64,000 nt of DNA from Lasiodiplodia sp. COLG20 (Eukaryota; Ascomycota; Dothideomycetes; Botryosphaeriales; Botryosphaeriaceae): assembly GCA_009801085.1 (NCBI GenBank), contig VNWV01000004.1:558001-622000 (forward strand). The letters are read 5' to 3'. Shown here piece after piece: positions 1 through 64,000 of this stretch. The notes under the pieces were generated by a model. That model was not told the origin of the DNA, made no database searches, and was given only the letters and a program-made list of their open reading frames with translations. How positions within the stretch are numbered: position 1 is the first letter of the stretch; every line of letters starts with the position of its first letter. The translations under genes were made by a program, and so were the position numbers.

Positions 1-1
1 A

Positions 2-706
2 CAGCTACAGCGCGTCTACGCCGACTGTAGTCATGCCCTGGATCCGGAAAAGTGTATGCATGACGGAAAACACCGGATGGTGAATCCTAATTTAGCCGGT
101 GGCGCCCTACTTGGACTGGGTATCTACGCACTCACTTGGATATTTCAAGCACTCGTCACCACGGTACCTCAGAGCGAAAGGAAGATGCCATCCGTTCAAT
201 CATTCACAGAACAATACGGTTCGACTATGGGCGTTGACGAACTCACAACGATCCTACTCACGTTTCCTCGCGGAGAAGGGAAAATTCATGCAGTCGCGAC
301 GACGGGCATAAGATACGCAACGGAACCTTTGAAAGGAGTGGAAACAGCACCAGCTTGTCGGATCTATGGCGAACATGGAGAGTTGCAAGTCTTCGCACCC
401 TTATACCGCCCGATAAAGACAAGACTTGTTCTCCGAGATGGTACGTGTGAAGATCAAGATTGGGTTTATCCCGGGCCAGGCAAGGGGTCCGGCTGGAGCA
501 ATGGCATACACAGTGAAGGCGAAGGTCAAGGCCTGTTCTGGGAGGCGGATGAAGCGGCCATTGCTATCATTGAAGGGCGAAAAGAGGGTCGGCTCGGGTT
601 GGATGAGAGCATTGCGGTCATGAAGGTTATTGATGAAGTGAGGAAGCAAGGCGGTTTTTGGTACCCTGAAAATATTGAGAGCCTCGAGTTTCCGTTGTCA
701 CTTTGA
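2..706 (+). CDS. Gfo/Idh/MocA-type dehydrogenase, C-terminal part (5' truncated by window edge)
   Basis: The frame is open from base 2, so the gene begins outside the window; the ATG at 56 is probably internal. About 234 residues of the C-terminal half are present and end at TGA 704-706. The stretch NPNLAGGALLGLGIYALTW is typical of the substrate/dimerisation domain of dimeric dihydrodiol dehydrogenase / NADP-dependent D-xylose dehydrogenase-like proteins. In that family, enzymes oxidise a sugar or trans-dihydrodiol with NAD(P) in the cytosol. The Rossmann domain and the EKP catalytic motif would lie upstream, so substrate and activity cannot be judged. Family assignment is fairly secure; exact substrate is not. 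Confidence 0.8.
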   Translation, partial: QLQRVYADCSHALDPEKCMHDGKHRMVNPNLAGGALLGLGIYALTWIFQALVTTVPQSERKMPSVQSFTEQYGSTMGVDELTTILLTFPRGEGKIHAVATTGIRYATEPLKGVETAPACRIYGEHGELQVFAPLYRPIKTRLVLRDGTCEDQDWVYPGPGKGSGWSNGIHSEGEGQGLFWEADEAAIAIIEGRKEGRLGLDESIAVMKVIDEVRKQGGFWYPENIESLEFPLSL

Positions 707-889
707 TGGACCCTTGAGTTTGATACTTCTGACCCCTATAAGCAATCGAGTAATTAATTTATATAAATACTCTATAAGAATCTTTTTGTATCTATCTATC
801 AATAACATCTAATAGACAGAATACTTTAAGCTTCTATTTCTCGGTATGCTTAACTCATTTAGTCTGTATGACTCGCTGATTCTATGTCA

Positions 890-3291
890 TCACATCAGAG
901 ATTTATCCGTCGGACTTTCAGAGAGGGGGTAATTACAGGTTTGCCCAGGGAGAAGATTGTATTCGGAAAGTGCCGAGACCACATAACCATACGCTTCAGC
1001 ATCATCCTTTACTAATTCTGCTCCCACGACATTAGAGGCAATTGCGGCGATGGCTGTACCAGCCGGGCTCGCGAATACTGAACGAGTCGTCCCCTTGATT
1101 GCTGAAATTTCAGAGAAGATTGCCGAAAGGAATAATCGTAGCAGCTCTAGTGCACAGATTTGGCGTAATGGGTGATTGTACATGTTGACCTTGAAACGTG
1201 TGGGGAATTCATTAGCATCGTCGGTTGCAAGTTTCGGTACCGCCCCTCCAAGCATCTCGGACACCTCTTGGTGCTTCATTTCGGATGACACCCTGTTGGA
1301 CTCTACGCCATAATGGCGTAGAGTCCGTCTTTCCAAATAACTGTTTTCGTTCTCTTTCCCCTGTGACCGACCCAAGAAAGCCTGATACTGGTAGGGATCG
1401 GTTTCACGATAAGAATGATATAAAATACCGCCTGGAAGGGGACAAGTCCGTTGGAGGTCGGCCTTTTGGTTTACTGAGAAAGCCCACAGATCCATGATGC
1501 TTTTAATCTCACTAGGGTCAACCTTCCAAGCCATAGAGCCTTCTTGTTGTCCATTCGAGTCGTCAGTGCTTCTGAACGCCACCCCTGCTCTCAGATGGCC
1601 GACCTTCCCATGGTCAATATTTTTTGCTGTCGGCAACTCACGAGTTGTCATGATCTCCCATGATAAAGCCGTTTTACTCGCAATTCCACCTTCCTGCTTG
1701 ATCGAGATGCCTTCGGTAGACGTGATGTGTCTCATTATGCTTTCGACAGCTAAGCAAAGCCGATTTGACCACTCGCAGCTCGGCGGCCACTCTAAGGTCT
1801 TACATAGCTTTTGGTGTAGTTTGATGATGCCACTGGTCTCGTAGTGCCCGACTGCGGTTTTAGGACGGGCAATTGGTTGCCACTCGAAAGATTCGTTGAG
1901 ATTGTGTAATTCCCAGCCGCAAATCCGCCAAGAATTCAGCTTGAAGGGATCTTTTTGAGCCTGAAGACTATTTTCACCGCCCCCAAAAAGTAACGTGAGA
2001 CACATAGCCTCACGAGTTTCTTCCAGTGGTACACACGTGGGCTGGGAAGCCAACCCTCGACGTACCCATGCTCTACAACAGGTCATTGCGAGTGTAACAC
2101 CGAGCTGAATTATTGTAGCTGACCAATGTAGGGCTCTCAGTCCAACAAATTGGACAATGTATCCGGTGATGGTAATGGCGGTCGAAGCAGCGGCAAAAAA
2201 ACTGAGATACCCGGTCAGTAAGCATAAATAGCTGCAGGAGTGCGTATAGCAGCATAAATTCCTTGTAACTTACGTCCAGTGACCTTTGTTCTCAGATCTT
2301 AAGCGAGAAGTCCGTAATACTCTATCGGAAGGATCGTTCATGATCGCGTATGATTGGAAGTGCTGATCGCCAACGGTGCATGCTTTTTGCACCCGCAAGA
2401 AGCTCCACATGCCATAAGAACGATCCGGGCGGAATGTAATCTCCTTTGTTCGCTTATCGATGACGTAAGAGCAGCCCACGGCTCCGATAATTATAGCAAG
2501 GCTGCCGGAAAGAAAGCAAGGGTAACCGTATGTAGCGATGTCCTCTTCTCCTTTCTCCCACTTCCACGAATATACTGTAAGGCCTATCACGATCAAAGCT
2601 GATGTTTGAAGTGTAAAGCCCATAGCTGCACAAGCCCAAAGCTCAAGCTTGGACGATGTAGCGCCGGCAACATTCAGGGTAATGTTCGGCGGCTGCTTAG
2701 TGAGTTTCTGCAGCACATTTTCTAGGACGGGCGGATCCGCTCTGAGCAATCTTTGGCTTAACGCATCTTCCAAATCCAGGAGACGTTCATGCTCATTGTC
2801 CGAAGGCCTTTTTGTGAGAGAAATAAACTCTTTCATATATTTCGGTTCCCCTATTGTGCGAACAATCTGGCTGCCATTCCAGAGCTCACAGACGTCATGG
2901 GAGGTAGACGAGAGAAGTTCCACTTCGGCTATTGTTAAGCTTTCACGAGCTCTGGAGGATGAGTCAGACATATATTCTTGAAAGGTTCATCGAACATTGT
3001 TATATTATGCGGAGGTGTATCTAACCTCCCAATTATAGCCTTGAGTTTTTTGTGACCGCTCACACGAATAGCGCTCACAACTATGGTGATTATCCCGAGC
3101 GGCCCCATGGCAAGGAGAATGTGATCGGCCCAGCCCAATGTCAGGCTCAGGAACTGTTTCGTGACTTGCTCACCGAAGAGGGTGAGGAGAGGTGCCAAGT
3201 CGCTGAAAAGGTTGTTGGAGAAGGAATAACCGTCAAACACTGTACTGGTAGGTGCTCCGTGCGGAGCAGTCGAAGTGGGCGCCATGTGCAA
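890..3291 (-). CDS. Modin-like fungal multi-membrane protein (751 aa, 3 exons)
   Basis: Exons are 3291-3026, 2951-2274 and 2201-890, with introns 2952-3025 (74 nt) and 2202-2273 (72 nt, GTAAGT donor and TACTGAC branch site). Both joins keep the frame. The start (LAPLLTLFGEQVTKQFLSLT, then WADHILLAMGPLGIITIVV) and the following RESLTIAEVELLSSTSHDV are hallmarks of the fungal modin-like/ankyrin-associated family. I infer about four to five membrane segments: about residues 50-72, two around 190-250 and two around 320-365. The C-terminal 390 residues are soluble and unrecognised; no ankyrin repeats are visible, unlike many relatives. The molecular function of the family is not established; relatives often sit near incompatibility-type genes. 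ATG 3285 is an alternative start. Confidence 0.75.
1298..1326. repeat. Perfect inverted repeat, 14-bp arms, 1-nt spacer
   Basis: Arms GGACTCTACGCCAT (1298-1311) and ATGGCGTAGAGTCC (1313-1326) are exact reverse complements around one A. The element lies inside the last exon of the modin-like gene and encodes RTLRHYGVES on the minus strand. Such a perfect arm pair is unusual in coding DNA and could form an RNA or DNA hairpin. No function can be assigned from sequence. Confidence 0.9.
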
Positions 3292-4199
3292 TGGACAAGC
3301 GGGGAAGGCTTTGAATTGTGATTACTGACCCAAGGTCACGAGAAAACTGGAGGGAGGGGGGAAAATCGCGGTGGTGCAGAGGATATGTATATGCAAATTC
3401 CGGCGAGACTATCTACAAGGTGGCGGGGTGGCTGTAGGCGATCACGCTCCAGACGCGCAGCCTTGTATCGAGAAGTGATTTGCAAGTTTGTCTCCGCGTA
3501 AGCTTACTGAGATTATATTGGTCGCAACGCTCAGTAAGATAACAATCGCCGAGACTTTCACATGACGGTAGCGTCAAAGCCTTGCCTCCCGACTTGAGGC
3601 CTTTGCAGCTGATCTTCGGTCGTGGCGGCACTCATGCATGGTGACGATAATAGTGCATGTGTTCATATCCTAATGCACATTAATCTCAGATTTTCTAGTG
3701 CAATGGCGTGTCCTTCTTCGCTTGCGACAAGTCTTCAGGTGCTTCTGCCTCAAGCTGAATTTTCACCCATGCATCCTATGCATACTAGCCTTCACTGACT
3801 AGAGCGAGAGGAAACGCTTTCCTACTACCAACTTATTCATCTAACTACTTTCATCACTGCTGTATAGATGGCTATGTGGTACTAGGGTAAGAATAAAGAG
3901 CGGTGATGTTAAAAGATTCAGAGTGTGCGTGAAATTGAGATTTTGAGAAGCATAACATGCGGTAAACGATAGCGACAGTCTCATGTGAAGGTCAAGAACA
4001 CCTTTCTTATGATGCATCTATTGTATCAAATAATCGCCGATCTAGTGCCCAGACCATTTATAAAAGAACCGTTCACATGACGCGGTCGGCCAATCAAGTC
4101 TGCTCCAGTCACTCCGCACTGCATTTGAGCTGGTTTGATTGATGCGGGGACACCTGTCAAGCTGCAACTTGCTCAAATAATCACAGCCCTCCAATACGG
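3292..4199. other. Intergenic region, no supported gene
   Basis: This is the upstream region of the modin-like gene. Only short frames without domain character occur (for example a 72-codon minus frame at 3413-3631). I see no repeat, tRNA or convincing promoter motif. Confidence 0.5.
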
Positions 4200-5035
4200 A
4201 TGGATCGCCAAGCAGCTGATATGCATTCCAGCTTTCAGTCCCGCCATAGCCTTCTACGCTTTATCAATCGCCGCCTCGTGTTCTTGCGTCCGCGCGCAGT
4301 GCTTTCGCAGTCTTGGATTTTATCATTCCTCAAACTCCTGCCTACCAATATCCGTCATCTACCGCGCTACTCGACCAACGGAGAGCTAACGTTGAAGAAG
4401 CCACCGAGAGCTTCTTCAAAGTTACCGTCATCGCGAAGATGCGTGGCTTCATGCGCTCAACACATGCCAGCGATAACCGCGCAAATAAGGCGACCCCCGG
4501 TGGTTGCAGCCGGTGCAACCGTGGCAGGCATTGTAATCATGGAGGACCCCAAGTAAGTAGTCAAATATAAGTCAAAGTACGGCGATGTCAAAAGTCTCTT
4601 TTGCTAAGTGAATGTCAGGTCAGGAACAACAGGTCCATTCATGTGCCTCGGGTTGTAGAGACACCAATCTCGCCTGACAACGGACATGGCGATGGCCAGC
4701 TCCCACCGGACCAGATCCCCAAGGCCAATATCGTTTCAGCGGAACGTCCTGTAAACCCTACGGCGGACGTCTCAGAGTTGCCTCACAGAGAAGGTGGCTC
4801 AGTGCAAGCGGTGGAAGGGTTTATCGCAGGCGATGGTGCGTCCACGGCTCCAGTAGACACCGGATCCAGAACGAGTATATTTTGGTGTGGCCCCACTCAG
4901 GATGGGGGAAAAGGAGTCAAAGCCTGCGATAGTCCACGTGCTATCCACCCAGGGGAGCTATCACTGTATTCGATACTGTTTGTATTTCGGCTTGGAAGGA
5001 AGAAGCGCGTCAGGAGAGGCTCTCCCTGGTTTTAG
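4200..5035 (+). CDS. Hypothetical protein, weakly supported (254 aa, one intron)
   Basis: The ATG at 4200 opens a frame ending in a consensus donor GTAAGT at 4553. Joining to the second AG (exon from 4624) keeps the frame into a second frame ending at 5035; the earlier AG (exon from 4619) would give a rapid stop. The N-terminal part is basic and hydrophobic (residues about 10-50, Arg-rich), then a short hydrophobic stretch PPVVAAGATVAGIVIM. The C-terminal part has no recognised domain. I do not recognise the protein. Support is limited to a good splice donor and compatible frames; it may be a decayed or spurious gene. Confidence 0.28.
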
Positions 5036-5274
5036 TGCTTGAAACGATTGACAAAAGGTCCGGCACTCTCTGTTCACGACTGCGTAGAGCAAAATTGAGA
5101 CAACCAACATTTCCTACATGGCGTTTCCCAGCTAATGATTCACGGCCAACTTAGCTTACAAGTGTTTTCTTTTTATACGGTTTCTATCACTTGGAGAATT
5201 CATTATGCGACACGCTTCAAGAAGTTCACATTTATTGTCACATTATTCCAATGCGATATTGAACAAGCTTGATC

Positions 5275-7328
5275 TTAGACTGCGAGATCAATGAATTGGG
5301 GAAAAGAGTTGAAGCTCACGAACAGGTCCTCCCATCCCGAAATATCCATTGCCCCACCCATGTCCGCACAACTCTGCAACAAGGCTTCAAAGTCATCATC
5401 GTCGCCGCCAACAGCAACATCCGGGCTTTGCACCTCTAGTAAATCAGCCTGCTCTTCCGCCGTAATCCGTAAATCCACCCCATGCCTCTTAAGCATCTCC
5501 CCCAACGACTTCAGAAACCTCGCCGCCATCTCGCTCTCCCTCCTCGCCCTCTCCAGCACTCGGCACGCCTCTCCAATCTCCGTCTGCCTTCTCTCCCTCT
5601 CCTCCGTCCCCTCCGCCAACCCCGAAAAGCACAAATCCACAACCAACACCACTGCCGCCATAGCCACGTGATGCACCACGGTACTCAGTCTCCCCTCGCC
5701 ACACCCCCCGCCCCCACGCTCCACCCGTCTCCTCTCTTCATCCGCCTCAAACATCTGCGCCGCAGCCACCACCTTCCTCGCCGACTCAAGACAGACCCCC
5801 CTCGAAAACGCCCTGTCTTCCTCCCCGCTCTTCGGCACCAACCACGGCTGATGCAACTTACACCGCCTCATGTTCGCACACAAATGAAGCAACAGCCGCT
5901 GCGTCCCCAACCGCGGCGGCCCCTCATTCACCCCTCCCCCCTTTCCCTTTCCCTTCCCCTCCCTCTCTCCCTCCCGCATCTGAAAATACCCCGGCAACCC
6001 CCCCAAAAACCCCTCAAACAACCCATCCAACCTCCTGATCGTCGCCGCGTCCACCCGCCTTAAATCGAACGGCAGCGACGGCAGCGCATCCGCGACGGTG
6101 CGGCAGACGATGGCGAACTTCGTGCGGTAGGTGAAGAAGGACATGGCGGTCGGGGTGATGGCCAGGTCGACAGCGGTTAAGGGAGCGTTGTCGGTCGAGT
6201 TCAGCGGTTGCCGGACGGCCATGTGCCGCGGCTGCACGAGGTAGGTGCCTTCTTGGGGGCCGGAGGTGAAGGATAGGAGCCTGTGGTGTGTGTCAGCTGT
6301 GCTGGAGGGGAGGGGGAAGGGAGAGGATGGAGGGGCAGGGCAGACCAGTCGGTCGCGACGATGTGCCACCACACACGCCTCTTCATCTCGTCGCGGAGCG
6401 GGTCGTCGTCGTCGCGTGGATGCTGCTGCTGCTGCTGCGGGGAGGAGGAGGTGGGGCCAGGAGGTGCGTCGGTCTTGTGCAGCTGCGCCTGCCGCGCCAG
6501 CTCGAGGGCGGTCGTCTGCAGCAGGCGGAACTGCGCCGAGTAGCCCTGCATGTTGTAGGCGAGGTACGACGTGACGATGGTTGCCTGCACGTCCTCCAGA
6601 GCCGGCGCTGTGGAGGCACGTGACTGGTCGAGCGTCTTCAGGGCCTCCCCGAGCCAGATGCGCGAGACGCGGCGGCCGTCGGCGGCCGAGTCGAAGACGC
6701 CGACGGTCGGGTCCCAGAAGTGCGCGGATGCGGCGAGGATGACGAGGAGGAGGGCGGTGGAGGGCAGGTGCATGCGGGAGGGGAGGGCGGCGTAGATGGC
6801 GTGGATCATGGCGGTGGTGGTCGGGGTGTGGACGATGTGGTGGAGGTAGCCGACTTCGTCGTTGTAGTGCGCGAAGAGGCGGAGGGTTTCGTCCAAGGTC
6901 GGGAGAAAGGATGGCGATAATGACGGGACGGAGGTTGAGCCTGAGATTTGGATGACGGTGAAGCTCGGTCCGCCGGAGTTGTGCGACGTCTGGATGTGCT
7001 GGGTGGTGGACTTGATGCCGGCATCTTCGAGCCAGTCGAGGGCTGCAGCGGGTGAATCTGCTGACACTGGCGTTAAAGGGGGCAGAGCGCTTGAACGGAG
7101 TGCTTCCACGGCCTCTTCGAGGCGTCTGAGGCGTGCGTTGACGGTCGGATCTTCTACTTGGGTGCGGCGCGGTTGTGGTGGAGGATCGGCCGCATAGGTG
7201 CACGTCACTCCCCGGGCGGAACAGTTAGAGCAAGGGTGCTGCCGGCTACAGCGAAGCTTCTTGGACCGACATAGCTGGCAGGACACTGGATCTTGCCGTG
7301 GGCGTTTCGCCGGCATGATGATTACCAA
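5275..7328 (-). CDS. Zn2Cys6 fungal transcription factor (about 662 aa)
   Basis: Exons are 7328-6346 and 6280-5275; removing intron 6281-6345 (65 nt) joins ATDW to LLSFTSGPQEGTYLVQPRHM in frame, a match to the usual middle region of this class. The N-terminus has CQLCRSKKLRCSRQHPC followed by SNCSARGVTC, the six-cysteine C-x2-C-x6-C-x5-C-x2-C-x6-C cluster that binds two zinc ions and CGG triplets. It is followed by a short Leu-rich segment (dimerisation, inferred). A fungal-specific regulatory domain (about residues 160-420) contains a Gln/Asp-rich insertion with a CAG/CTG-type run. Starts 7328 and 7316 are both possible; MPAKRPRQDP at 7316 looks natural. It is divergent from the MFS gene at 7517 and is a good candidate for its regulator. 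Confidence 0.93.
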
Positions 7329-7379
7329 GCAAGACGTTGTTGGAGGGGAGTGTCGTGGTCGTTGAAAGCTGACCGGAGC

Positions 7380-7396
7380 CTCCGAAGTTTTCGGAG
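7380..7396. promoter_or_regulatory. Palindromic CCG-N7-CGG site in the divergent TF/MFS promoter
   Basis: CTCCGAA (7380-7386) and TTCGGAG (7390-7396) are perfect 7-bp inverted arms with a 3-nt spacer, giving an everted CCG-N7-CGG. It sits in the 188-bp region between the divergent starts of the Zn2Cys6 regulator and the MFS transporter. Zn2Cys6 dimers bind paired CGG triplets, so this is a plausible operator for auto- and target regulation. Binding is inferred only. Confidence 0.5.
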
Positions 7397-7516
7397 TGTC
7401 CGCGGAGCCTACGCCCTATTTAGGCAATCTATCCGCACTAACGGCTACCACCCAGTTTTCTCAGCTATTTTCCCCGCGAACACTATCAGGGCATCTACCA
7501 GACCGCTGCAGACAGA

Positions 7517-8958
7517 ATGTCTTCTCAATCTTCAGATAAGCCGCTTCCCAGTGAGACAAGGTAATTCTCAGATTTCGAAATGCAGCCAATTTAGCCAACG
7601 CTAACCTTGTAGCGCCCGCGCATTACTATCGCTTCTGGGTACATTCCTCGCCTTATTCTGCTCAGTCGGCTTCTCCAATGCTTTCGGTGTATTCCAAACG
7701 TACTTCAGCTCTCATCAGCTTGCCAGCCGTTCCGACTTTGACATAGCCTGGATTGGGTCTATCGCCCTGGGAATAACTTTCGGAATGGCCCCGGTCACAG
7801 GCGTGCTTGTTGACCGCGTTGGTGCTGCAGTATGTCATGAACCCATACCTCTTTTGGAACTTCAGTCCTCATATATTCTGGCCAGATACTGCTTTTTTCC
7901 GGAAGTACGGGCCTTCTCCTGAGCCTCTTCATGACCTCCCTCGCCTCCAGGTACTACCAGTTCATCCTGGCTCAGGCGGTGTTACAAGGCATCAGTATGT
8001 CATTTGTTGCTTTCCCGTCCATTGCCATCACTTCCAAGAACTTCCACAGGAACCGAGGTCTTGCGCTTGGAATAACGGTTGGAGGATCATCCATTGGAGG
8101 GTTGATTTGGCCGATCGTACTCAATGAGCTGCTAAACCATGAAAGCATGAGCTTCGGGTGGACCATCCGGATTGTTGGATTCGTCATGCTCCCTTGCCTT
8201 CTCCTCTGCTGCCTGTCCGTCAGACCTTCACAGCCCATCACAACCCCACGTGTTTCGTCTGAGAAACACAAGACAGATCTATCCATCATCAAAAACCCTG
8301 CATTCATCCTCCTCTGCACAGGCATGGCTATCATCTATCTCGGCATGTTCGGTCCATTCTTCTACGTCTCTTCATATGCCAGCTCGCTTGGCATGTCAAC
8401 AAGTCTTTCCTTCTACATGATCTCTCTCCTCAACGCCGCCTCCCTATTCGGACGTGTTCTCCCCGGATTTCTGGCAGACCGTTATGGCCATTTCAATCTT
8501 TGCTCTGGAGCCGGTATCTTCTCTAGCATCATTGCATTTTGCTGGACGACCGCGACGAACGAAGCTGGAGTGATTTTTTGGTCGCTTGCATATGGATTCT
8601 CTTCTGGAGTGAGTTTCGCCTCCAAGCTTCAAGCTCATTGCTGACGGAATAGGCAATCTTGAGTCTTCAAGCAGCCTGCGTTGCAAAAATTGCAACCCAA
8701 CAAACGCAAGGGACTGCTGTTGGGCTCCTGATGGGCTCTGTAGCATTAACGTATGTTGCTCTTCTTATGGTATGAGATCATGCGAGACTGACAGCCTTTT
8801 CCAGTGTTCTGTTCGGTACGCCCATCTGCGGACAGCTTGTCGGTCACTACGGCTACCTTGCTTTATCAATGTTCTCCGGGGCGACATTGATGGCAGGCTC
8901 ACTTATCATCGTGTGGGCGAAACTAAAGCTAGAGAGAAATTGGATAGCCGTTGTGTAA
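7517..8958 (+). CDS. MFS transporter, monocarboxylate-transporter-like (411 aa, 5 exons)
   Basis: Exons are 7517-7560, 7613-7829, 7886-8608, 8653-8750 and 8805-8958; all four short introns (52, 56, 44 and 54 nt) keep the frame. The protein starts MSSQSSDKPLPSETS and then has a first membrane helix (LLGTFLALFCSVGFSNAFGV). The remainder shows about 12 hydrophobic segments, with FLADRYGHFN at the usual inter-helix loop position after the central linker. The N-terminal tail is short for the SLC16-like fungal group but otherwise the length (about 410-450) is normal. Relatives move monocarboxylates or related small acids across the plasma membrane; substrate here is unknown. It shares a short promoter with the Zn2Cys6 gene. 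Confidence 0.9.
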
Positions 8959-9528
8959 GACAAGAAGTAATTACGTAGTCTTTGCTTCCATGTTCAGTTA
9001 CTTGGCACACAAGCAGAGCACTGATCTCCAGCTAGAAATTTACGTGTTTGTTGGCTGAACCCTTCTGATATCAGATGATTTATAGAAGTTTCATTCTATG
9101 TACATTTCTACCTCGTAGCCGCGGCTTGAAAGAGTATTCTTTCCCAGTTAAGGCCGCCGCCCTATGAATTATTTCAGTCCTGTTATGAGCACGTATTGCA
9201 ATTACTTTTAAGTTTTCGGAAGCACTTGAACATGTACTTACCTGCGTCGCGCTGCAATACATCATGGTGCGCTGATACTCGCTGCTTATACTACCTCGGT
9301 CAACATGGATCACTACAAGGTAAGCGATGATTGGTCAACTCTCAGGATTCTGAGGATTCTGAGCTAGCCACATGGAGTATAGTACGATGATGAATCACCC
9401 CACCCCTCCTCAGCTCTGTCAGCATTCAGATTCTTACATATTACAACCTGAAATCTGTCCTGACTCCTCAGAAGCAACAATCTTGTTACAACCCGCAGAC
9501 ACTACTTGGCAGGCTCTTTACCGACAAA
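8959..9528. other. Intergenic region between MFS and first HET gene
   Basis: About 570 bp with no supported gene. A short direct repeat (AGGATTCTG) occurs near 9343-9360. The last 60 bp before 9529 are the likely 5' leader of the HET gene. Confidence 0.5.
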
Positions 9529-11564
9529 ATGCCACCTAAATCGTCATGCGACCTCTGTCACAATCTCACTGAAGCCACGTCATTGCCCATAAACCACTCG
9601 CCAATCATCCACACCACTGTTGAAGGTTTGAAGACTTCGCGAGATAAAGGCTGCGCCTTCTGCGATCTTCTTTGGGATATCATCAAGTCACAGAAAATAC
9701 CAAATGAAGATGTCCATTTCAGTCTGGAAAAGCTCTCCACCGATGATCTCTCACTATTCATCTATTGGGGTCAGAGATACTACGACCCACAGATCACACT
9801 AGCTCTTTACGTACAGAACGGTCAGTCTATTCTCATACCAAAAATCATCTTTTTTTCTCGCTTTCATGAGCAACGTCCTTTGGCTGACCAGTGACCACCG
9901 TAGGAAATGAATCGGACCCGATGCGCAAAGTGTTCGGCACCAAGAACCATATCATTCAGAACCCATGCAGTGATGAAGCCACAGCTCTTATAAAGCGGTG
10001 GCTAGACAGCTGCCAAGATCCAGCTCAACACGGATTCTGTGTCCAGAAAAACAAGGCTGTACATCTACCGACTCGCGTGGTTGATGTCGGTCCCTCAGAC
10101 GGGTCACAGCCTCCCAGGATCATTGAATCTCAGGGAAAGCCAGGGGCTTACGTTGCACTCAGTCACTGCTGGGGAAAGAAGCAGATAATCACGACCACAC
10201 GCGCAACATTCAAGGACCGCCAAAAGGGCATACAATGGTCGGATCTCTCCAAAACCTTCCAAGACGCCATATCGTTGACTCGGCGTCTCGGCATCCGCTA
10301 CATCTGGATCGATTCCCTGTGCATCATCCAAGACGACAGGGAGGACTGGGAAATCGAGGCAGCGAAGATGGGCGACGTCTACGAGAACGCATACGTCACG
10401 CTCGCGGGCACCGCTTCCCCCGACGGAGCCACTGGATTCAACATACCACGACCGCCGCCTCAGTCATTCCAGCTTCGAGGAACGCAGCATAAAATTTTCG
10501 CCGCGGTCCAGCCGTCCCATGACAGCTTCACTCGGCGCCGTCAAGCCGATCCTCGGGAAATGCCGCTCCTTTCTCGCGCGTGGGTGTACCAGGAGCGCAT
10601 TCTTTCCACCAGAGTCGTCCACTTCGGATTCCATGAGCTTGTGTTCGAGTGCAAGCAAGGCTACGTCTGCGAATGTGGAGGGATCGTGCGCTATCGCAGC
10701 CTCTGGTCCCAGCTCGACAGCTTCAAGACGGAGTTTTCAGACTTTCTGGACGGCAGGAAACCCGATAGCCAGAGCATTTCCGTCTGGGAGGCGATGATCA
10801 GAGGGTACACTGCTTGTGCCCTCACATTTGATCAGGACAGGCTTCCGGCACTGTCAGCAACAGTAAAGCGGCTGGGGCCGAGGATGGGCGAATACCTTGC
10901 AGGATTGTGGTCTTCAATGCTACCGGCTGCGCTCTTCTGGACTGCGAATGCATACGATTTCGAGAACCCGGCGGGCCCAATGCAGGATGCAGAAGCACCT
11001 TGGAAACCAGCCCACAGGTCTACTGGCAAATTTCCTCCTCCGACTTGGTCCTGGGCTTCTGTGGAAGGTGCTGTCATTGAGGCAACGTATGTTACGGCCC
11101 CGGTTCAAGAACAGGTCTTCCATATAAAGGTGATCAGCAAGGGTACCACCCCACTATATCGAGATCCTTATGGAGCCGTCAAAGATGGTCGTATTCAAGT
11201 ATCCGGGCCTGTCGTTCAAGTCAACTGCAAAGTTATTCCGGGAACTCCGAAAACCATGCAACATGCATATTTCCAGTTGGAGAAAGGAGGTGTTACACAC
11301 AATCTTCTGCAAGATGTTGAAATAACAGAGCAGGATAAAAAGAGCATTGGCTCGGGGCTCTTTTGCTTGATCGGCGAACATTATCAGGATGTAACTGATT
11401 ACGTTGGTGGGAAACCTCGGAAGACAAGACGTGATAGGGAGGTAACGTTAGTTCTGAGAGCGAAGGACCTTGGCTCTGGCCTCTACGAAAGAGTTGGTGT
11501 TACGAGGGAAATCCCTCGGCAGTGGATTGATGCAGCAAAAGAAACGGTGCTTACTCTGGTTTAG
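9529..11564 (+). CDS. HET-domain protein A (650 aa, one intron)
   Basis: Exons are 9529-9820 and 9904-11564; the 83-nt intron has a GTCAGT donor and TAG acceptor and joins in frame. The N-terminus has two Cys pairs (CDLCHNL and GCAFCDLL), common in HET proteins. The HET core begins at YVALSHCWG (about residues 180-188), followed by RYIWIDSLCIIQDD and the downstream motif SRAWVYQERILSTRVVHF. HET domains act in heterokaryon incompatibility and related cell-death responses, are cytosolic and have a TIR-like fold. No STAND or repeat module is fused. The C-terminal 250 residues contain the usual family tail with TWSWASVEG. Confidence 0.93.
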
Positions 11565-12215
11565 GCGTTCCTGAATTTTAGTCGATTTCATTTCCCTCTG
11601 ACCGCAACTAGAGTTCACACGTATGCAGCATCAACAAATCTATCCTCGTCATGTGCCATGTGCCATTCACGTCACACCTGAGTTGGGCTCTGAACAATCC
11701 TTGCTACGTGTTTTACACGATTTCCAGAATAAATGTCGACAACTTCCCTTTCGAGCTTACATCAACCCAATAATGAGGATCTACTACAACCCATCCCAAA
11801 CGCAGGTACAGCTAGTACTCAGGCACTCAAGCTTAACTTTAATCTTTTTCCGCATGTAGAACCGGCTAGGCCATAAGGTTGTGCCAAGGGGATCGACAGC
11901 GGGAGCCAAGCCGACTAAGCATGTCACGACATACCCCGCGTCGATTGCACATCACCTCCTCACTGCCGACCTCCCCAAAAAGCAAAGCTACTTCCCGGTC
12001 GCCAAGAAGCTCTTTCCAGGCTTGAGCAATAAATCAGCACCCGCGCAAATTGGAATAGGCCTGGTCAAGTAAGAGCTGGGAAAATCAATAACAGCCATGG
12101 GATGACAACATCGGCGGCCTCGATTGCTGCAAAGCATCGCAATCGCTCTATTTAAACCGTGCACATCGCCGAAATACCTGATGGTGTGTTTCAAACCAAA
12201 GGCCGCAGCTCCACC
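11565..12215. other. Intergenic region with TATA-like element
   Basis: No supported gene; a 63-codon frame at 11881-12072 shows no recognisable domain. TATTTAAA at 12149-12156, about 67 nt upstream of the bicupin ATG, is a plausible TATA box. Confidence 0.5.
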
Positions 12216-13642
12216 ATGCAGCTCCTCAACCTCCTCTTCGCCAGTGCCTCACTGGCCACCCTCGCCAGCGGCGCCGTCACTAGACGTCAGGACAGCGATG
12301 GATCTGGCTTCTCGCAAGGCCAGCCCATCTCAGCTGACGGCAAAGGCGGGCCGCTACTGGGTGGCACCAACAAACAGGTCGACCTGGACAACCCGAGCAA
12401 CCTGGGTTCAGCATCGACCGACAACGACGTGGTGCCGAACCTGAAGTGGCGCTTCTCCGACTCGCACGTCAAGCTCAGCAACGGCGGCTGGACGCGCGAG
12501 CAGGTCGTCACCGACCTGCCGTCCAGCCGCGACATCGCCGCCGCGCAGCAGCACCTGCGCAAGGGGTCGATTCGCGAGTTGCACTGGCATCGTGTCGTAA
12601 GTAAACATCCACGCCCCTCTCACACCCCCACCCTTGTCCTTCTCCAAACTCACACCGCATCACCATCCAGGCTGAATGGGGCTGGGTCTACGCGGGCCGC
12701 GTGCTCGTCTCCGCCGTCGACGAGGAAGGTCGCTACACCGCGTCCATCCTCAACGTCGGCGACGTGTGGTACTTCCCGAAGGGCGCAGCGCACACGGTGC
12801 AGGGGCTAGACGACGAGAACGAGTACCTGCTCGTGTTCGACGACGGCGACTTCGACAAGATCGGCACGACCTTCATGGTCGACGACTGGCTGGCGCACAC
12901 GCCGCGCGACGTCGTGGCCAAGAACTTCGGCGTCGACCCCAGCGTCTTCGACGGCCTGCCGCAGACGGACCCGTACATCCTCAAGGCCAACGTTTCCGAG
13001 CGCAACGTCACCGGCGCCCCCGCCGACGACTACCTTACTGGCGAGAACTCGTATGTGTATTTTGCGAGCCAGCACGAGACGGAGCCGGTGCCAGGCGAGG
13101 GCGGCACGTTTAGGAAGGTTGATTCGTCGACTTTCCCGATTGCGAAGACGATTTCGGCGGCGTTTGTGACGCTCGAGCCGAAGGGGCTGAGGGAGCTGCA
13201 CTGGCATCCCAATGTAGGTTTCTGGTATTCCGCGAATGGTGTTTTGTGCGGGGTTAACTTTGCGCAGGCTGAGGAGTGGCTGTACTTCCACAAAGGCCAA
13301 GCTCGTGCTTCGGTGTTCATTGGCAACGCTGCCTCCAGGACCTTCGACTTCAGCGCAGGCGACACGGCTGTCTTCCCTGACAACAGCGGTAAGTCGGGGT
13401 TCCCACTTTTGAATCAAATCACCCAGCTGACTGGAGATGCAGGCCACTATATCGAAAACACATCCGAGACCGAGACTCTTGAATGGGTCGAGATCTACAA
13501 GAGTGACCGCGTTGCCGACATTTCTCTCACGCAATGGTTGGCATTGACGCCTCCGGATGTCGTTGCCAGTGTCCTGAAAGTACCTATCGAATTCGTCGAC
13601 AAGCTCAAGAAGGAGAAGCAAGTGTTGGTCAAGGGAAACTAA
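12216..13642 (+). CDS. Secreted bicupin, oxalate decarboxylase-like (414 aa, 4 exons)
   Basis: Exons are 12216-12596, 12671-13213, 13268-13388 and 13443-13642; introns of 74, 54 and 54 nt keep the frame. The ATG is in a good context (CCACCATG). Residues 1-20 form a signal peptide (MQLLNLLFASASLATLASGA). Two cupin domains each show the metal-binding motif: GSIRELHWHRVAEW plus GDVWYFPKGAAHTV in the first, and GLRELHWHPNAEEW plus GDTAVFPDNSGHY in the second. Family enzymes use Mn and O2 to convert oxalate to formate and CO2, typically outside the cell. Both HxH/E/H sets are intact after splicing. Oxalate oxidase activity cannot be excluded from sequence alone. Confidence 0.93.
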
Positions 13643-14874
13643 GCGAACTGTATGCTGATGGTATCGACGTAGAGATGGCTAGGTAATTTTATGTTTTCGA
13701 TTTCCTACCATGTTTGTGACAGCTTTATGCTTCATAGTAATATACTGCATGCAAACCTAGTTTGTTCCGCGATGAACTTCAGGTGTAATGACCTTGTAAC
13801 CAGGTGACAGCCTTCAGCGTCTTCAGGTAGCACATGAAAAGACCGCAAAGAGGTTGACTCTTTTTTCTTTGGACTATTCCCATGTGAGATAGGCCGGCGT
13901 ATTTACCACCTTCCACCTATAACCCCTTCTCTTCTTAAGATTGCCGATTAATTAGCCGCGTTTAAGCTGTACTAAGAAACGTTCGTAAAAACAAACTGAA
14001 AGTTACCTTGAAAATAATGACGGTTCAATGAGGTAGGAAATTATAGAAGTATACAACATACGATTATATATTTTCTGAATATCTGGCGGCAAACATGATT
14101 GTAATCGATAATGTTAGGTGCTCTAAGTGAGTATAGTAATGAGCTGTTGTAGTATTACGAGAGGTTATTATAGCCGACAGCTAACGTGAATTTATTTTTC
14201 GCTCATGGAATGGGTAGTTGAAGCCATCATGAGGACGCAAATGTGGAATTAATAACAATACATTCACGTCCGGACGATAGCTTCAACGACACCTCTTTGT
14301 TGCCTTTTTTTTTTAAAAAAAAAAAAAGAAAGAGAAAAAGAACTGAGGCATATTCACGCTATATCGAGTGAGTGAATGGCTGGGAAGCCGCTTTATTATA
14401 CCCTGCTCAGCTGACAAAGCTACCAAACCACTTCTATTGGTTCTCTATGTAAATACTAGAAGAAATCCTCCGCTTAGGTCAGCGCAACCCCTCCCTTTAG
14501 AACGTGGCGCATGATCTACATTTTGTGCGACGTCGTTCCAAGAATCTTTACAGGATTCGGCCCCCAAGCGCGCGTGAACATGGATGGGATTACACACGTA
14601 GCCCTTTTCGGCAAAGTGAGAAAAGACAGAAACACAAAACTTCCATCATACTACGTCAGCTCGCTTTCAGCTTGCAGATCCTCCGTTTTCCAAGTCAAGA
14701 AGGCGTCGCCCGCGATCGCGATTTGTAGGGATACAGAAAGCTTATGCTTGCTTACTGTTCTCGGCGATCCCGAGGGGCCGAAGAACAGTTTAAAGCTACC
14801 ATTTTCATCTCGGTTCCAACAGTAGTCTGACTCCCCACCCATGAATGCAAGACTACATCATCGTCGCATCCGTC
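13643..14874. other. Long AT-rich intergenic region containing a decayed repeat
   Basis: 1.2 kb without a supported gene. The central part is AT-rich with a poly(T)/poly(A) run near 14308-14330. The segment about 14150-14410 is a diverged copy of the MITE at 46717 (separate entry). ORFs at 14504-14842 have no domain character. Confidence 0.5.
14150..14410 (+). mobile_element. Decayed relative of the 46717 MITE (approximate ends)
   Basis: Aligned by eye with 46717-46940, the order of matching blocks is kept. AGCTAACGTGAATTT matches GGCTAGCGTGGATTT, then GGAATTAA, GGACGATAGCTT (GGACAATAGCTT in the other copy) and ACTGAGGCATA (GCTGGGGCATA). Many differences are C/T and G/A, as left by repeat-induced point mutation. 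The terminal inverted repeats are no longer clear, so the ends are approximate. Confidence 0.5.
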
Positions 14875-16406
14875 ATGCCCTCGCCCCCAAAAACACCGCC
14901 ACCTCATAGCACGCTAGAGGTCGACGTCACCGCTCAGCAAGAAAATGAACGCCAGGCACACCTTTGGCAAGACGACAGCAGCTTAATTCCCAAAGGGAAG
15001 ATACTGCTCGCTGATGAGGGTGTCGACGCGCCGCAAGTTGCGCACGATGGAACGTTGCCTATCCCAACATATCCTATCGAGAGCGCGCCGCAAGTCATCG
15101 ATACCAACACGTTACCGGAGCCCATGATCGTGGAGAGTCAACAGATCACACCGCCACGTCGGATTTGCGGGCTGAGGAAACGCAGTTTCTGGACCGTTAT
15201 TGCTGTCGCAGTGGTGGTAGTTGTTGCCGTGGCGGTTGGTGCGGGGGTCGGTGTTTCGCAATCTGATTCCCGCAATTCTGAGGATGACCGAAGCCTTCTC
15301 CGAACCTCGAAGCTCGCAGCGGTGAATTTTACTTCAAATGGCGTAGATTTTAATTGCGTTTACTACCAGCTGAGGTCGGGCGAGATTCACCTATCCGTAT
15401 GGAACTCGTCCTCCTCGGCTTGGGCTACCTTCCCTGTTGTAACGGATGGAAACGACGTCTTAAGACGCACGCCGATAGCTGCTGACATCCAGTGGAAGAG
15501 TTCCAACGTACGTAATTGTCTACCAGCTTGTTATATGGTTTGCTGACCCGCAATCAAGGTGTATAGACACCACGTCTACTACTTTGACGCAAATAATGTA
15601 ATTCGCGGAAAAGCAGCCGACACTCCTTACGTAGGGAGCTGGGATGACGACAACGGGTTCAATGGCAAGAACTATGGCGGAGACGGCCATTCTCTCGCCG
15701 CCTATTCCAGAGAGTGCGAGACGTGCTACGCCGCCAGTGCCGTCGTTTATTTTGATGGAAACATGCAGTATGCGACTCCAAAAACCAAGGACGGCGGTCA
15801 ACTAGCCTGGAACCAAAATCCACTTCCAGCCAAATTACCAGCACCTGCAAATGGCACACAACTCGTAATGAAAGCTTTGGATACTGGAACTACCGACAAT
15901 GGACAATTCACCGTCATGTTCATGACGATCAAGGGAAGGAAGATAGCAAAGCTGCTTTACAACGCCGAAGAGGACAATTGGGAGAGCGGTAAGATATTAG
16001 CATTTGCTACGCTGTTGATGGCGCTTACAAGTTTGTAGAAACCCTAGACTCGACTGTAGGCGCCCGTTCGTCGATTGCGGCTTTCACGACCGGAACCTTT
16101 GTCAACGGCAGTGGCACAGATACCAATTATACAATGCAGGTCTTCAATACGCATCCATCAGAATCAAGCGGAGGCGTGACGCTCTCCTCATACTCCTCTA
16201 GAACCTCGGCTTGGAATTTTACGGTGTTGGAATCTGGGTTCGAAAATGTTTTGAATGGGTCTGGGCTGGCTGCAAATCAAGCTGGAAGGGTTTACGGCAC
16301 TGTGATGTCTGACGCAGGAGACTTGCAGTTGATGGAATGGGCATGGAATATGGGAAACGGCACTTACACCATGACAGGTCCTGTCAATACAAACGTCGTA
16401 ACATGA
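14875..16406 (+). CDS. Single-pass membrane protein with fucose-lectin-like beta-propeller (476 aa)
   Basis: Exons are 14875-15507, 15559-15988 and 16039-16406; introns of 51 and 50 nt keep the frame. ATG 14875 was chosen because it has a better context than the in-frame ATG 14845, which follows an overlapping upstream ATG. A Pro-rich cytosolic tail (about residues 1-100) leads to basic residues and one Val/Ala-rich helix (about 103-127, VIAVAVVVVVAVAVGAGVGV), then an extracellular domain of repeated hydrophobic blades. These include VYRHHVYYFDANNVIRG and VVYFDGNMQYATP, as in fungal proteins related to fucose-specific lectins. I infer a surface glycan-binding or adhesion role. Direct sugar binding is not shown. 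Confidence 0.8.
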
Positions 16407-16606
16407 GGTGGAAGGACAGGAATCCTACCGGAGGCTGGGCCTCCCGTAAGGTCCCATAGCAGCAAGGGCAAAAATACTTGGGCGGATATCGTTGCTATAT
16501 TCTTGTAATGTTCTATAAAGAGTTAACTCCAATGACACTATACTATTTCCAAACCCCTCAGATTGAGCGAATGGACTGTTTCGAAGTGGACCGGACCAAA
16601 CCAATC

Positions 16607-18428
16607 TCAACCCCTCAGGATCTCAACCACGACAGCTTCCGACGCTTTGACCACTATATTTCTCTCCAGTGCACCATCCTGAATACCAATAGTCACAGGC
16701 TGCTCGCCATCCGCATACTCCGTTCCGTTGCTCTCCGCAGTCCAGCGCGTACCTGCCCAAGTAATGCCGGTATCGGCCGTAGCACCGAGCGGGGCAGTCA
16801 GCCTCGACACCCTTACCTCATTGACATCATCGCCCAGCTTGGACAGGGAGACGTGTTCCGCAGGCCTCTCCTCCGCGTCCCCACTATTCCACACGTCGAG
16901 GTTGAGCACCGCGATCTTCGAGAGCTTTCCACCGTGATAGCCCGCGTAGCCGACGATGTCCGGATTCCCATCTGCTGCGTCGAGCGGGCTGACCTGGAGA
17001 TCGCCGGCACCGCCCACGAAGGCGGCAGCGGCTACGAGGCCGTAGTAGTTGCCGTGTACAGCCTGGGGATGGTTTACCTCGTCGACGGGCTGCCACGCGG
17101 AGATGCGGAAGTTGGTTCCCAGCTGCATCGATACGCGCGCGATGCCTATGGACATGCCGTGCAAGAGGAAGTCGAGCGTCCAAAGCGCGGCGCCAAGCGT
17201 GTCGTAAAGAGCGCGGTTGGCTTTGCCGTCGGCGCCGATGGCGCTGCCTACCTCGCCGAGGATAAAGGGGATGCTTTTGTTCTTGGCGTAAGCGAGGTTT
17301 GAGCCAAACTTGTCTTGTATACGCGAGACGGTGGTGCTATGGGTGAGAAGTTCCTCTGCGTAAACGTTAGTAGGTGACGTCTTTACTAGGCGCTGAGGTG
17401 TTCACCAACCTTTTAGACCTTTACTCGCGTCTCCTTGATAGCTATTAGTTCGAAGAAACAGTCAGTATATTCTCTAAAGAGAGGAATAGTCGAGAATGCA
17501 GACATACTAGTGTTGTGAAATGGTCTTAACATATCCACCATCAGTAAGCTCATTTCCGATTGCAGACCTAAAGACATTAGCGCCAGACGAGACCTCTCAT
17601 CCAGCACGAGACTTACAACCCCCATTCTGCCTGCTGCTTAACATTCGACGAGAGCGTAAGCGTCTGGAACCAAGCCTTCGCCCCACTCCTCTTCAACGCG
17701 CCCACACGCTCGGCCAACTTCGCGGCGTACTTAGTCCACTCGTCCGCGTAGTCCGACGGCCCCCACCCCGGCGCCGGCCTGTCCGTCTCGTTCCGGCACG
17801 TGGGCTTCGGATGCTCGGGATAGAAGTTAGGCTCGTTCCCGATCTCGAGTGCATCCAGCCGCGGCAGCGCCGCGTCGTCACTACCGCCGGCGCCGCCCAG
17901 CGCATCGATGCACGCACTGGCGAAGGCAACGCCGTTGTCGACATCCTTCCGCGCCAGCGGAACCTGCACTGTATAATGCGGCGCGAGCGCGGCGGACGCG
18001 CCGAGATTCTTGAACGACCGCAGCCACGGGGCGCCGATGTCGACGTCGGTGTGCAGCGCGCAGGCGGAGAAATTGCCGGTGATGTTGACAGCCTTGGTCG
18101 TGAGGGCCGGGTTGTAGCGCGTGTTGTCCATGGACGTGCCGCCGACGCGGATGTGCAGCGGCGCGCCGCCGGTGCGATTGGATATTTGCTGGAGGAGGTA
18201 GCTGGAGAAGGCGTTGGGTGTGTCGTCGTCGCGGCCGGCGTAGTCGGGGAAGCTCTTCATCTCGATGCCGAAGCCGATGTAGCCTTTGTCGACGGTTGTT
18301 GCGTTGCCCGCGGATGGCAGGGGGCTCCAGTGGATGGTGGTCGAGGCATCGTCGGGCGATGTAGTTGGTGCTGCTGCTGCTGCTGTTGCAGCGGCGCAGA
18401 GGATTGCTAGGTTGTTGGTGGGCTTCAT
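16607..18428 (-). CDS. GH79-type secreted glucuronidase-like glycoside hydrolase (550 aa, 4 exons)
   Basis: Exons are 18428-17617, 17567-17508, 17441-17410 and 17355-16607; introns of 49, 66 and 54 nt keep the frame, and the last has a perfect TACTAAC branch site. The short exons restore SQHYYQGDASKGLK, conserved in this family. Residues 1-20 are an Ala-rich signal peptide encoded by a (GCA/GCT)n-like run. The acid/base Glu lies in EIGNEPNFYP (about residue 199) and the nucleophile Glu in IPFILGEVGS. A C-terminal beta-domain follows. GH79 enzymes remove beta-glucuronic acid (some 4-O-methyl) from arabinogalactan or glycosaminoglycans. Both catalytic residues are present. Substrate is inferred only at family level. 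Confidence 0.92.
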
Positions 18429-19279
18429 GTTGGTTTCTTGTTGCTTTTCCTAACGCTAGATGTTCATGGCAATATATATCTAATCAGGCTGTTTCGCTTT
18501 TCCTTTTTTTTTTGTTTTTTTCTTGTCTGCGGATGAGGCAGTGCTGTTCGATGCTCAGCTTCAGCCCTAGCGGTGATCGACGATGAAGGAATGTTTTGTA
18601 CCACCTGCCATATGACGGCAGGCGTCTGGCCCAATGAAATTTTTCTGAGCCTGTTTCCGTCCTGGCCTTAATTCCTGTTGTGCTTATGTCTCAAGTTATC
18701 CGACTGTACGTGGTGCCTTGCCTCTGACGTCAATGGCGTCATCTCATTACCGTTGTCGATCTGCTCAACCTCGGTATGTCGGCGTAAGATCAAAACCATT
18801 GCTACAGCGGAACATGGCCAATAGAGGCTCAAGTGAAAGATGCACTTGGAAATGACAAGCTTACGAAGAAGAGGCAGGCGTTGATCGAGGGCAACTACCA
18901 AATGATCGAGATAGAGGTAGCTGCACACCTCTGTATATTTGAACTTCTATACCAATAGCTACACATAGTAACGAATCATGTCCAGCTAGTCCAAAATAAG
19001 AAATTGCACTAGCCTCTAGCGCGGCCCGCCAATTCCCACACCGCCGCAGCCATCCAGGCACAGCCACGATACGCTACCGAATCCTGCGCCATGCCGCATC
19101 TGACTACATCTCAACCCCACGACCCCTTGCTTTCTAGAAACTCCAAAAATACACCACAGCACATCACGCGTCAAACCCGCCCGCCTCCTCAACCATTGCC
19201 CGCGGAGCCCGAACAAGAAGATCCCCGAAACCGAAAACCGAAAGACGAGAAGAAGAAAAAAAGAATTGAAAGAAAAGCA
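18429..19279. other. Divergent intergenic region
   Basis: About 850 bp between the GH79 gene and a plus-strand hypothetical. A T-rich tract (18500-18520) lies about 75 nt upstream of the GH79 start. The plus frame is open from 19091, so a longer N-terminus for the downstream gene is possible. Nothing else is recognised. Confidence 0.45.
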
Positions 19280-20095
19280 ATGACAACCACCCCCCCGGAC
19301 ATCGAAGCCGCGCGCCACCACTACCAACACTACAAAGAACAACATCCGACCCTGCGCATCTCGACGTCGCTCAATCCGCCCACCCTTCCCCTCTCTCACC
19401 CCCAGCCCTACCCGCCCATCACCCTCACCCTCACCCTGACCCTCCACAACGCCCGCCGCCCCCTCACCCTCAGCGCCCGCCCCGGCAGCGGCGGCATCCT
19501 CGATCCGAAAAAGTACGCGCCCCGGCACGCACCGCTGATTTCACTTGTCAGCACGCGCACCGGCGAGAGGCCGGAACGGAGTGCGCTTGTCAAGTCGTTC
19601 GCGGCGTCGTCATCATCATCATCATCAGTATCGGGAAAGGACATCACGCTCGATCCGCGCAACGACCTTATCACCATCTACCCGAGCCGCGACGACGGCG
19701 GCGAGGACAAGCAACAACAGCAACCGACCACCCTCACCCGCACCTTCGTCATCAGCGGCTACGACGACCGGCCCCTCGCGCCCGTCGGCCCGGGCGTGCG
19801 CCGCGTCAAGGCGTGGTGGGTGGCCGGGTCGGCGCTGAGCGCGTTGCGGGTCGACGAGGGGTATGAGGTGGAGCTGTTGCCTGAAGAAGGGGGTGGTGGT
19901 GGCGGGGGCGTGGCGGAGTGGTATGAGTGGGGGACGGTGGAGGATGTCGTAAGGCAGCGGGTGGGGAGCGTGGGGCGGGCGGTGGGGTTCACGCGGTTTC
20001 GGGCGAAGCAGAGGTGGTTGAGGGGCGTGGAGGAGGCGGGGGTGGGGGTGGGGTGGGAGGAGGGGGAGAGGGCGGGGTTGAGGCTTGTGGGGTAG
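19280..20095 (+). CDS. Hypothetical protein (271 aa)
   Basis: I do not recognise a named family. ATG 19280 (MTTTPPDIEAARHHYQHYKE) was chosen because the upstream in-frame extension from 19091 is a low-complexity Pro/Lys-rich stretch. A beta-rich N-terminal part (about residues 25-80: RISTSLNPP, then PPITLTLTLTLHNARRPLTL) is followed by a Ser tract encoded by a TCA repeat (about 19608-19626). A Thr/Gln-rich loop comes next, then a Gly-rich segment and a Trp/Arg-rich C-terminus. Very high GC and codon bias support coding. No signal peptide or membrane helix is seen from this start. The cellular role is unknown. Confidence 0.6.
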   Translation: MTTTPPDIEAARHHYQHYKEQHPTLRISTSLNPPTLPLSHPQPYPPITLTLTLTLHNARRPLTLSARPGSGGILDPKKYAPRHAPLISLVSTRTGERPERSALVKSFAASSSSSSSVSGKDITLDPRNDLITIYPSRDDGGEDKQQQQPTTLTRTFVISGYDDRPLAPVGPGVRRVKAWWVAGSALSALRVDEGYEVELLPEEGGGGGGGVAEWYEWGTVEDVVRQRVGSVGRAVGFTRFRAKQRWLRGVEEAGVGVGWEEGERAGLRLVG

Positions 20096-20510
20096 GGGGG
20101 TTGGGAGACGGTGTTGAGAGAATGCTACGAGGGTGATGAGTGGAGATGTGTTGCTGACTTTTTGTATGTCTTTTCCTTTTCTAGATGGGCATAGAATAGA
20201 CACTATAGATTATCTGATGTTGGCATATTTCCGTTTTAGAGATAAGTAGATTTCCAGCGAGGGATCAAGTTGCTTCAAATAAATTTAACTACTTATCTGA
20301 GGGCCTTAATAAGTGATTGAGTGCTCTAACACAAAGTGTCCGTTCGGCTTGACGGAGATAGGGTTCATAGTGAGAGATGCTCAGCAGGGCAAGAGCACTG
20401 TTTTAAGGCGCGGACACAGGGCAGATAAAACGGAAACTGACTGGATTATTGAAGAAACATCTCTTTGTATTTCCAAATTCGTGATTGTGAAAATCCCTTT
20501 TTCAGCTCAT
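20096..20510. other. Intergenic region between convergent genes
   Basis: 415 bp separating the 3' ends of the 19280 and 20511 genes. It is presumably two 3' UTRs; no feature is recognised. Confidence 0.5.
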
Positions 20511-21997
20511 CTACAAAAGCCCGATGAAAACCAAGGCGCCAAATGCGGCCATACCGAGGCTGACACCAGATCTCAATGAATTGCTACCGGTGGACGACTC
20601 TTGAGTGGTTGCAGTGGTACTGGCTGAAGCCAAAGCGTTTGAACTGGTCGAGCCAGAGGTTGCACTTGCTGTAGCTGGTACAGAGACTAAGGTTGATGTA
20701 GCGGTGGAGACAGCCGATAAAATAGCGCTCGATGAGCTAGATGCAGAGGCTGAGGCAGATTCAAACGTCGATGCAGGTGCAGAGGAAGATGAAGTAGAAT
20801 CTCCTATACTGATACCGCAAGCGTCAGAATCACCAAGATAAGTGCATCCGCCAACGCAAACGTAGTCCTTATTGCTCCAGGAATCTTCATGCAGTGCGTC
20901 GAACGGCGAGCAGTCAAGGCCATCCTGGCTCGGGGTGAGGGAAAATTTGCCGCCCACGTCATTCAAGGAATCGAAAGACACACTGTGGCATACTGTCAGT
21001 CTCATTCATGATAGTGAATGTTCAAACGAAGACGCTATTGTCTACTCACCTGCTCAGATTACCCGAAACTTGTAGCGCGCCGCAGATCGAGGTCAGCGCA
21101 TCGAGATGCAGCTCCTGGAGCTGCGGGTTGTGGTCGACGAAGAAGCCACCGCAGACGCTACGCAGCGCCGGCAGCGAGACTTCAGTCAGGTCAGGATTGG
21201 AGCTGATGGCAAGGGCGCCACCAATGGTCTCCAAATTCTCGAAGACCAGCTTATCAACATTGGTGCCGTAGAAGCCGACGGAGCCATTCACGCTAGTCAG
21301 AGAAGGCAGGGATATGGTGCCGGCGTTTGTGATTGTGACGTTGTATGCCCATTGCAGGTCGTCGAATACGGCGGCTAGTTTATTGCTGTTGGCATAGAGG
21401 TATAGGTCCTTGGTGACGCGCGTAAGCGGCATCTCGACGTTCTGCAGCCAGTTGTTATGAGAGATGGACAGGGTGTCGACTTCCTCGAATGAGAGACCCT
21501 CGAGTGAATTGAGAAAGGTATACTGAATGTTAACGTCTTTCGCTTTGGAGATTCCATCCATGAAGGACAGAAACGAAAGGTCGTTTAGGATACTCCAGCT
21601 AATCGTGTCCACGGATGTCAAGTGGGGGAAGTTGAGGGTGTTCAGAAGTAACAAATCTTCCAGATGGAATGTACTGATCTCCTCGAGTGAGTTGCCAGAA
21701 AGTCCAGTAAGCCCGCGCATATTTCTCGCACTGAGAGTTCCGGTGATCGTCTTGATGTTATCGAGGCTGATGTCGCCCGCGAAGTGTGTTGCAATGGCGA
21801 TACTCCCAGAGAATGTGGTGCAAGATGCCAGAGCAGTGGCATCAGCTTCGCTTTGGATCGTAGTGGTTCCGCTGATGGAGCAGTCTGAACGGCTTAGGAA
21901 CTGCAGTTTGGTGCGGGTGATACCAGGACTCACCAGCGAATGTACCTGCTGCAAGAGACAGCAAAAGCCCTGTAACAATCGTTCTGCGGGAAGCCAT
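20511..21997 (-). CDS. ecm33: Ecm33-family GPI-anchored cell-wall protein (456 aa, 3 exons)
   Basis: Exons are 21997-21934, 21884-21050 and 20982-20511; introns of 49 and 67 nt keep the frame. The first exon encodes a signal peptide (MASRRTIVTGLLLSLAAGTF) and joins to ADCSISGTTTIQSEADATAL. The body is the receptor-L/LRR-like fold of Ecm33/Sps2 proteins, with repeated leucine-rich turns such as NIQYTFLNSLEGLSFEEV. A Cys-containing cap, a Ser/Thr-rich stalk (about residues 355-430) and a hydrophobic C-terminus (SLGMAAFGALVFIGLL) indicate GPI anchoring. In yeasts and moulds Ecm33 supports wall integrity and morphogenesis. Length and order fit the family. Confidence 0.93.
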
Positions 21998-23078
21998 CGT
22001 GAAGACAATTGTAAAGAAAACACGGAAGCCAGGCAAGTGTTGGGGCTTCTACCTCTTTTAATCGTATAATTTCAATACTTGGACCTGCAACAACCCGAGA
22101 AAGCCTGGAATCGGCGACCTCACGCCATGTATTCCTCCAGAAATTTATCGTATAGTCTGACTGCAGGTAAAGTGGAGTACTCTCTCGGTAAAAGTCTCCG
22201 GACCAATCAAACATCCAGACGGCAATTTGTTGCCGGTCGCGGACCCGAAAACGGAAACTCTGAATCCGTCTTGGCTCTGCCAAGCTACGCCACGACAGCT
22301 GCCTGGAATTCTATATTTACCAGACAAGTTCAATAACTCACAGTGCGAGCACCAAGTGTGGCTTTATAGTCCCAGACATATATTCCTACAGATACGTAAG
22401 ATTTCGCACGTAGAAGAGTTATAACTAAGAAGTGCCTAGAATAAGGCTAGATATACTAATGCCCCTTAGAATAATGGAGCAGACTTTTACAGAGTTTTAT
22501 AGCAGTGACGTTATTCTGCTGGGATAATATACGCTATAGGTTAGAGTTTTCAGCCTTCGCGCTATCGCTCAGCTACATCAGAGTAATAAGCTACCGTTCA
22601 AACATTAGTTAGTACTGCGAAGGCTAGTAGAATTTAAAACGTGCGCGAGATCTAGAGTATTTATCAGGCGTATTATGCGGTGATATATAGACTGACGCGC
22701 GGGAAGTACGAGGAGTTGAGGCAGGGGTGGGAGGGGATGGTAAGGGATGTGCGGATTGTGCTGCAGGTTATTTACACGGTGGCGTGTGTGGGTGGGGATG
22801 CGATGGATGCGAGGGAGCAGTGTGGTGCAGAGTGTTTGCAGATTGTCGGTGTTGCTGCAGGTATTTTTCGCGACCCGCTAAAGCACAGCCACCATGCATA
22901 TGTTCAAGACCAATCATGCAGTACCCAGAGCTGCGGTCCACAGTGGGGTTATAATACACGTGGCTAGCTAGTGATGCAGAACAACAGGCAACAGTGGTGG
23001 TGAACTTTCTCCGCCTTTAAATTCATGCTTGCATGGCCACATACTCCCACAACCCTGTTTTTCGTTTTCATTGACCAG
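21998..23078. other. Intergenic region with AT-rich, possibly RIP-decayed block
   Basis: About 1.1 kb. Bases about 22380-22680 are AT-rich with many TA steps and short stops in all frames, unlike the GC-rich genes around it. The next 300 bp are GC/GT-rich with small frames of no recognised domain. A decayed transposon is possible but no terminal repeats were found. Confidence 0.4.
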
Positions 23079-25334
23079 ATGGAGCATTGCCGATGCCCAC
23101 ATCCCGATCTGTGGGACACGGGCGATTCTTGTTGCTGTATCAGCTGCGGCTTGGTGGCTGCACCAGACACAAAACTGTCGCGGAAACTCGAGGCTGAAGA
23201 GGCTGAGATTGTTATTATCGACAATAAACGAGCGGCACCCCCACTTTCTTCCCGGACACCTTTTAACTACCATGAGCTCGAGCACACCACTACTTTCCGG
23301 CTACTTCGTCTCTTCCCAGGACACAATAACGACGCAATCGCATGCGAAGTTTTTCACGTCGACATCTCCGATCCTCCGAGCTACGAGGCTGTGTCGTACA
23401 CTTGGGGCAGCACCGCATTAACTCAAGAGCTACACACCTCAGAAGGGTTGATCAAAATAACCGAAAATTGCCTTTCAGCCCTCACAAATCTAAGAGACGT
23501 CACATGGGAGCGAATCCTGTGGGTGGACGCTATCTGCATAGCTCAGGAGAACAACGAGGAAAAGAATCATCAGATCCCATTAATGGCAAGAATTTTCTCC
23601 AGGGCAACACAGGTCTTGATCCATCTCGGTGATCAAACTACTATGAATTACACGGAGGACCTTTTTGCGCTTTTGCGCGGAACCAGGGGCAAGTCCCCTT
23701 GTGGCGACCATGACGACTGTAAATCAAACATGGTTAAGTTCCTGTCACAGCCATGGTTTTCCAGGATCTGGGTTCTGCAGGAAATTGCCATGGCGCGTCA
23801 CGCTAAGATCATTGCCGGTCCTACTACCTTGGATTGGAGCCGTTTGTCAATCGCGAACATACACACGTTAGGCCTAGAGGCAACAGACTTAACTGGTCAA
23901 GTTCCTGCAGTCCTCCAAATGTCGATGAGCGATAGAAAGCCCTTGAAGGACCTTGCCTCATTGATAGCAATGGCGCGTAGCTGTCAATCTACCGACCCCC
24001 GAGATAGGATTTACGCTCTACTTGGTTTGGTTCATGAAAGCTCAGGCATCAACTTGTCTCCCGACTACACAGGAACCACAAAGGACTTATATACTAACGT
24101 CGCCGTTAAATTCCTCAGAGAATACAGCAACTTGGACTTTCTATCAGAAATTGGAAGCTATGAGGAATTTACTCAGGTTGGTGTCGATCCTTCGATGTTC
24201 ATGTACATCCGACAAAATCTGCGTCATATCCACCATATTATAGACCTCAAAGATGAGCTCCAGAAAATGACCAGCAAACTAGAGGAAAGAAGCGAAAGGA
24301 TGAACGTATGTTGTTCTAATCGGCCGATTGAAACCCTTCTATCGATGGGGATGGATTTGAAAAGCCTTTTGTTCGATTTTATGATCCTGTTGAGAAACAA
24401 AAAGGTTGAATTAGCCTATGCTATAGAGGTCCAGGAAGCTACACCATTGGAACACCAGACTTCCCTTGACCTCTTAGTTGACATTGCAAGGGAAGTAAAG
24501 GAGCTTCGCTCACAAAAGTTCGATCGATATTGGATATGCAAGGCAAAGGAAATGTGCAAGTCTTGGGAAAACAGGACTCGATCGGCACAAGTCAAATTAC
24601 TCCAGACCGAAACAGGGATGTTGCAGGGCAGCACCGCATTCCTAAACCCCCAGTATCTCTTCGAGCCAGTGCCCACTGAGCAGCAAGACTTGGATGTGGT
24701 CGACGAGCATCTAGACTTACCGTCTTGGGTTCCTGATTACAGGTACCATCCGCGGTTGTTTTCTTTCACTCGCTGGAGGCCGAATTTATTCGCTGGAGAA
24801 TCGGTTGCACGTTTCGAAGCATGCCCCCAAAATGACCCAATGCCATCTTTAGAGGTCAAAGCAATCTTTGTCAACCGGATCCAGGGTACCTATTGCATGC
24901 TCGAAGATCACATACGACTGTGTGATAAAGATATCCCATTCTTATGGGATCGGAAATCCAAATCGACCAATTTCACGCGAGAATTTGGACAGAGTCTTAT
25001 CGAACTGGAACATGGAGCGACGCTAGACGACATACGCAGATTTGCACAGGGGCGCAGAGCGGTTCTGACGGAGAAGTCCCTCGCCATCGTTCCGGCGAGC
25101 TTCAAACTCGGCGATATCATTGCCGTACTATATGGAGGCACGGTGCCTTACCTGCTCCGATCAAGCATTTCCAGCCCAGAGAGATTCCAGCTTCTTGGAG
25201 AATGTTACTTGCACGGTATCAAAGGATCACAGTTCGCCCCAAATTACGCAGAGCTTCTGGGATATTTCAAGGATCGTGTCATGAGTGAAGGAGAGCAGGA
25301 TGGCTTACCTTGGCGGAGAATCTTTTTAGAGTGA
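23079..25334 (+). CDS. HET-domain protein B (751 aa, single exon)
   Basis: ATG 23079 (MEHCRCPHPD) was chosen over the upstream in-frame codon at 23025. The first 25 residues hold a Cys cluster (CRC, CCC and CISCG), suggesting a small zinc-ribbon-like element. The HET core starts at YEAVSYTWG (102-110), with RILWVDAICIAQENNEEKN and WFSRIWVLQEIAMAR downstream. A charged helical insert (about residues 390-470) may be coiled coil. The C-terminus ends in the family tail GECYLHGIKGSQFAPNYAEL and DLPWRRIFLE. It is a clear paralogue of the gene at 48565-50757, which shares N-terminal Cys pattern, HET position and tail. Likely cytosolic incompatibility or cell-death factor. Confidence 0.93.
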   Translation: MEHCRCPHPDLWDTGDSCCCISCGLVAAPDTKLSRKLEAEEAEIVIIDNKRAAPPLSSRTPFNYHELEHTTTFRLLRLFPGHNNDAIACEVFHVDISDPPSYEAVSYTWGSTALTQELHTSEGLIKITENCLSALTNLRDVTWERILWVDAICIAQENNEEKNHQIPLMARIFSRATQVLIHLGDQTTMNYTEDLFALLRGTRGKSPCGDHDDCKSNMVKFLSQPWFSRIWVLQEIAMARHAKIIAGPTTLDWSRLSIANIHTLGLEATDLTGQVPAVLQMSMSDRKPLKDLASLIAMARSCQSTDPRDRIYALLGLVHESSGINLSPDYTGTTKDLYTNVAVKFLREYSNLDFLSEIGSYEEFTQVGVDPSMFMYIRQNLRHIHHIIDLKDELQKMTSKLEERSERMNVCCSNRPIETLLSMGMDLKSLLFDFMILLRNKKVELAYAIEVQEATPLEHQTSLDLLVDIAREVKELRSQKFDRYWICKAKEMCKSWENRTRSAQVKLLQTETGMLQGSTAFLNPQYLFEPVPTEQQDLDVVDEHLDLPSWVPDYRYHPRLFSFTRWRPNLFAGESVARFEACPQNDPMPSLEVKAIFVNRIQGTYCMLEDHIRLCDKDIPFLWDRKSKSTNFTREFGQSLIELEHGATLDDIRRFAQGRRAVLTEKSLAIVPASFKLGDIIAVLYGGTVPYLLRSSISSPERFQLLGECYLHGIKGSQFAPNYAELLGYFKDRVMSEGEQDGLPWRRIFLE

Positions 25335-25444
25335 CGAGGGGTGGACGAGGCTGCTTGATTTCTGGATGTATTCTGATGCACATTTTCATATAATAAAAGC
25401 CTGAAACTCTATCCTTAGTGCCACAGCCATTCCTATTGCGCTAT

Positions 25445-27463
25445 CTATGAGAGAACAAAAGTCCGTGTATCACGGCTCTTCTCAACAATCTGCCCATCCA
25501 TCAATCCGTGCACGTAGCAAGGCCCAATCAGCCTCCAAGTCTCCTCTTCTCCCCCTGCCTGCGCCATCCCCTCCACCCTCCTCAGCACGACCGGCGTTGT
25601 GGCCCCCTTCAAAACTGCAACACGATCGCCTTCCTCCACCTGCTTCGGCAGCATAGCATATCTCCCGTCCTCCAGCACCCCAAACCTCATCCACCAAGCA
25701 TGACTCCTGTAACTGCAATGCCTTTGGATGCCGTCCAATGTCTTTGAGTCTGCTTCCCAACAGACTCTCAACTCACTCTCCCCAGACGCCATTGTTATGG
25801 TTTTCATCACGTACGGAACCCGCAGCCACGCCTCCCACTCCGGCCTCAGCTTGCTCACATCATCCTCGTCCAACCGGTCGACAGAGTAGCCCTTGCAGTC
25901 CAGCATGATGGTCCTCCAGTACTGCTCGAAGCGGGGAAGCGCCGCCGCTGTAGAAGGCCCATGACGTCGCCCCTTATCAGCGTCGTCATCGCCGTCGTCG
26001 TCGTCGCCCTGGCTTTCGGAACGTGGCCACGGCTCCTCCCCCTCCTTCCCCTCATCTCCATCCGAAGACAACAGCAGACGCAGCGACTCGTTCCCCGCCT
26101 CCATTCCCTCACGCAGCACCTCATCCGGCAAAATCAGGCTCGCCGGCCCCGCTATCATCGGATACATGACCTTCCGCAGCCTGCCCGCGTCCCACCCTTC
26201 GACCGTCAGCAGCCCGTCATCCATCGCCACCGCACACGGCATCCGCATCTGCTCTTCCCCCGCTAGCGCGTAGATGCCGCGCTGCGTGAACAGGACGTCC
26301 GCGGCGTAGAAGCCGGAAGTGTCGAAATCGGGCACCCAGGAGGGCAGGGAAGCGTCGTCGCGGCGGTAGGTGCCGAAAGAGCCCCAGGGGCTTTGGCAGA
26401 GGAGGTCGAGGTTGCCGCACGCGTTGATGATGGCGGCGGCGGTTTTGGTGTAGACTTGGCGCTTCGAGTCGTGGTAGGTCGGGGTGATGGAGAGGGGGGT
26501 GGATGTGAGGCCGAGGAGGGCGAAGACGTTGTCGCGGGGGTCGGTGGCGTCGGTGTGGCGGAAGCGGGTGAGGATGTCGAAGAGGGAGGAGGTTGGTCGT
26601 GGTGGAAGGTTGTCGTCCTGTTGGGGTTGTTGCTGTATCGTCGCGGCGGTGATGCGGCGTTGGTGCGCGAGGATCTGGGCGGAGGCGAGGAAGTATGTGA
26701 GAACCTTTCCCAGCAACCCCTTGCCGTGGCTGAAGGTGCGGTGGAATACGTCCGGAAAGCCGAAGTTGCGGACGTAGTTTTCGGCGTCCAGAAATTCGTC
26801 GACCTGGTCCCATGACAACGTCGCGGTGCCGCTGACCAGGATTACTCGAGGTGCGAAGCACACCTCTTGCATGATCCAAGCGCGCTTCCACACCTGTGGC
26901 TGGCTGAGAAGCGCTGTGATTGCCTCATACCATCGTTGCGGGGGCTTTTTCGTTTCGTCGGGGATATCCCTACTATCTATTCTCACAGAGGTACGTAGAA
27001 GATCTCCCCCGAGTTGCGTGACTGGCCCCATGCTCTTCATTGCTGCCACTCCTTTCTCGATGATTGACGAATCATCGCCGAGCCATAGTAGGTCTGCAGC
27101 ACAATTCTGATATATCTCCCTCATGTGAATGACTTGGTCATCTCGCTCGTCGATTTCTTCTTGGTCTATGCAGAGCGCATCAACCCAGAGGTTTCGTGGT
27201 TCATTTTCGAGCCGTAGATGACGTAGGGCGGCTGCGAGATTCTCCGTAACACCTTTTGGTTTTCCTTCCAGGATAATGGTCGAGCCAGACGTGGCCGTAT
27301 CGCCCCAGACATATGACAGGGCTTCATATGGGGGGTGGGATTCGAAAGAGACGTTCTTCAGGGTACAGGTGATGTCGGACGAGAAAACATTGGATGGCTG
27401 AAGGATAAGAATCCGGAATTCACCTCCACCCAGTTGGATGGGGTTGTAATGGGTGTTCTGCAT
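25445..27463 (-). CDS. HET-domain protein C (672 aa, single exon)
   Basis: The frame begins with a non-ATG codon at 27475; the first ATG is at 27463 (MQNTHYNPIQLGGGEFRILI). The HET core begins very early, at YEALSYVWG (46-54), followed by RNLWVDALCIDQEEIDERD and the motif KRAWIMQEVCFAPRVILVSG. A low-complexity Asp/Glu/Gly-rich insert (about residues 475-510) interrupts the C-terminal half. The tail (LIGPCYVHGLMDGQIV) is typical of the HET superfamily. Tail-to-tail with HET B (110 bp gap) and divergent from HET D (418 bp). Inferred role: cytosolic incompatibility or innate-immunity-like effector. Confidence 0.92.
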   Translation of the reverse strand: MQNTHYNPIQLGGGEFRILILQPSNVFSSDITCTLKNVSFESHPPYEALSYVWGDTATSGSTIILEGKPKGVTENLAAALRHLRLENEPRNLWVDALCIDQEEIDERDDQVIHMREIYQNCAADLLWLGDDSSIIEKGVAAMKSMGPVTQLGGDLLRTSVRIDSRDIPDETKKPPQRWYEAITALLSQPQVWKRAWIMQEVCFAPRVILVSGTATLSWDQVDEFLDAENYVRNFGFPDVFHRTFSHGKGLLGKVLTYFLASAQILAHQRRITAATIQQQPQQDDNLPPRPTSSLFDILTRFRHTDATDPRDNVFALLGLTSTPLSITPTYHDSKRQVYTKTAAAIINACGNLDLLCQSPWGSFGTYRRDDASLPSWVPDFDTSGFYAADVLFTQRGIYALAGEEQMRMPCAVAMDDGLLTVEGWDAGRLRKVMYPMIAGPASLILPDEVLREGMEAGNESLRLLLSSDGDEGKEGEEPWPRSESQGDDDDGDDDADKGRRHGPSTAAALPRFEQYWRTIMLDCKGYSVDRLDEDDVSKLRPEWEAWLRVPYVMKTITMASGESELRVCWEADSKTLDGIQRHCSYRSHAWWMRFGVLEDGRYAMLPKQVEEGDRVAVLKGATTPVVLRRVEGMAQAGGEEETWRLIGPCYVHGLMDGQIVEKSRDTRTFVLS

Positions 27464-27881
27464 CGTATGGTACAAGACGTTAGATGGCTGTCATGACAAT
27501 CTCATTCTGAGAAGACTGTACATATAGCTGTAATGGGGTTGTGAGATCCAGAGAAAATATGCGGGGTCTACGCTATTCTTATTGGTTCATGAAGTACGCT
27601 GAGACTTTTTCGTGGGGGCCAAATCCCTTCGCTTCCGAGGCAGCCAATGATAGTATGTGCTGGAGCCAGGGAAAGGTCGCAAAACAAGTTTCTCCCAGTA
27701 AGCATACCAATGCATGAATATCACCAGGGCCTGTAAAATTTAAAGTGGCGCCGTGGAGCGTAGGCCACTAGTCCTCGTATGTAAATCCCCGCCACGCTGC
27801 TGCCTAAAGATCAGACTCGATCTGACAACATGCTCTTGAATACTTTCTAAGAGTTTCGTGGACATACCATATACGTGTGCT
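27464..27881. promoter_or_regulatory. Shared divergent upstream region of two HET genes
   Basis: 418 bp separates the start codons of HET C (minus) and HET D (plus), so their promoters must lie here. I see no certain TATA box or operator; CTGTAAAATTTAAAGT near 27730 is AT-rich and could serve as a core element. Confidence 0.35.
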
Positions 27882-30398
27882 ATGGAAAGCTATCCCCCAC
27901 ATGAACGTAAACGGTGTAGACGGCAGGATTGCAATTTGCTTCCACAGCTAAACTCTATCTCTGTCGGACTTATCGGCTCTGAAGCTCGACTCTCGAAAGA
28001 ACAATACGACTTCCTATTTCTTCGGGATTGTGCGAAGTGCGATCCCGTCGAGAATGAAGGGACCCTCTGCCTCTATTGCCAGCATTTACGGCTTCATCAT
28101 ATTCTCATCTGTGCTCCAGAGGTGGAACCAGGGCTCGAGCTTCACATCCCCTACGCCTCTTTCGAGCGTGTTGAGCAAAATCCAGACTGCCACCTATGCC
28201 GGGTCATCCATCAAGCTCTGTTATTCGAGGCAATTGCTGGTTCAGTGCACCCCAGCTTCTTAGAAAGCAGCTCCGAGAAAGGTAGCGTCACGCTTCATTT
28301 CGGGCCATCGACTGGAGATAGTATCTTTGCGGCCAACTGGACGAAACAGATTGAGCAGGGATTATGGATGACCATGGAGGCCACGATCTATTTTCAGAAA
28401 ACAGAGGAAACAGCTGCGGATGCAGGTTGTTTGGCTCTAGGTTCGACTGCTTATGGAGCAAGCCGCGTGGTCTCGTGGAAAAAGGTCCAAGAGCGGATTT
28501 CAGACTGTCTCAAAAATCATCACCATGCAAATCAGACGAGGAGTCTGCCTCCAGGCTTCATGGTTCTAGACATCGCGTCTGGGTGTATTGTCGAGCCCCC
28601 GAAAGAATTCCAATACATCGCCCTCAGCTACGTTTGGGGCCCGCAGCAACCAGGGTATCTCGAACTGAACAGACAAACCGAGTCAGATCTGCGGACGCCA
28701 CGCAGCCTCGACACGAAACAAGTGCCGAGAACTATAAGGGATGCCATTACTGCGTGCACCGAACTGGGTATCAGATACCTTTGGGTTGATCGCCTGTGTA
28801 TCATACAGGACGAAGATCACCCACAAAAGATGGCACAAATCCGCAGCATGGACGCAGTATATGCATCAGCATATCTCACAATATGCGCAGTCCACGGTAC
28901 CGATTCCGAAACCGGATTACTGGGCCTCAACAGCAACCCAAGGCGGTTCAGCCAAGAACCAGTTCCGGTGTCAGGTCTGCTAATCACCCCACAGCTCCCG
29001 AGTCCAGTATCCGGGCGCGAGACGTGGTGGACCCGCGGATGGGTCTGTCAGGAATACCTCCTATCACCACGAAAACTCCTCTTCTCCCAATGGCAGACAG
29101 CATTCCAGTGCCCCCACGGCCTCTTCACTGAAGGCCCCTCCAACACCACCGCAACCCAACCTACCACCGCCCCCGAAAAAGACGACCACCACACCTTCTC
29201 CCGCTACGCCGCCTTCATCCAAGAATACAACAAGCGCAGCCTAACCAACCGCTCCGACATCTACAACGCCATCCTCGGCATCTTCGCCCACACCTACGGC
29301 AGCACCGGCTCCTTCCGCAACGGGTTGCCCGACCGCGATTTCGACGAAGCCCTCCTCTGGGAGACTCGGCACCGAGATACGCAGCCACACCTCATCGCCC
29401 CCTCCGTCCGAGCCGGTGACTGCGGCAGTCTCCGCCTGTCCAGCTGGTCCTGGGTCGCCGCCGAGGGCGAGACGAGCTTCGATCAGCCCTTCCACGGCGC
29501 GCTGGCGCGCTGGATGCAGGCGGCTCACCACGACGGCAGCGGCGGAGGCGGCACAGTCACCTTCCGAAGCATCGTCGCTACGGGCGGCGGTGGTGGCTGG
29601 CACACCTACACAGACTCACACTCCCTCCTCCCCGTCGACATCCACCCCCGCTACTCGAAGCAGGTGTACCTGGCCGCGGCGTGGATGTTTGGGCTCTTCG
29701 AGCGCGCTGTTCCGGCTGAACTCCAGCGTGTCGCAGCAAACTTCGACGCCCTGCAGCGCCTGCTCGATGATCGATGGCCGCGGTACGAGGATTTCTGGAA
29801 GGAGGTGCACGGGCATGGCGATGGCGCGTTAGCGCGCTGGCTGGAGGCGGATACGCAGGCGGGTGCGGTACTGCGCGTGACGGAGGGCGCGCTGGCGGGA
29901 AGGGCGATGATTGGGGTGGGCATGCTCGACCAGCGTGGGCGGGCGCCGTTTATATGTGGCGGGGAGGGGCTTGTGGTGGGAATGTGCGCGCCGGATGATT
30001 TTGTGGAGGCGCCGCCGGTGTGGACGGCGTTGGAGTTCGTGGCGTTGTCGGTGGGGGAGCAGCGGTATGTGCGTATTTTTGACCAGCTGTTCCGCCGGGC
30101 GGGGGGCTTGGGGTGCGGTGGTGTGGCGGAAGAGCGCTGGGTTGAGGAATTTTTGGAGGATGTGGAGTCGCGCGTATATGAGAGTGAGGAGGAAAACATG
30201 GAGAGGAAGCGGAGGATTATGAGCTCGCAAGTGACGATTCATGACGGTAAAGGTAGGCCTTTGCTTCCTCCACCTGTTGTGAACGTCATGTTGATTCGGC
30301 GGCACAATGGGATTGCGACTCGCATTGGACTGGGCTGGGTGCTGCTTACGCAATGGCTGAGGTTAAAGCCCAAATTCGAGAATTTCATACTATGCTAG
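27882..30398 (+). CDS. HET-domain protein D (838 aa, single exon)
   Basis: The open frame begins with GTG at 27858; ATG 27882 (MESYPPHERKRCRRQDC) is the likely start. An N-terminal extension of about 240 residues has Cys pairs (CLYCQHL, DCHLCRVI) as in many HET proteins. The HET core starts at YIALSYVWG (about 244-252) with GIRYLWVDRLCIIQDEDHPQ, and TRGWVCQEYLLSPRKLLFSQ downstream. The codon usage becomes strongly GC-rich after about 29100. The C-terminal 250 residues are unrecognised. It ends 51 bp from the convergent AAA+ gene. The last about 60 residues after the Glu-rich helix might be affected by an unrecognised intron. Confidence 0.9.
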   Translation: MESYPPHERKRCRRQDCNLLPQLNSISVGLIGSEARLSKEQYDFLFLRDCAKCDPVENEGTLCLYCQHLRLHHILICAPEVEPGLELHIPYASFERVEQNPDCHLCRVIHQALLFEAIAGSVHPSFLESSSEKGSVTLHFGPSTGDSIFAANWTKQIEQGLWMTMEATIYFQKTEETAADAGCLALGSTAYGASRVVSWKKVQERISDCLKNHHHANQTRSLPPGFMVLDIASGCIVEPPKEFQYIALSYVWGPQQPGYLELNRQTESDLRTPRSLDTKQVPRTIRDAITACTELGIRYLWVDRLCIIQDEDHPQKMAQIRSMDAVYASAYLTICAVHGTDSETGLLGLNSNPRRFSQEPVPVSGLLITPQLPSPVSGRETWWTRGWVCQEYLLSPRKLLFSQWQTAFQCPHGLFTEGPSNTTATQPTTAPEKDDHHTFSRYAAFIQEYNKRSLTNRSDIYNAILGIFAHTYGSTGSFRNGLPDRDFDEALLWETRHRDTQPHLIAPSVRAGDCGSLRLSSWSWVAAEGETSFDQPFHGALARWMQAAHHDGSGGGGTVTFRSIVATGGGGGWHTYTDSHSLLPVDIHPRYSKQVYLAAAWMFGLFERAVPAELQRVAANFDALQRLLDDRWPRYEDFWKEVHGHGDGALARWLEADTQAGAVLRVTEGALAGRAMIGVGMLDQRGRAPFICGGEGLVVGMCAPDDFVEAPPVWTALEFVALSVGEQRYVRIFDQLFRRAGGLGCGGVAEERWVEEFLEDVESRVYESEEENMERKRRIMSSQVTIHDGKGRPLLPPPVVNVMLIRRHNGIATRIGLGWVLLTQWLRLKPKFENFILC

Positions 30399-30449
30399 TA
30401 TGTAAAGAAAGATGGTACCGAATACTTAGAAAGCCATATAAGAATCAGT

Positions 30450-33060
30450 CTACTGCTTGCCGTTTTCGTAGCTACCTAGTCTTTCAAACTTCCGCTCTGC
30501 CCTCTTATCTTCATCTCCCAGATGAAGCTCATTCATGTAATTAGTAAAATCGCGGGACAACTCTACTACCGCTTTCAGATGCTTTGGCATAACCAAAATT
30601 GTCCCCTCCTTGTCTCGCTCATCGTCGAATTCGGCCAAGGTCACAGCTGTTTGGAATGCTAAAATAAATCAATATCAAATCCGCGATCGTAAAAAAAAAA
30701 ACTCTAAAGATAAACTCTTACCGTTTCTGATTTCCCTTCCGTTCCAAGCCAGCTTTTGCATCTCGTTGCTTTCGAGTTGTTCCACGGCACTGATATGCAG
30801 ACGGATATAGTCACCTCGCTCCTCCTTGAGCTTATCAACGAAGGTCTGCCATACCTGTTTCCGTTGCTCAGGGGTGAAGTTGGGATAATACAGTTTGAGG
30901 TGGACACGCGAGATGAAGGCATCATCGAAAGAGCCTACCCGGTTAGTCGTCAAGAACAGCATTCCTTCGTAGAACTCCAAAGCTCTCAGAAAGCCTACAA
31001 AGACACGATTAGCTTATAGACCTCGACTATTGATTTTAGGGACGGCGAGTTGACTAACCAGCTACCAGGCTATTGCGATTCAGGTCGGCCGTAGACCGAC
31101 GCTCCATGAAGACGTCTGCTTCATCTATGAGCAGAACCGCGTCCCAACTTTTTGCCGTTTTGAAATGATTTGTCAAGTTCCACTCAACCTCGGTGGGAGA
31201 CGTCCCGATATCGCTCGAGGTCAATACCATCAGCGGGCGTCTTGTGAAGGCAGCCATGCACTCTGTACAACATCAACCAATGTTCAAGATGGGATGTGAT
31301 GTATTCACTCACCGGCGGTGTAAGTCTTGCCATTTCCAGGACTTCCATGTAGAAGAATGATCAAACCATTTCCTTTGCCTCTTACGAAATCTGCAGTCCA
31401 GGGTTCTCTTTGGATCTTCTCTCCATGCGTATTGAGACGTGCGAAGCTTTTGGAAAGCGCTTTCAGGTTCTTCACCCGATCCTTGTCCATGACGAGGTGA
31501 TCGATCATGTTCTCCTTGAATTCTGGTTCTGAAAAATCTTGAACATGAATATGTTCTAAGAACTGTCAGCATTAACCACACCACTAAACCCAGAGCTCTT
31601 GCTGACTCACCCCAACTACGTGTCTTGAAGATGAAGACTGGCACCTCAAACGGGCACAAAAAAGCTTCGTGTGGAGTCAAGTCGAGCCGTTCCTCCAGAG
31701 TGATCGCATCATAATTCGTGAATGGGGGCGTGATCTCGTTGCTACTGTTTTTTCGCCGTTTAATGCAGATGGGACAGACGCAGTCAGTCGTCCAGTTTTG
31801 GGAATCAACCGCTGTGTTTACCGTTGGAATATCTCCCATATGCGAAGCGAAATACTTCTTCACGTCCGCCATAGCAGCGCCATCGATCTACAGGGTAACA
31901 TTAGCGTGTGGCTTTTGATAGAATCCAGTGTGAAAACCTCCCTTGTTGTATGGGAATCGTCTTGTTGTACCTCGGAAATGGCCGCATTCATTTCGGAGCA
32001 GACGATGCCATTTCATACCAAATTCCACCAATTCGTTGACGATAGGGTCGTCTGGAAGAGTCCAGTAGTCTTCCATTGGGAGTATGCGGCATTTGTCGCT
32101 CCTCTCAAGCTCTCCATCCCATTTCGAAGTATAGCAGGTAGAGACGCGTCGTCCGATGTACGTTCCATCCCAGTCCAGGGACCAATAAGTAATTGCCCAC
32201 ACTTCGGAGCCATTGTCAAAACTTCCGCCAGACAATGATTGTATGACACCTGCTGTCCATTCTGTGCCCTCCCTGAGCTTTTGGAGATAGGTAGCCCCAG
32301 GCTTGTGCGATACCCACATATATTCCCACGTAATAAACCCTCTTCTATTGCGCTGCTGCTCCTTTCTCACCTCCGGCATCACCTCGTCATCCAGAAAGTC
32401 GAGCAAAATCCGAAGGTGCTCCTCAGCATTCTTCTCTCGCACACAGAGCTCTCTGGGATCCTTTTCTGCACATTGCTGACGATATTGGCAGAGTTCGTCA
32501 TAGTGGTGGACGAGAATGGGGTACGGATACCGTATGAGTACCACAGCGCCGTTCAGGTCCTGTCCGGGATAATACTTCACGACGGACCGCAAGGCGTTGA
32601 TGATGTCGACGGAGAGGATGCGCATGCTGACAATTGGCGAATCCCAAGATCGGGTCGGAACAGTGTCAATCTTTTGCACCTTATGCTCTGTGAAGAACTT
32701 CCGTACGATCTCGAAGACCGTCCCTTTTGATTCTTGCGGAGAGTCTTCATAGTCATGAAAACCAGTGGTACCATACTCTTCGTGGATCAGGTCGTCGGTT
32801 CCTAGAGTTCTGTACTCAGTGCGATATCCTATCCTGGGAGTGATTGTATCATCACTGATCCCCGCTCCTTCGTGTTCTGGTGGATTGTCGTTCGGTTGAG
32901 ACATTTGGTTGAATGGCTCTTGGTCAGTGGGTTGCGTGGCCTGATGAACGGGGTATTGCGGCTCCCCTGTCCCGCTGACTGCATTCTGTTCGCTGGGCGG
33001 CGTTTCCATTCGGCCACTCAATCGCAAGAGTAGAAAACGATCGATCTGTGGATTCGACAC
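30450..33060 (-). pseudogene. AAA+ ATPase of the large fungal family, interrupted by an in-frame TAG
   Basis: Exons are 33060-31611, 31555-31313, 31262-31059, 30994-30722 and 30658-30450 (introns 55, 50, 64 and 63 nt, all frame-preserving). The C-terminal AAA module is complete: Walker A GSPGNGKT (about 554-561), Walker B LLIDEADVF (about 610-614), sensor TTNR and FISRVH arginine finger. A middle region with CVCPICIKRRK precedes it. At 31888-31890 a TAG interrupts the frame between QKPHANVTL and IDGAAMADV, both sides looking coding. The only plausible intron over it (donor 31939, 50 nt) would shift the frame. So the gene is either recently disrupted, mis-sequenced or spliced unconventionally. 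ATG 33009 is an alternative start. The role of the family is unknown. Confidence 0.75.
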
Positions 33061-33780
33061 AAAAAATTTGGTGTGCCATTTGTGGATGTTCCCAAACTAA
33101 TAAACGGGCGCAGTAGCTCCGGTATCATTTTCACATGCAATTTTAGGCAGAAATGGCCCCTCAATTGCATGCACCATTGCCTTGAATAGGTAGTGGTACT
33201 GCGCTGTGATCCCAAGCTGGCGTTATGGCATAAACCGTCCGCAGTTTTGCCATCCAACGAGAGACAGACATCTCACACTCCATTTCCAGCTGCCTGATTG
33301 CCAGCCAGTGTCAGGCAAGGCTTACATGGGTATGAAGCGCCGTTTATTTGCTGAAACACAGATTAATGGCTCATGTCATGCTGACGTGCATACTCGAGCG
33401 ACGATCACTCCTTCAGCCTTGCAGGAAGCAGTGCGCAGTGCGCCACCTCAACCTTCTGTCCTGCACTTATATCACTTACACCTACCATTAACGACCTTTG
33501 CTGACAAGACAAGGTTCAAATGCTAAACATAGCCTACTTGTGCGCAGTGAAAAGTGTTGAGTACCTTCATGCATGTTGTACGAGGAACACTTCATGGGGG
33601 CCGATCTACCCCACTCATGCAGCTTCACCCGCAACCGCGGCTATCAGACGCACTCCCCTATCCGGCACGAGGCTGAGAGAAGCTATTCTGTCAACACGTA
33701 CTGCTCTTTCTTTGATTAATTCCGCGTTGCGCCCTAACGTCGTTCACAATCTTTCCCCGACTGAAAGCAGCAATTACAGT
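33061..33780. other. Divergent intergenic region
   Basis: 720 bp between the AAA+ gene and the DUF7708-like gene. The frame of the latter stays open upstream to 33520, but that extension has no domain character. No other feature is seen. Confidence 0.45.
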
Positions 33781-35940
33781 ATGGACGACATCAGACAATC
33801 TCAGAAGCTTGTGCGCATGTACAGCTTCGAAGCAGAGGAGAGGCTGCCGCCACCCAATGATGCTCACCAACTCGCCTCTGCCCTAAGCCGTGAGAAAGGC
33901 GACTTAGACAGACTTACCGCGCCATGGCGTAAATTTTTCGAGCCATGGGACCAGAGAGACAGCAGCGAGTAAGTATCAAGCACCACCACTCTAAATTCAT
34001 TAGATATCTAAAATGTCTGTTGTAAAACGAGCAGAAGTGCGATAACGCGTGTCATTAATGTCGAATCGAAAAAGCTCCAAGACCAGTGGCTTATCTTCGA
34101 GCAGCAGAGCCCGCCCGAGGAGCAGCTGGACCTTAGCTGCGATGAGCCCACGGTACAAGGGATCGTCAACATGGTCGACGAGATGAGGATAGCATGGGCC
34201 GCTAAACGGTCGAAAGGGTTCATTGGCAAAGCTCTGGACCAATTCCACCGGTTCTGCCACACGCTCGATTCGCATCGCACGTTGATCGAGGTCCTGCCGG
34301 AAGGGAATGAGTATGTGTCCCTTTTCACTGGCTCATTAAATGCGGTCATCAAGGTGAATTTCCATCGTGCATTCATGGGATTGAAACTAGACTAATCCGT
34401 TCTAAGGCCAGCGTCAACCACGAAAGAATCGCGGAAGGGCTCGCGCAGGCACTGTGGCAGATTAGCGAGCATATCGCCGAATGTGACATGAAGCGAGAAC
34501 TCTTTCCGACGCAGCAGATGAAGGGCGAAGTTGCGAAGTTCTATACCGAGATCTTCACCTTCCTGTCGGACGTCATGGGGTGGATGACACGGAAGCGCCG
34601 CGGGCGGTTCATGGACTCATTCAAGGAGGACTTCAATAAAAGGTTCGAGGACAAGGTCGAGAGCATCGTGGTCATCTCAAAGAAGATGCGTACATTGGCC
34701 GCGCTTGGAACAAGTGCTGAGCAACGAGTTATGCGTCTGACTATGGAGAAGATTGGGTCAGAGATCCAGGACATCCGAACGGGCCAGGAGGGTGACTCGC
34801 GGCATAATGCTGAGCAGACCCATCGGTTGGAGAGGCTAGAAGAGCAGCTTTCGGACCTCAAAGCTGCCCTAAGAGACGAAAGCCGCAACTTCAAGCAACT
34901 AGCGTCGGACATACAACTTCTTCTTCAAGGCCAGGCACTCCAATACATTTGTAGCCAGCCTCCAGAAAGTAAGTTCAACTTCCACCCTTGCCACGGAATG
35001 AAGCTCATTACAGATCCACAGAACGACAACTGCCCCCTCCCAGCGACCAGCCCATCGCGCAGACGTCACCTGCCGCAGCATCGCCACCCGAACGTAAGTT
35101 CCCATACCGCCTTACCGCAGCCCCTCCACTCACTCTCCAGCCCACCCAGAAGTGCCCCCATGGAGCTCAGAAACCGTCTCTTCCCACTCCCGCGACTTCG
35201 AAAACTTTTTCTGCCGCGACCGCGTCCGCCTGCACCCCCGTGCCGACCTGGGCCCCATCACCGCCTCGCTCGCGACCGCCACGCGGTTGTCTAGCTGGCT
35301 GGCATTATCACCATCGTCTCGTACTCCTGCACCATCATCCACACTCTGGCTAGCCGGCCCGGACGTCGCCGCCGACGCCTTCGCCAACCCCGTCACCGTG
35401 CTGGCAACACAGCTCCTCAGGCTTGCAGACGCGCGCAGCATTCCCACTCTCTCGTACTTCTGCGAGCTGCGCCGCGGTGAGCAGCTGCGGGTGGGGAATG
35501 TGAGTCGTGAAGCCCAGGCGGCGGTTGCGCTGGTGTGCGCGCTAGTAAGGCAGGCGGTCGAGCTGCTGCCACCGGCAGCGAACGAAGCGGGCGAAGCGGC
35601 AGGCGAAGCACAAGCGGCTGGAGTCGACATCAACCTGTCCGAGCAACGGTTTCGGGTGGTGGACGGGACGGTACTGACGTGGGACGAGGCGGTGGGAGTG
35701 CTGCGAGACGTGCTAGGGCTTCTGCCGCGGACGGTGGTCTGCGTCATTGATGGGATGCAGTGGTTGGACGATAGTAGTACTGCGGTGTATTTGGGGGAGC
35801 TAGTGCGGACACTGCGGTGGCAGGAGAAGGTGAAGGTGTTGTTCACGACGGCTGGGAGGTCGAGGTGTTTGGTAAAGGCGCTTGATGCGTCGGAGACGCT
35901 GGTATTCGATAGTGGAGATAGAGTGGGTTTGGTGCCTTGA
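33781..35940 (+). CDS. DUF7708-like STAND-related protein with NTPase domain lacking Walker A (643 aa, 5 exons)
   Basis: Exons are 33781-33968, 34035-34353, 34407-34968, 35022-35093 and 35150-35940; introns of 66, 53, 53 and 56 nt keep the frame. The N-terminal 270 residues (from WLIFEQQSPPEE through GFIGKALDQFHRFCHTLDSH and EIFTFLSDVMGWM) match the helical domain often placed before fungal STAND NTPases. A coiled-coil-prone segment (about 285-350) follows, then a Pro/Ser linker. The C-terminal 260 residues look like an NTPase: strand LWLAGPDVA at the P-loop position and VVCVIDGMQWLDD as Walker B. No GxxxxGK[ST] is present, and no WD, TPR or ankyrin repeats follow. It is probably a non-hydrolysing or regulatory relative. 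Confidence 0.8.
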
Positions 35941-36225
35941 GTTGGTTGGGTGGGTGGGTAATGCCAGTGGAAGGTATTTTTGCTCGCGAGGATACTGAAA
36001 ATTCAGGAGGGCAATCTTGGTAGATCACTCCAGAATTTGATGAAAGTCCAGGAGTATTTCAGTAGAGTCTCAGTTCAAAATTGGCCCTACGATGTTCAAA
36101 ACAAAAATATATGTCATTTTGTCAGGTTAAACAACCACATAAGGAAAGGGAAATTACAACGAATACCCCAGTACATCCCGCTCAAAACCTGCAATCCCAA
36201 CCAAACCAAACCCACTGCGTACAAA

Positions 36226-39200
36226 TCACACAGCATAAACATTAACATCATCCACTCTAATTGTCGTGAACCCCGTCGTCCGCGAGCAATGAGCAGAGAT
36301 GGAAATAACAGTATTGCTATTCGCACCAGAGATATAGTTCCCGCCAAACGCCCTGAAGACGTCTTCGTCGGGGCTGATGTCCTGATCGCCCGACACGGGG
36401 TTCCCGTTCATGTTGACCGACACAGTACACGAACCCACCCCGCCGACGCGGCGAGCCTTGAAGTTTACGCCGTAGGCGGTGCGCGGCTTGAGTTGGATGG
36501 TCTGGGCCAGGGTGAAGGAGGGGTAGCCGGCGGGGAGGTTGATGGCGCTGCATATATGCTGTCAGTACCGGATCGTGCTGGAAGAGGGGGAGGGTAAGAC
36601 TTACGCGCTGTTGTGGAAGATGTTCGCATCGCCGTCGGCGTTGAAGTCGATGGTGGCGCCGCCGGCCGCACCCGCGGACTTCCACGGCGGTGCGGTGTTG
36701 CCTACGACGGTGTCGAAGCGGCCGTTTTGGACGAGCTGGACGTTGGGCGGAGTGAAGCAATCTCCCAGGTAGCAGATGCCGGATGTGCACTGGATTGATG
36801 ATGTCAGTGCCCGGGGGCTTTCCACAGGGGAACAAACGATAGGGCTGATTCCAACTTACGACATTGCCACAGGCACCGCAATTATTCGGGTTATCCTGAA
36901 GACTGAGACACGTATCTCCACACTGATCTCCCGGACACCCACACCCGCTGCCCTTGCATGTCGTTCCTTTCGGACACTGCCAAAACGTCAGCTATACACC
37001 CCCTCAGCGTTCAACCTTCTGTCACTCACCTTCCTCCCACATCCACCACAATTGTTCGCATCCAAGCCCAGCGCGACGTTCACACACTGCAGCGCAGTCC
37101 CGCTTGCAGAAGCACTGCACAGCGAGGTGCTAGTATCGCCGCAGTGACAGGTGCAGCGGGCCGAGTTGGATGCGTAGAAAGCGTCGCCGGCGAAGGCCCG
37201 GACTGCGAAGGCATAGCTGGCACCACTGATGCGGCACGCGGCCCACTGTGCGGCCTGCGCGGTGCTTGGGTACCGCTGGTCACACGTGCTCGCTATGCAG
37301 CTGCCCAAGTCCGAGTTGCAGCTATCGAAGGTTCCCGTATCGCAATTGTCTGGTTGAGGGGGAAGCAGGTTAGTTGGATGTGCTTGGGTAGGGATAGGGG
37401 AGAGGGGATATAGGGAGGCGCTTTTCGTTGGTACGACCGTTCGTGAGGTGCTGTATGTACATGGGTGGAAGTGTAATAGTGAGAAGGGGAGGAAGTGTGC
37501 AAGTATGGGTAGGTCAGGGCATTGTCCTGAAGCAAAGCTTACCAAAGCAGAGATCATGCGAATTACAGCACCCCGTAAAGTCAAAAGTCGGCACCTTCGC
37601 ACCGCCCATCTGCGCGCACGTCCCATTCGCCATCGGCTGCCGCGCACCAGGCTTGACGGTGCTGAGCAATCCAGCCGGCGCAGCCGGGCAGCGCGGGTAA
37701 GCAGGCCCAGAAGCACCAGCATCATCGCCACCGTCCACACCGTCTGCACCATCAGCCCTCCTCTCCCACCTCGGCCGGCGGAGCCGCTGCTCCCACAAGT
37801 TCCTCCTGCTCCCCCTCTTTCCCTTATTCTTCTTCTTCGGCGTGAACACCCCCGGACTCGCCGCCGCCGCCGCATCAGCATCAGCATCAGCCGCCGCATC
37901 CGCCTCATTCTCCGAATCCTCCACCGTCTCGGCCTTCGCCGCGGACACGGGCACGACGCCAGCAACGGGCAGCACCTTGATGAAGTCGTCGGGCGACAGC
38001 GGCTGATTGATCGTCGTGCCGCCGACGTTCGGATCCGTCGTCACCTGCCACGGAAAAGTCTCGTCGTCGCGGTCGACGAGCGGGGCCTGCGTGAAGACCT
38101 GGACGAAGCCGTCGCAGTTGACGGTGAAGGCGGACGTGGTGACAGCCAGGTTGTCGCCGTCCAGGTCCGCGGCGAAGGGGCCGGTGGAGAGGTCGGTGAG
38201 GATGAAGGTGCCGTCGGGCTTGAGGGCGACGAAGCGGGGGTAGTCGCCGTCGAGGACGAGTTCGTGGGATCTACCGTGGTTTGAGTGGGGGGCTTTCTTT
38301 CTTTCTTTTTTTTCTTTGGGGGGGTTTTTTATAGGAGCAGAACGTGGAAGAGAGTGTGGTGGAAGACAAGAGGAGAGAGAGAGGTGTTGAGACTCACTCT
38401 GAGTAAGGAAACCCCCATGGATCCGGCTCGAAGTGGAAGGTGGTGAGATTGAGTGGTGTGCCTGTGCCGAGGAATTGTGCTTGCAGGGTTACCACTTGGT
38501 CGTTCGTGAGCGCTCCGATGCTGTTGCCAAGGTTGTACAGGGCTTTCCCGTCCTGCGTCACCAGGTTCTGTTGTGATATGTGCGTCAGTGATGTTGCCCA
38601 AACGTCGGAGGGAGCGGAATCAAGGCTCACAAATTTCTGTTCACTACGCAGGTCAAACACACAGTTTGGTGTGGCTGTCGGAAGCTTGACCGTTGCAACC
38701 GTTGCGTTTGCGGTGAAGGTAGGGAGATCGACTTCGGTGTATGTGTATGAGGCCAGGAAGGCATTTACGTCCGAGGGTGTGGGGGCACCAGGCACCGGGA
38801 TTGATGGTGGGAGAGATTGAGATGAAGGTGACTAGAGAGTATGAGTTGCTGATAGAGTATGGCAGTGTGATTCGGACTTACCACTGGCGATAACGACACT
38901 TGCGATGATGACACTTGCGGCGACGACGCTGGAGGTGACGACGATACCAACAGTCCCGGTAAAATAAGATTACTGACAGCAGAAGACAAAATCGAGATAG
39001 CTGGAACGCCGAGTGAGAGATCGACACCAAGCGACAGTCCGAGATCTGGAGCATTAGTTGCCGCGGAGCTACCGACTGCTATCGAGGGCGCGATTGACGT
39101 TAGAGCACTTGCTGTGGAGGAGCGAGAAATCCCCGGTGGGAGGCCAAGATCACTGACTGGAAGTGGAACCGCGGCGCTTCCAGATGCTGAGACCCCTATT

Positions 39201-42200
39201 AATGCAGAAGTACCAATCGACGAAGACTGAGGAAGAGACATTGAGGAAATACTTCCAACTGGGACAGAAGACCCGGGAGCAGATACTGGTGGAAGGCTCG
39301 CAACTGAAGTAGAGGAGCTAGAAGTAGATACTGAAGATAGAGATGCAGATAGGGAGAGACTTCCAATTGAAGTTGAAGATGCGGCTGTAGGTCCTGAAGA
39401 GGCGCTTCCAATTGGGACAGAAGACTGGGCAGCAGATGAAGAGGTAGACGGAGAGAGAATTTGGAATGAAATAGCCGAGCTTCCCAATGACGCTGCGGAG
39501 ACTTCCGACGTAAGTGCCTGTGGTGCTGATGAAGATAACAGCGAGCTTTGCCCGGCAGGTGCAGGACTGCTAATGGCCGATGCAGGTAGAATCGGCAATG
39601 AAGACGTGCTGCTGCTGACTGGCGTCAATGAACTTGCAACAGCAGGTAAGCTAATTGATGGCTGCTGGACTACCGGTGAACTTGAAGAAGGCTGAGTATT
39701 AAATGTTGGTGAAAATACTCCCGAGGAAGAGAAAACTTGGAGGGGTGATGAAGCTAATTGAATGGATGATGACACGGAAACCTGGGTATTAAGAGTCGGC
39801 GAAGGGGGTATTGAAGAAGACGGAGCCACATCGGACGATGAAGGTGGTACGGTAGATGATTGGATCGAAGCGGGAAGGACAAGCGGTGTTGATGAAGAAA
39901 ATACTTGAGAAGGAGCAACAGGTGCTGAAGAGCCTGGAAGGGGTTGGGAAGTAGAAGATGATATTGGAATGGCTGTATTTTGCAGCAAGCTCGATGAAGA
40001 TACGCTTGAAGAGGAAACTTGGGCAGATGTTGATGATGATACAAAAGGGGCCAACGTGGATGACGAAGCCAATGGCGCTATACTTTGCGGCAATGTAGAC
40101 GAGGATGGCTGTGAAGGAAGGACAGCAGAGGAGCCGACAGGTATGGAAGAGCCTCCGATGGATAGAGAAGTAGAAGAGGACAGTAATGGAGCTGCAGATC
40201 CCGGTGATCCAGATGGAGATAGTCCGGATGGAGAGGAAACTCCGGCAGACGTGAAAGATGATTGAGAAGGTGGCGAGGAGGAAGATGGAGACTGCAAAGG
40301 GGCTGTGCCTGCCACTAATGGTGATGATGATGGTTGTAAAGGAGAAACTATGACTGTTGAAGATGATTGAATAGGCGGTACCGTTGACTGCGACGAAGGT
40401 GGACCTCCCACCAATGCTGATGAAGATGGCTGCGAAGGAGAGACTCCCGAGATTGAAAATGATGCAGCAGGGGGCGCCGTTGCTGACGACGATGATGAGG
40501 TTGTACCTCCCGCTCCAGCTAATGCTGATGGTGGCGGGCCCAGTGGAATCAGGTTGCTGTTGGATGCAGCCCCGCTTCCAGTGGCAGCAGTCGAAGATGA
40601 CAATACCGACAATGCAGCTGACGAAGGTAAGGTGGCGATGGAAGCTACCGAACTCCCTGTATTGGTTGATGAGGTTCCAATATTCAATGCTGTTCCCGCA
40701 GATATCGCTAAAGATGAACTAGACGAGGATACAGGCGGTAAAGAGGATGCGGGTGTCGATGATAAGGCAGCCGCTAAAGACGATAGAGGTGCTGAAGAGG
40801 ATATGACAGCTGACGAGGATACGAGTGGTGAAGCGGATAGTGGCGTTGAGGATGATAATGGTGCTGGAGATGACACGATCGTTGAGGAGGAGGTAGCTGG
40901 AGAAGATACAACCGCTAAAGAGGATAGGGCGTTTAAGGCGGATGAGAGGACTGAAGAGGACACAGACGCTGAGGAGGGCGAGGGTGCCGAAGATGACGCA
41001 GGTGTCAATGATGAGATACCCGCGAAAGAGGGCAAAGGTGCCGAAGAGGATACAAGCCCTGAAGCGGATACAAGCGCTGAAGCGGATGCGAGAGCTGAAT
41101 TGCCCAAGAGTGTTGAAGGGGAGGCAGGAATTGAAGAGAATAGGGATAGTGAAGAGGATGAGGCGGCTGAAGGCGATACGAGTACCGAAGATAACGCGAG
41201 CGTTGAAGATGCAGGCGCTGAAGAGGACAATAGCGCTGAAGAGGATACGAGCGCTGAAGGAAATGCAGCCACTGAAAGGGATGCTGGCACTGAAGAGGAG
41301 CCACCACTGGATGATACCACAGCACCTCCTGACAAAGCACTCGACCCAAACGCAGACCCCTGAATTGTTACTGCCGACGTGCTGCTTGAGATTCCAGGCA
41401 GTGAAGACACAAATAAGCTTGATGGCGGCAAGCTGACTTGGCTTGGTGCAATTGAAGAAGCTTGAGATGAGCCAGAAGCCAGGGCGAAGCTCCCTTGACT
41501 CGGCGCAATAGAAGAAACTTGCGATATATCTGAGTTGAGGATGGATGACGCAACCCCAAAGCCGCTGAAAGGGGATCCAGAAGCAGACAATAAAACACTA
41601 GTTGGACTTTCCAGCAACGCTGAAAAGTCTGAGCCGATTTGCCCTAGTCCAAACGAAGAGAACTGAATGCCACTGGATATCACAGGCAGAGATGAGAGCT
41701 CAGGGTTGCTCAAACTAATATCCGGTAATGATGCCGTGATGCTTATTGATACACCGGGGACTATGGCAATAGCAGTCCCAGGAACGAGTTCACCAGATGT
41801 CGAAGTCGGGGTACCAACATCTGAAGGTGTAGATGTTTCTATGAGCGGCGCTTGTTCGGATGTCGAAAAGGTTTCTGCAGCACTAGATGTTGACGAGAGC
41901 TCGCCTGTTAGCTCGGTCCCAATTTCAAGCCCTGTTGTTGAGGATGAAGAGCTAGTAGGACTCGATGAGAGAATTGCCCATGTGATAGCTAGTGAAGAGC
42001 TTTCTTGTGTCTCTTCTGACAACGAAAGAGAAGGAAAAACAACAGAAGAATCCGAGAGAGAGGAAGACGGAGAGAGAATAATGGACGGGAAAGAAGAAGC
42101 AAAAGCAGAAGAAAATTCAAGAGATGAAGAGGAGGAGGATGATGACGATAAACTGGAAACAAGAGACGATATGGAACTTGAAGTCGACGAAGAAGCTGTA

Positions 42201-43540
42201 CTACTCTCAACTGCAGTAGACTCGCCAATAGCCGGCTGAGCGGAGCTCTGGGATGTGCTCGAAAGTTCTTGGCTGGAAAATGGAAGGGCACCCTGAGTGA
42301 CTGCCGTTGTGCCAGAGGTTCCTGTGCTCGAGGTCGACCCGGCTCGTGACGAGGACGTGGCAGTACTCCGTGCAAGACTAGTCGAGATTTGTCTGCTGGA
42401 CGAAGAAATCCTGGAGGATGAAGCCGATGAGGATCTGCTGCTGAGCCCTGGGCCTATTGATGTTCGGGTGGATGTGGAGACCGCTGAACTAGTACTCGAC
42501 CGTACTATGCTTATGGATAATACCTGTCTGGATGAACTGCGTCGGGAGGAAGACGATGGAACTAGATTGGACAGTCCGGGCGGTATTAATCCAGATCTGG
42601 ATGATGTTGCCAACGAAGAAGATGTTGAAGACGCGGACAAAGTTGTTCTTGTACCCGGTGCGAGATTTGTTTTCGCTGGTGGTATGAAAAGCCCAGATTG
42701 TGTCGCGCTCGAGGTGGTCTCCGAAGTCTCAGAAGATGGAGGGGCGAGAGCCGTGCCCGGTTGTGGTGGTAGAGCTTCAGCCTGTGCCGAGCTTGTTGAA
42801 GACGCCGCACTCTCAGAGGTACTCGAGATGTCTTCGATTGAAACCGAAGGTGTTGGTTTTTCTGACGTCTCAAGGGTAACCTCGGGGGTACTTGACGATT
42901 CATCTCCAGAGGGTGTTGGTTTTGCCGAAGACTCAAGCGTAACTTGTGGGAGATTTGATGATTCATCTGCAGAGGTCGAGCTTGTCGGCTCCTCTGCAGC
43001 CTCTTCAACTGTAGACGAAGATCCGATTGGGTTTGGCTGGAATGAAATTGAAAAGTCATTGAATGTGGTGCTGAAGGACGTTGTTGATGTGGTTGGCGTA
43101 GAATTTGACGAGGCAGAAGTGCTAGGGACAAAGTCCTCCAACGTGGATGACGTCGAGCTCGACGAGATGGACGTGCCACTTGGAGTCTGACCAAAGGTGC
43201 TGGTTGTTTCCGCAACGGATGATACTGTCGGTCCGACCCTTGTACTTGTGGCTTCAAAGTCTGTCGCAGAGGGGTTGGCAAGGGTCGTCTGTGTCGAAGA
43301 TTCGGTAGTGAGAGTCGTATCTGTGACAACGGTATTGAGGAAGGTTGGGGCGTTTGTGACAGGGATTACAACGCTATTGCCGACGCTGAGCAAGCCATTC
43401 TGTGGAATAGGAGTCGACACCAAGACGGGTTGCAGAAGCACGATGGGGCGGATCCGGATGACGATGACTAAACGAGGGTCGTCCGACTGTGCCAGGGCCG
43501 TTGGTGCCAGTAAGGCACCAATTAGGAGGGCCAAAAGCAT
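36226..43540 (-). CDS. Giant secreted Ser/Thr-rich protein with phospholipase A2-like, Cys-rich and lectin-like modules (2233 aa, 8 exons)
   Basis: Exons are 43540-38882, 38831-38631, 38567-38398, 38270-37543, 37349-37030, 36976-36860, 36789-36605 and 36547-36226; all seven joins keep the frame. A signal peptide (MLLALLIGALLAPTALA) is followed by about 1500 residues dominated by Ser, Pro, Thr and Ala, a mucin-like stalk presumably heavily O-glycosylated. A globular domain (about 1560-1760) precedes a segment containing TGCCNSHDLCFDNC (about 1910), the CCxxHD signature of secreted phospholipase A2 with the catalytic His-Asp. Two Cys-rich NNCGxCG repeats come next, then a C-terminal beta-sandwich (VQNGRFDTV to RVDDVNVYAV) like carbohydrate-binding modules. 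I infer a cell-wall or extracellular adhesin/lipase. Enzyme activity is unproven. Confidence 0.8.
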
Positions 43541-44291
43541 GGCGGAAGGTGGTCCGGAGAGTCGATGCCTGGGCTCGGAAAAGACGGCAGCGTTGGCGGT
43601 TCATAAAGACAGAGTTTTATTGCGAGCATGGTGGAATGTGATTGATCCTCATGAAGAATGAGCAATTGGGAATAGTAACGAAGATCACCCATTCTTGGAG
43701 GGCATCTCGTTCCCGACTAGTTGTTGGTTGTGTAACGCACGGCGAGTTTCAGGTGTGGAAGGATTACCCTTTGCGACAGTCCCTGGAGCTTGGCTGTTTA
43801 TATCTCTTACCAGCAATATTACAGCTATTCTTAATATCCCATGGCGATGCATTTTTGGTTCTGCAGTAGGATTGGCTTTTAACCTAGGGCGTTTCCCCAA
43901 CATTGCCTCGTTTCAATTCCACAGTGCATCCCTTTCTGCTTCGTCCGCTTGATATTCGGCCAATATCCTTATTACCAGCCTGCGTTCTGGCCCCGTCGGA
44001 ATTCTCCCCAATGATTCTCTGGAATCTTCCGTTTCATCGGCGATTGGAAATACCAAAAGCGAGCGTGTTCGCACCGTTACATGGGCAGCATTCGCCCCCG
44101 TTACGAAGTGCTCCACCCGACAAAGTCATGCACAGTGGCGTAGACAAACCGCTCGAGTCATGCACCTTCCCGATCAGGTCACCGTTCATGCGGCGCCGAC
44201 CAAACGGGAAACCGACGGCGGCTCGCTAAATATTTATTAACCACCGACTCCCACTTCCTCTGGCATCCAAACAACATCCACGACCAACACA
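43541..44291. promoter_or_regulatory. Divergent region with TATA-like element before the GNAT gene
   Basis: 750 bp with no supported gene between two divergent starts. TATTTATTA at 44231-44239 lies about 55 nt upstream of the GNAT ATG and is a plausible TATA box. Confidence 0.45.
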
Positions 44292-44891
44292 ATGAAGAAC
44301 CCATTCTGCTCCGAGCGGCTGCACTACCGCGCCATCCGCGACACGGCCGAAGACGAAGCCTTCGTGCATTCCATCCAGAATGACCCACTAGCGTACGGCC
44401 TATCCAACATGACGCTGCTGCGGCCCGAAACCTCGAGGGCGAGTGGCGAATGGAAGAAACACCTGACGGAAAAATGCCTCATCGCCGTCATCATCTGCAT
44501 CGCGCCGCCGCTGCCGGCAACCAGCGCTGAGGAGAAAGCGGCGGTGCCGATAGGAATCATCTCGCTCACGAATCCGCAGCCGGGATACGAGCATCACCGC
44601 AACAGCAACCTCGGCGTCGACATCCTTGCGGCGCACAGGGGCAAGGGGTATGGCGGCGAGGCTATCCAGTGGATCGTCGATTGGGGGTTCCAGTACGCAG
44701 GGCTGCACCGCATTGGCCTCGAGTGTTTTTCGTACAACGAAGGCGCGGCAAGGCTGTACGAGCGGTTGGGGTTTGTGGCTGAGGGGCGCAGGAGGGAGAC
44801 GGTTTGGTTCGACGGCGCGTGGCATGACATGCTGCAGTTTTCAATGCTAGAGCAGGAGTGGAAGGAAAAGCAGCAGAAGAGCGAGAGATAG
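44292..44891 (+). CDS. GNAT N-acetyltransferase, RimJ/RimL type (199 aa)
   Basis: The single exon starts MKNPFCSERLHYRAIRDTAE. The acetyl-CoA pyrophosphate-binding motif appears as AAHRGKGYGGEAIQWIVDWG (R-G-K-G-Y-G), preceded by the beta-4 strand SNLGVDI. The beta-5 region LHRIGLECFSYNEGAARLYE and LGFVAEGRRRETV complete the fold. Family members transfer acetyl from acetyl-CoA to amino groups of proteins or small amines in the cytosol; substrate unknown. The stop lies 8 bp from the 3' end of the convergent CoA-transferase gene, so their transcripts must overlap. Confidence 0.9.
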   Translation: MKNPFCSERLHYRAIRDTAEDEAFVHSIQNDPLAYGLSNMTLLRPETSRASGEWKKHLTEKCLIAVIICIAPPLPATSAEEKAAVPIGIISLTNPQPGYEHHRNSNLGVDILAAHRGKGYGGEAIQWIVDWGFQYAGLHRIGLECFSYNEGAARLYERLGFVAEGRRRETVWFDGAWHDMLQFSMLEQEWKEKQQKSER

Positions 44892-44899
44892 CCTCAACA

Positions 44900-46510
44900 T
44901 CAGCTCTGCCACTCAGCTTCGTCGCTCCCCAGTGGCTTGGGCATGCGGTCCCAGCCAGTCTCGAAGCCTTCAACGCTCGCGGAATGGCGCACAGCCTTCA
45001 GCACACCCAATCCACTCTCCCTCACTTCCAAATAACCCTCAACCTCATCAGCAGTGAACCCAGCACAGTCAAACCCCGACCTCCCCTCATACTGCCCCAG
45101 GCTGCGAAGATACTTCATCGTCCCCGCCAACGAAACATCGACGCAGAACGCACCACCCCCTTCCACCTCCCTCTTACACAGCGCCGCGCATATCCCCGTC
45201 GCCAGCAGGTACCCGGACGCATGATCCAGCGCCTGACACGGCAACACCCTCGCGCCTCCTTCCTCCCCCGGCTCCCCCGCATTAAAATGCTCCGCCTCCG
45301 ACACATTCATCCCCGAACACGTCTGCACCAGACTATCGAACCCCCTCCGCCCCCTCCACGGCCCCTCCGGCCCAAACGCCGACATGTTCGCCACCACGAT
45401 GCGCGGGTTCATGCGCACCAGGTCCTCCTCTTCCCACCCGCGCGCCGCCAGGCTGCCCGGCCGGTAGCCCTGCAAGAAGACGTCGCAGCCGGCAACCAGT
45501 TTGCGTAGTTGCTCCCGGTCGCCTTCGCGCCGCAGGTCCAGCTGCGCCGTGCGCTTGCCCCGCGCGACGTCGCGGTCGACGGCGGGCAGAGCCGGCAGGT
45601 GTGGCGCCGTCACCCACAGCACGTCGGCGCCGTGCGCGGCGAGGGTGCGGCCGGCCACGGGCCCGGCGATGACGCGGGTTAGTTCGAGGACGCGCAGGCC
45701 TGTGAGGCACCGGCGTGGTGGGGAGACCGGGGGTGTTGGGCCTGCTGCTGATGCTGCTGTTGCTGCTGCCCTTCCTCCTCCTCTTCCTCCTCCACCGATC
45801 CTCCTCACCCGCACCGGCAAATCCGCCACTGCGCTCGCCTGCGCCTCGCCGTCCCACTCGCCGTATGACCGCAGCGCATACATGGCGCAGCCAGCCGCCA
45901 GCCCTGCCGCCTCGAGGTCGCGGCTGCGCCATTGCCGGGTTCGTGCATCGATGTCGGCGCGGGTGAGATTGGTGCGAGATGCTGGATCCAATCCGAGTAG
46001 CCGCAGGGCGCCGTCGCGGTGGTGCGGGAAGGCGGTGTGGATGCGGATGCGGCCGCGGCCGCCTTGTTCGGCGGTGGGGTGGATGTCGAGGAGTGGGGTA
46101 GGACGGAGTTCGGGGGAAGCGTTGGGGGCTGCGGTGCTGACGATGCTGCAGTGCTGGACGGAGAGGAATTCGGCGGTTGCGTGGCGTTGGGGCACGGTGA
46201 TGCGGGGGAGGGATTCGGCTGCTGCTTCTTCTTCTTTTTCTACCGAAGCATTGCCGTCGTCGCGGACGGAGTGCACTAGAGCTGCGGACAGCGCGGACAG
46301 CGCGATGCTGCTCTGTGCCAGGCAGCCGATGCGGTAGGACGACGGCAGCACGGGACCGGCATTCTCGCTGCCGGGTAGGTCTACGGCGGAAAGGGCGGCG
46401 GCGGGGAGGCCGAGGCCGGCCCAGATGTCGGCGATGACGTCCTGGGGAGTGAAGCGGGAGCGGTCGGTCGAGATGCCCTCGTGGATGATGTTGATGTTTG
46501 TTGCGGTCAT
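44900..46510 (-). CDS. Class III (CaiB/BaiF) acyl-CoA transferase-like protein (536 aa)
   Basis: Single exon. The N-terminal half (WAGLGLPAAALSAVDLPGSE and later RIRIHTAFPHHRDGALRLLG) and the C-terminal half (LRVLELTRVIAGPVAGRTLA, DVFLQGYRPGSLAARGW) form the two interlocked-domain features of the CaiB/BaiF family. NPRIVVANMSAFGPEGPW and RGFDSLVQTCSGM follow. These enzymes move CoA between carboxylic acids (formyl-, carnitine-, succinyl-CoA type). A Gly/Ala-rich linker (about residues 235-260) may be a loop. The usual catalytic Asp of the N-terminal domain could not be placed confidently, so activity is uncertain. Fungal two-half proteins of about 500-570 aa are common. Confidence 0.88.
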   Translation of the reverse strand: MTATNINIIHEGISTDRSRFTPQDVIADIWAGLGLPAAALSAVDLPGSENAGPVLPSSYRIGCLAQSSIALSALSAALVHSVRDDGNASVEKEEEAAAESLPRITVPQRHATAEFLSVQHCSIVSTAAPNASPELRPTPLLDIHPTAEQGGRGRIRIHTAFPHHRDGALRLLGLDPASRTNLTRADIDARTRQWRSRDLEAAGLAAGCAMYALRSYGEWDGEAQASAVADLPVRVRRIGGGGRGGGRAAATAASAAGPTPPVSPPRRCLTGLRVLELTRVIAGPVAGRTLAAHGADVLWVTAPHLPALPAVDRDVARGKRTAQLDLRREGDREQLRKLVAGCDVFLQGYRPGSLAARGWEEEDLVRMNPRIVVANMSAFGPEGPWRGRRGFDSLVQTCSGMNVSEAEHFNAGEPGEEGGARVLPCQALDHASGYLLATGICAALCKREVEGGGAFCVDVSLAGTMKYLRSLGQYEGRSGFDCAGFTADEVEGYLEVRESGLGVLKAVRHSASVEGFETGWDRMPKPLGSDEAEWQS

Positions 46511-47168
46511 TTGTGCCTGTGTACGGCGGGAGCTCTGGGTTCACATGTGTTGTGGGGTTTGCAGTGTTACATTGAGTTGGATTAAATAGTGCAAGCAAGA
46601 GTGGGATGAGTGAGGGTTCCTTTTGTCCAGCCGTCGGCATCTCGGTCAATCGAAGCTTGTTCTGTTCGCTTATTCCATCCCTCGGCATACAATGGACCTC
46701 ATGCTTCATACTTGTACAGTCCCCTCTCGCGGCCGATGGCTAGCGTGGATTTGTTTTTTTCCTTATGTTGTGGGTAGGTGACGCTATCATCCGGACGAGA
46801 ATGTCGAATTAAAAATTTTACATACGGACAATAGCTTTAAATACCTACATATGTTAATTTTTCTAAGGCAGAGCTGGGGCATAGTCAGGCCTAGGGCCTC
46901 GCTATTCTTTACTCTAGCCATCGGCTGCGAGAGGGGGCTGTAGTAACGATCTTGTAATACAGATGAATGCTATATGCACGCAATCAAATGTCACGCAAAC
47001 GCCATTATCCCGCGGCCTGAATCATCGTTTAAACTCGCTGTCAATTTTCACAGGAAGTTTTATCATTATTTTCCACTAGTATTCAGGATAACTATGTCCA
47101 CAACAAACGCTATGCAAGATGTTCGCATACTCTAGCTCTATATTCTATCATTCCCACCCCCTCCCCTC
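46511..47168. other. Intergenic region containing a MITE
   Basis: 658 bp between two minus-strand genes. The element at 46717-46940 occupies a third of it; the rest is AT-rich and shows no gene. It includes the promoter of the CoA-transferase. Confidence 0.5.
46717..46940 (+). mobile_element. 224-bp MITE with 26-bp terminal inverted repeats and TA target duplication
   Basis: The left end (46717-46742, beginning CAGTCCCCTCTCGC) and right end (46915-46940) are reverse complements over 26 bases with two mismatches. The element is flanked by TA at 46715-46716 and 46941-46942. TA duplication and CAG-starting ends fit the Tc1/mariner-pogo (Fot1-like) superfamily. It has no coding capacity, so it must have been moved by a transposase encoded elsewhere. 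A diverged relative lies near 14150. Confidence 0.85.
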
Positions 47169-48392
47169 CTACTCCCCCCTCTCCAACCCAAACATCTCCA
47201 CACTATTCCTCCACGCCGCCTCAGCCACCTCCTCGACCGGCACCCCCTTCAACCCCGCCACCACAAACGCCACCCTCGAAATCGCACAACTCTCATTCCG
47301 CTCCTTAACCATACACGCCGCATCCCACCTATCCTTCTTCTTCGCCAGCGGCAACGGCGGCGCGTTGCCACAATACCTCTTCGCCACCTCGGCCCCCGCC
47401 TTAATCTCGCCCCACGGCGCATCCGTCTCGATCTGCAGCCGCTCCAGCGGCACCGCCGCCACCATCTCCAAGCTCTCCCGCGTCGCGAAGCTGAACCCGT
47501 TGACGCTGATGTCGAAGCCCATCCCCACCAGCGCCTCCATCTCCGCCCGGCTGCCGACGAAGCTGTGCACCAGCCCGCGGCGCGGCAGCTTGTCTAGGTA
47601 GGGTGTGATCTCGCGCACGAAGTCGGGGAAGGCGGCGCGGCAGTGCAGGAACAGCGGCAGGTCCCACCCCTCCCGCACGAACATGTCCAGCTGCGCGCGG
47701 AAGGTGCGGAGCTGGACGTCTTTCGACACGTGGCCCAGCTTGTCCCAGTCCAGCCCCAGCTCGCCGAACGCGGAGACGGGACTGGGCGTGAGGGCGAGGG
47801 CGGAGCGCACGTGCTGCGCCAGCTGCGTGAGGTACGCGTTGGATTCCCATCCTCCTGCCCCCGCTTCCCCTTCCCCGGCGGCGCCGTCAGCGCCGTCCGC
47901 CCACGGCTCAGCAGCGTGATACGGATGCACGCCGATCGTGACACTACACTGCTGCGGACGCGCCGCGCAGAGGGCCAGGTTGGGCACCACGTCGGCCAGG
48001 TGCATGCCGGTCAGCATGACCTTGTGCACGCCGGCCGCCGCGGCGCGGTCGAGCACTGACGGGTGGAAGTCGGCTGGGTGCTGCTGCTTGCCCCGGTACA
48101 CGCCGGTGAATTCGGCGGCGGTGGGGGTGACGGCGACCTGTGTGGGTGGCTAGTCAGGGATCTGCGGGGAGAGGGGGATCTGGGGAATTTGGGGAAGAAT
48201 GGAGGGGCAGATTGGGGGACGTACGTCGGCGTAGCGGAGGGGTTTGCTGGGGGCCGCGGGGGCGGCGGTGGGGAAGCCGGTTAGCATGCTGGGGCGGGAG
48301 TTCCTGCGGAGGGTGGAGGTGGTGGAGAGGTGGTGGGTGGCGGCGGCGGTGGTGGTGAGGCGATTGGTGGTTATTCGCCGGGCGAGCAGCAT
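47169..48392 (-). CDS. TatD-family metal-dependent deoxyribonuclease-like protein (379 aa, 2 exons)
   Basis: Exons are 48392-48225 and 48137-47169; intron 48138-48224 (87 nt, GTACGT donor) keeps the frame. The N-terminus is basic, Thr/Ser-rich and free of acidic residues (MLLARRITTNRLTTT), suggesting mitochondrial targeting. The TIM-barrel metal motifs are visible: TIGVHPYHA, FGELGLDWDK (Glu ligand), FLHCRAAFPDF, LVHSFVGS and IETDAPWG (Asp ligand). The first-strand motif, usually DxGxNLTD, is replaced by ADVAVTPTAAEF, although YRGKQQH after it is kept. TatD proteins are 3'-5' exonucleases linked to DNA repair and apoptosis-like DNA breakdown. Activity here depends on whether the altered first motif matters. 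Confidence 0.88.
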
Positions 48393-48564
48393 GGGCTTTG
48401 CAGCGGCTGCTGCAAGGGACGGACGGGATGGCGGCTTATCAATTGCAGCGAAGATGGCGTCGGCAATGGGAGAATTTGTCCCGACCGGGGGCTGCCGGGC
48501 CGGTCGGGAACCGGGCCGGTCTTCGGTCTTGCTGGGAAAGTGGTTGCCGCAATCCCACGGCTGC

Positions 48565-50757
48565 TCACACCAGGTAAGCTTCTTTCCACGGGAGGTCTTG
48601 CTGGTCGGTGCAGTTGAAGTTGTGCTTGAATATCCCTAGGAGGTCCATGTAGTCTTTGGCGAATTTGGGTCCCTTCGTGCCGTGCAGGTAGCATTCTCCG
48701 GCGAGAATGTAGGCTGGCACGCCGTCTTCGCTTTCCTCTGGTCTGAGAAGAAACGGGACGCTGGCTCCACGAACGAAGCAGATGACATCGCCAGGACGGA
48801 TTCCTTGAGGTGTGATTGCAAACGAGTCCTTCGTCAGTATGATAGTTCTGCCGGTGGAAAATCTGCGTAGAGCGTCCATGTTCGCTCCATGACCAGACCT
48901 CTCCAATTCTGGCTTGAATGTCTCCCAGAACTGGTCTCGGTCGTGAGTTTGTATACCGGGGACATTTGTGTCTGTATCAGGCTGGACGGGTGGCCAACGC
49001 ACGGGTACCCAGTAGGGCCGCATTATCCGTCCCCGAGAAGAATGTTGCTTCCGTAAGAAGATCCTCGCTGCATCGTGTTTTGTAATGCCCGAAGCATCGG
49101 CAGCCTTGACATGATCCACTTCAAGCATCGACACCCTGAGCCGCTGGCCTTTACCAGTCGATACTGATTCATACTTCGCCAGCCTCGTCACCTTTGAATT
49201 CCATGAAGCGAGGGAATGCAAGTAAGGGTGCCGCGAGTAGTCCGGTACCCATGACGGCAGCCCGGCCAGCGGTATACCCCGGAATCGTGGATTTTCACAG
49301 ATGCCCTGAAATTCGGTAGGAACGAACGGGCTCAGACTTTCTTGGAACAGCTGCACTTGCTCCATTGCAGACTGTGCCAAATCCTGAACTGTTGTATTTT
49401 CCTCTGGGGTCATTGCTGTTGACTTCCGATCAACCTCGGCCTGTAGAGAGCTTACTGCTTCGAGCATTGCGGCGCAGCTTGCTGTGCATGCGGCCGAAGG
49501 TGATTCTCTCTCCAAAATGTTGACCGCCCAATCATATAAAAGCTTGTCATCCTGGCGTTTGGGATTCGGAGAGCCATGCAGACTGATTTCGAGTATCTTC
49601 TTCCTCAATCTGATAGTCTGTTCCAGTTTGAGGCTTGCGTCATTCTCGATCCTCGTCCAACCTTCGGACAACAGTTCCAGATGGCCGTAGGCCCCAATCA
49701 CTTGCCAGGCCACCTCAGTGTACAGCTCTTCAACACGTTTGTTATAGTCCACCGAAATACTGATGTTCTCTTTATTTTTGAAGATACCAAGCAAGGCGTA
49801 CATTCTGTCGCGTTTATCCGTCGACGAGCAAGAACGGGCGATAGTCAGCAATGATGCCAGATCCTTGATTGGTTTTTTGTCGTTATGAGACAGTTGCAGA
49901 GCTCGTGGAAAGTCTTTTTCCATGTTGACGGGATTCAAGCCAAGCGAATATATGTTGCCGAATGATAGGGAACGCCAATCGAGAGTCTCGCCGCCCAGCA
50001 TCACTACCGATCGTTTGCACACAGCCATCTCTTGCAGAACCCACACTCTGGTGAACCATGAAAGGGAGAGTATCCACGACAACTCCCCTTGGAACTGGAT
50101 CCTCTGCTCTTCCGTAAGTTCGGCCGGGTGCGGCGCCTTGTTGCCGCTAGCATCCCGTCTTCGGAGAAAGTCGAACAGCTGTGTGATTTTGGTCCGGTTT
50201 TCGTTCCCCAGATAGACGAGCGTGCGCTCTGCCTGAAAATAAATCCGATTTATCAAAGGTATTTGGACGTTTTTCTCCTCGTTGTCCGCCTGGTTGATGC
50301 AGATGGCGTCGATCCAGAGCATCCGCGCTGTAGTGCGTTTGCGCAGGTTGTGTAAAGCGCACCGGCAGTTCTCTGTTATCTGGAATTGATTGTCATGGAT
50401 GTTGATTGAGCCAGTCAAGCGCTGGCTCCCCCACGTGTAAGATAGAGCCTCGTATTTTGGGGCCGCGGAAATATCTGCGTGGAGAACTTCGCAGCGCAAC
50501 TCTTCTGAGGGCTCTCCTGGAAGCAGCTTCAACACTCGGAACTCTGATGTTGACGCGAGTGGTATATGTTGATAGTGACGTGTTTCAGATCCAGTCTCCT
50601 GGAGTTGTGATTGATGGTGAGGGGTTGTGGGGAGAGAACTCGATAGGGAGGAGCTAACGCGGGGTAGAGCTGAGCCACAGCTGAGACAGAAGCGATCGTC
50701 ATCAAATGTCCGGATGTCCTGTCGCGAGCAGCAAGACGGCGGCATTTTGGAGCGCAT
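48565..50757 (-). CDS. HET-domain protein E (730 aa, single exon), paralogue of HET B
   Basis: ATG 50757 and 50745 are both possible. The N-terminal Cys cluster (CC-x13-C-x2-CG) mirrors that of HET B. The HET core starts at YEALSYTWG (102-110), with ARMLWIDAICINQADNEEKN and WFTRVWVLQEMAVCKRSVVM. A middle Glu/Gln-rich helical insert and the tail GECYLHGTKGPKFAKDYMDL then DLPWKEAYLV also parallel HET B. The start of the neighbouring TatD gene is only 172 bp beyond its stop. I infer an old duplication inside this region with the copies now 25 kb apart and in opposite orientation. Confidence 0.93.
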   Translation of the reverse strand: MRSKMPPSCCSRQDIRTFDDDRFCLSCGSALPRVSSSLSSSLPTTPHHQSQLQETGSETRHYQHIPLASTSEFRVLKLLPGEPSEELRCEVLHADISAAPKYEALSYTWGSQRLTGSINIHDNQFQITENCRCALHNLRKRTTARMLWIDAICINQADNEEKNVQIPLINRIYFQAERTLVYLGNENRTKITQLFDFLRRRDASGNKAPHPAELTEEQRIQFQGELSWILSLSWFTRVWVLQEMAVCKRSVVMLGGETLDWRSLSFGNIYSLGLNPVNMEKDFPRALQLSHNDKKPIKDLASLLTIARSCSSTDKRDRMYALLGIFKNKENISISVDYNKRVEELYTEVAWQVIGAYGHLELLSEGWTRIENDASLKLEQTIRLRKKILEISLHGSPNPKRQDDKLLYDWAVNILERESPSAACTASCAAMLEAVSSLQAEVDRKSTAMTPEENTTVQDLAQSAMEQVQLFQESLSPFVPTEFQGICENPRFRGIPLAGLPSWVPDYSRHPYLHSLASWNSKVTRLAKYESVSTGKGQRLRVSMLEVDHVKAADASGITKHDAARIFLRKQHSSRGRIMRPYWVPVRWPPVQPDTDTNVPGIQTHDRDQFWETFKPELERSGHGANMDALRRFSTGRTIILTKDSFAITPQGIRPGDVICFVRGASVPFLLRPEESEDGVPAYILAGECYLHGTKGPKFAKDYMDLLGIFKHNFNCTDQQDLPWKEAYLV

Positions 50758-51668
50758 CCAACGACGACAAGTCTTGCGCAGCGCTTGAAACGGTCATGTA
50801 GTCCAGATTGGCCTCTCTTATTGCGAGCCGAAGAAGTTGCAATGTGGCTTGAACTAGTGTTGTATCGGGTTTGCTGTGCAGAATCTTGTGGCTGTGCTGC
50901 AGCGGTTAATTCTCCGTCTGCACTTCTGATTCGTTCCCCCACGCCCCACATCTTTCGATATTCATAGCAGCTAAGCTGACACACGCATCCACTTTATGCT
51001 TCCGCTGCCGCTTACTGCATAGGTTTTGTGCGTGGCTGCAACACGTGATATGAACTGAGATTGTAAATTAGTGAATCTATAAAGGCTAAATATTCAATAA
51101 GGATAATAACACGGCATTGAATAACGGCATTCTTGCTTAAACGCTACCAAGATCACACTGTATTATCCTCCTTGAAAGACAAAAGGTCCATCCCTGCACT
51201 TGCTACTATTTTGGGGAGTAACAATGACAACAGAAGCGTAATTGCTTCTCTCCAGTGAATCAATTTGAGAAGAATGAAGACAAGCATTTTACTCGAGGCT
51301 GACACCCTGTGCCCTGTTGATTTCACTGTCTGTGTAGCCATTGTTGCCTACGGTAAAACAGTAATAAGCCGTTGCTCCCTTGCGAGCACGCTACGCTATG
51401 TGTAAAACGCAAGGTTGAATCCGAGCTTGGCAGGTTCATAGCCAAGCAACTCGTCGTACATTCAGGCAGCAGCGGCAGGGTCCGCCTTGTTGTGTTGCAA
51501 TGCCAAGCATGATCCCTTGCGGATTTCCCCACGAAGGGATTCCTGACTATGATAAAAGTGGCTGAGACATGATAAAGCCTGAGTTGTGGGCTCTTGCAAC
51601 TTCTGATCTCTTTCCAGAAGTTTGTTCCTATTGACGCAAGTCTGTATCAACACATCAACTCCGAGACC
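50758..51668. other. Divergent intergenic region between two HET genes
   Basis: 910 bp; AT-rich centre (51050-51130). No supported gene, repeat or tRNA. Promoters of HET E and HET F must lie here. The HET F frame is open upstream to 51594 without an ATG that looks better than 51669. Confidence 0.45.
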
Positions 51669-54113
51669 ATGCCCGATATTCCTGTTGCACCAAACCTACA
51701 GCCACCGCTTCTGAGGCTCCCAATCGACCGCGGATGGTGCCCACGCCAAATTGAAAAACTCGAAAGTGATTTTGATCAAGAAGTCCTTTCTTACCTCAGC
51801 CAACTCGACTGGCCCAGACCGCAAGACACCATCCACGAGGACTGTCGCAATGAAGAGAGGGGAGAGAGTCAAGACGAAGACACATGTCATAAGAACAAAG
51901 AGAGCCAAGATAGGACCGTGTTCCCAGTGAACTGCAAAGCCTTCCAAATCGACGACGAATACGAGCCGAAACACACGACACCAGACTGCAAGTGCGAGTT
52001 CGTCCACGTGGACCGCGAGGAATTAGCCGGCATCATCGACGATGGCGGTGTGCCACTAATCTCCATCGAGGAACATGAAAGCGGCGACATCTCCCTGAGG
52101 GTCGAGGCTCGCAGCGTTAAGTCGCGTTATACGGCCATCTCACACGTATGGCGCGACGGCTTGGGGAACAAATCGCACAACTCCCTGCCCAAGTGTCAGC
52201 TCCAGCAACTAAATGCATGTCTCAAGAACATGCCGAAACCCAAGGAGAGTGGCTGGGGAAAAGTCACGCCATGGACGTATGCGGATTGGCGTCGACAGAA
52301 CTACTCCAGGAACCCTTGTCCACCTCCACTGTTCTGGCTCGATACGCTTTGTATCCCCGTGGGGCCGAAAGGGAGCGAAGGGGACCGGTTGAGAGGGGAA
52401 GCCATGAGGAATATGGCTCTGATCTACAGCTCACCGGTACAAGTCCTTGTCCTGGACGCAGAGCTGCAGATGTGCTCAACCGAGAACAAGGACGCAGTTG
52501 AACTTCTCGCTCGGATCGTGTGCAGCAGTTGGATGACCAGAGCCTGGACCTTGGCCGAGGGAGTCCTGGCGCGCGAAATTGTGTTTCAGTTCAAAGACAT
52601 GGCCATCGATCCTCTGGGGTCTTGGTCTCCGCTGGGAGAGGATCCGAAGTTGAGCACAAGCATCCGGTTCCCCAAAGGCCAACAGTACCGCAAGATCTAC
52701 AAAGCTCTTTTCGGCTCCCTGTGGAATGGGCTGCGCCAAGGCTGGAAGGGCCTCGTCACCCCCGGAATGTATGGATCGGCATCTATCAATTTTCCTACCG
52801 CAAGAGCCTCTCCCAACGAACGTATTTTGACAGAATCGAATGAGTATTGCCGAGAGTTGCCGAAGAGTCCTCCTGGCACACTCATACCTACGAAAAATAT
52901 GGAGGTGTATCGAGTCAATCAATTGGTAGATGCTTGGAATGAACTGGCTTTCCGAACGACCACGAGACCTGAAGACATTCGTGTCATTCTTTCAAGCATT
53001 CTGGACTTCAAATTCGATCCAATTACGAAAGAAGGCCTTCTGGAGGATTTCATCGAAGCTATGATATTCAGCTTCGACATGCTACCGGTATCTCTGCTTT
53101 ACAATAGCGGCAAACGACGTAATCAAGATTCAGCACACAATAACGGATGGGTACCGATTGAGCTAAGCAAGAGCCGTTTGAAAACTTCACCGACCATGAA
53201 TTTGTGTACTGACGGGATGGAAATTACAATCAGCAACAAGCCCAAGTCGCCAAATGACCCCCATGTCATGCTCCTACCTGATTTCATCCTTGAACGGGAA
53301 ACCTACCAGCTTGTTGATCCGTTGACAGGGAGAAGACATACGCTACAGCTCCATGGAAATCGCCACGAAGAGAGGCCTCTTAACTACTGCATGATTCTGG
53401 AAGATCCGCTGGAAGAAAATGGTTGCCACCCGATCCGCGGAGCTCTGTTCACCGTAGGGGAGGTACCACGATTATCTGCGTATGAAGAACGCACTTGTTC
53501 CTACAAAGCTGAAAAGTTGAACGTTTCTTTCGTCTGCCCACTGGAACTCCGTACGGCTGAACTCTCACAAATTACCCCAGAGAGCCACCTCGAAGCCATT
53601 GGAGGCATATGTAGACTTCGGTCAGCTCGTATCAGCATACTTTATGGTAAGTACCTCCAATTTCCACGAGTTCTTTTATGTAGAATCGCGTTCTTGTTAC
53701 CACGCAGGTACCTGAAACATCCCATAGACAAACCCGCCAACTTCGAGAAACTCGTACGCCGTCGTATATGCGCATCATTTCCCACCGGGTTGACGTTCTT
53801 CGCCATGATGATTGTCATGGGGATTGCAGCTTACGTTTGGAGACCCTCCGGAGACAGCACAAACGACATCAAGTCGATCTATTGGGGTTGGGCTTTTAAC
53901 GGCCTCATATTTTGCTTCGTTATTTTTGGCGCATTCATCCAGCCTCCGATCGACTACTATTATTGGATTTCATCATTTGAGAACAATCATCTCCAACCAG
54001 GCACTTCATCGGCTTTCGGACTTAGGCGCCCAAGGAATGCACCGCAGAGCCGGTTTAGTAGAGAGCCTTGGGAAGCGCGAAGGCGCTTGCTTGACAGTTC
54101 CCTGTCTGTATAG
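51669..54113 (+). CDS. HET-domain protein F with C-terminal membrane segments (814 aa)
   Basis: ATG 51669 (MPDIPVAPNLQPPLLRLPID) was chosen as the first good start. The HET core begins YTAISHVWRDGLGNKSHNSL (about 155), with LFWLDTLCIPVGPKG and SSWMTRAWTLAEGVLAREIV; it is a divergent subtype with a long insert between motifs. Near the C-terminus are two hydrophobic helices, FPTGLTFFAMMIVMGIAAYV (about 705-725) and WAFNGLIFCFVIFGAFI (about 745-765), so the protein is probably membrane-anchored. A consensus donor at 53647 and acceptor at 53707 lie within the open frame; splicing there would shift the frame to a stop before the helices, giving a soluble form. Confidence 0.88.
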   Translation: MPDIPVAPNLQPPLLRLPIDRGWCPRQIEKLESDFDQEVLSYLSQLDWPRPQDTIHEDCRNEERGESQDEDTCHKNKESQDRTVFPVNCKAFQIDDEYEPKHTTPDCKCEFVHVDREELAGIIDDGGVPLISIEEHESGDISLRVEARSVKSRYTAISHVWRDGLGNKSHNSLPKCQLQQLNACLKNMPKPKESGWGKVTPWTYADWRRQNYSRNPCPPPLFWLDTLCIPVGPKGSEGDRLRGEAMRNMALIYSSPVQVLVLDAELQMCSTENKDAVELLARIVCSSWMTRAWTLAEGVLAREIVFQFKDMAIDPLGSWSPLGEDPKLSTSIRFPKGQQYRKIYKALFGSLWNGLRQGWKGLVTPGMYGSASINFPTARASPNERILTESNEYCRELPKSPPGTLIPTKNMEVYRVNQLVDAWNELAFRTTTRPEDIRVILSSILDFKFDPITKEGLLEDFIEAMIFSFDMLPVSLLYNSGKRRNQDSAHNNGWVPIELSKSRLKTSPTMNLCTDGMEITISNKPKSPNDPHVMLLPDFILERETYQLVDPLTGRRHTLQLHGNRHEERPLNYCMILEDPLEENGCHPIRGALFTVGEVPRLSAYEERTCSYKAEKLNVSFVCPLELRTAELSQITPESHLEAIGGICRLRSARISILYGKYLQFPRVLLCRIAFLLPRRYLKHPIDKPANFEKLVRRRICASFPTGLTFFAMMIVMGIAAYVWRPSGDSTNDIKSIYWGWAFNGLIFCFVIFGAFIQPPIDYYYWISSFENNHLQPGTSSAFGLRRPRNAPQSRFSREPWEARRRLLDSSLSV

Positions 54114-56607
54114 TGAGTTTGGGGAAGTTTCGGCCTCAGTATGCCGTGGACTTTGGTCACTTTCGGCAAATATTATGAGCTTTTCCAGCTTTTGTGATAT
54201 TCATCCCCCTCCTTCGCGCTTCTGCCATGTTTTTCTTTTCCATATTCTAATATCCTCTCGTTTGGTTAGACTATATGCAAACAAAAAGCTGGTCAATGTA
54301 ACACATCATCAAATATCATTCAATTGACTGTCCTTAATATGTCTACGAAGTCCTTCGCCTTAAAGCCCGATTGTAATCGGCCTGTCACATATCACCGGGC
54401 CGAGTTACCACTAAATCGTTTGCGGATGGTAAGCCTTTTTTTCTTTAGCGGATATCTTAATAGTATAGCAATTCTATTCAGTGCAGAATAACATACTATA
54501 GGTGTCAGTATTATATCAAATTAGGTGTTTTAGCGCATTTAGCTTGTTCGTCACTGCTACTAGCGGTGTCGCCGCTAAATGGAGTAGCCAGAGTGTCTAT
54601 GGCGTCCGTGGCGAGTAATACGAGCGATTAAGCGAGCGGGTGTTACAGGAGCGTAACTTGTGTCCTTATCTAGCTAAGCTTCTAGAGAATTCGGGGTAAA
54701 ATCCGCGTGCAAATGACACGATGCGGCGCAGTCAACCCACTTGGCGTCGCGCTAATAATTGATACGGATCCGATCACAGTGCTGGTTACGTGTGCATTGA
54801 ATCAGGTATCCACAACGCTCTTGTTACTATGTAGATATCCGGGGCTCTACACAGTAGACGGGCCACTGGTCGCTCTCAGTGGTGGTGGTGGTGGTGGGGG
54901 TGTCGTAGTGGGCGGCCGGGGGTAACGAACACAAGGTCGGCTACGCTGGCACGGTTCGTTTAGAGCACGCGGTTAGCTTGGGATTGCGCCAGTTCATGGT
55001 TCCAAGGCCGGCTCGACTTTGCTACAGACATTCCAGAAATTCTCCGACGACATGCTAATGAGCTGGCCGCAGCACTACTGCACACTTCTCAGAAATTCTA
55101 GAACAAGAGTGCCTATCTCAGCTGAAGAGGGGGCGACCTTGGAGGAGACAAGCTCGCCTAGACAGTAGGCGGGTGAGAGGAGTAGGGCACAGGAAGCGCT
55201 CCATCCTCGGATTTGGCGAGGCTAGGATAGGCGGCTGATGATGGGGCATGGGTGGTGGGCTCCTGCGTCAAGGTTTTTCCTCCTCTTGCCGCGCGGCGTC
55301 TGTCCAGCGGCGAGGCGGTGAAGCTGAAGAAAATGCGCATAGTGGCGGCAGTCCGACGATCCCACAGCGAAGCGAGGGGGCTGTGGCCAGCAGGCAACAG
55401 CGAGCAGCTGGTGATGTCCACAGGCGATGCGTACGGCGGCTTGGATGCGGCGCAAGAGCCACTGCGCGCAGGCCTACCGTCGGGTAGATAAGGCTCGTCG
55501 GCGCGGATATCCGGCCGTCGAAGCAACGGGCAAACGGCTGTCACAGCGAGGCTAGCCCGGCCCGCACCCGAGGCTCTGGGGAGCTGATTGCTACGTCACG
55601 AAACTGTCCCGCTAGCGCTCCATCAGAACCACCTTCTCGCTGCAATGCATGACAAATTGTCATCCACCTCCGACGCCCGGCTCTTTTTTTTTTTTGCCAT
55701 TATATGCACATGTGAGACCCACGACAGCAGCCTTGCCGCTTGTTAGGCACCACACTCTCCTGAAAGCAACACAGTTCTGAGCAGCTCATCTGCGTTCAGC
55801 CAGCGACGATGAAGAAGACAGCTGATCAAGGCAGCCAACCGGAACGGCAGACTTATATAGGTGCTTGTGGTTCCCAGAAAGGACGCGTCGTTTGACGACT
55901 TACTAAAACCGCAGCGAAATGATAATGCACCGTAACGAAGCATCAGGATATGGGGTCGTTGATTGGCCATACCTGAGTGCCCACGTAGTTCGCTCTGGAC
56001 CCTTTCTCCACAGCGATCGTGTCGAGGCATTCTCGATGGCATCAGAGTTGCCGATTGACGCAAGCCAATCCTTGACTGGGCTGTGCGTAGCCCTGCAGCT
56101 ACGACGGGCACTGGAAAATTTTTTTCTCCACCTTCGGTATCAAGATCGATCCGAGACTTCCGCGCGATTCGATATGCTCATCCTATGTGGTAGTAGATCG
56201 GCAGGCGAGTGGGAACGGGCTCTCATCTCGTATTGAAAAGCGAACGTCAACATTGCTTTTTTCCTCTTTCTCTACGACGTACCCGCTGCATGCCCCTTGT
56301 CCCGTCGCGTTGCGAGCTGAAACAAAATGTGGCTGGGCTCTGTTCCGACGGGGCCCATGGGTCATGGAACGATCCTTTCCTTACCCAGAGCACCCTGCCC
56401 TATGTCCGTCTAGACGAGGAAAGATACGCATTTCAGCCTCATCGGAGGCAGAACCCCCAATTTGGGGGCCAAAAGGTAGGGATGGATAAGCAATCGCCCG
56501 CCTTTATCGGCTTGAGGGAAGTCCCCGTATTTTGACTTCTTTTCTGGACGCTCTTTCCGATACGCATTCACGTTTCGCTGCGGTCGCTCTGTCAAACTTC
56601 GAGCGTG
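54114..56607. other. 2.5-kb gene-poor region upstream of the STAND gene
   Basis: No frame here has recognisable domains; ORFs at 55158-56535 on both strands look like chance frames. Bases 54360-54720 are AT-rich. A block 54640-54931 starts TGTTACAGG and ends GTAACGAACA, like the ends of a gypsy-type LTR, but no target duplication or internal sequence is seen. A GGT repeat lies at about 54880-54900, and T-runs near 55685. Decayed repeats are likely. Confidence 0.4.
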
Positions 56608-59600
56608 ATGGCGTCGTTGACCAGGCGGAAGACACTCCCCCTACCAGAGGCCCCGGGGCCCAAAAACACTGTAATCAGCTCCAAAAAGACTGGCACGACG
56701 TCCAAAAATACTGGCATCAGCTCCGAAAATGCCGGCGCCATGTCCCACAATCATGGCATCAACTCCAACAACCGTGGAACCAGCGTCAGCAACGCTGGTA
56801 TCATCATTGGTCAGCAAATTGGTAGTATCAACAGTACGTGAATGCCGGCAATTTTTCCCCTCGCATCGTTGTGATCTGCGAAATAGACGCGAGTTTTCCA
56901 CCGCTAACTTTTTTTTCCCCGCGTCGTAAGAATACTTCACCACCATCTCTGACAAGACGTCCCATAAGAGCTTTGCTGAATCGAGCTTTACGAAGTATAA
57001 GAATTTGAGGTTTCATGAAACGTGTCAGTGGTTGCTGGAGGAGGAAAGCTACAAAGAATGGGCCAAGTGTATCCGGTGCCAACAGCCACCGGTCGGCGGT
57101 TCGCCGTGGGCTCTGGCTGAGATCAAAAGTATACGTATTTCGGGAAAAAGTAAGATAGACCTTGCATCCGTCGGAATATCAACGGCTGACGGTCTGATAA
57201 ACAGTGGGATGTGGTAAATCGACATTGGTGTAAGTTTCGAGTCCGGATTGAAGAGGCTACGCTGATCAGATTCTTGTTTTCGACTGTAGCGCGCACGCGA
57301 TCAAGGAGGCTCAGAAGAAAGAAAAGAAAGAAGAGGGTCACCGGGTGCTCTACTTCTTCGCGAGTAGCTCGAGGGACGTCGACGAGGCCAGGCTGAAGGA
57401 CCTGCAGCCTACGTTCAAGAATGTGCTGCTCACCTTCTGGGAACAGCTCCATGTCGACAAGGATGGCGGCATTGGCGGCACTGTCACCAAGGATCTCAGC
57501 GAGAAAAAACTCGTGGCTGGGATTATCGGAGAGCTCATGGATTCCAAAACCAAACACATCAGCATATTCGTCGACGCGATCGACACATTATCTTCGAGCG
57601 ACCAGAAGAGATTGAATTCAACGTTCCTCGGAGAGTGCAAGAAACAGAACATTCAGGTATGCTTCCTCGCGAGCTACACACAAGATAGCGAAGCGGAGCT
57701 GTCGAACGGCGAGATCTGTGTTACAACGGAAAAAAACAAGGTGGACATGGAGAACTTCCTCCGAGAGAAGCTGAGCGAGAAGATATTGCAGCAGGATGAG
57801 GCCGGGAAAGGTTTGACGAAGGAGGAGAGGGACAAAGTCAGGGAGGAGAATGGCAATGCCAGTGAGGAGAAGGACAAGGACAAGGCCTGGAATGCGTTGA
57901 CGAAGGGGGAAAGAGACGAGGTGCAGGAGATCGTGAAGAAGATCATTGACCGCGCGCAGGAAATGTGAGTATGAATTCTGGTTAGGGAGAAGCTCATCTA
58001 ACGAAATGGTGCAGGTTCCTGTGGGCGGCGGTCATGGTGGACCTTGTCTGTCGCGCACACGACAGAAAGGACAGAGAGCAGGTGCTTGAGCGGCTGTTGC
58101 TGCCAAAATACATCCAAGATGACTATGAGAAGCTGGTAGAGGGGTGGGAGGGCAAGACAGGGCGCGGGCGGCTGGAGGAGTGGCAGCGCAAGTTGGCGCG
58201 GCAGGCGACGGGGCTGCTTGCGCACAAGCAGGGACTGCTCTCGTACGACGCGCTGACGGAAGCACTGGAGGAAGAGTTGCCACAGGCAGTGGCGCAGAAG
58301 AGGGAGGCAGAGGCGCGAAAGCGGGAAGCGAAAAAGGTGACGGAGTGTTGCCGCCCGTTCATCGAGTACGACGACGACTTACGCATCTTCCGCTTCGCGC
58401 ACCCTTCGATGCATAACTTCTTCGTCAAGCGCGACGCCAGCCGTACGGCATTCGCCGACCAGACGCTTGCCTACCTGTGCCGGCCCGCCTTCCGCCGTGG
58501 GCCGTTTGTGGGTGTCGAGTGGTGGGACATGGGCCAGCTTCGACCCTTCCTTGACAGCCATCCCTTCCTGGGCTTCGCGGCTGCCAATTGGGTCGAGGCC
58601 GTGCGCAACAGCAAAGCCGCCAACGGCCAGAACCGCAAGTCGACTCGCAACCTGCTATCCGACCTGTACGGTGCCGACGACAACCTGCTGCTCGCCTTCC
58701 AGGTCTGGCGCTTCGCCGCCCATAGTAAGATTCCTACTCAACTGCGCTCCGCCCACATTTTCAGCTTCTTCGGTCTCTTCGACAACCTTTTTAGTAGCAG
58801 TAGCCGCTTCACTACCGTCCATGATGCCGCCATGACCGACTCGGAGGGCCACAACGCCCTCCACTGGGCTTTGCAAGCCAACGACCAATACACGCGACTG
58901 CAGACGGTGCGCATTCTCATACGAACCGACAAAGCCGCCGACATGATCTGTGCCCGGGGCAGCTCCGACCTGACACCGCTCCACCACGCCGCCCGCCTGG
59001 GAGACGTAGGTGTCGTGCGCCTCCTGCTAAGCCGCGACCCCGAGAAGCGCGCCCTGAACGTCTGCAGCCAGCAATATGGTACTCCCTTAATTATTGGCGC
59101 CGCCCACGGCCGCGCCGACGTCGTTGAGGAATTGATCAAGGCTGGCGCCGACCTGAACGTTAAGTGCGACCTAGGCAACGTGCTGCACGCCGCCGCCGCC
59201 GCCTCCGCACCCGGCAAGGCCGCCCCCGACAAGGCTGCCGCTGATAAGGCCGCCCACGCCTGCGTCGACGCAATTCTGGGCAAGCACCCCAATCCGGTCC
59301 GGCTGGACGTTGACGACCGTAATCTGGACGGCACGCCGCTGCACACGGCCGCCTACCACGGCCGCCAGAGCGTCGTGGAACTGCTGCTCGAAAAGGGCTT
59401 CAGCGCGCGCAAGAGGAGCTGGAAGCATTGCAGCACCATCACTGCCGCCGCCGCCGGCTGCCACAGAGGCACCGACCACAAGCCCTTCATTCGCATCATA
59501 GAGATGCTGCACGACGCCGGCGCAAATGCTCACGCTGCCGGTACCACCGGCTACTTCGCTCTACATCATACCGCCCAGTTCAACCAGCCTGAGATCGCCC

Positions 59601-61174
59601 GTTTCCTGCACAACTGCGGCGCTAAATGCCATCAGAAGAGCACCACTGGTACTCCCTTGGAGATAGCTGCCGCTCAGGGCCACATGGACGTTGCGAGGGC
59701 GCTTTTGCAGCCAAGGGAGAAGAGACAGAGGGCCTACAAGAGGAAGAGGAGCGAGATGCAGAAGCGTCTAGCTGAAAGGGCGCGCAAGAAGAAGGAAGAG
59801 AAGAAGAAGAAGAGCACCTCACAGGAAGAGAGTCTGCTACGCAGGGTTATTCTAGCCGTCTGGGCGCCCATTTGGGACAGCGCTGTCGCCGCCAACAACA
59901 TGGCCCGAATCTACTGGCTAGTCGAACAGTACGAGAAGGCATGCGGCGCTTTCATCCAGCAAAACTCCTCTCGGCACGTCAAAGGACTCGCGCCTTTGGG
60001 TACCGCCGTCTTCAGCTCGGTCGTGGGCCTTATGGAGCGGCCGCGGGAACAGCAACACCAGCAGAGACCTGGCCCCGATCTGCGGCGGAGGGCGAGGCAA
60101 GTGCTGTCGACCACCACCAAGGGGGCGATCAAGCTTTACGATCTCTGGGACACAACCCTCTCCTACTTCCAGCTCAAGGTGCACGACGGCCGCCGCTTCC
60201 GCAGCGACACCACTGGTACCGAATTCCACCCCGGCACGTACGAAGAAATCCTCGACCGTCTCACTGTCGCTGCCGTGCGCATGCTAAGCACGGCCTTCGA
60301 ACACAAAAGTTTCGAAACCGTGTCACCTCTGGCAGAGGCTTGGATCGATGCCCTGCTGGCCATCAAGTCGGTCAGCTTACTGGAAAAGCTTGTCGGGAAG
60401 CGCGCCCTGGAGCTCAAGGTCATCCTCACCAACACTAGCAAGACAGCCGTCGAGAAGCGCCGCGAGGCTGGTATTCTGGCAAAGGTCGGAATCGAGCTGC
60501 TGGCCGTCGCACTGAGGCGGAGCGGTGATGACGCCGGCGCGGCGAGGCTGGCTCGTAGCCTGGCCAAGCTATGGGCCATGGCACTGAACGACGCAGGCGA
60601 TGACACCGCCGACGCCGCCCGTATCGAGGACATCTACTCCGTCTGCAACGCCTTTCTCGAAATGTTCCGTCACGCGTGTGAGCTGCCGTCGTCTAGCACG
60701 AGCGAACGAAGCGAACGCGTCAAACGAGTTCGCCTGCTGACCCTAGTCGGCGCTGAGCTCGTCATTGAGGCCGTCCGGACAGACAACGAGCCCTTGATCA
60801 ACAACATGCGCCGCATGATGGACCTGGGCCGCAAACAAGCAATCACGGCCCGCGTGAAGGATGAACTCGAGGATGTGTTGATGAAAAGACACAATGGTCT
60901 CAAAGATGAACACCCCGAGCTCGTTCAAGATGACAAGGAGAAGCGCGACAGCGTCATCGCTGGGCCGACCCCACCAGTCCAGGATGAGGGCAGCAACGAT
61001 CAGAGCAACGCAAATGAAGGGAGTGAACGTGAAAGCAGCGAAGGTAGCGAAGGCCATTCACCCAACGGTGAAGGCAACGAAGGCAAAGATGGAAAGCAGA
61101 AAACAGATCAGGACGTTGAGAGGAGGAGACTCAGGATCACTCTTCGGATACTGCGGGGAGACCAAGGATGGTAG
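56608..61174 (+). CDS. STAND receptor: amyloid-like heptad N-terminus, NACHT-type NTPase, ankyrin repeats (1434 aa, 5 exons)
   Basis: Exons are 56608-56833, 56931-57149, 57205-57229, 57290-57964 and 58015-61174; introns of 97, 55, 60 and 50 nt all keep the frame. The 25-nt micro-exon completes Walker A (ISGKMGCGKSTL, about residues 144-156). Walker B is SIFVDAIDTL (about 249-256), and AQEMFLWAAVMVD follows as in fungal NACHT proteins. About residues 656-944 are ankyrin repeats (for example SDLTPLHHAARLGDVGVVRL and GTPLHTAAYHGRQSVVELLL). A Lys/Glu-rich coiled linker, a helical region and an acidic Gly/Ser/Asn tail end the protein. Residues 1-75 lack a globular effector and instead hold heptad repeats ending in NAGIIIGQQIGSIN. 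The convergent HeLo gene carries the matching motif, so this is inferred to be its activating sensor. Confidence 0.9.
56662..56832 (+). repeat. Tandem 21-bp repeats encoding xNxGxxS heptads, ending in QQIG motif
   Basis: Seven units of 21 nt (consensus protein KNTGISS) run in frame from 56662 to about 56808: KNTVISS, KKTGTTS, KNTGISS, ENAGAMS, HNHGINS, NNRGTSV, SNAGIII, then GQQIGSIN. The central Gly and preceding Asn are nearly invariant while the other positions vary. Short Gly/Asn-periodic units are compatible with stacked beta-arcs. Units are contiguous with no spacers, so this is not a CRISPR array. Confidence 0.85.
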
Positions 61175-61512
61175 CAGTCACCTTATTTACTGGAACATCC
61201 ACACACAGCTTCGTCTCTTTATTTCTTCCTCTCTTTTCGTTTGCCATATAATTCATGTTTTTTTTTTTTCTCGTTACAGATATTAGAGAGGAACGGGGAG
61301 TGGTTGGATCTTTCCAAGGAATCGGTCAGACGGTACAAACTAATTTCCCTTTGTTTGTCGCATTCATGTTTAAAAATGAGAAGGGCGATGTACAACAAGA
61401 TGTAACTCTTTCTTCTTTCTACGTTCGTTACTGTACTATAGTTTTCTTTTCACTACCAGAAATACCAAACGCAACACAGAGCCACGAGGTTGGAGACAAG
61501 AATCCACATCCG
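61175..61512. other. Convergent intergenic region of the STAND/HeLo pair
   Basis: 338 bp between the stops of the two genes; T-rich run near 61259-61271. It is presumably both 3' UTRs. Nothing else is recognised. Confidence 0.5.
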
Positions 61513-62391
61513 TCAATTGGCGCCGACGCCCCAATGGTTCGTCGTCCCCTTCCCAAAATTGTTCGTGGTCCCAAAGCTGAAGCCCTTCTGACCACCATTC
61601 ACCTGACCAATCTGCTGCCCGTTGATGGTACCGGTATTGCCCATAGTGATGTTAGTGCCGCTTTGGGCGGCCTCGCGCGGCTTCAGCGCCTCGGCGACGG
61701 CGGCATCGAGGTAAGGATCGGACCACTCCTCCTTGGTCACAGCGCCGAGCACCTTGAGGTACACCTTGTTGATGCCCGCGCAGTCGGAGGCGCCCAGCTC
61801 GCACAACCGCCGCTCCTTGGCCGCCTTCTCGGCCTCGTCAGCCGACGGGAAGAGATCCTCGAGCGAGGCGATATTCTCGGATATCTCGGCCACGAAGTCG
61901 TCGAATTGTTGCTTCTTGTAGAAGGCCCACTGCACGCTGTGCGTCGCCTTGACGACCGCCGCTCGCCGCCGACCCAGCGCTGCGCGCAGCTTCGTGCGCA
62001 ACGTGCGCGTCGGCGAGGAGAGATCGTTGGCCGGATCGATCATCCCGCCGTCCTTCTGCGCCGGTTGCATTCTCGCCGCTTGCTCCTGCGCGACGGCGAA
62101 TTGGTCGGCGATGGCCTGGAGGATGTCGCGGGCTTCTTCGGGATTGGCGATGCGCAATGGTGGCGACTGATCATTTGCGCCTGCCTTGGTGAGGGCGGTG
62201 CTGCTGTCGCCGCTGGAGCTGCTGTACAGGCCCGCCGCTTCGCCCCAGCGCGATAGCCGCAGCTGGATGATGTCGAGTTTGATGCGGTGGGAGTTGAAGT
62301 CTTGGTCGAAGGAGCGCGCGATCTGGACGCGCTCGAAGCAGGCGAGGGCCGTGTCGAGGAGGGTTGTTGTGGCGGATATGATGTCGGTCAT
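61513..62391 (-). CDS. HeLo-domain cell-death effector with C-terminal amyloid-like motif (292 aa, single exon)
   Basis: Residues 1-230 are a HeLo (HET-s N-terminal) domain: CFERVQIARSFDQDF and KLDIIQLRLSRWGEAAG match the diagnostic start of the family, and later helices contain FVAEISENIASLEDLFP. The C-terminal 46 residues are Gly/Asn/Thr/Gln-rich with no charged cluster: NTGTINGQQIGQVN (252-265), then a second part with FGTTNNFGKG and GTTNHWGVG. In HET-S the HeLo domain becomes a membrane-disrupting cell-death executor when the C-terminal region is templated into amyloid by the NWD2 receptor. The same motif occurs in the neighbouring STAND protein. I infer the same mechanism; toxicity is not shown. 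Length is close to HET-s (289 aa). Confidence 0.9.
   Translation of the reverse strand: MTDIISATTTLLDTALACFERVQIARSFDQDFNSHRIKLDIIQLRLSRWGEAAGLYSSSSGDSSTALTKAGANDQSPPLRIANPEEARDILQAIADQFAVAQEQAARMQPAQKDGGMIDPANDLSSPTRTLRTKLRAALGRRRAAVVKATHSVQWAFYKKQQFDDFVAEISENIASLEDLFPSADEAEKAAKERRLCELGASDCAGINKVYLKVLGAVTKEEWSDPYLDAAVAEALKPREAAQSGTNITMGNTGTINGQQIGQVNGGQKGFSFGTTNNFGKGTTNHWGVGAN
61597..61638 (-). other. Amyloid-like signalling motif of the HeLo protein, matching the STAND N-terminus
   Basis: These 42 nt encode NTGTINGQQIGQVN. Bases 56791-56832 encode NAGIIIGQQIGSIN in the receptor; nine of fourteen residues are identical and the rest are mostly conservative. The QQIG core resembles the I/V-Q-I/V-G core of RHIM-like motifs. 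This shared short motif at opposite ends of two neighbouring proteins is the evidence for a signalling pair. Confidence 0.8.
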
Positions 62392-63810
62392 GGTGGTGGC
62401 TTTTTCTTTTCTTTTTTTTTATTAAAGAAAAAAGAGAAGGCGAAAGCTAATGGCCTCGAGGAACAGGAGCAATTGTAGAAAGTTCGAACTGACGACGAGA
62501 AGAAAAGATCGTGGGTGGAGAGAGCTTCTAGAGTTTTAAAAAATCTGACAATCTCCGAGGCTGGGGTGGAAAAGGACTACCGGTGAGGATTTCTGCTGCT
62601 GCCAGCTACAATAGCTGGCTGGCTGGCCATGCTTGCGCCTTTGGGGGCGGAGTCGTCTGCCTGCTGCATTAGTGAGGCTCTGCTGGTTGCCAGCGCAGCG
62701 CGAGGCTGTGAGGCTGTCACGTTTTCAGCTCAGCTAGGATGGGGCGGCCATGCGTGGGGCAGACAGGGAGCGGAAGACCCCTCCCCAATTCTCAGCCGCT
62801 TCCGAGCCCCACGTCTCCACTGACAACACGTCGTAAGAAAAAACAATGACTTACGGATCTGTACCCCCCGAAATTTTGTAGCGAACGCCCCGGACCTAAC
62901 TTGTTGAATGAGAACGCAACATTCCTCCACGGAATTTGGCGGTAGGCTCGCTTCGCGCGGAATAACAAACGTCTTGTAAGTGCTTCTCATTCTACCGTCT
63001 ATATCGTTTACTCGCACAACACATTACTTTACTACTACTAAGATAGAACTATACGTAATATGCGGACGATGGAAGACTGTCTGTTTATTTAAGCGGTCTT
63101 TGCCGTTTTGGATATCCTTGTCGGCCAACGAATCTGTCGCCGCTTTTAAGTGGGAGCCCCTGCCACCCCGACAAATCAGACCCACTACCGTGACACTCGA
63201 GACGAGCGCTACGCGACACGCGGGGATTGCTCGGTTGCTACTGCCTGGTGCTTCCGGCTCACGGGCAACAATCTAGCTCGAAGGAAAATATCCCTGTGTC
63301 GCATTTCGGAGAATATCGTCTTGGGCGCATAGCGAGGGCAAGGCACCGTAAGCGCTTAATAATTAAGGCTAAGGGACGGCTCGAAACTTAGCACTTGCAA
63401 AACGGCGTCATAAATCTCCAAGAATGGATACAGTCTTCCCCGAAACTTGAACAAGGAACCGGGTTTTGCACGATATCTTGAATTTCGCCGTGTTTTTGAG
63501 ACATGCATTCAATTCGCTGGAGCTGTTACGACTTGGGCATAACATTGTGCGATCTTCCTAGGTGAGAAGGGTACGTGTGGAGCTCTTGCCGTCGTGGTTG
63601 TGGGGCATGGACGTCGTGCAATAGGCCTGTGACACGTAGACTACCCACAACAATTGTCTCTACCTCTTCTGCCTAATTTATTCAATTTGAACTCTCTACT
63701 TTCCATCCAACAACGAAAAAAGATCGACCAGCCGTTTCATTCTTCAAGTTGCAGCAACCTTTCAATGAATTATGATCTCACTCTGATACAGTCTCTGGGC
63801 TAGCCCATCA
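62392..63810. other. Divergent 1.4-kb intergenic region
   Basis: Contains the promoter of the HeLo gene (T/A-rich tract 62401-62432 directly upstream of its start) and of the gene beginning at 63811. Small frames at 62629-63332 show no domain. No tRNA or repeat was confirmed. Confidence 0.45.
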
Positions 63811-64000
63811 ATGTGGCACCACCAATACCCTCCCCAGGGTAGTTGCCCGCCCCGGATTTACCCTCGTCCCCAGCAGTACCGCGGTCCCGGTTACCTTCCC
63901 CCGCAACAGCAGTATGGTGTTCCTCAGGGCTACCCTCCCCGTATTCACCCTCCTCCCCAGCAATACGGTGCTCCCAGTTACCCTCCTCCTCAGCAGCACG
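63811..64000 (+). CDS. Pro/Gln/Tyr-rich N-terminus of a gene cut by the window end (metacaspase prodomain candidate)
   Basis: The ATG at 63811 starts MWHHQYPPQGSCPPRIYPRP and the frame stays open to base 64000 with imperfect repeats of the type PPPQQYGxPxYPPPQQ. Such low-complexity PQY-rich heads are typical of fungal type I metacaspase prodomains, but also of annexins, penta-EF-hand proteins and others. No catalytic domain is in the window. Divergent from the HeLo gene. The coding call rests on the periodic codons and clean frame; the family call is a guess guided by the cell-death context. Confidence 0.5.
   Translation, partial: MWHHQYPPQGSCPPRIYPRPQQYRGPGYLPPQQQYGVPQGYPPRIHPPPQQYGAPSYPPPQQH

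What the first reader, a model, noticed from the sequence alone, without database searches (positions are those of the whole stretch)
56608..62391. Candidate amyloid-templated cell-death pair: NACHT/ankyrin receptor and HeLo effector share a QQIG motif
Seen directly: the receptor N-terminus (56791-56832) encodes NAGIIIGQQIGSIN and the effector C-terminus (61597-61638) encodes NTGTINGQQIGQVN, 9/14 identical, in adjacent convergent genes. The effector N-terminus is HeLo-like (RLSRWGEAAG) and the receptor has an intact P-loop and ankyrin repeats. Established: in Podospora NWD2/HET-S, and in PP/RHIM-like and sigma pairs, a STAND N-terminal motif templates the amyloid fold of a neighbouring HeLo-type executor. 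Inference: this is a complete receptor-executor system with its own motif, which I do not match to the classical HET-s repeat and which has a RHIM-like core. Ankyrin rather than WD repeats would be the sensing part.
Basis: partly seen in the sequence, partly recalled or inferred. Interest (0 to 1): 0.93.

Follow-up and report, generated by a model that had tools for sequence, protein, structure and literature searches.

The report
Fungal death pair sharing RHIM-like motif
Two neighbouring genes of a fungus look like an alarm receptor and the self-killing protein it switches on through a shared sticky peptide, a local variant of a signalling type already known in fungi; the same genome also holds a protein kinase with that peptide, which, if confirmed, would resemble the kinase step of animal necroptosis.

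Summary
Exon 1 of a NACHT-ankyrin receptor (NAGIIIGQQIGSIN) and the tail of a convergent HeLo protein (NTGTINGQQIGQVN) match at 9 of 14 places; among 669 ORF products of the window no other exceeds 7, and 0 of 5000 shuffles reach 9. The pair recurs in Botryosphaeriaceae: 6 of 8 GQQIG effectors have a receptor relative on a contig of identical length; the 2 of those 6 receptors whose predicted N-terminus is present carry GQQIG. The motif appears to descend from the known PP (pseudopalindromic, RHIM-related) class: GQQIG effectors nest beside HeLo proteins that pass Pfam's PP model, but a PP-core profile does not recognise the window's copies. HeLo-PP/NLR pairs are in print, so this is a new variant of a known kind. 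The genome holds two further HeLo/NLR pairs, each with its own matched motif. Unexpectedly, an unlinked protein kinase on contig C54 carries the effector-type motif at its N-terminus; my paper searches listed no such fungal kinase. Its conservation, and amyloid formation by any of these motifs, could not be tested.

The parts
56608..61174 (+). NLR receptor gene, 5 exons: 56608-56833, 56931-57149, 57205-57229, 57290-57964, 58015-61174 (1434 aa)
   Evidence: GT-AG introns, open frame; predicted proteins P0023 and P0024 have the same joined sequence across the exon 1/2 junction
56660..56768 (+). 21-bp minisatellite coding for a heptad SxNxGxx, running into the motif
   Evidence: Tandem Repeats Finder, periods 21 and 42
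56791..56832 (+). receptor-side motif NAGIIIGQQIGSIN (residues 62-75)
57017..57668 (+). NACHT-type nucleotide-binding domain (Pfam NPHP3_N residues 105-283; P-loop split over exons 2-3)
   Evidence: PF24883 7.4e-11; PF05729 4.8e-4 (under its cut-off); coordinates converted from residues
58859..59404 (+). ankyrin repeats (span of the best stretches listed, residues 664-845; the call counts further Ank stretches without giving their places)
   Evidence: PF12796 8e-31, 5 stretches
61513..62391 (-). HeLo effector gene, single exon, 292 aa
61828..62379 (-). HeLo domain (residues 5-188)
   Evidence: PF14479 3.3e-27; Foldseek 1.1e-7 to 2.2e-7 to the HET-s/HET-S N-terminal domain (2wvq, 2wvn, 2wvo)
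61516..61671 (-). effector tail, residues 241-292, predicted disordered (pLDDT under 50)
61597..61638 (-). effector-side motif NTGTINGQQIGQVN (residues 252-265)

Best explanation
The two genes are a receptor-executor pair of the fungal amyloid-signalling type, in a Botryosphaeriaceae branch of the PP (RHIM-related) motif class. Proposed mechanism: a ligand binds the ankyrin region of the NLR (inferred); the NACHT domain binds nucleotide and oligomerises (inferred from the domain); clustered N-terminal GQQIG motifs fold as an amyloid seed (inferred); the seed templates the disordered GQQIG tail of the neighbouring HeLo protein (inferred from the shared motif and the known pairs); the HeLo domain then inserts in the membrane and kills the cell (inferred from HET-S). 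Shown here: the two domains, adjacency, the shared motif and its presence in relatives on both partners; supported by a tree: its descent from PP.
For: Domains. Motif match over chance. Pair conservation: 6 of 8 GQQIG effectors (P0002, P0003, P0005-P0008; not P0001, P0004) have a receptor relative on a contig of the same length; of those 6 receptors the 2 with a predicted N-terminus both carry GQQIG. A profile of 15 of the 22 relatives' effector tails (left out: the near-copy P0001 and six without a GxQxG tail; the window excluded), run on 4424 sequences, ranks 6 of the 7 receptor N-termini known to carry such a motif above every decoy. Descent from PP: tree of 27 HeLo domains, Ses_B over its cut-off in P0009 and P0011, and PMC8086366 equates Pfam Ses_B with PP (passage). 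The three own-genome pairs match best within pair, scores 54, 51, 74 against 18-35 off-diagonal. In the window pair both partners have I at -4 where 12 of 15 aligned copies keep N (the third with I is P0001; P0029, near-copy of P0028, not in the table).
Against: The seventh receptor, the window's own, is missed by the effector-tail profile (E about 7e2) and by the PP-core profile. The receptor exon is a N/G-rich minisatellite, which raises the chance of a match, and the gapped shuffle gives only p about 0.004. Pair specificity is not clean across species: receptor P0023 scores 52 against the effector of the second C34 pair, close to its 54 with P0007. No RNA evidence for splicing. Amyloid formation untested. 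Contig identity is read from equal contig lengths, not from the contigs themselves. Four of the six co-located receptors have predicted proteins that start downstream of exon 1, so they do not test the motif.
Confidence: 0.8

Rival explanations
1. The GQQIG match is a chance product of a N/G/Q-rich minisatellite in receptor exon 1 and a N/G-rich effector tail; the two genes are simply neighbours.
For: 21-bp repeat in exon 1; effector-tail profile misses the window receptor; a shared 5-residue run arises in 52 of 5000 shuffles; 21 sites in the whole genome encode GQQIG, and 18 of the 19 outside the window show, by eye, no motif flanks.
Against: 0 of 5000 shuffles reach 9 of 14; GQQIG stands at the same place in four other receptors and eight other effectors, also in receptors with only about two heptad-like units (P0023, P0024, by eye).
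Confidence: 0.08
2. The motif is an assembly or localisation signal that brings the two proteins together without an amyloid switch.
For: Nothing here shows amyloid; the window copies lack N at -4 and are not recognised by the PP-core profile.
Against: Position (NLR N-terminus, disordered HeLo tail), descent from PP motifs and prion behaviour of PP motifs in Podospora (PMC7885112, abstract and passages).
Confidence: 0.1
3. The HeLo protein is mainly an allorecognition (heterokaryon incompatibility) factor that acts as a prion-like determinant without the receptor, as in the HET-s case.
For: Several homologues are named small s or HET-S proteins (names only); the window is rich in HET-domain ORFs.
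Against: Receptor relative on a contig of equal length for 6 of 8 relatives; motif on both partners.
Confidence: 0.1

Closest known systems
HeLo-PP / NB-ARC-TPR pairs of Arthroderma (PP motif first defined; PMC3321046, section 8 read)
   Same: HeLo executor with C-terminal motif, adjacent NLR with the motif at its N-terminus; core GxQxG
   Different: Here NACHT-ANK, core GQQIG, no N at -4 or +4 in either window copy, not recognised by Ses_B or the PP-core profile
HELLP/PNT1 of Podospora anserina and Chaetomium globosum (PMC7885112, abstract and passages)
   Same: NLR/executor gene cluster with RHIM-like motif
   Different: HELLP has a HeLo-like (HELL) domain and PNT1 is NB-ARC-TPR; the window protein is HeLo PF14479 with a NACHT-ANK receptor
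NWD2/HET-S (PMC5485727, parts 1-2 of 4 read)
   Same: HeLo domain; same receptor-executor logic
   Different: HET-S has two 21-aa repeats; here one short motif; no PF11558 match
sigma cluster, het-eN/sesA/sesB (PMC3321046, passages)
   Same: HET-eN is a NACHT-ankyrin receptor whose motif was first missed because of an unnoticed 5' intron
   Different: No PF17106 match
Mammalian RIPK1/RIPK3-MLKL necrosome (recalled, and PMC12881547 passages and section 18), for the C54 kinase
   Same: Kinase with a RHIM-like motif plus a 4-helix killer protein in one organism
   Different: Motif is N-terminal (C-terminal to the kinase domain in RIPKs, recalled); nearest solved kinases are Nek7, GCN2 and DAPK3 (E 1e-12 to 1e-11), with no RIPK among the 60 chains shown; no phosphorylation evidence

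Membership tests
PP (pseudopalindromic) amyloid-signalling pair | same motif at NLR N-terminus and at C-terminus of an adjacent executor | tested here: met
   relatives
PP (pseudopalindromic) amyloid-signalling pair | core G-x-Q-x-G | tested here: met
   both window copies
PP (pseudopalindromic) amyloid-signalling pair | flanking N at -4 and +4 (NxGxQxGxN) | tested here: not met
   window receptor I/I, effector I/V. N at -4 in 7 of 7 effectors P0002-P0008; N at +4 in 1 of those 7 (P0004)
PP (pseudopalindromic) amyloid-signalling pair | match to Pfam Ses_B PF17046 or to a PP-core profile | tested here: not met
   (window copies not recognised; of P0002-P0008 only P0007, E 0.034, and P0008, 0.18, fall under E 1)
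PP (pseudopalindromic) amyloid-signalling pair | common descent with PP effectors | tested here: met
   9 GQQIG rows one clade (100/99), in a set with P0009 and P0010 (95/90) and then P0011 (92/89, under the tool's 95/80 mark); the branch joining P0009 alone is weak (90/39); P0009 and P0011 over the Ses_B cut-off
PP (pseudopalindromic) amyloid-signalling pair | amyloid/prion formation and templated killing | not testable with these tools
RHIM | G-(I,V)-Q-(I,V)-G core (as given in PMC7885112) | tested here: not met
   window GQQIG: Q at -1
HET-s / HRAM | PF11558 match; two 21-aa repeats in the executor | tested here: not met
   one search found nothing in the genome, but its controls did not ring either, so that search alone is weak; one motif copy only (by eye)
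sigma motif | PF17106 match | tested here: not met
HeLo domain executor | PF14479 and HET-s N-domain fold | tested here: met
fungal NACHT-ANK NLR | P-loop NTPase plus ankyrin repeats | tested here: met
RIPK-like kinase with amyloid motif (C54 gene) | complete protein kinase domain | tested here: met
   PF00069 3.4e-33 (model 10-258 of 263); HKD, DFG and APE motifs seen (motif names recalled)
RIPK-like kinase with amyloid motif (C54 gene) | motif of the executor class | tested here: met
RIPK-like kinase with amyloid motif (C54 gene) | conservation in other species | not tested

The most novel reading that the evidence does not exclude
The GQQIG amyloid is not only a two-party NLR/executor link: it forms a network that includes a protein kinase. 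The C54 kinase carries an effector-type GQQIG motif (GTQEGYNYGQQIGVMRAQKGFRIG) at its N-terminus, which the six related kinases examined lack. It would be drawn into the same amyloid as the HeLo protein, a fungal counterpart of the RIPK3-MLKL necrosome and an amyloid-signalling architecture outside NLR/executor pairs. Two other HeLo genes in this genome have an MLKL-like layout (HeLo plus a weak kinase-like region), each lying head to head with a kinase gene related to the C54 kinase.
Probability: 0.28. Interest if true: 0.88.

Novelty: new variant of a known kind. Interest (0 to 1): 0.62.

Why it matters
One genome holds three HeLo/NLR pairs whose motifs match best within pair, which makes the evolution of amyloid-signalling specificity testable with natural variants. 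The motif-bearing kinase is a candidate answer to a question printed as open in PMC7889193 (passages): whether signalling amyloids occur in fungi in pathways that do not depend on NLRs, given that searches so far were biased to the NLR/executor architecture. PMC5485727 (part 2 read) notes that PP and RHIM do not sit at equivalent positions in the fungal and mammalian pathways; a fungal kinase with a PP-derived motif would narrow that gap.

Tried and rejected
HET-s (HRAM) and sigma membership: no profile match. Strict PP membership by profile: rejected. A second GGTCAGCAAATTGG site (C2:479994) is not a receptor by its look (GQQIG in a 342-aa open frame without N-rich flanks). The idea, from recall, that the Pro/Gln-rich ORF at 63787 was a metacaspase was wrong: it is a HET-domain protein. 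A search from the N-terminal 95 residues of P0023 returned P0023 and P0024 only, out of 37 candidates. A scan for N-[YF]-G-[QL]-Q codons gave 20 sites; two are the second C34 pair and the C54 kinase; of the 18 others fetched, one encodes a stop and 17 were read by eye: none has the flanks of the motif, though L057 (C6) has NYGLQYG in a 70-aa frame, not followed up.
Full report
WHAT IS THERE. The window is G000:C34:558001-622000 of a 43.5-Mb, 88-contig genome. Its closest named protein relative is from Lasiodiplodia (P0001, 91% identity), family Botryosphaeriaceae; the species itself is not given. A five-exon gene at 56608-61174 (+) encodes a 1434-aa NACHT-ankyrin receptor, and a single-exon gene at 62391-61513 (-) encodes a 292-aa protein with a HeLo domain. 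An AlphaFold model of the latter is a helical bundle with a disordered tail (residues 241-292, pLDDT under 50), and its four Foldseek matches with E under 0.001 are all HET-s/HET-S N-terminal domains (1.1e-7 to 2.2e-7). By sequence the best solved match is the same domain, 9.1e-13.

THE SHARED MOTIF. In the window, receptor exon 1 is the best of 668 other ORF products (9; next 7), and 0 of 5000 shuffles of the tail reach 9. A gapped BLOSUM62 test is weaker, p about 0.004. Exon 1 also contains a 21-bp minisatellite (56660-56768) coding for a heptad SxNxGxx that ends in the motif, so exon 1 by itself is not strong evidence. Conservation is stronger. GQQIG stands in the tail of 8 of 22 homologous effectors (P0001-P0008) and in the N-terminus of 4 of 10 receptor relatives (P0023, P0024, P0028, P0029); of the other six receptors, four (P0025, P0026, P0027, P0030) lack an exon-1 equivalent in their predicted protein and two (P0031, P0032) are distant and lack it. 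Six effector/receptor relatives lie on contigs of identical length (22019, 18206, 8297, 19989, 938811 and 11081 bases), two of them on contigs of only 8 and 11 kb. P0001 and P0004 have no such receptor hit.

A TEST WITHOUT THE WINDOW. A profile was built from 15 of the 22 relatives' effector tails (left out: the near-copy P0001 and six without a GxQxG tail) and run on 4424 sequences: six-frame ORFs of the window and of fetched loci, ten receptor relatives, the window's two proteins and P0001. Apart from effectors, the first hits are P0029, P0028, the C23 receptor, P0023, the second C34 receptor and P0024 (E 0.0037 to 0.099), all ahead of the first decoy (E 1.3). The window's own receptor is the one miss among the seven receptors known to carry such an exon.

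DESCENT FROM PP. PP was defined in 2012 as a 17-18-residue pseudopalindrome on HeLo and other executors and on the adjacent NLR (PMC3321046, section 8 read); its core is NxGxQxGxN (PMC9815663, section 6 read), and Pfam's Ses_B is used for PP (PMC8086366, passage). In a tree of 27 HeLo domains the 9 GQQIG rows are one clade (100/99), in a set with P0009 and P0010 (95/90) and then P0011 (92/89), whose tails are PP-like; the branch that joins P0009 alone is weak (90/39). P0009 and P0011 pass the Ses_B cut-off. Yet a PP-core profile made from nine PP tails gives no match on the motif of either window copy, and of P0002-P0008 only P0007 (E 0.034) and P0008 (0.18) fall under E 1. N at -4 is kept in 12 of 15 aligned copies; the three with I are the window receptor, the window effector and P0001. 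Both partners of one pair thus share a change absent from the other aligned copies. This suggests co-change, from one pair only.

THREE PAIRS IN ONE GENOME. C23 holds a canonical PP pair: a HeLo protein with Ses_B over its cut-off (1.1e-6) and, head to head, an NLR with TPRs in which a frame upstream of the NTPase reads FSGEQNCGVQIAHNSGF (Ses_B E 0.25, under the cut-off). At C34:1577252 lies a HeLo gene with tail GTNYGQQSTIHNGSVEIN, beside an ankyrin gene (Pfam; P-loop VGCGKS read by eye) with the N-terminal frame GDNYGYQTTIHNGNTTIS. Full gene models of these receptors were not built. Within-pair scores (54, 51, 74) exceed every cross-pair score (18-35) among the three. Against clean specificity, the relative's receptor P0023 scores 52 with the second C34 effector, close to its 54 with P0007. 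The C21 HeLo gene, next to a NACHT-type ORF, has a different tail.

THE UNEXPECTED KINASE. A whole-genome scan for codons of GQQIG gave 21 sites: two are the window pair. Of the other 19, 18 show by eye no motif flank and one does: C54:27748 downwards encodes MANSSTSPQVVGTQEGYNYGQQIGVMRAQKGFRIGSAIARG followed by a complete protein kinase domain (378 aa after removal of one 51-bp intron; PF00069 3.4e-33). The effector-tail profile, which did not contain it, finds it at E 2.3e-5 (N-terminal 75 aa) or 3.6e-4 (full length) for 4424 sequences; the PP-core profile does not (E 0.28, aligned beside the core). A six-frame search of the whole genome with a 48-aa tail of P0004 returns two hits only: the window effector (9.9e-8) and this kinase (0.016); P0004 was chosen after seeing that it scored second best, so this E-value is somewhat favourable. 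With the kinase N-terminus shuffled, 0 of 2000 reach the score with P0002, P0004, P0005, P0009 or P0023, 2 with P0028, 3 with P0007, 17 with the window effector, 165 with P0011, 147 and 30 with the second C34 effector and receptor, 508 with the C23 effector, and 367 with the window receptor, that is, no significant match to the last. No HeLo locus was found on C54; an NLR-TPR ORF lies about 10 kb away, and most other ORFs of the contig were not scanned. Six related kinases lack the motif: four of the five best hits outside C54 (701-base stretches; the C45 hit was not read) and the two beside HeLo genes.

MLKL-LIKE GENES. Among 12 HeLo matches, those at C1:5575916, C2:95168 and C12:3176829 continue into a kinase-like region that scores below Pfam's kinase cut-off (PF00069 in all three, DUF7580 in two), the MLKL layout; calling it a pseudokinase is inference. 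At C1 and C12 a kinase gene related to the C54 kinase lies head to head with them, about 1 kb away hit to hit; the neighbours at C2 were not examined.

HOW IT MOST LIKELY WORKS. Receptor oligomerisation clusters the N-terminal motifs, which fold and template the HeLo tail; the HeLo domain then permeabilises the membrane. Every step after the shared motif is inferred from the NWD2/HET-S and HELLP systems (PMC5485727 parts 1-2 of 4; PMC7885112 passages).

NOVELTY. HeLo-PP/NLR pairs are in print (PMC3321046), and PMC4986451 (passage) places the three fungal prion motifs, without saying which, on NACHT-ANK among other receptors. The pair is therefore a new variant of a known kind. For the kinase: PMC9815663 started its executor search from domains that include Pkinase, looked for motifs in executor C-termini and NLR N-termini, and reported PP with pore-forming and enzymatic executors (sections 19 and 24 read, passages); a motif at the N-terminus of a non-NLR kinase lies outside that design. 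My ten paper searches listed no fungal kinase with such a motif; they cover only open-licence papers, and of most papers I saw listings or passages.

Noticed in passing
G000:C54:26564-27748 (-), L051:8564-9748: Protein kinase gene with an N-terminal GQQIG motif of the effector type; a candidate RIPK-like partner of the HeLo protein.
   Followed up: partly
L026 (G000:C1, HeLo hit 5575916-5576467) and L028 (G000:C12, HeLo hit 3176829-3177476): HeLo proteins ending in a weak kinase-like region (MLKL layout), each head to head with a kinase gene related to the C54 kinase; a third such HeLo protein is in L027 (C2), neighbours not examined.
   Followed up: partly
L014 (G000:C34:1577001-1587000): Second HeLo / NACHT-type ankyrin pair with its own matched motif (NYGxQ[ST]TIHNG on both partners).
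   Followed up: partly
L015/L016 (G000:C23:495794 and 497206): Canonical PP pair: HeLo with Ses_B and an NLR with TPRs with a PP-like motif in a frame upstream.
   Followed up: partly
L017/L018 (G000:C21:149596-150444): HeLo gene whose tail differs from PP, next to a NACHT-type ORF on the other strand; the HeLo match has one stop inside, perhaps an intron.
   Followed up: no
window 9888-11561, 23004-25331, 25448-27490, 27840-30395, 48568-50793, and 63787 onwards: Five HET-domain ORFs over Pfam's cut-off in 64 kb, a weak sixth at 51576-54110, and one more running off the end; the genome holds at least 150 HET matches. The pair lies in a HET-rich region.
   Followed up: partly
window 56660-56768: 21-bp coding minisatellite in receptor exon 1 (heptad SxNxGxx); the predicted proteins P0023 and P0024 show by eye only about two such units, so copy number may vary.
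   Followed up: partly
window 38768-43600 (-): 1611-aa open frame with no Pfam match at E 0.001, in a stretch of strong GC skew.
   Followed up: no
L057 (G000:C6:235859-235873, -): NYGLQYG in a 70-aa open frame; PP-like core without the usual flanks.
   Followed up: no
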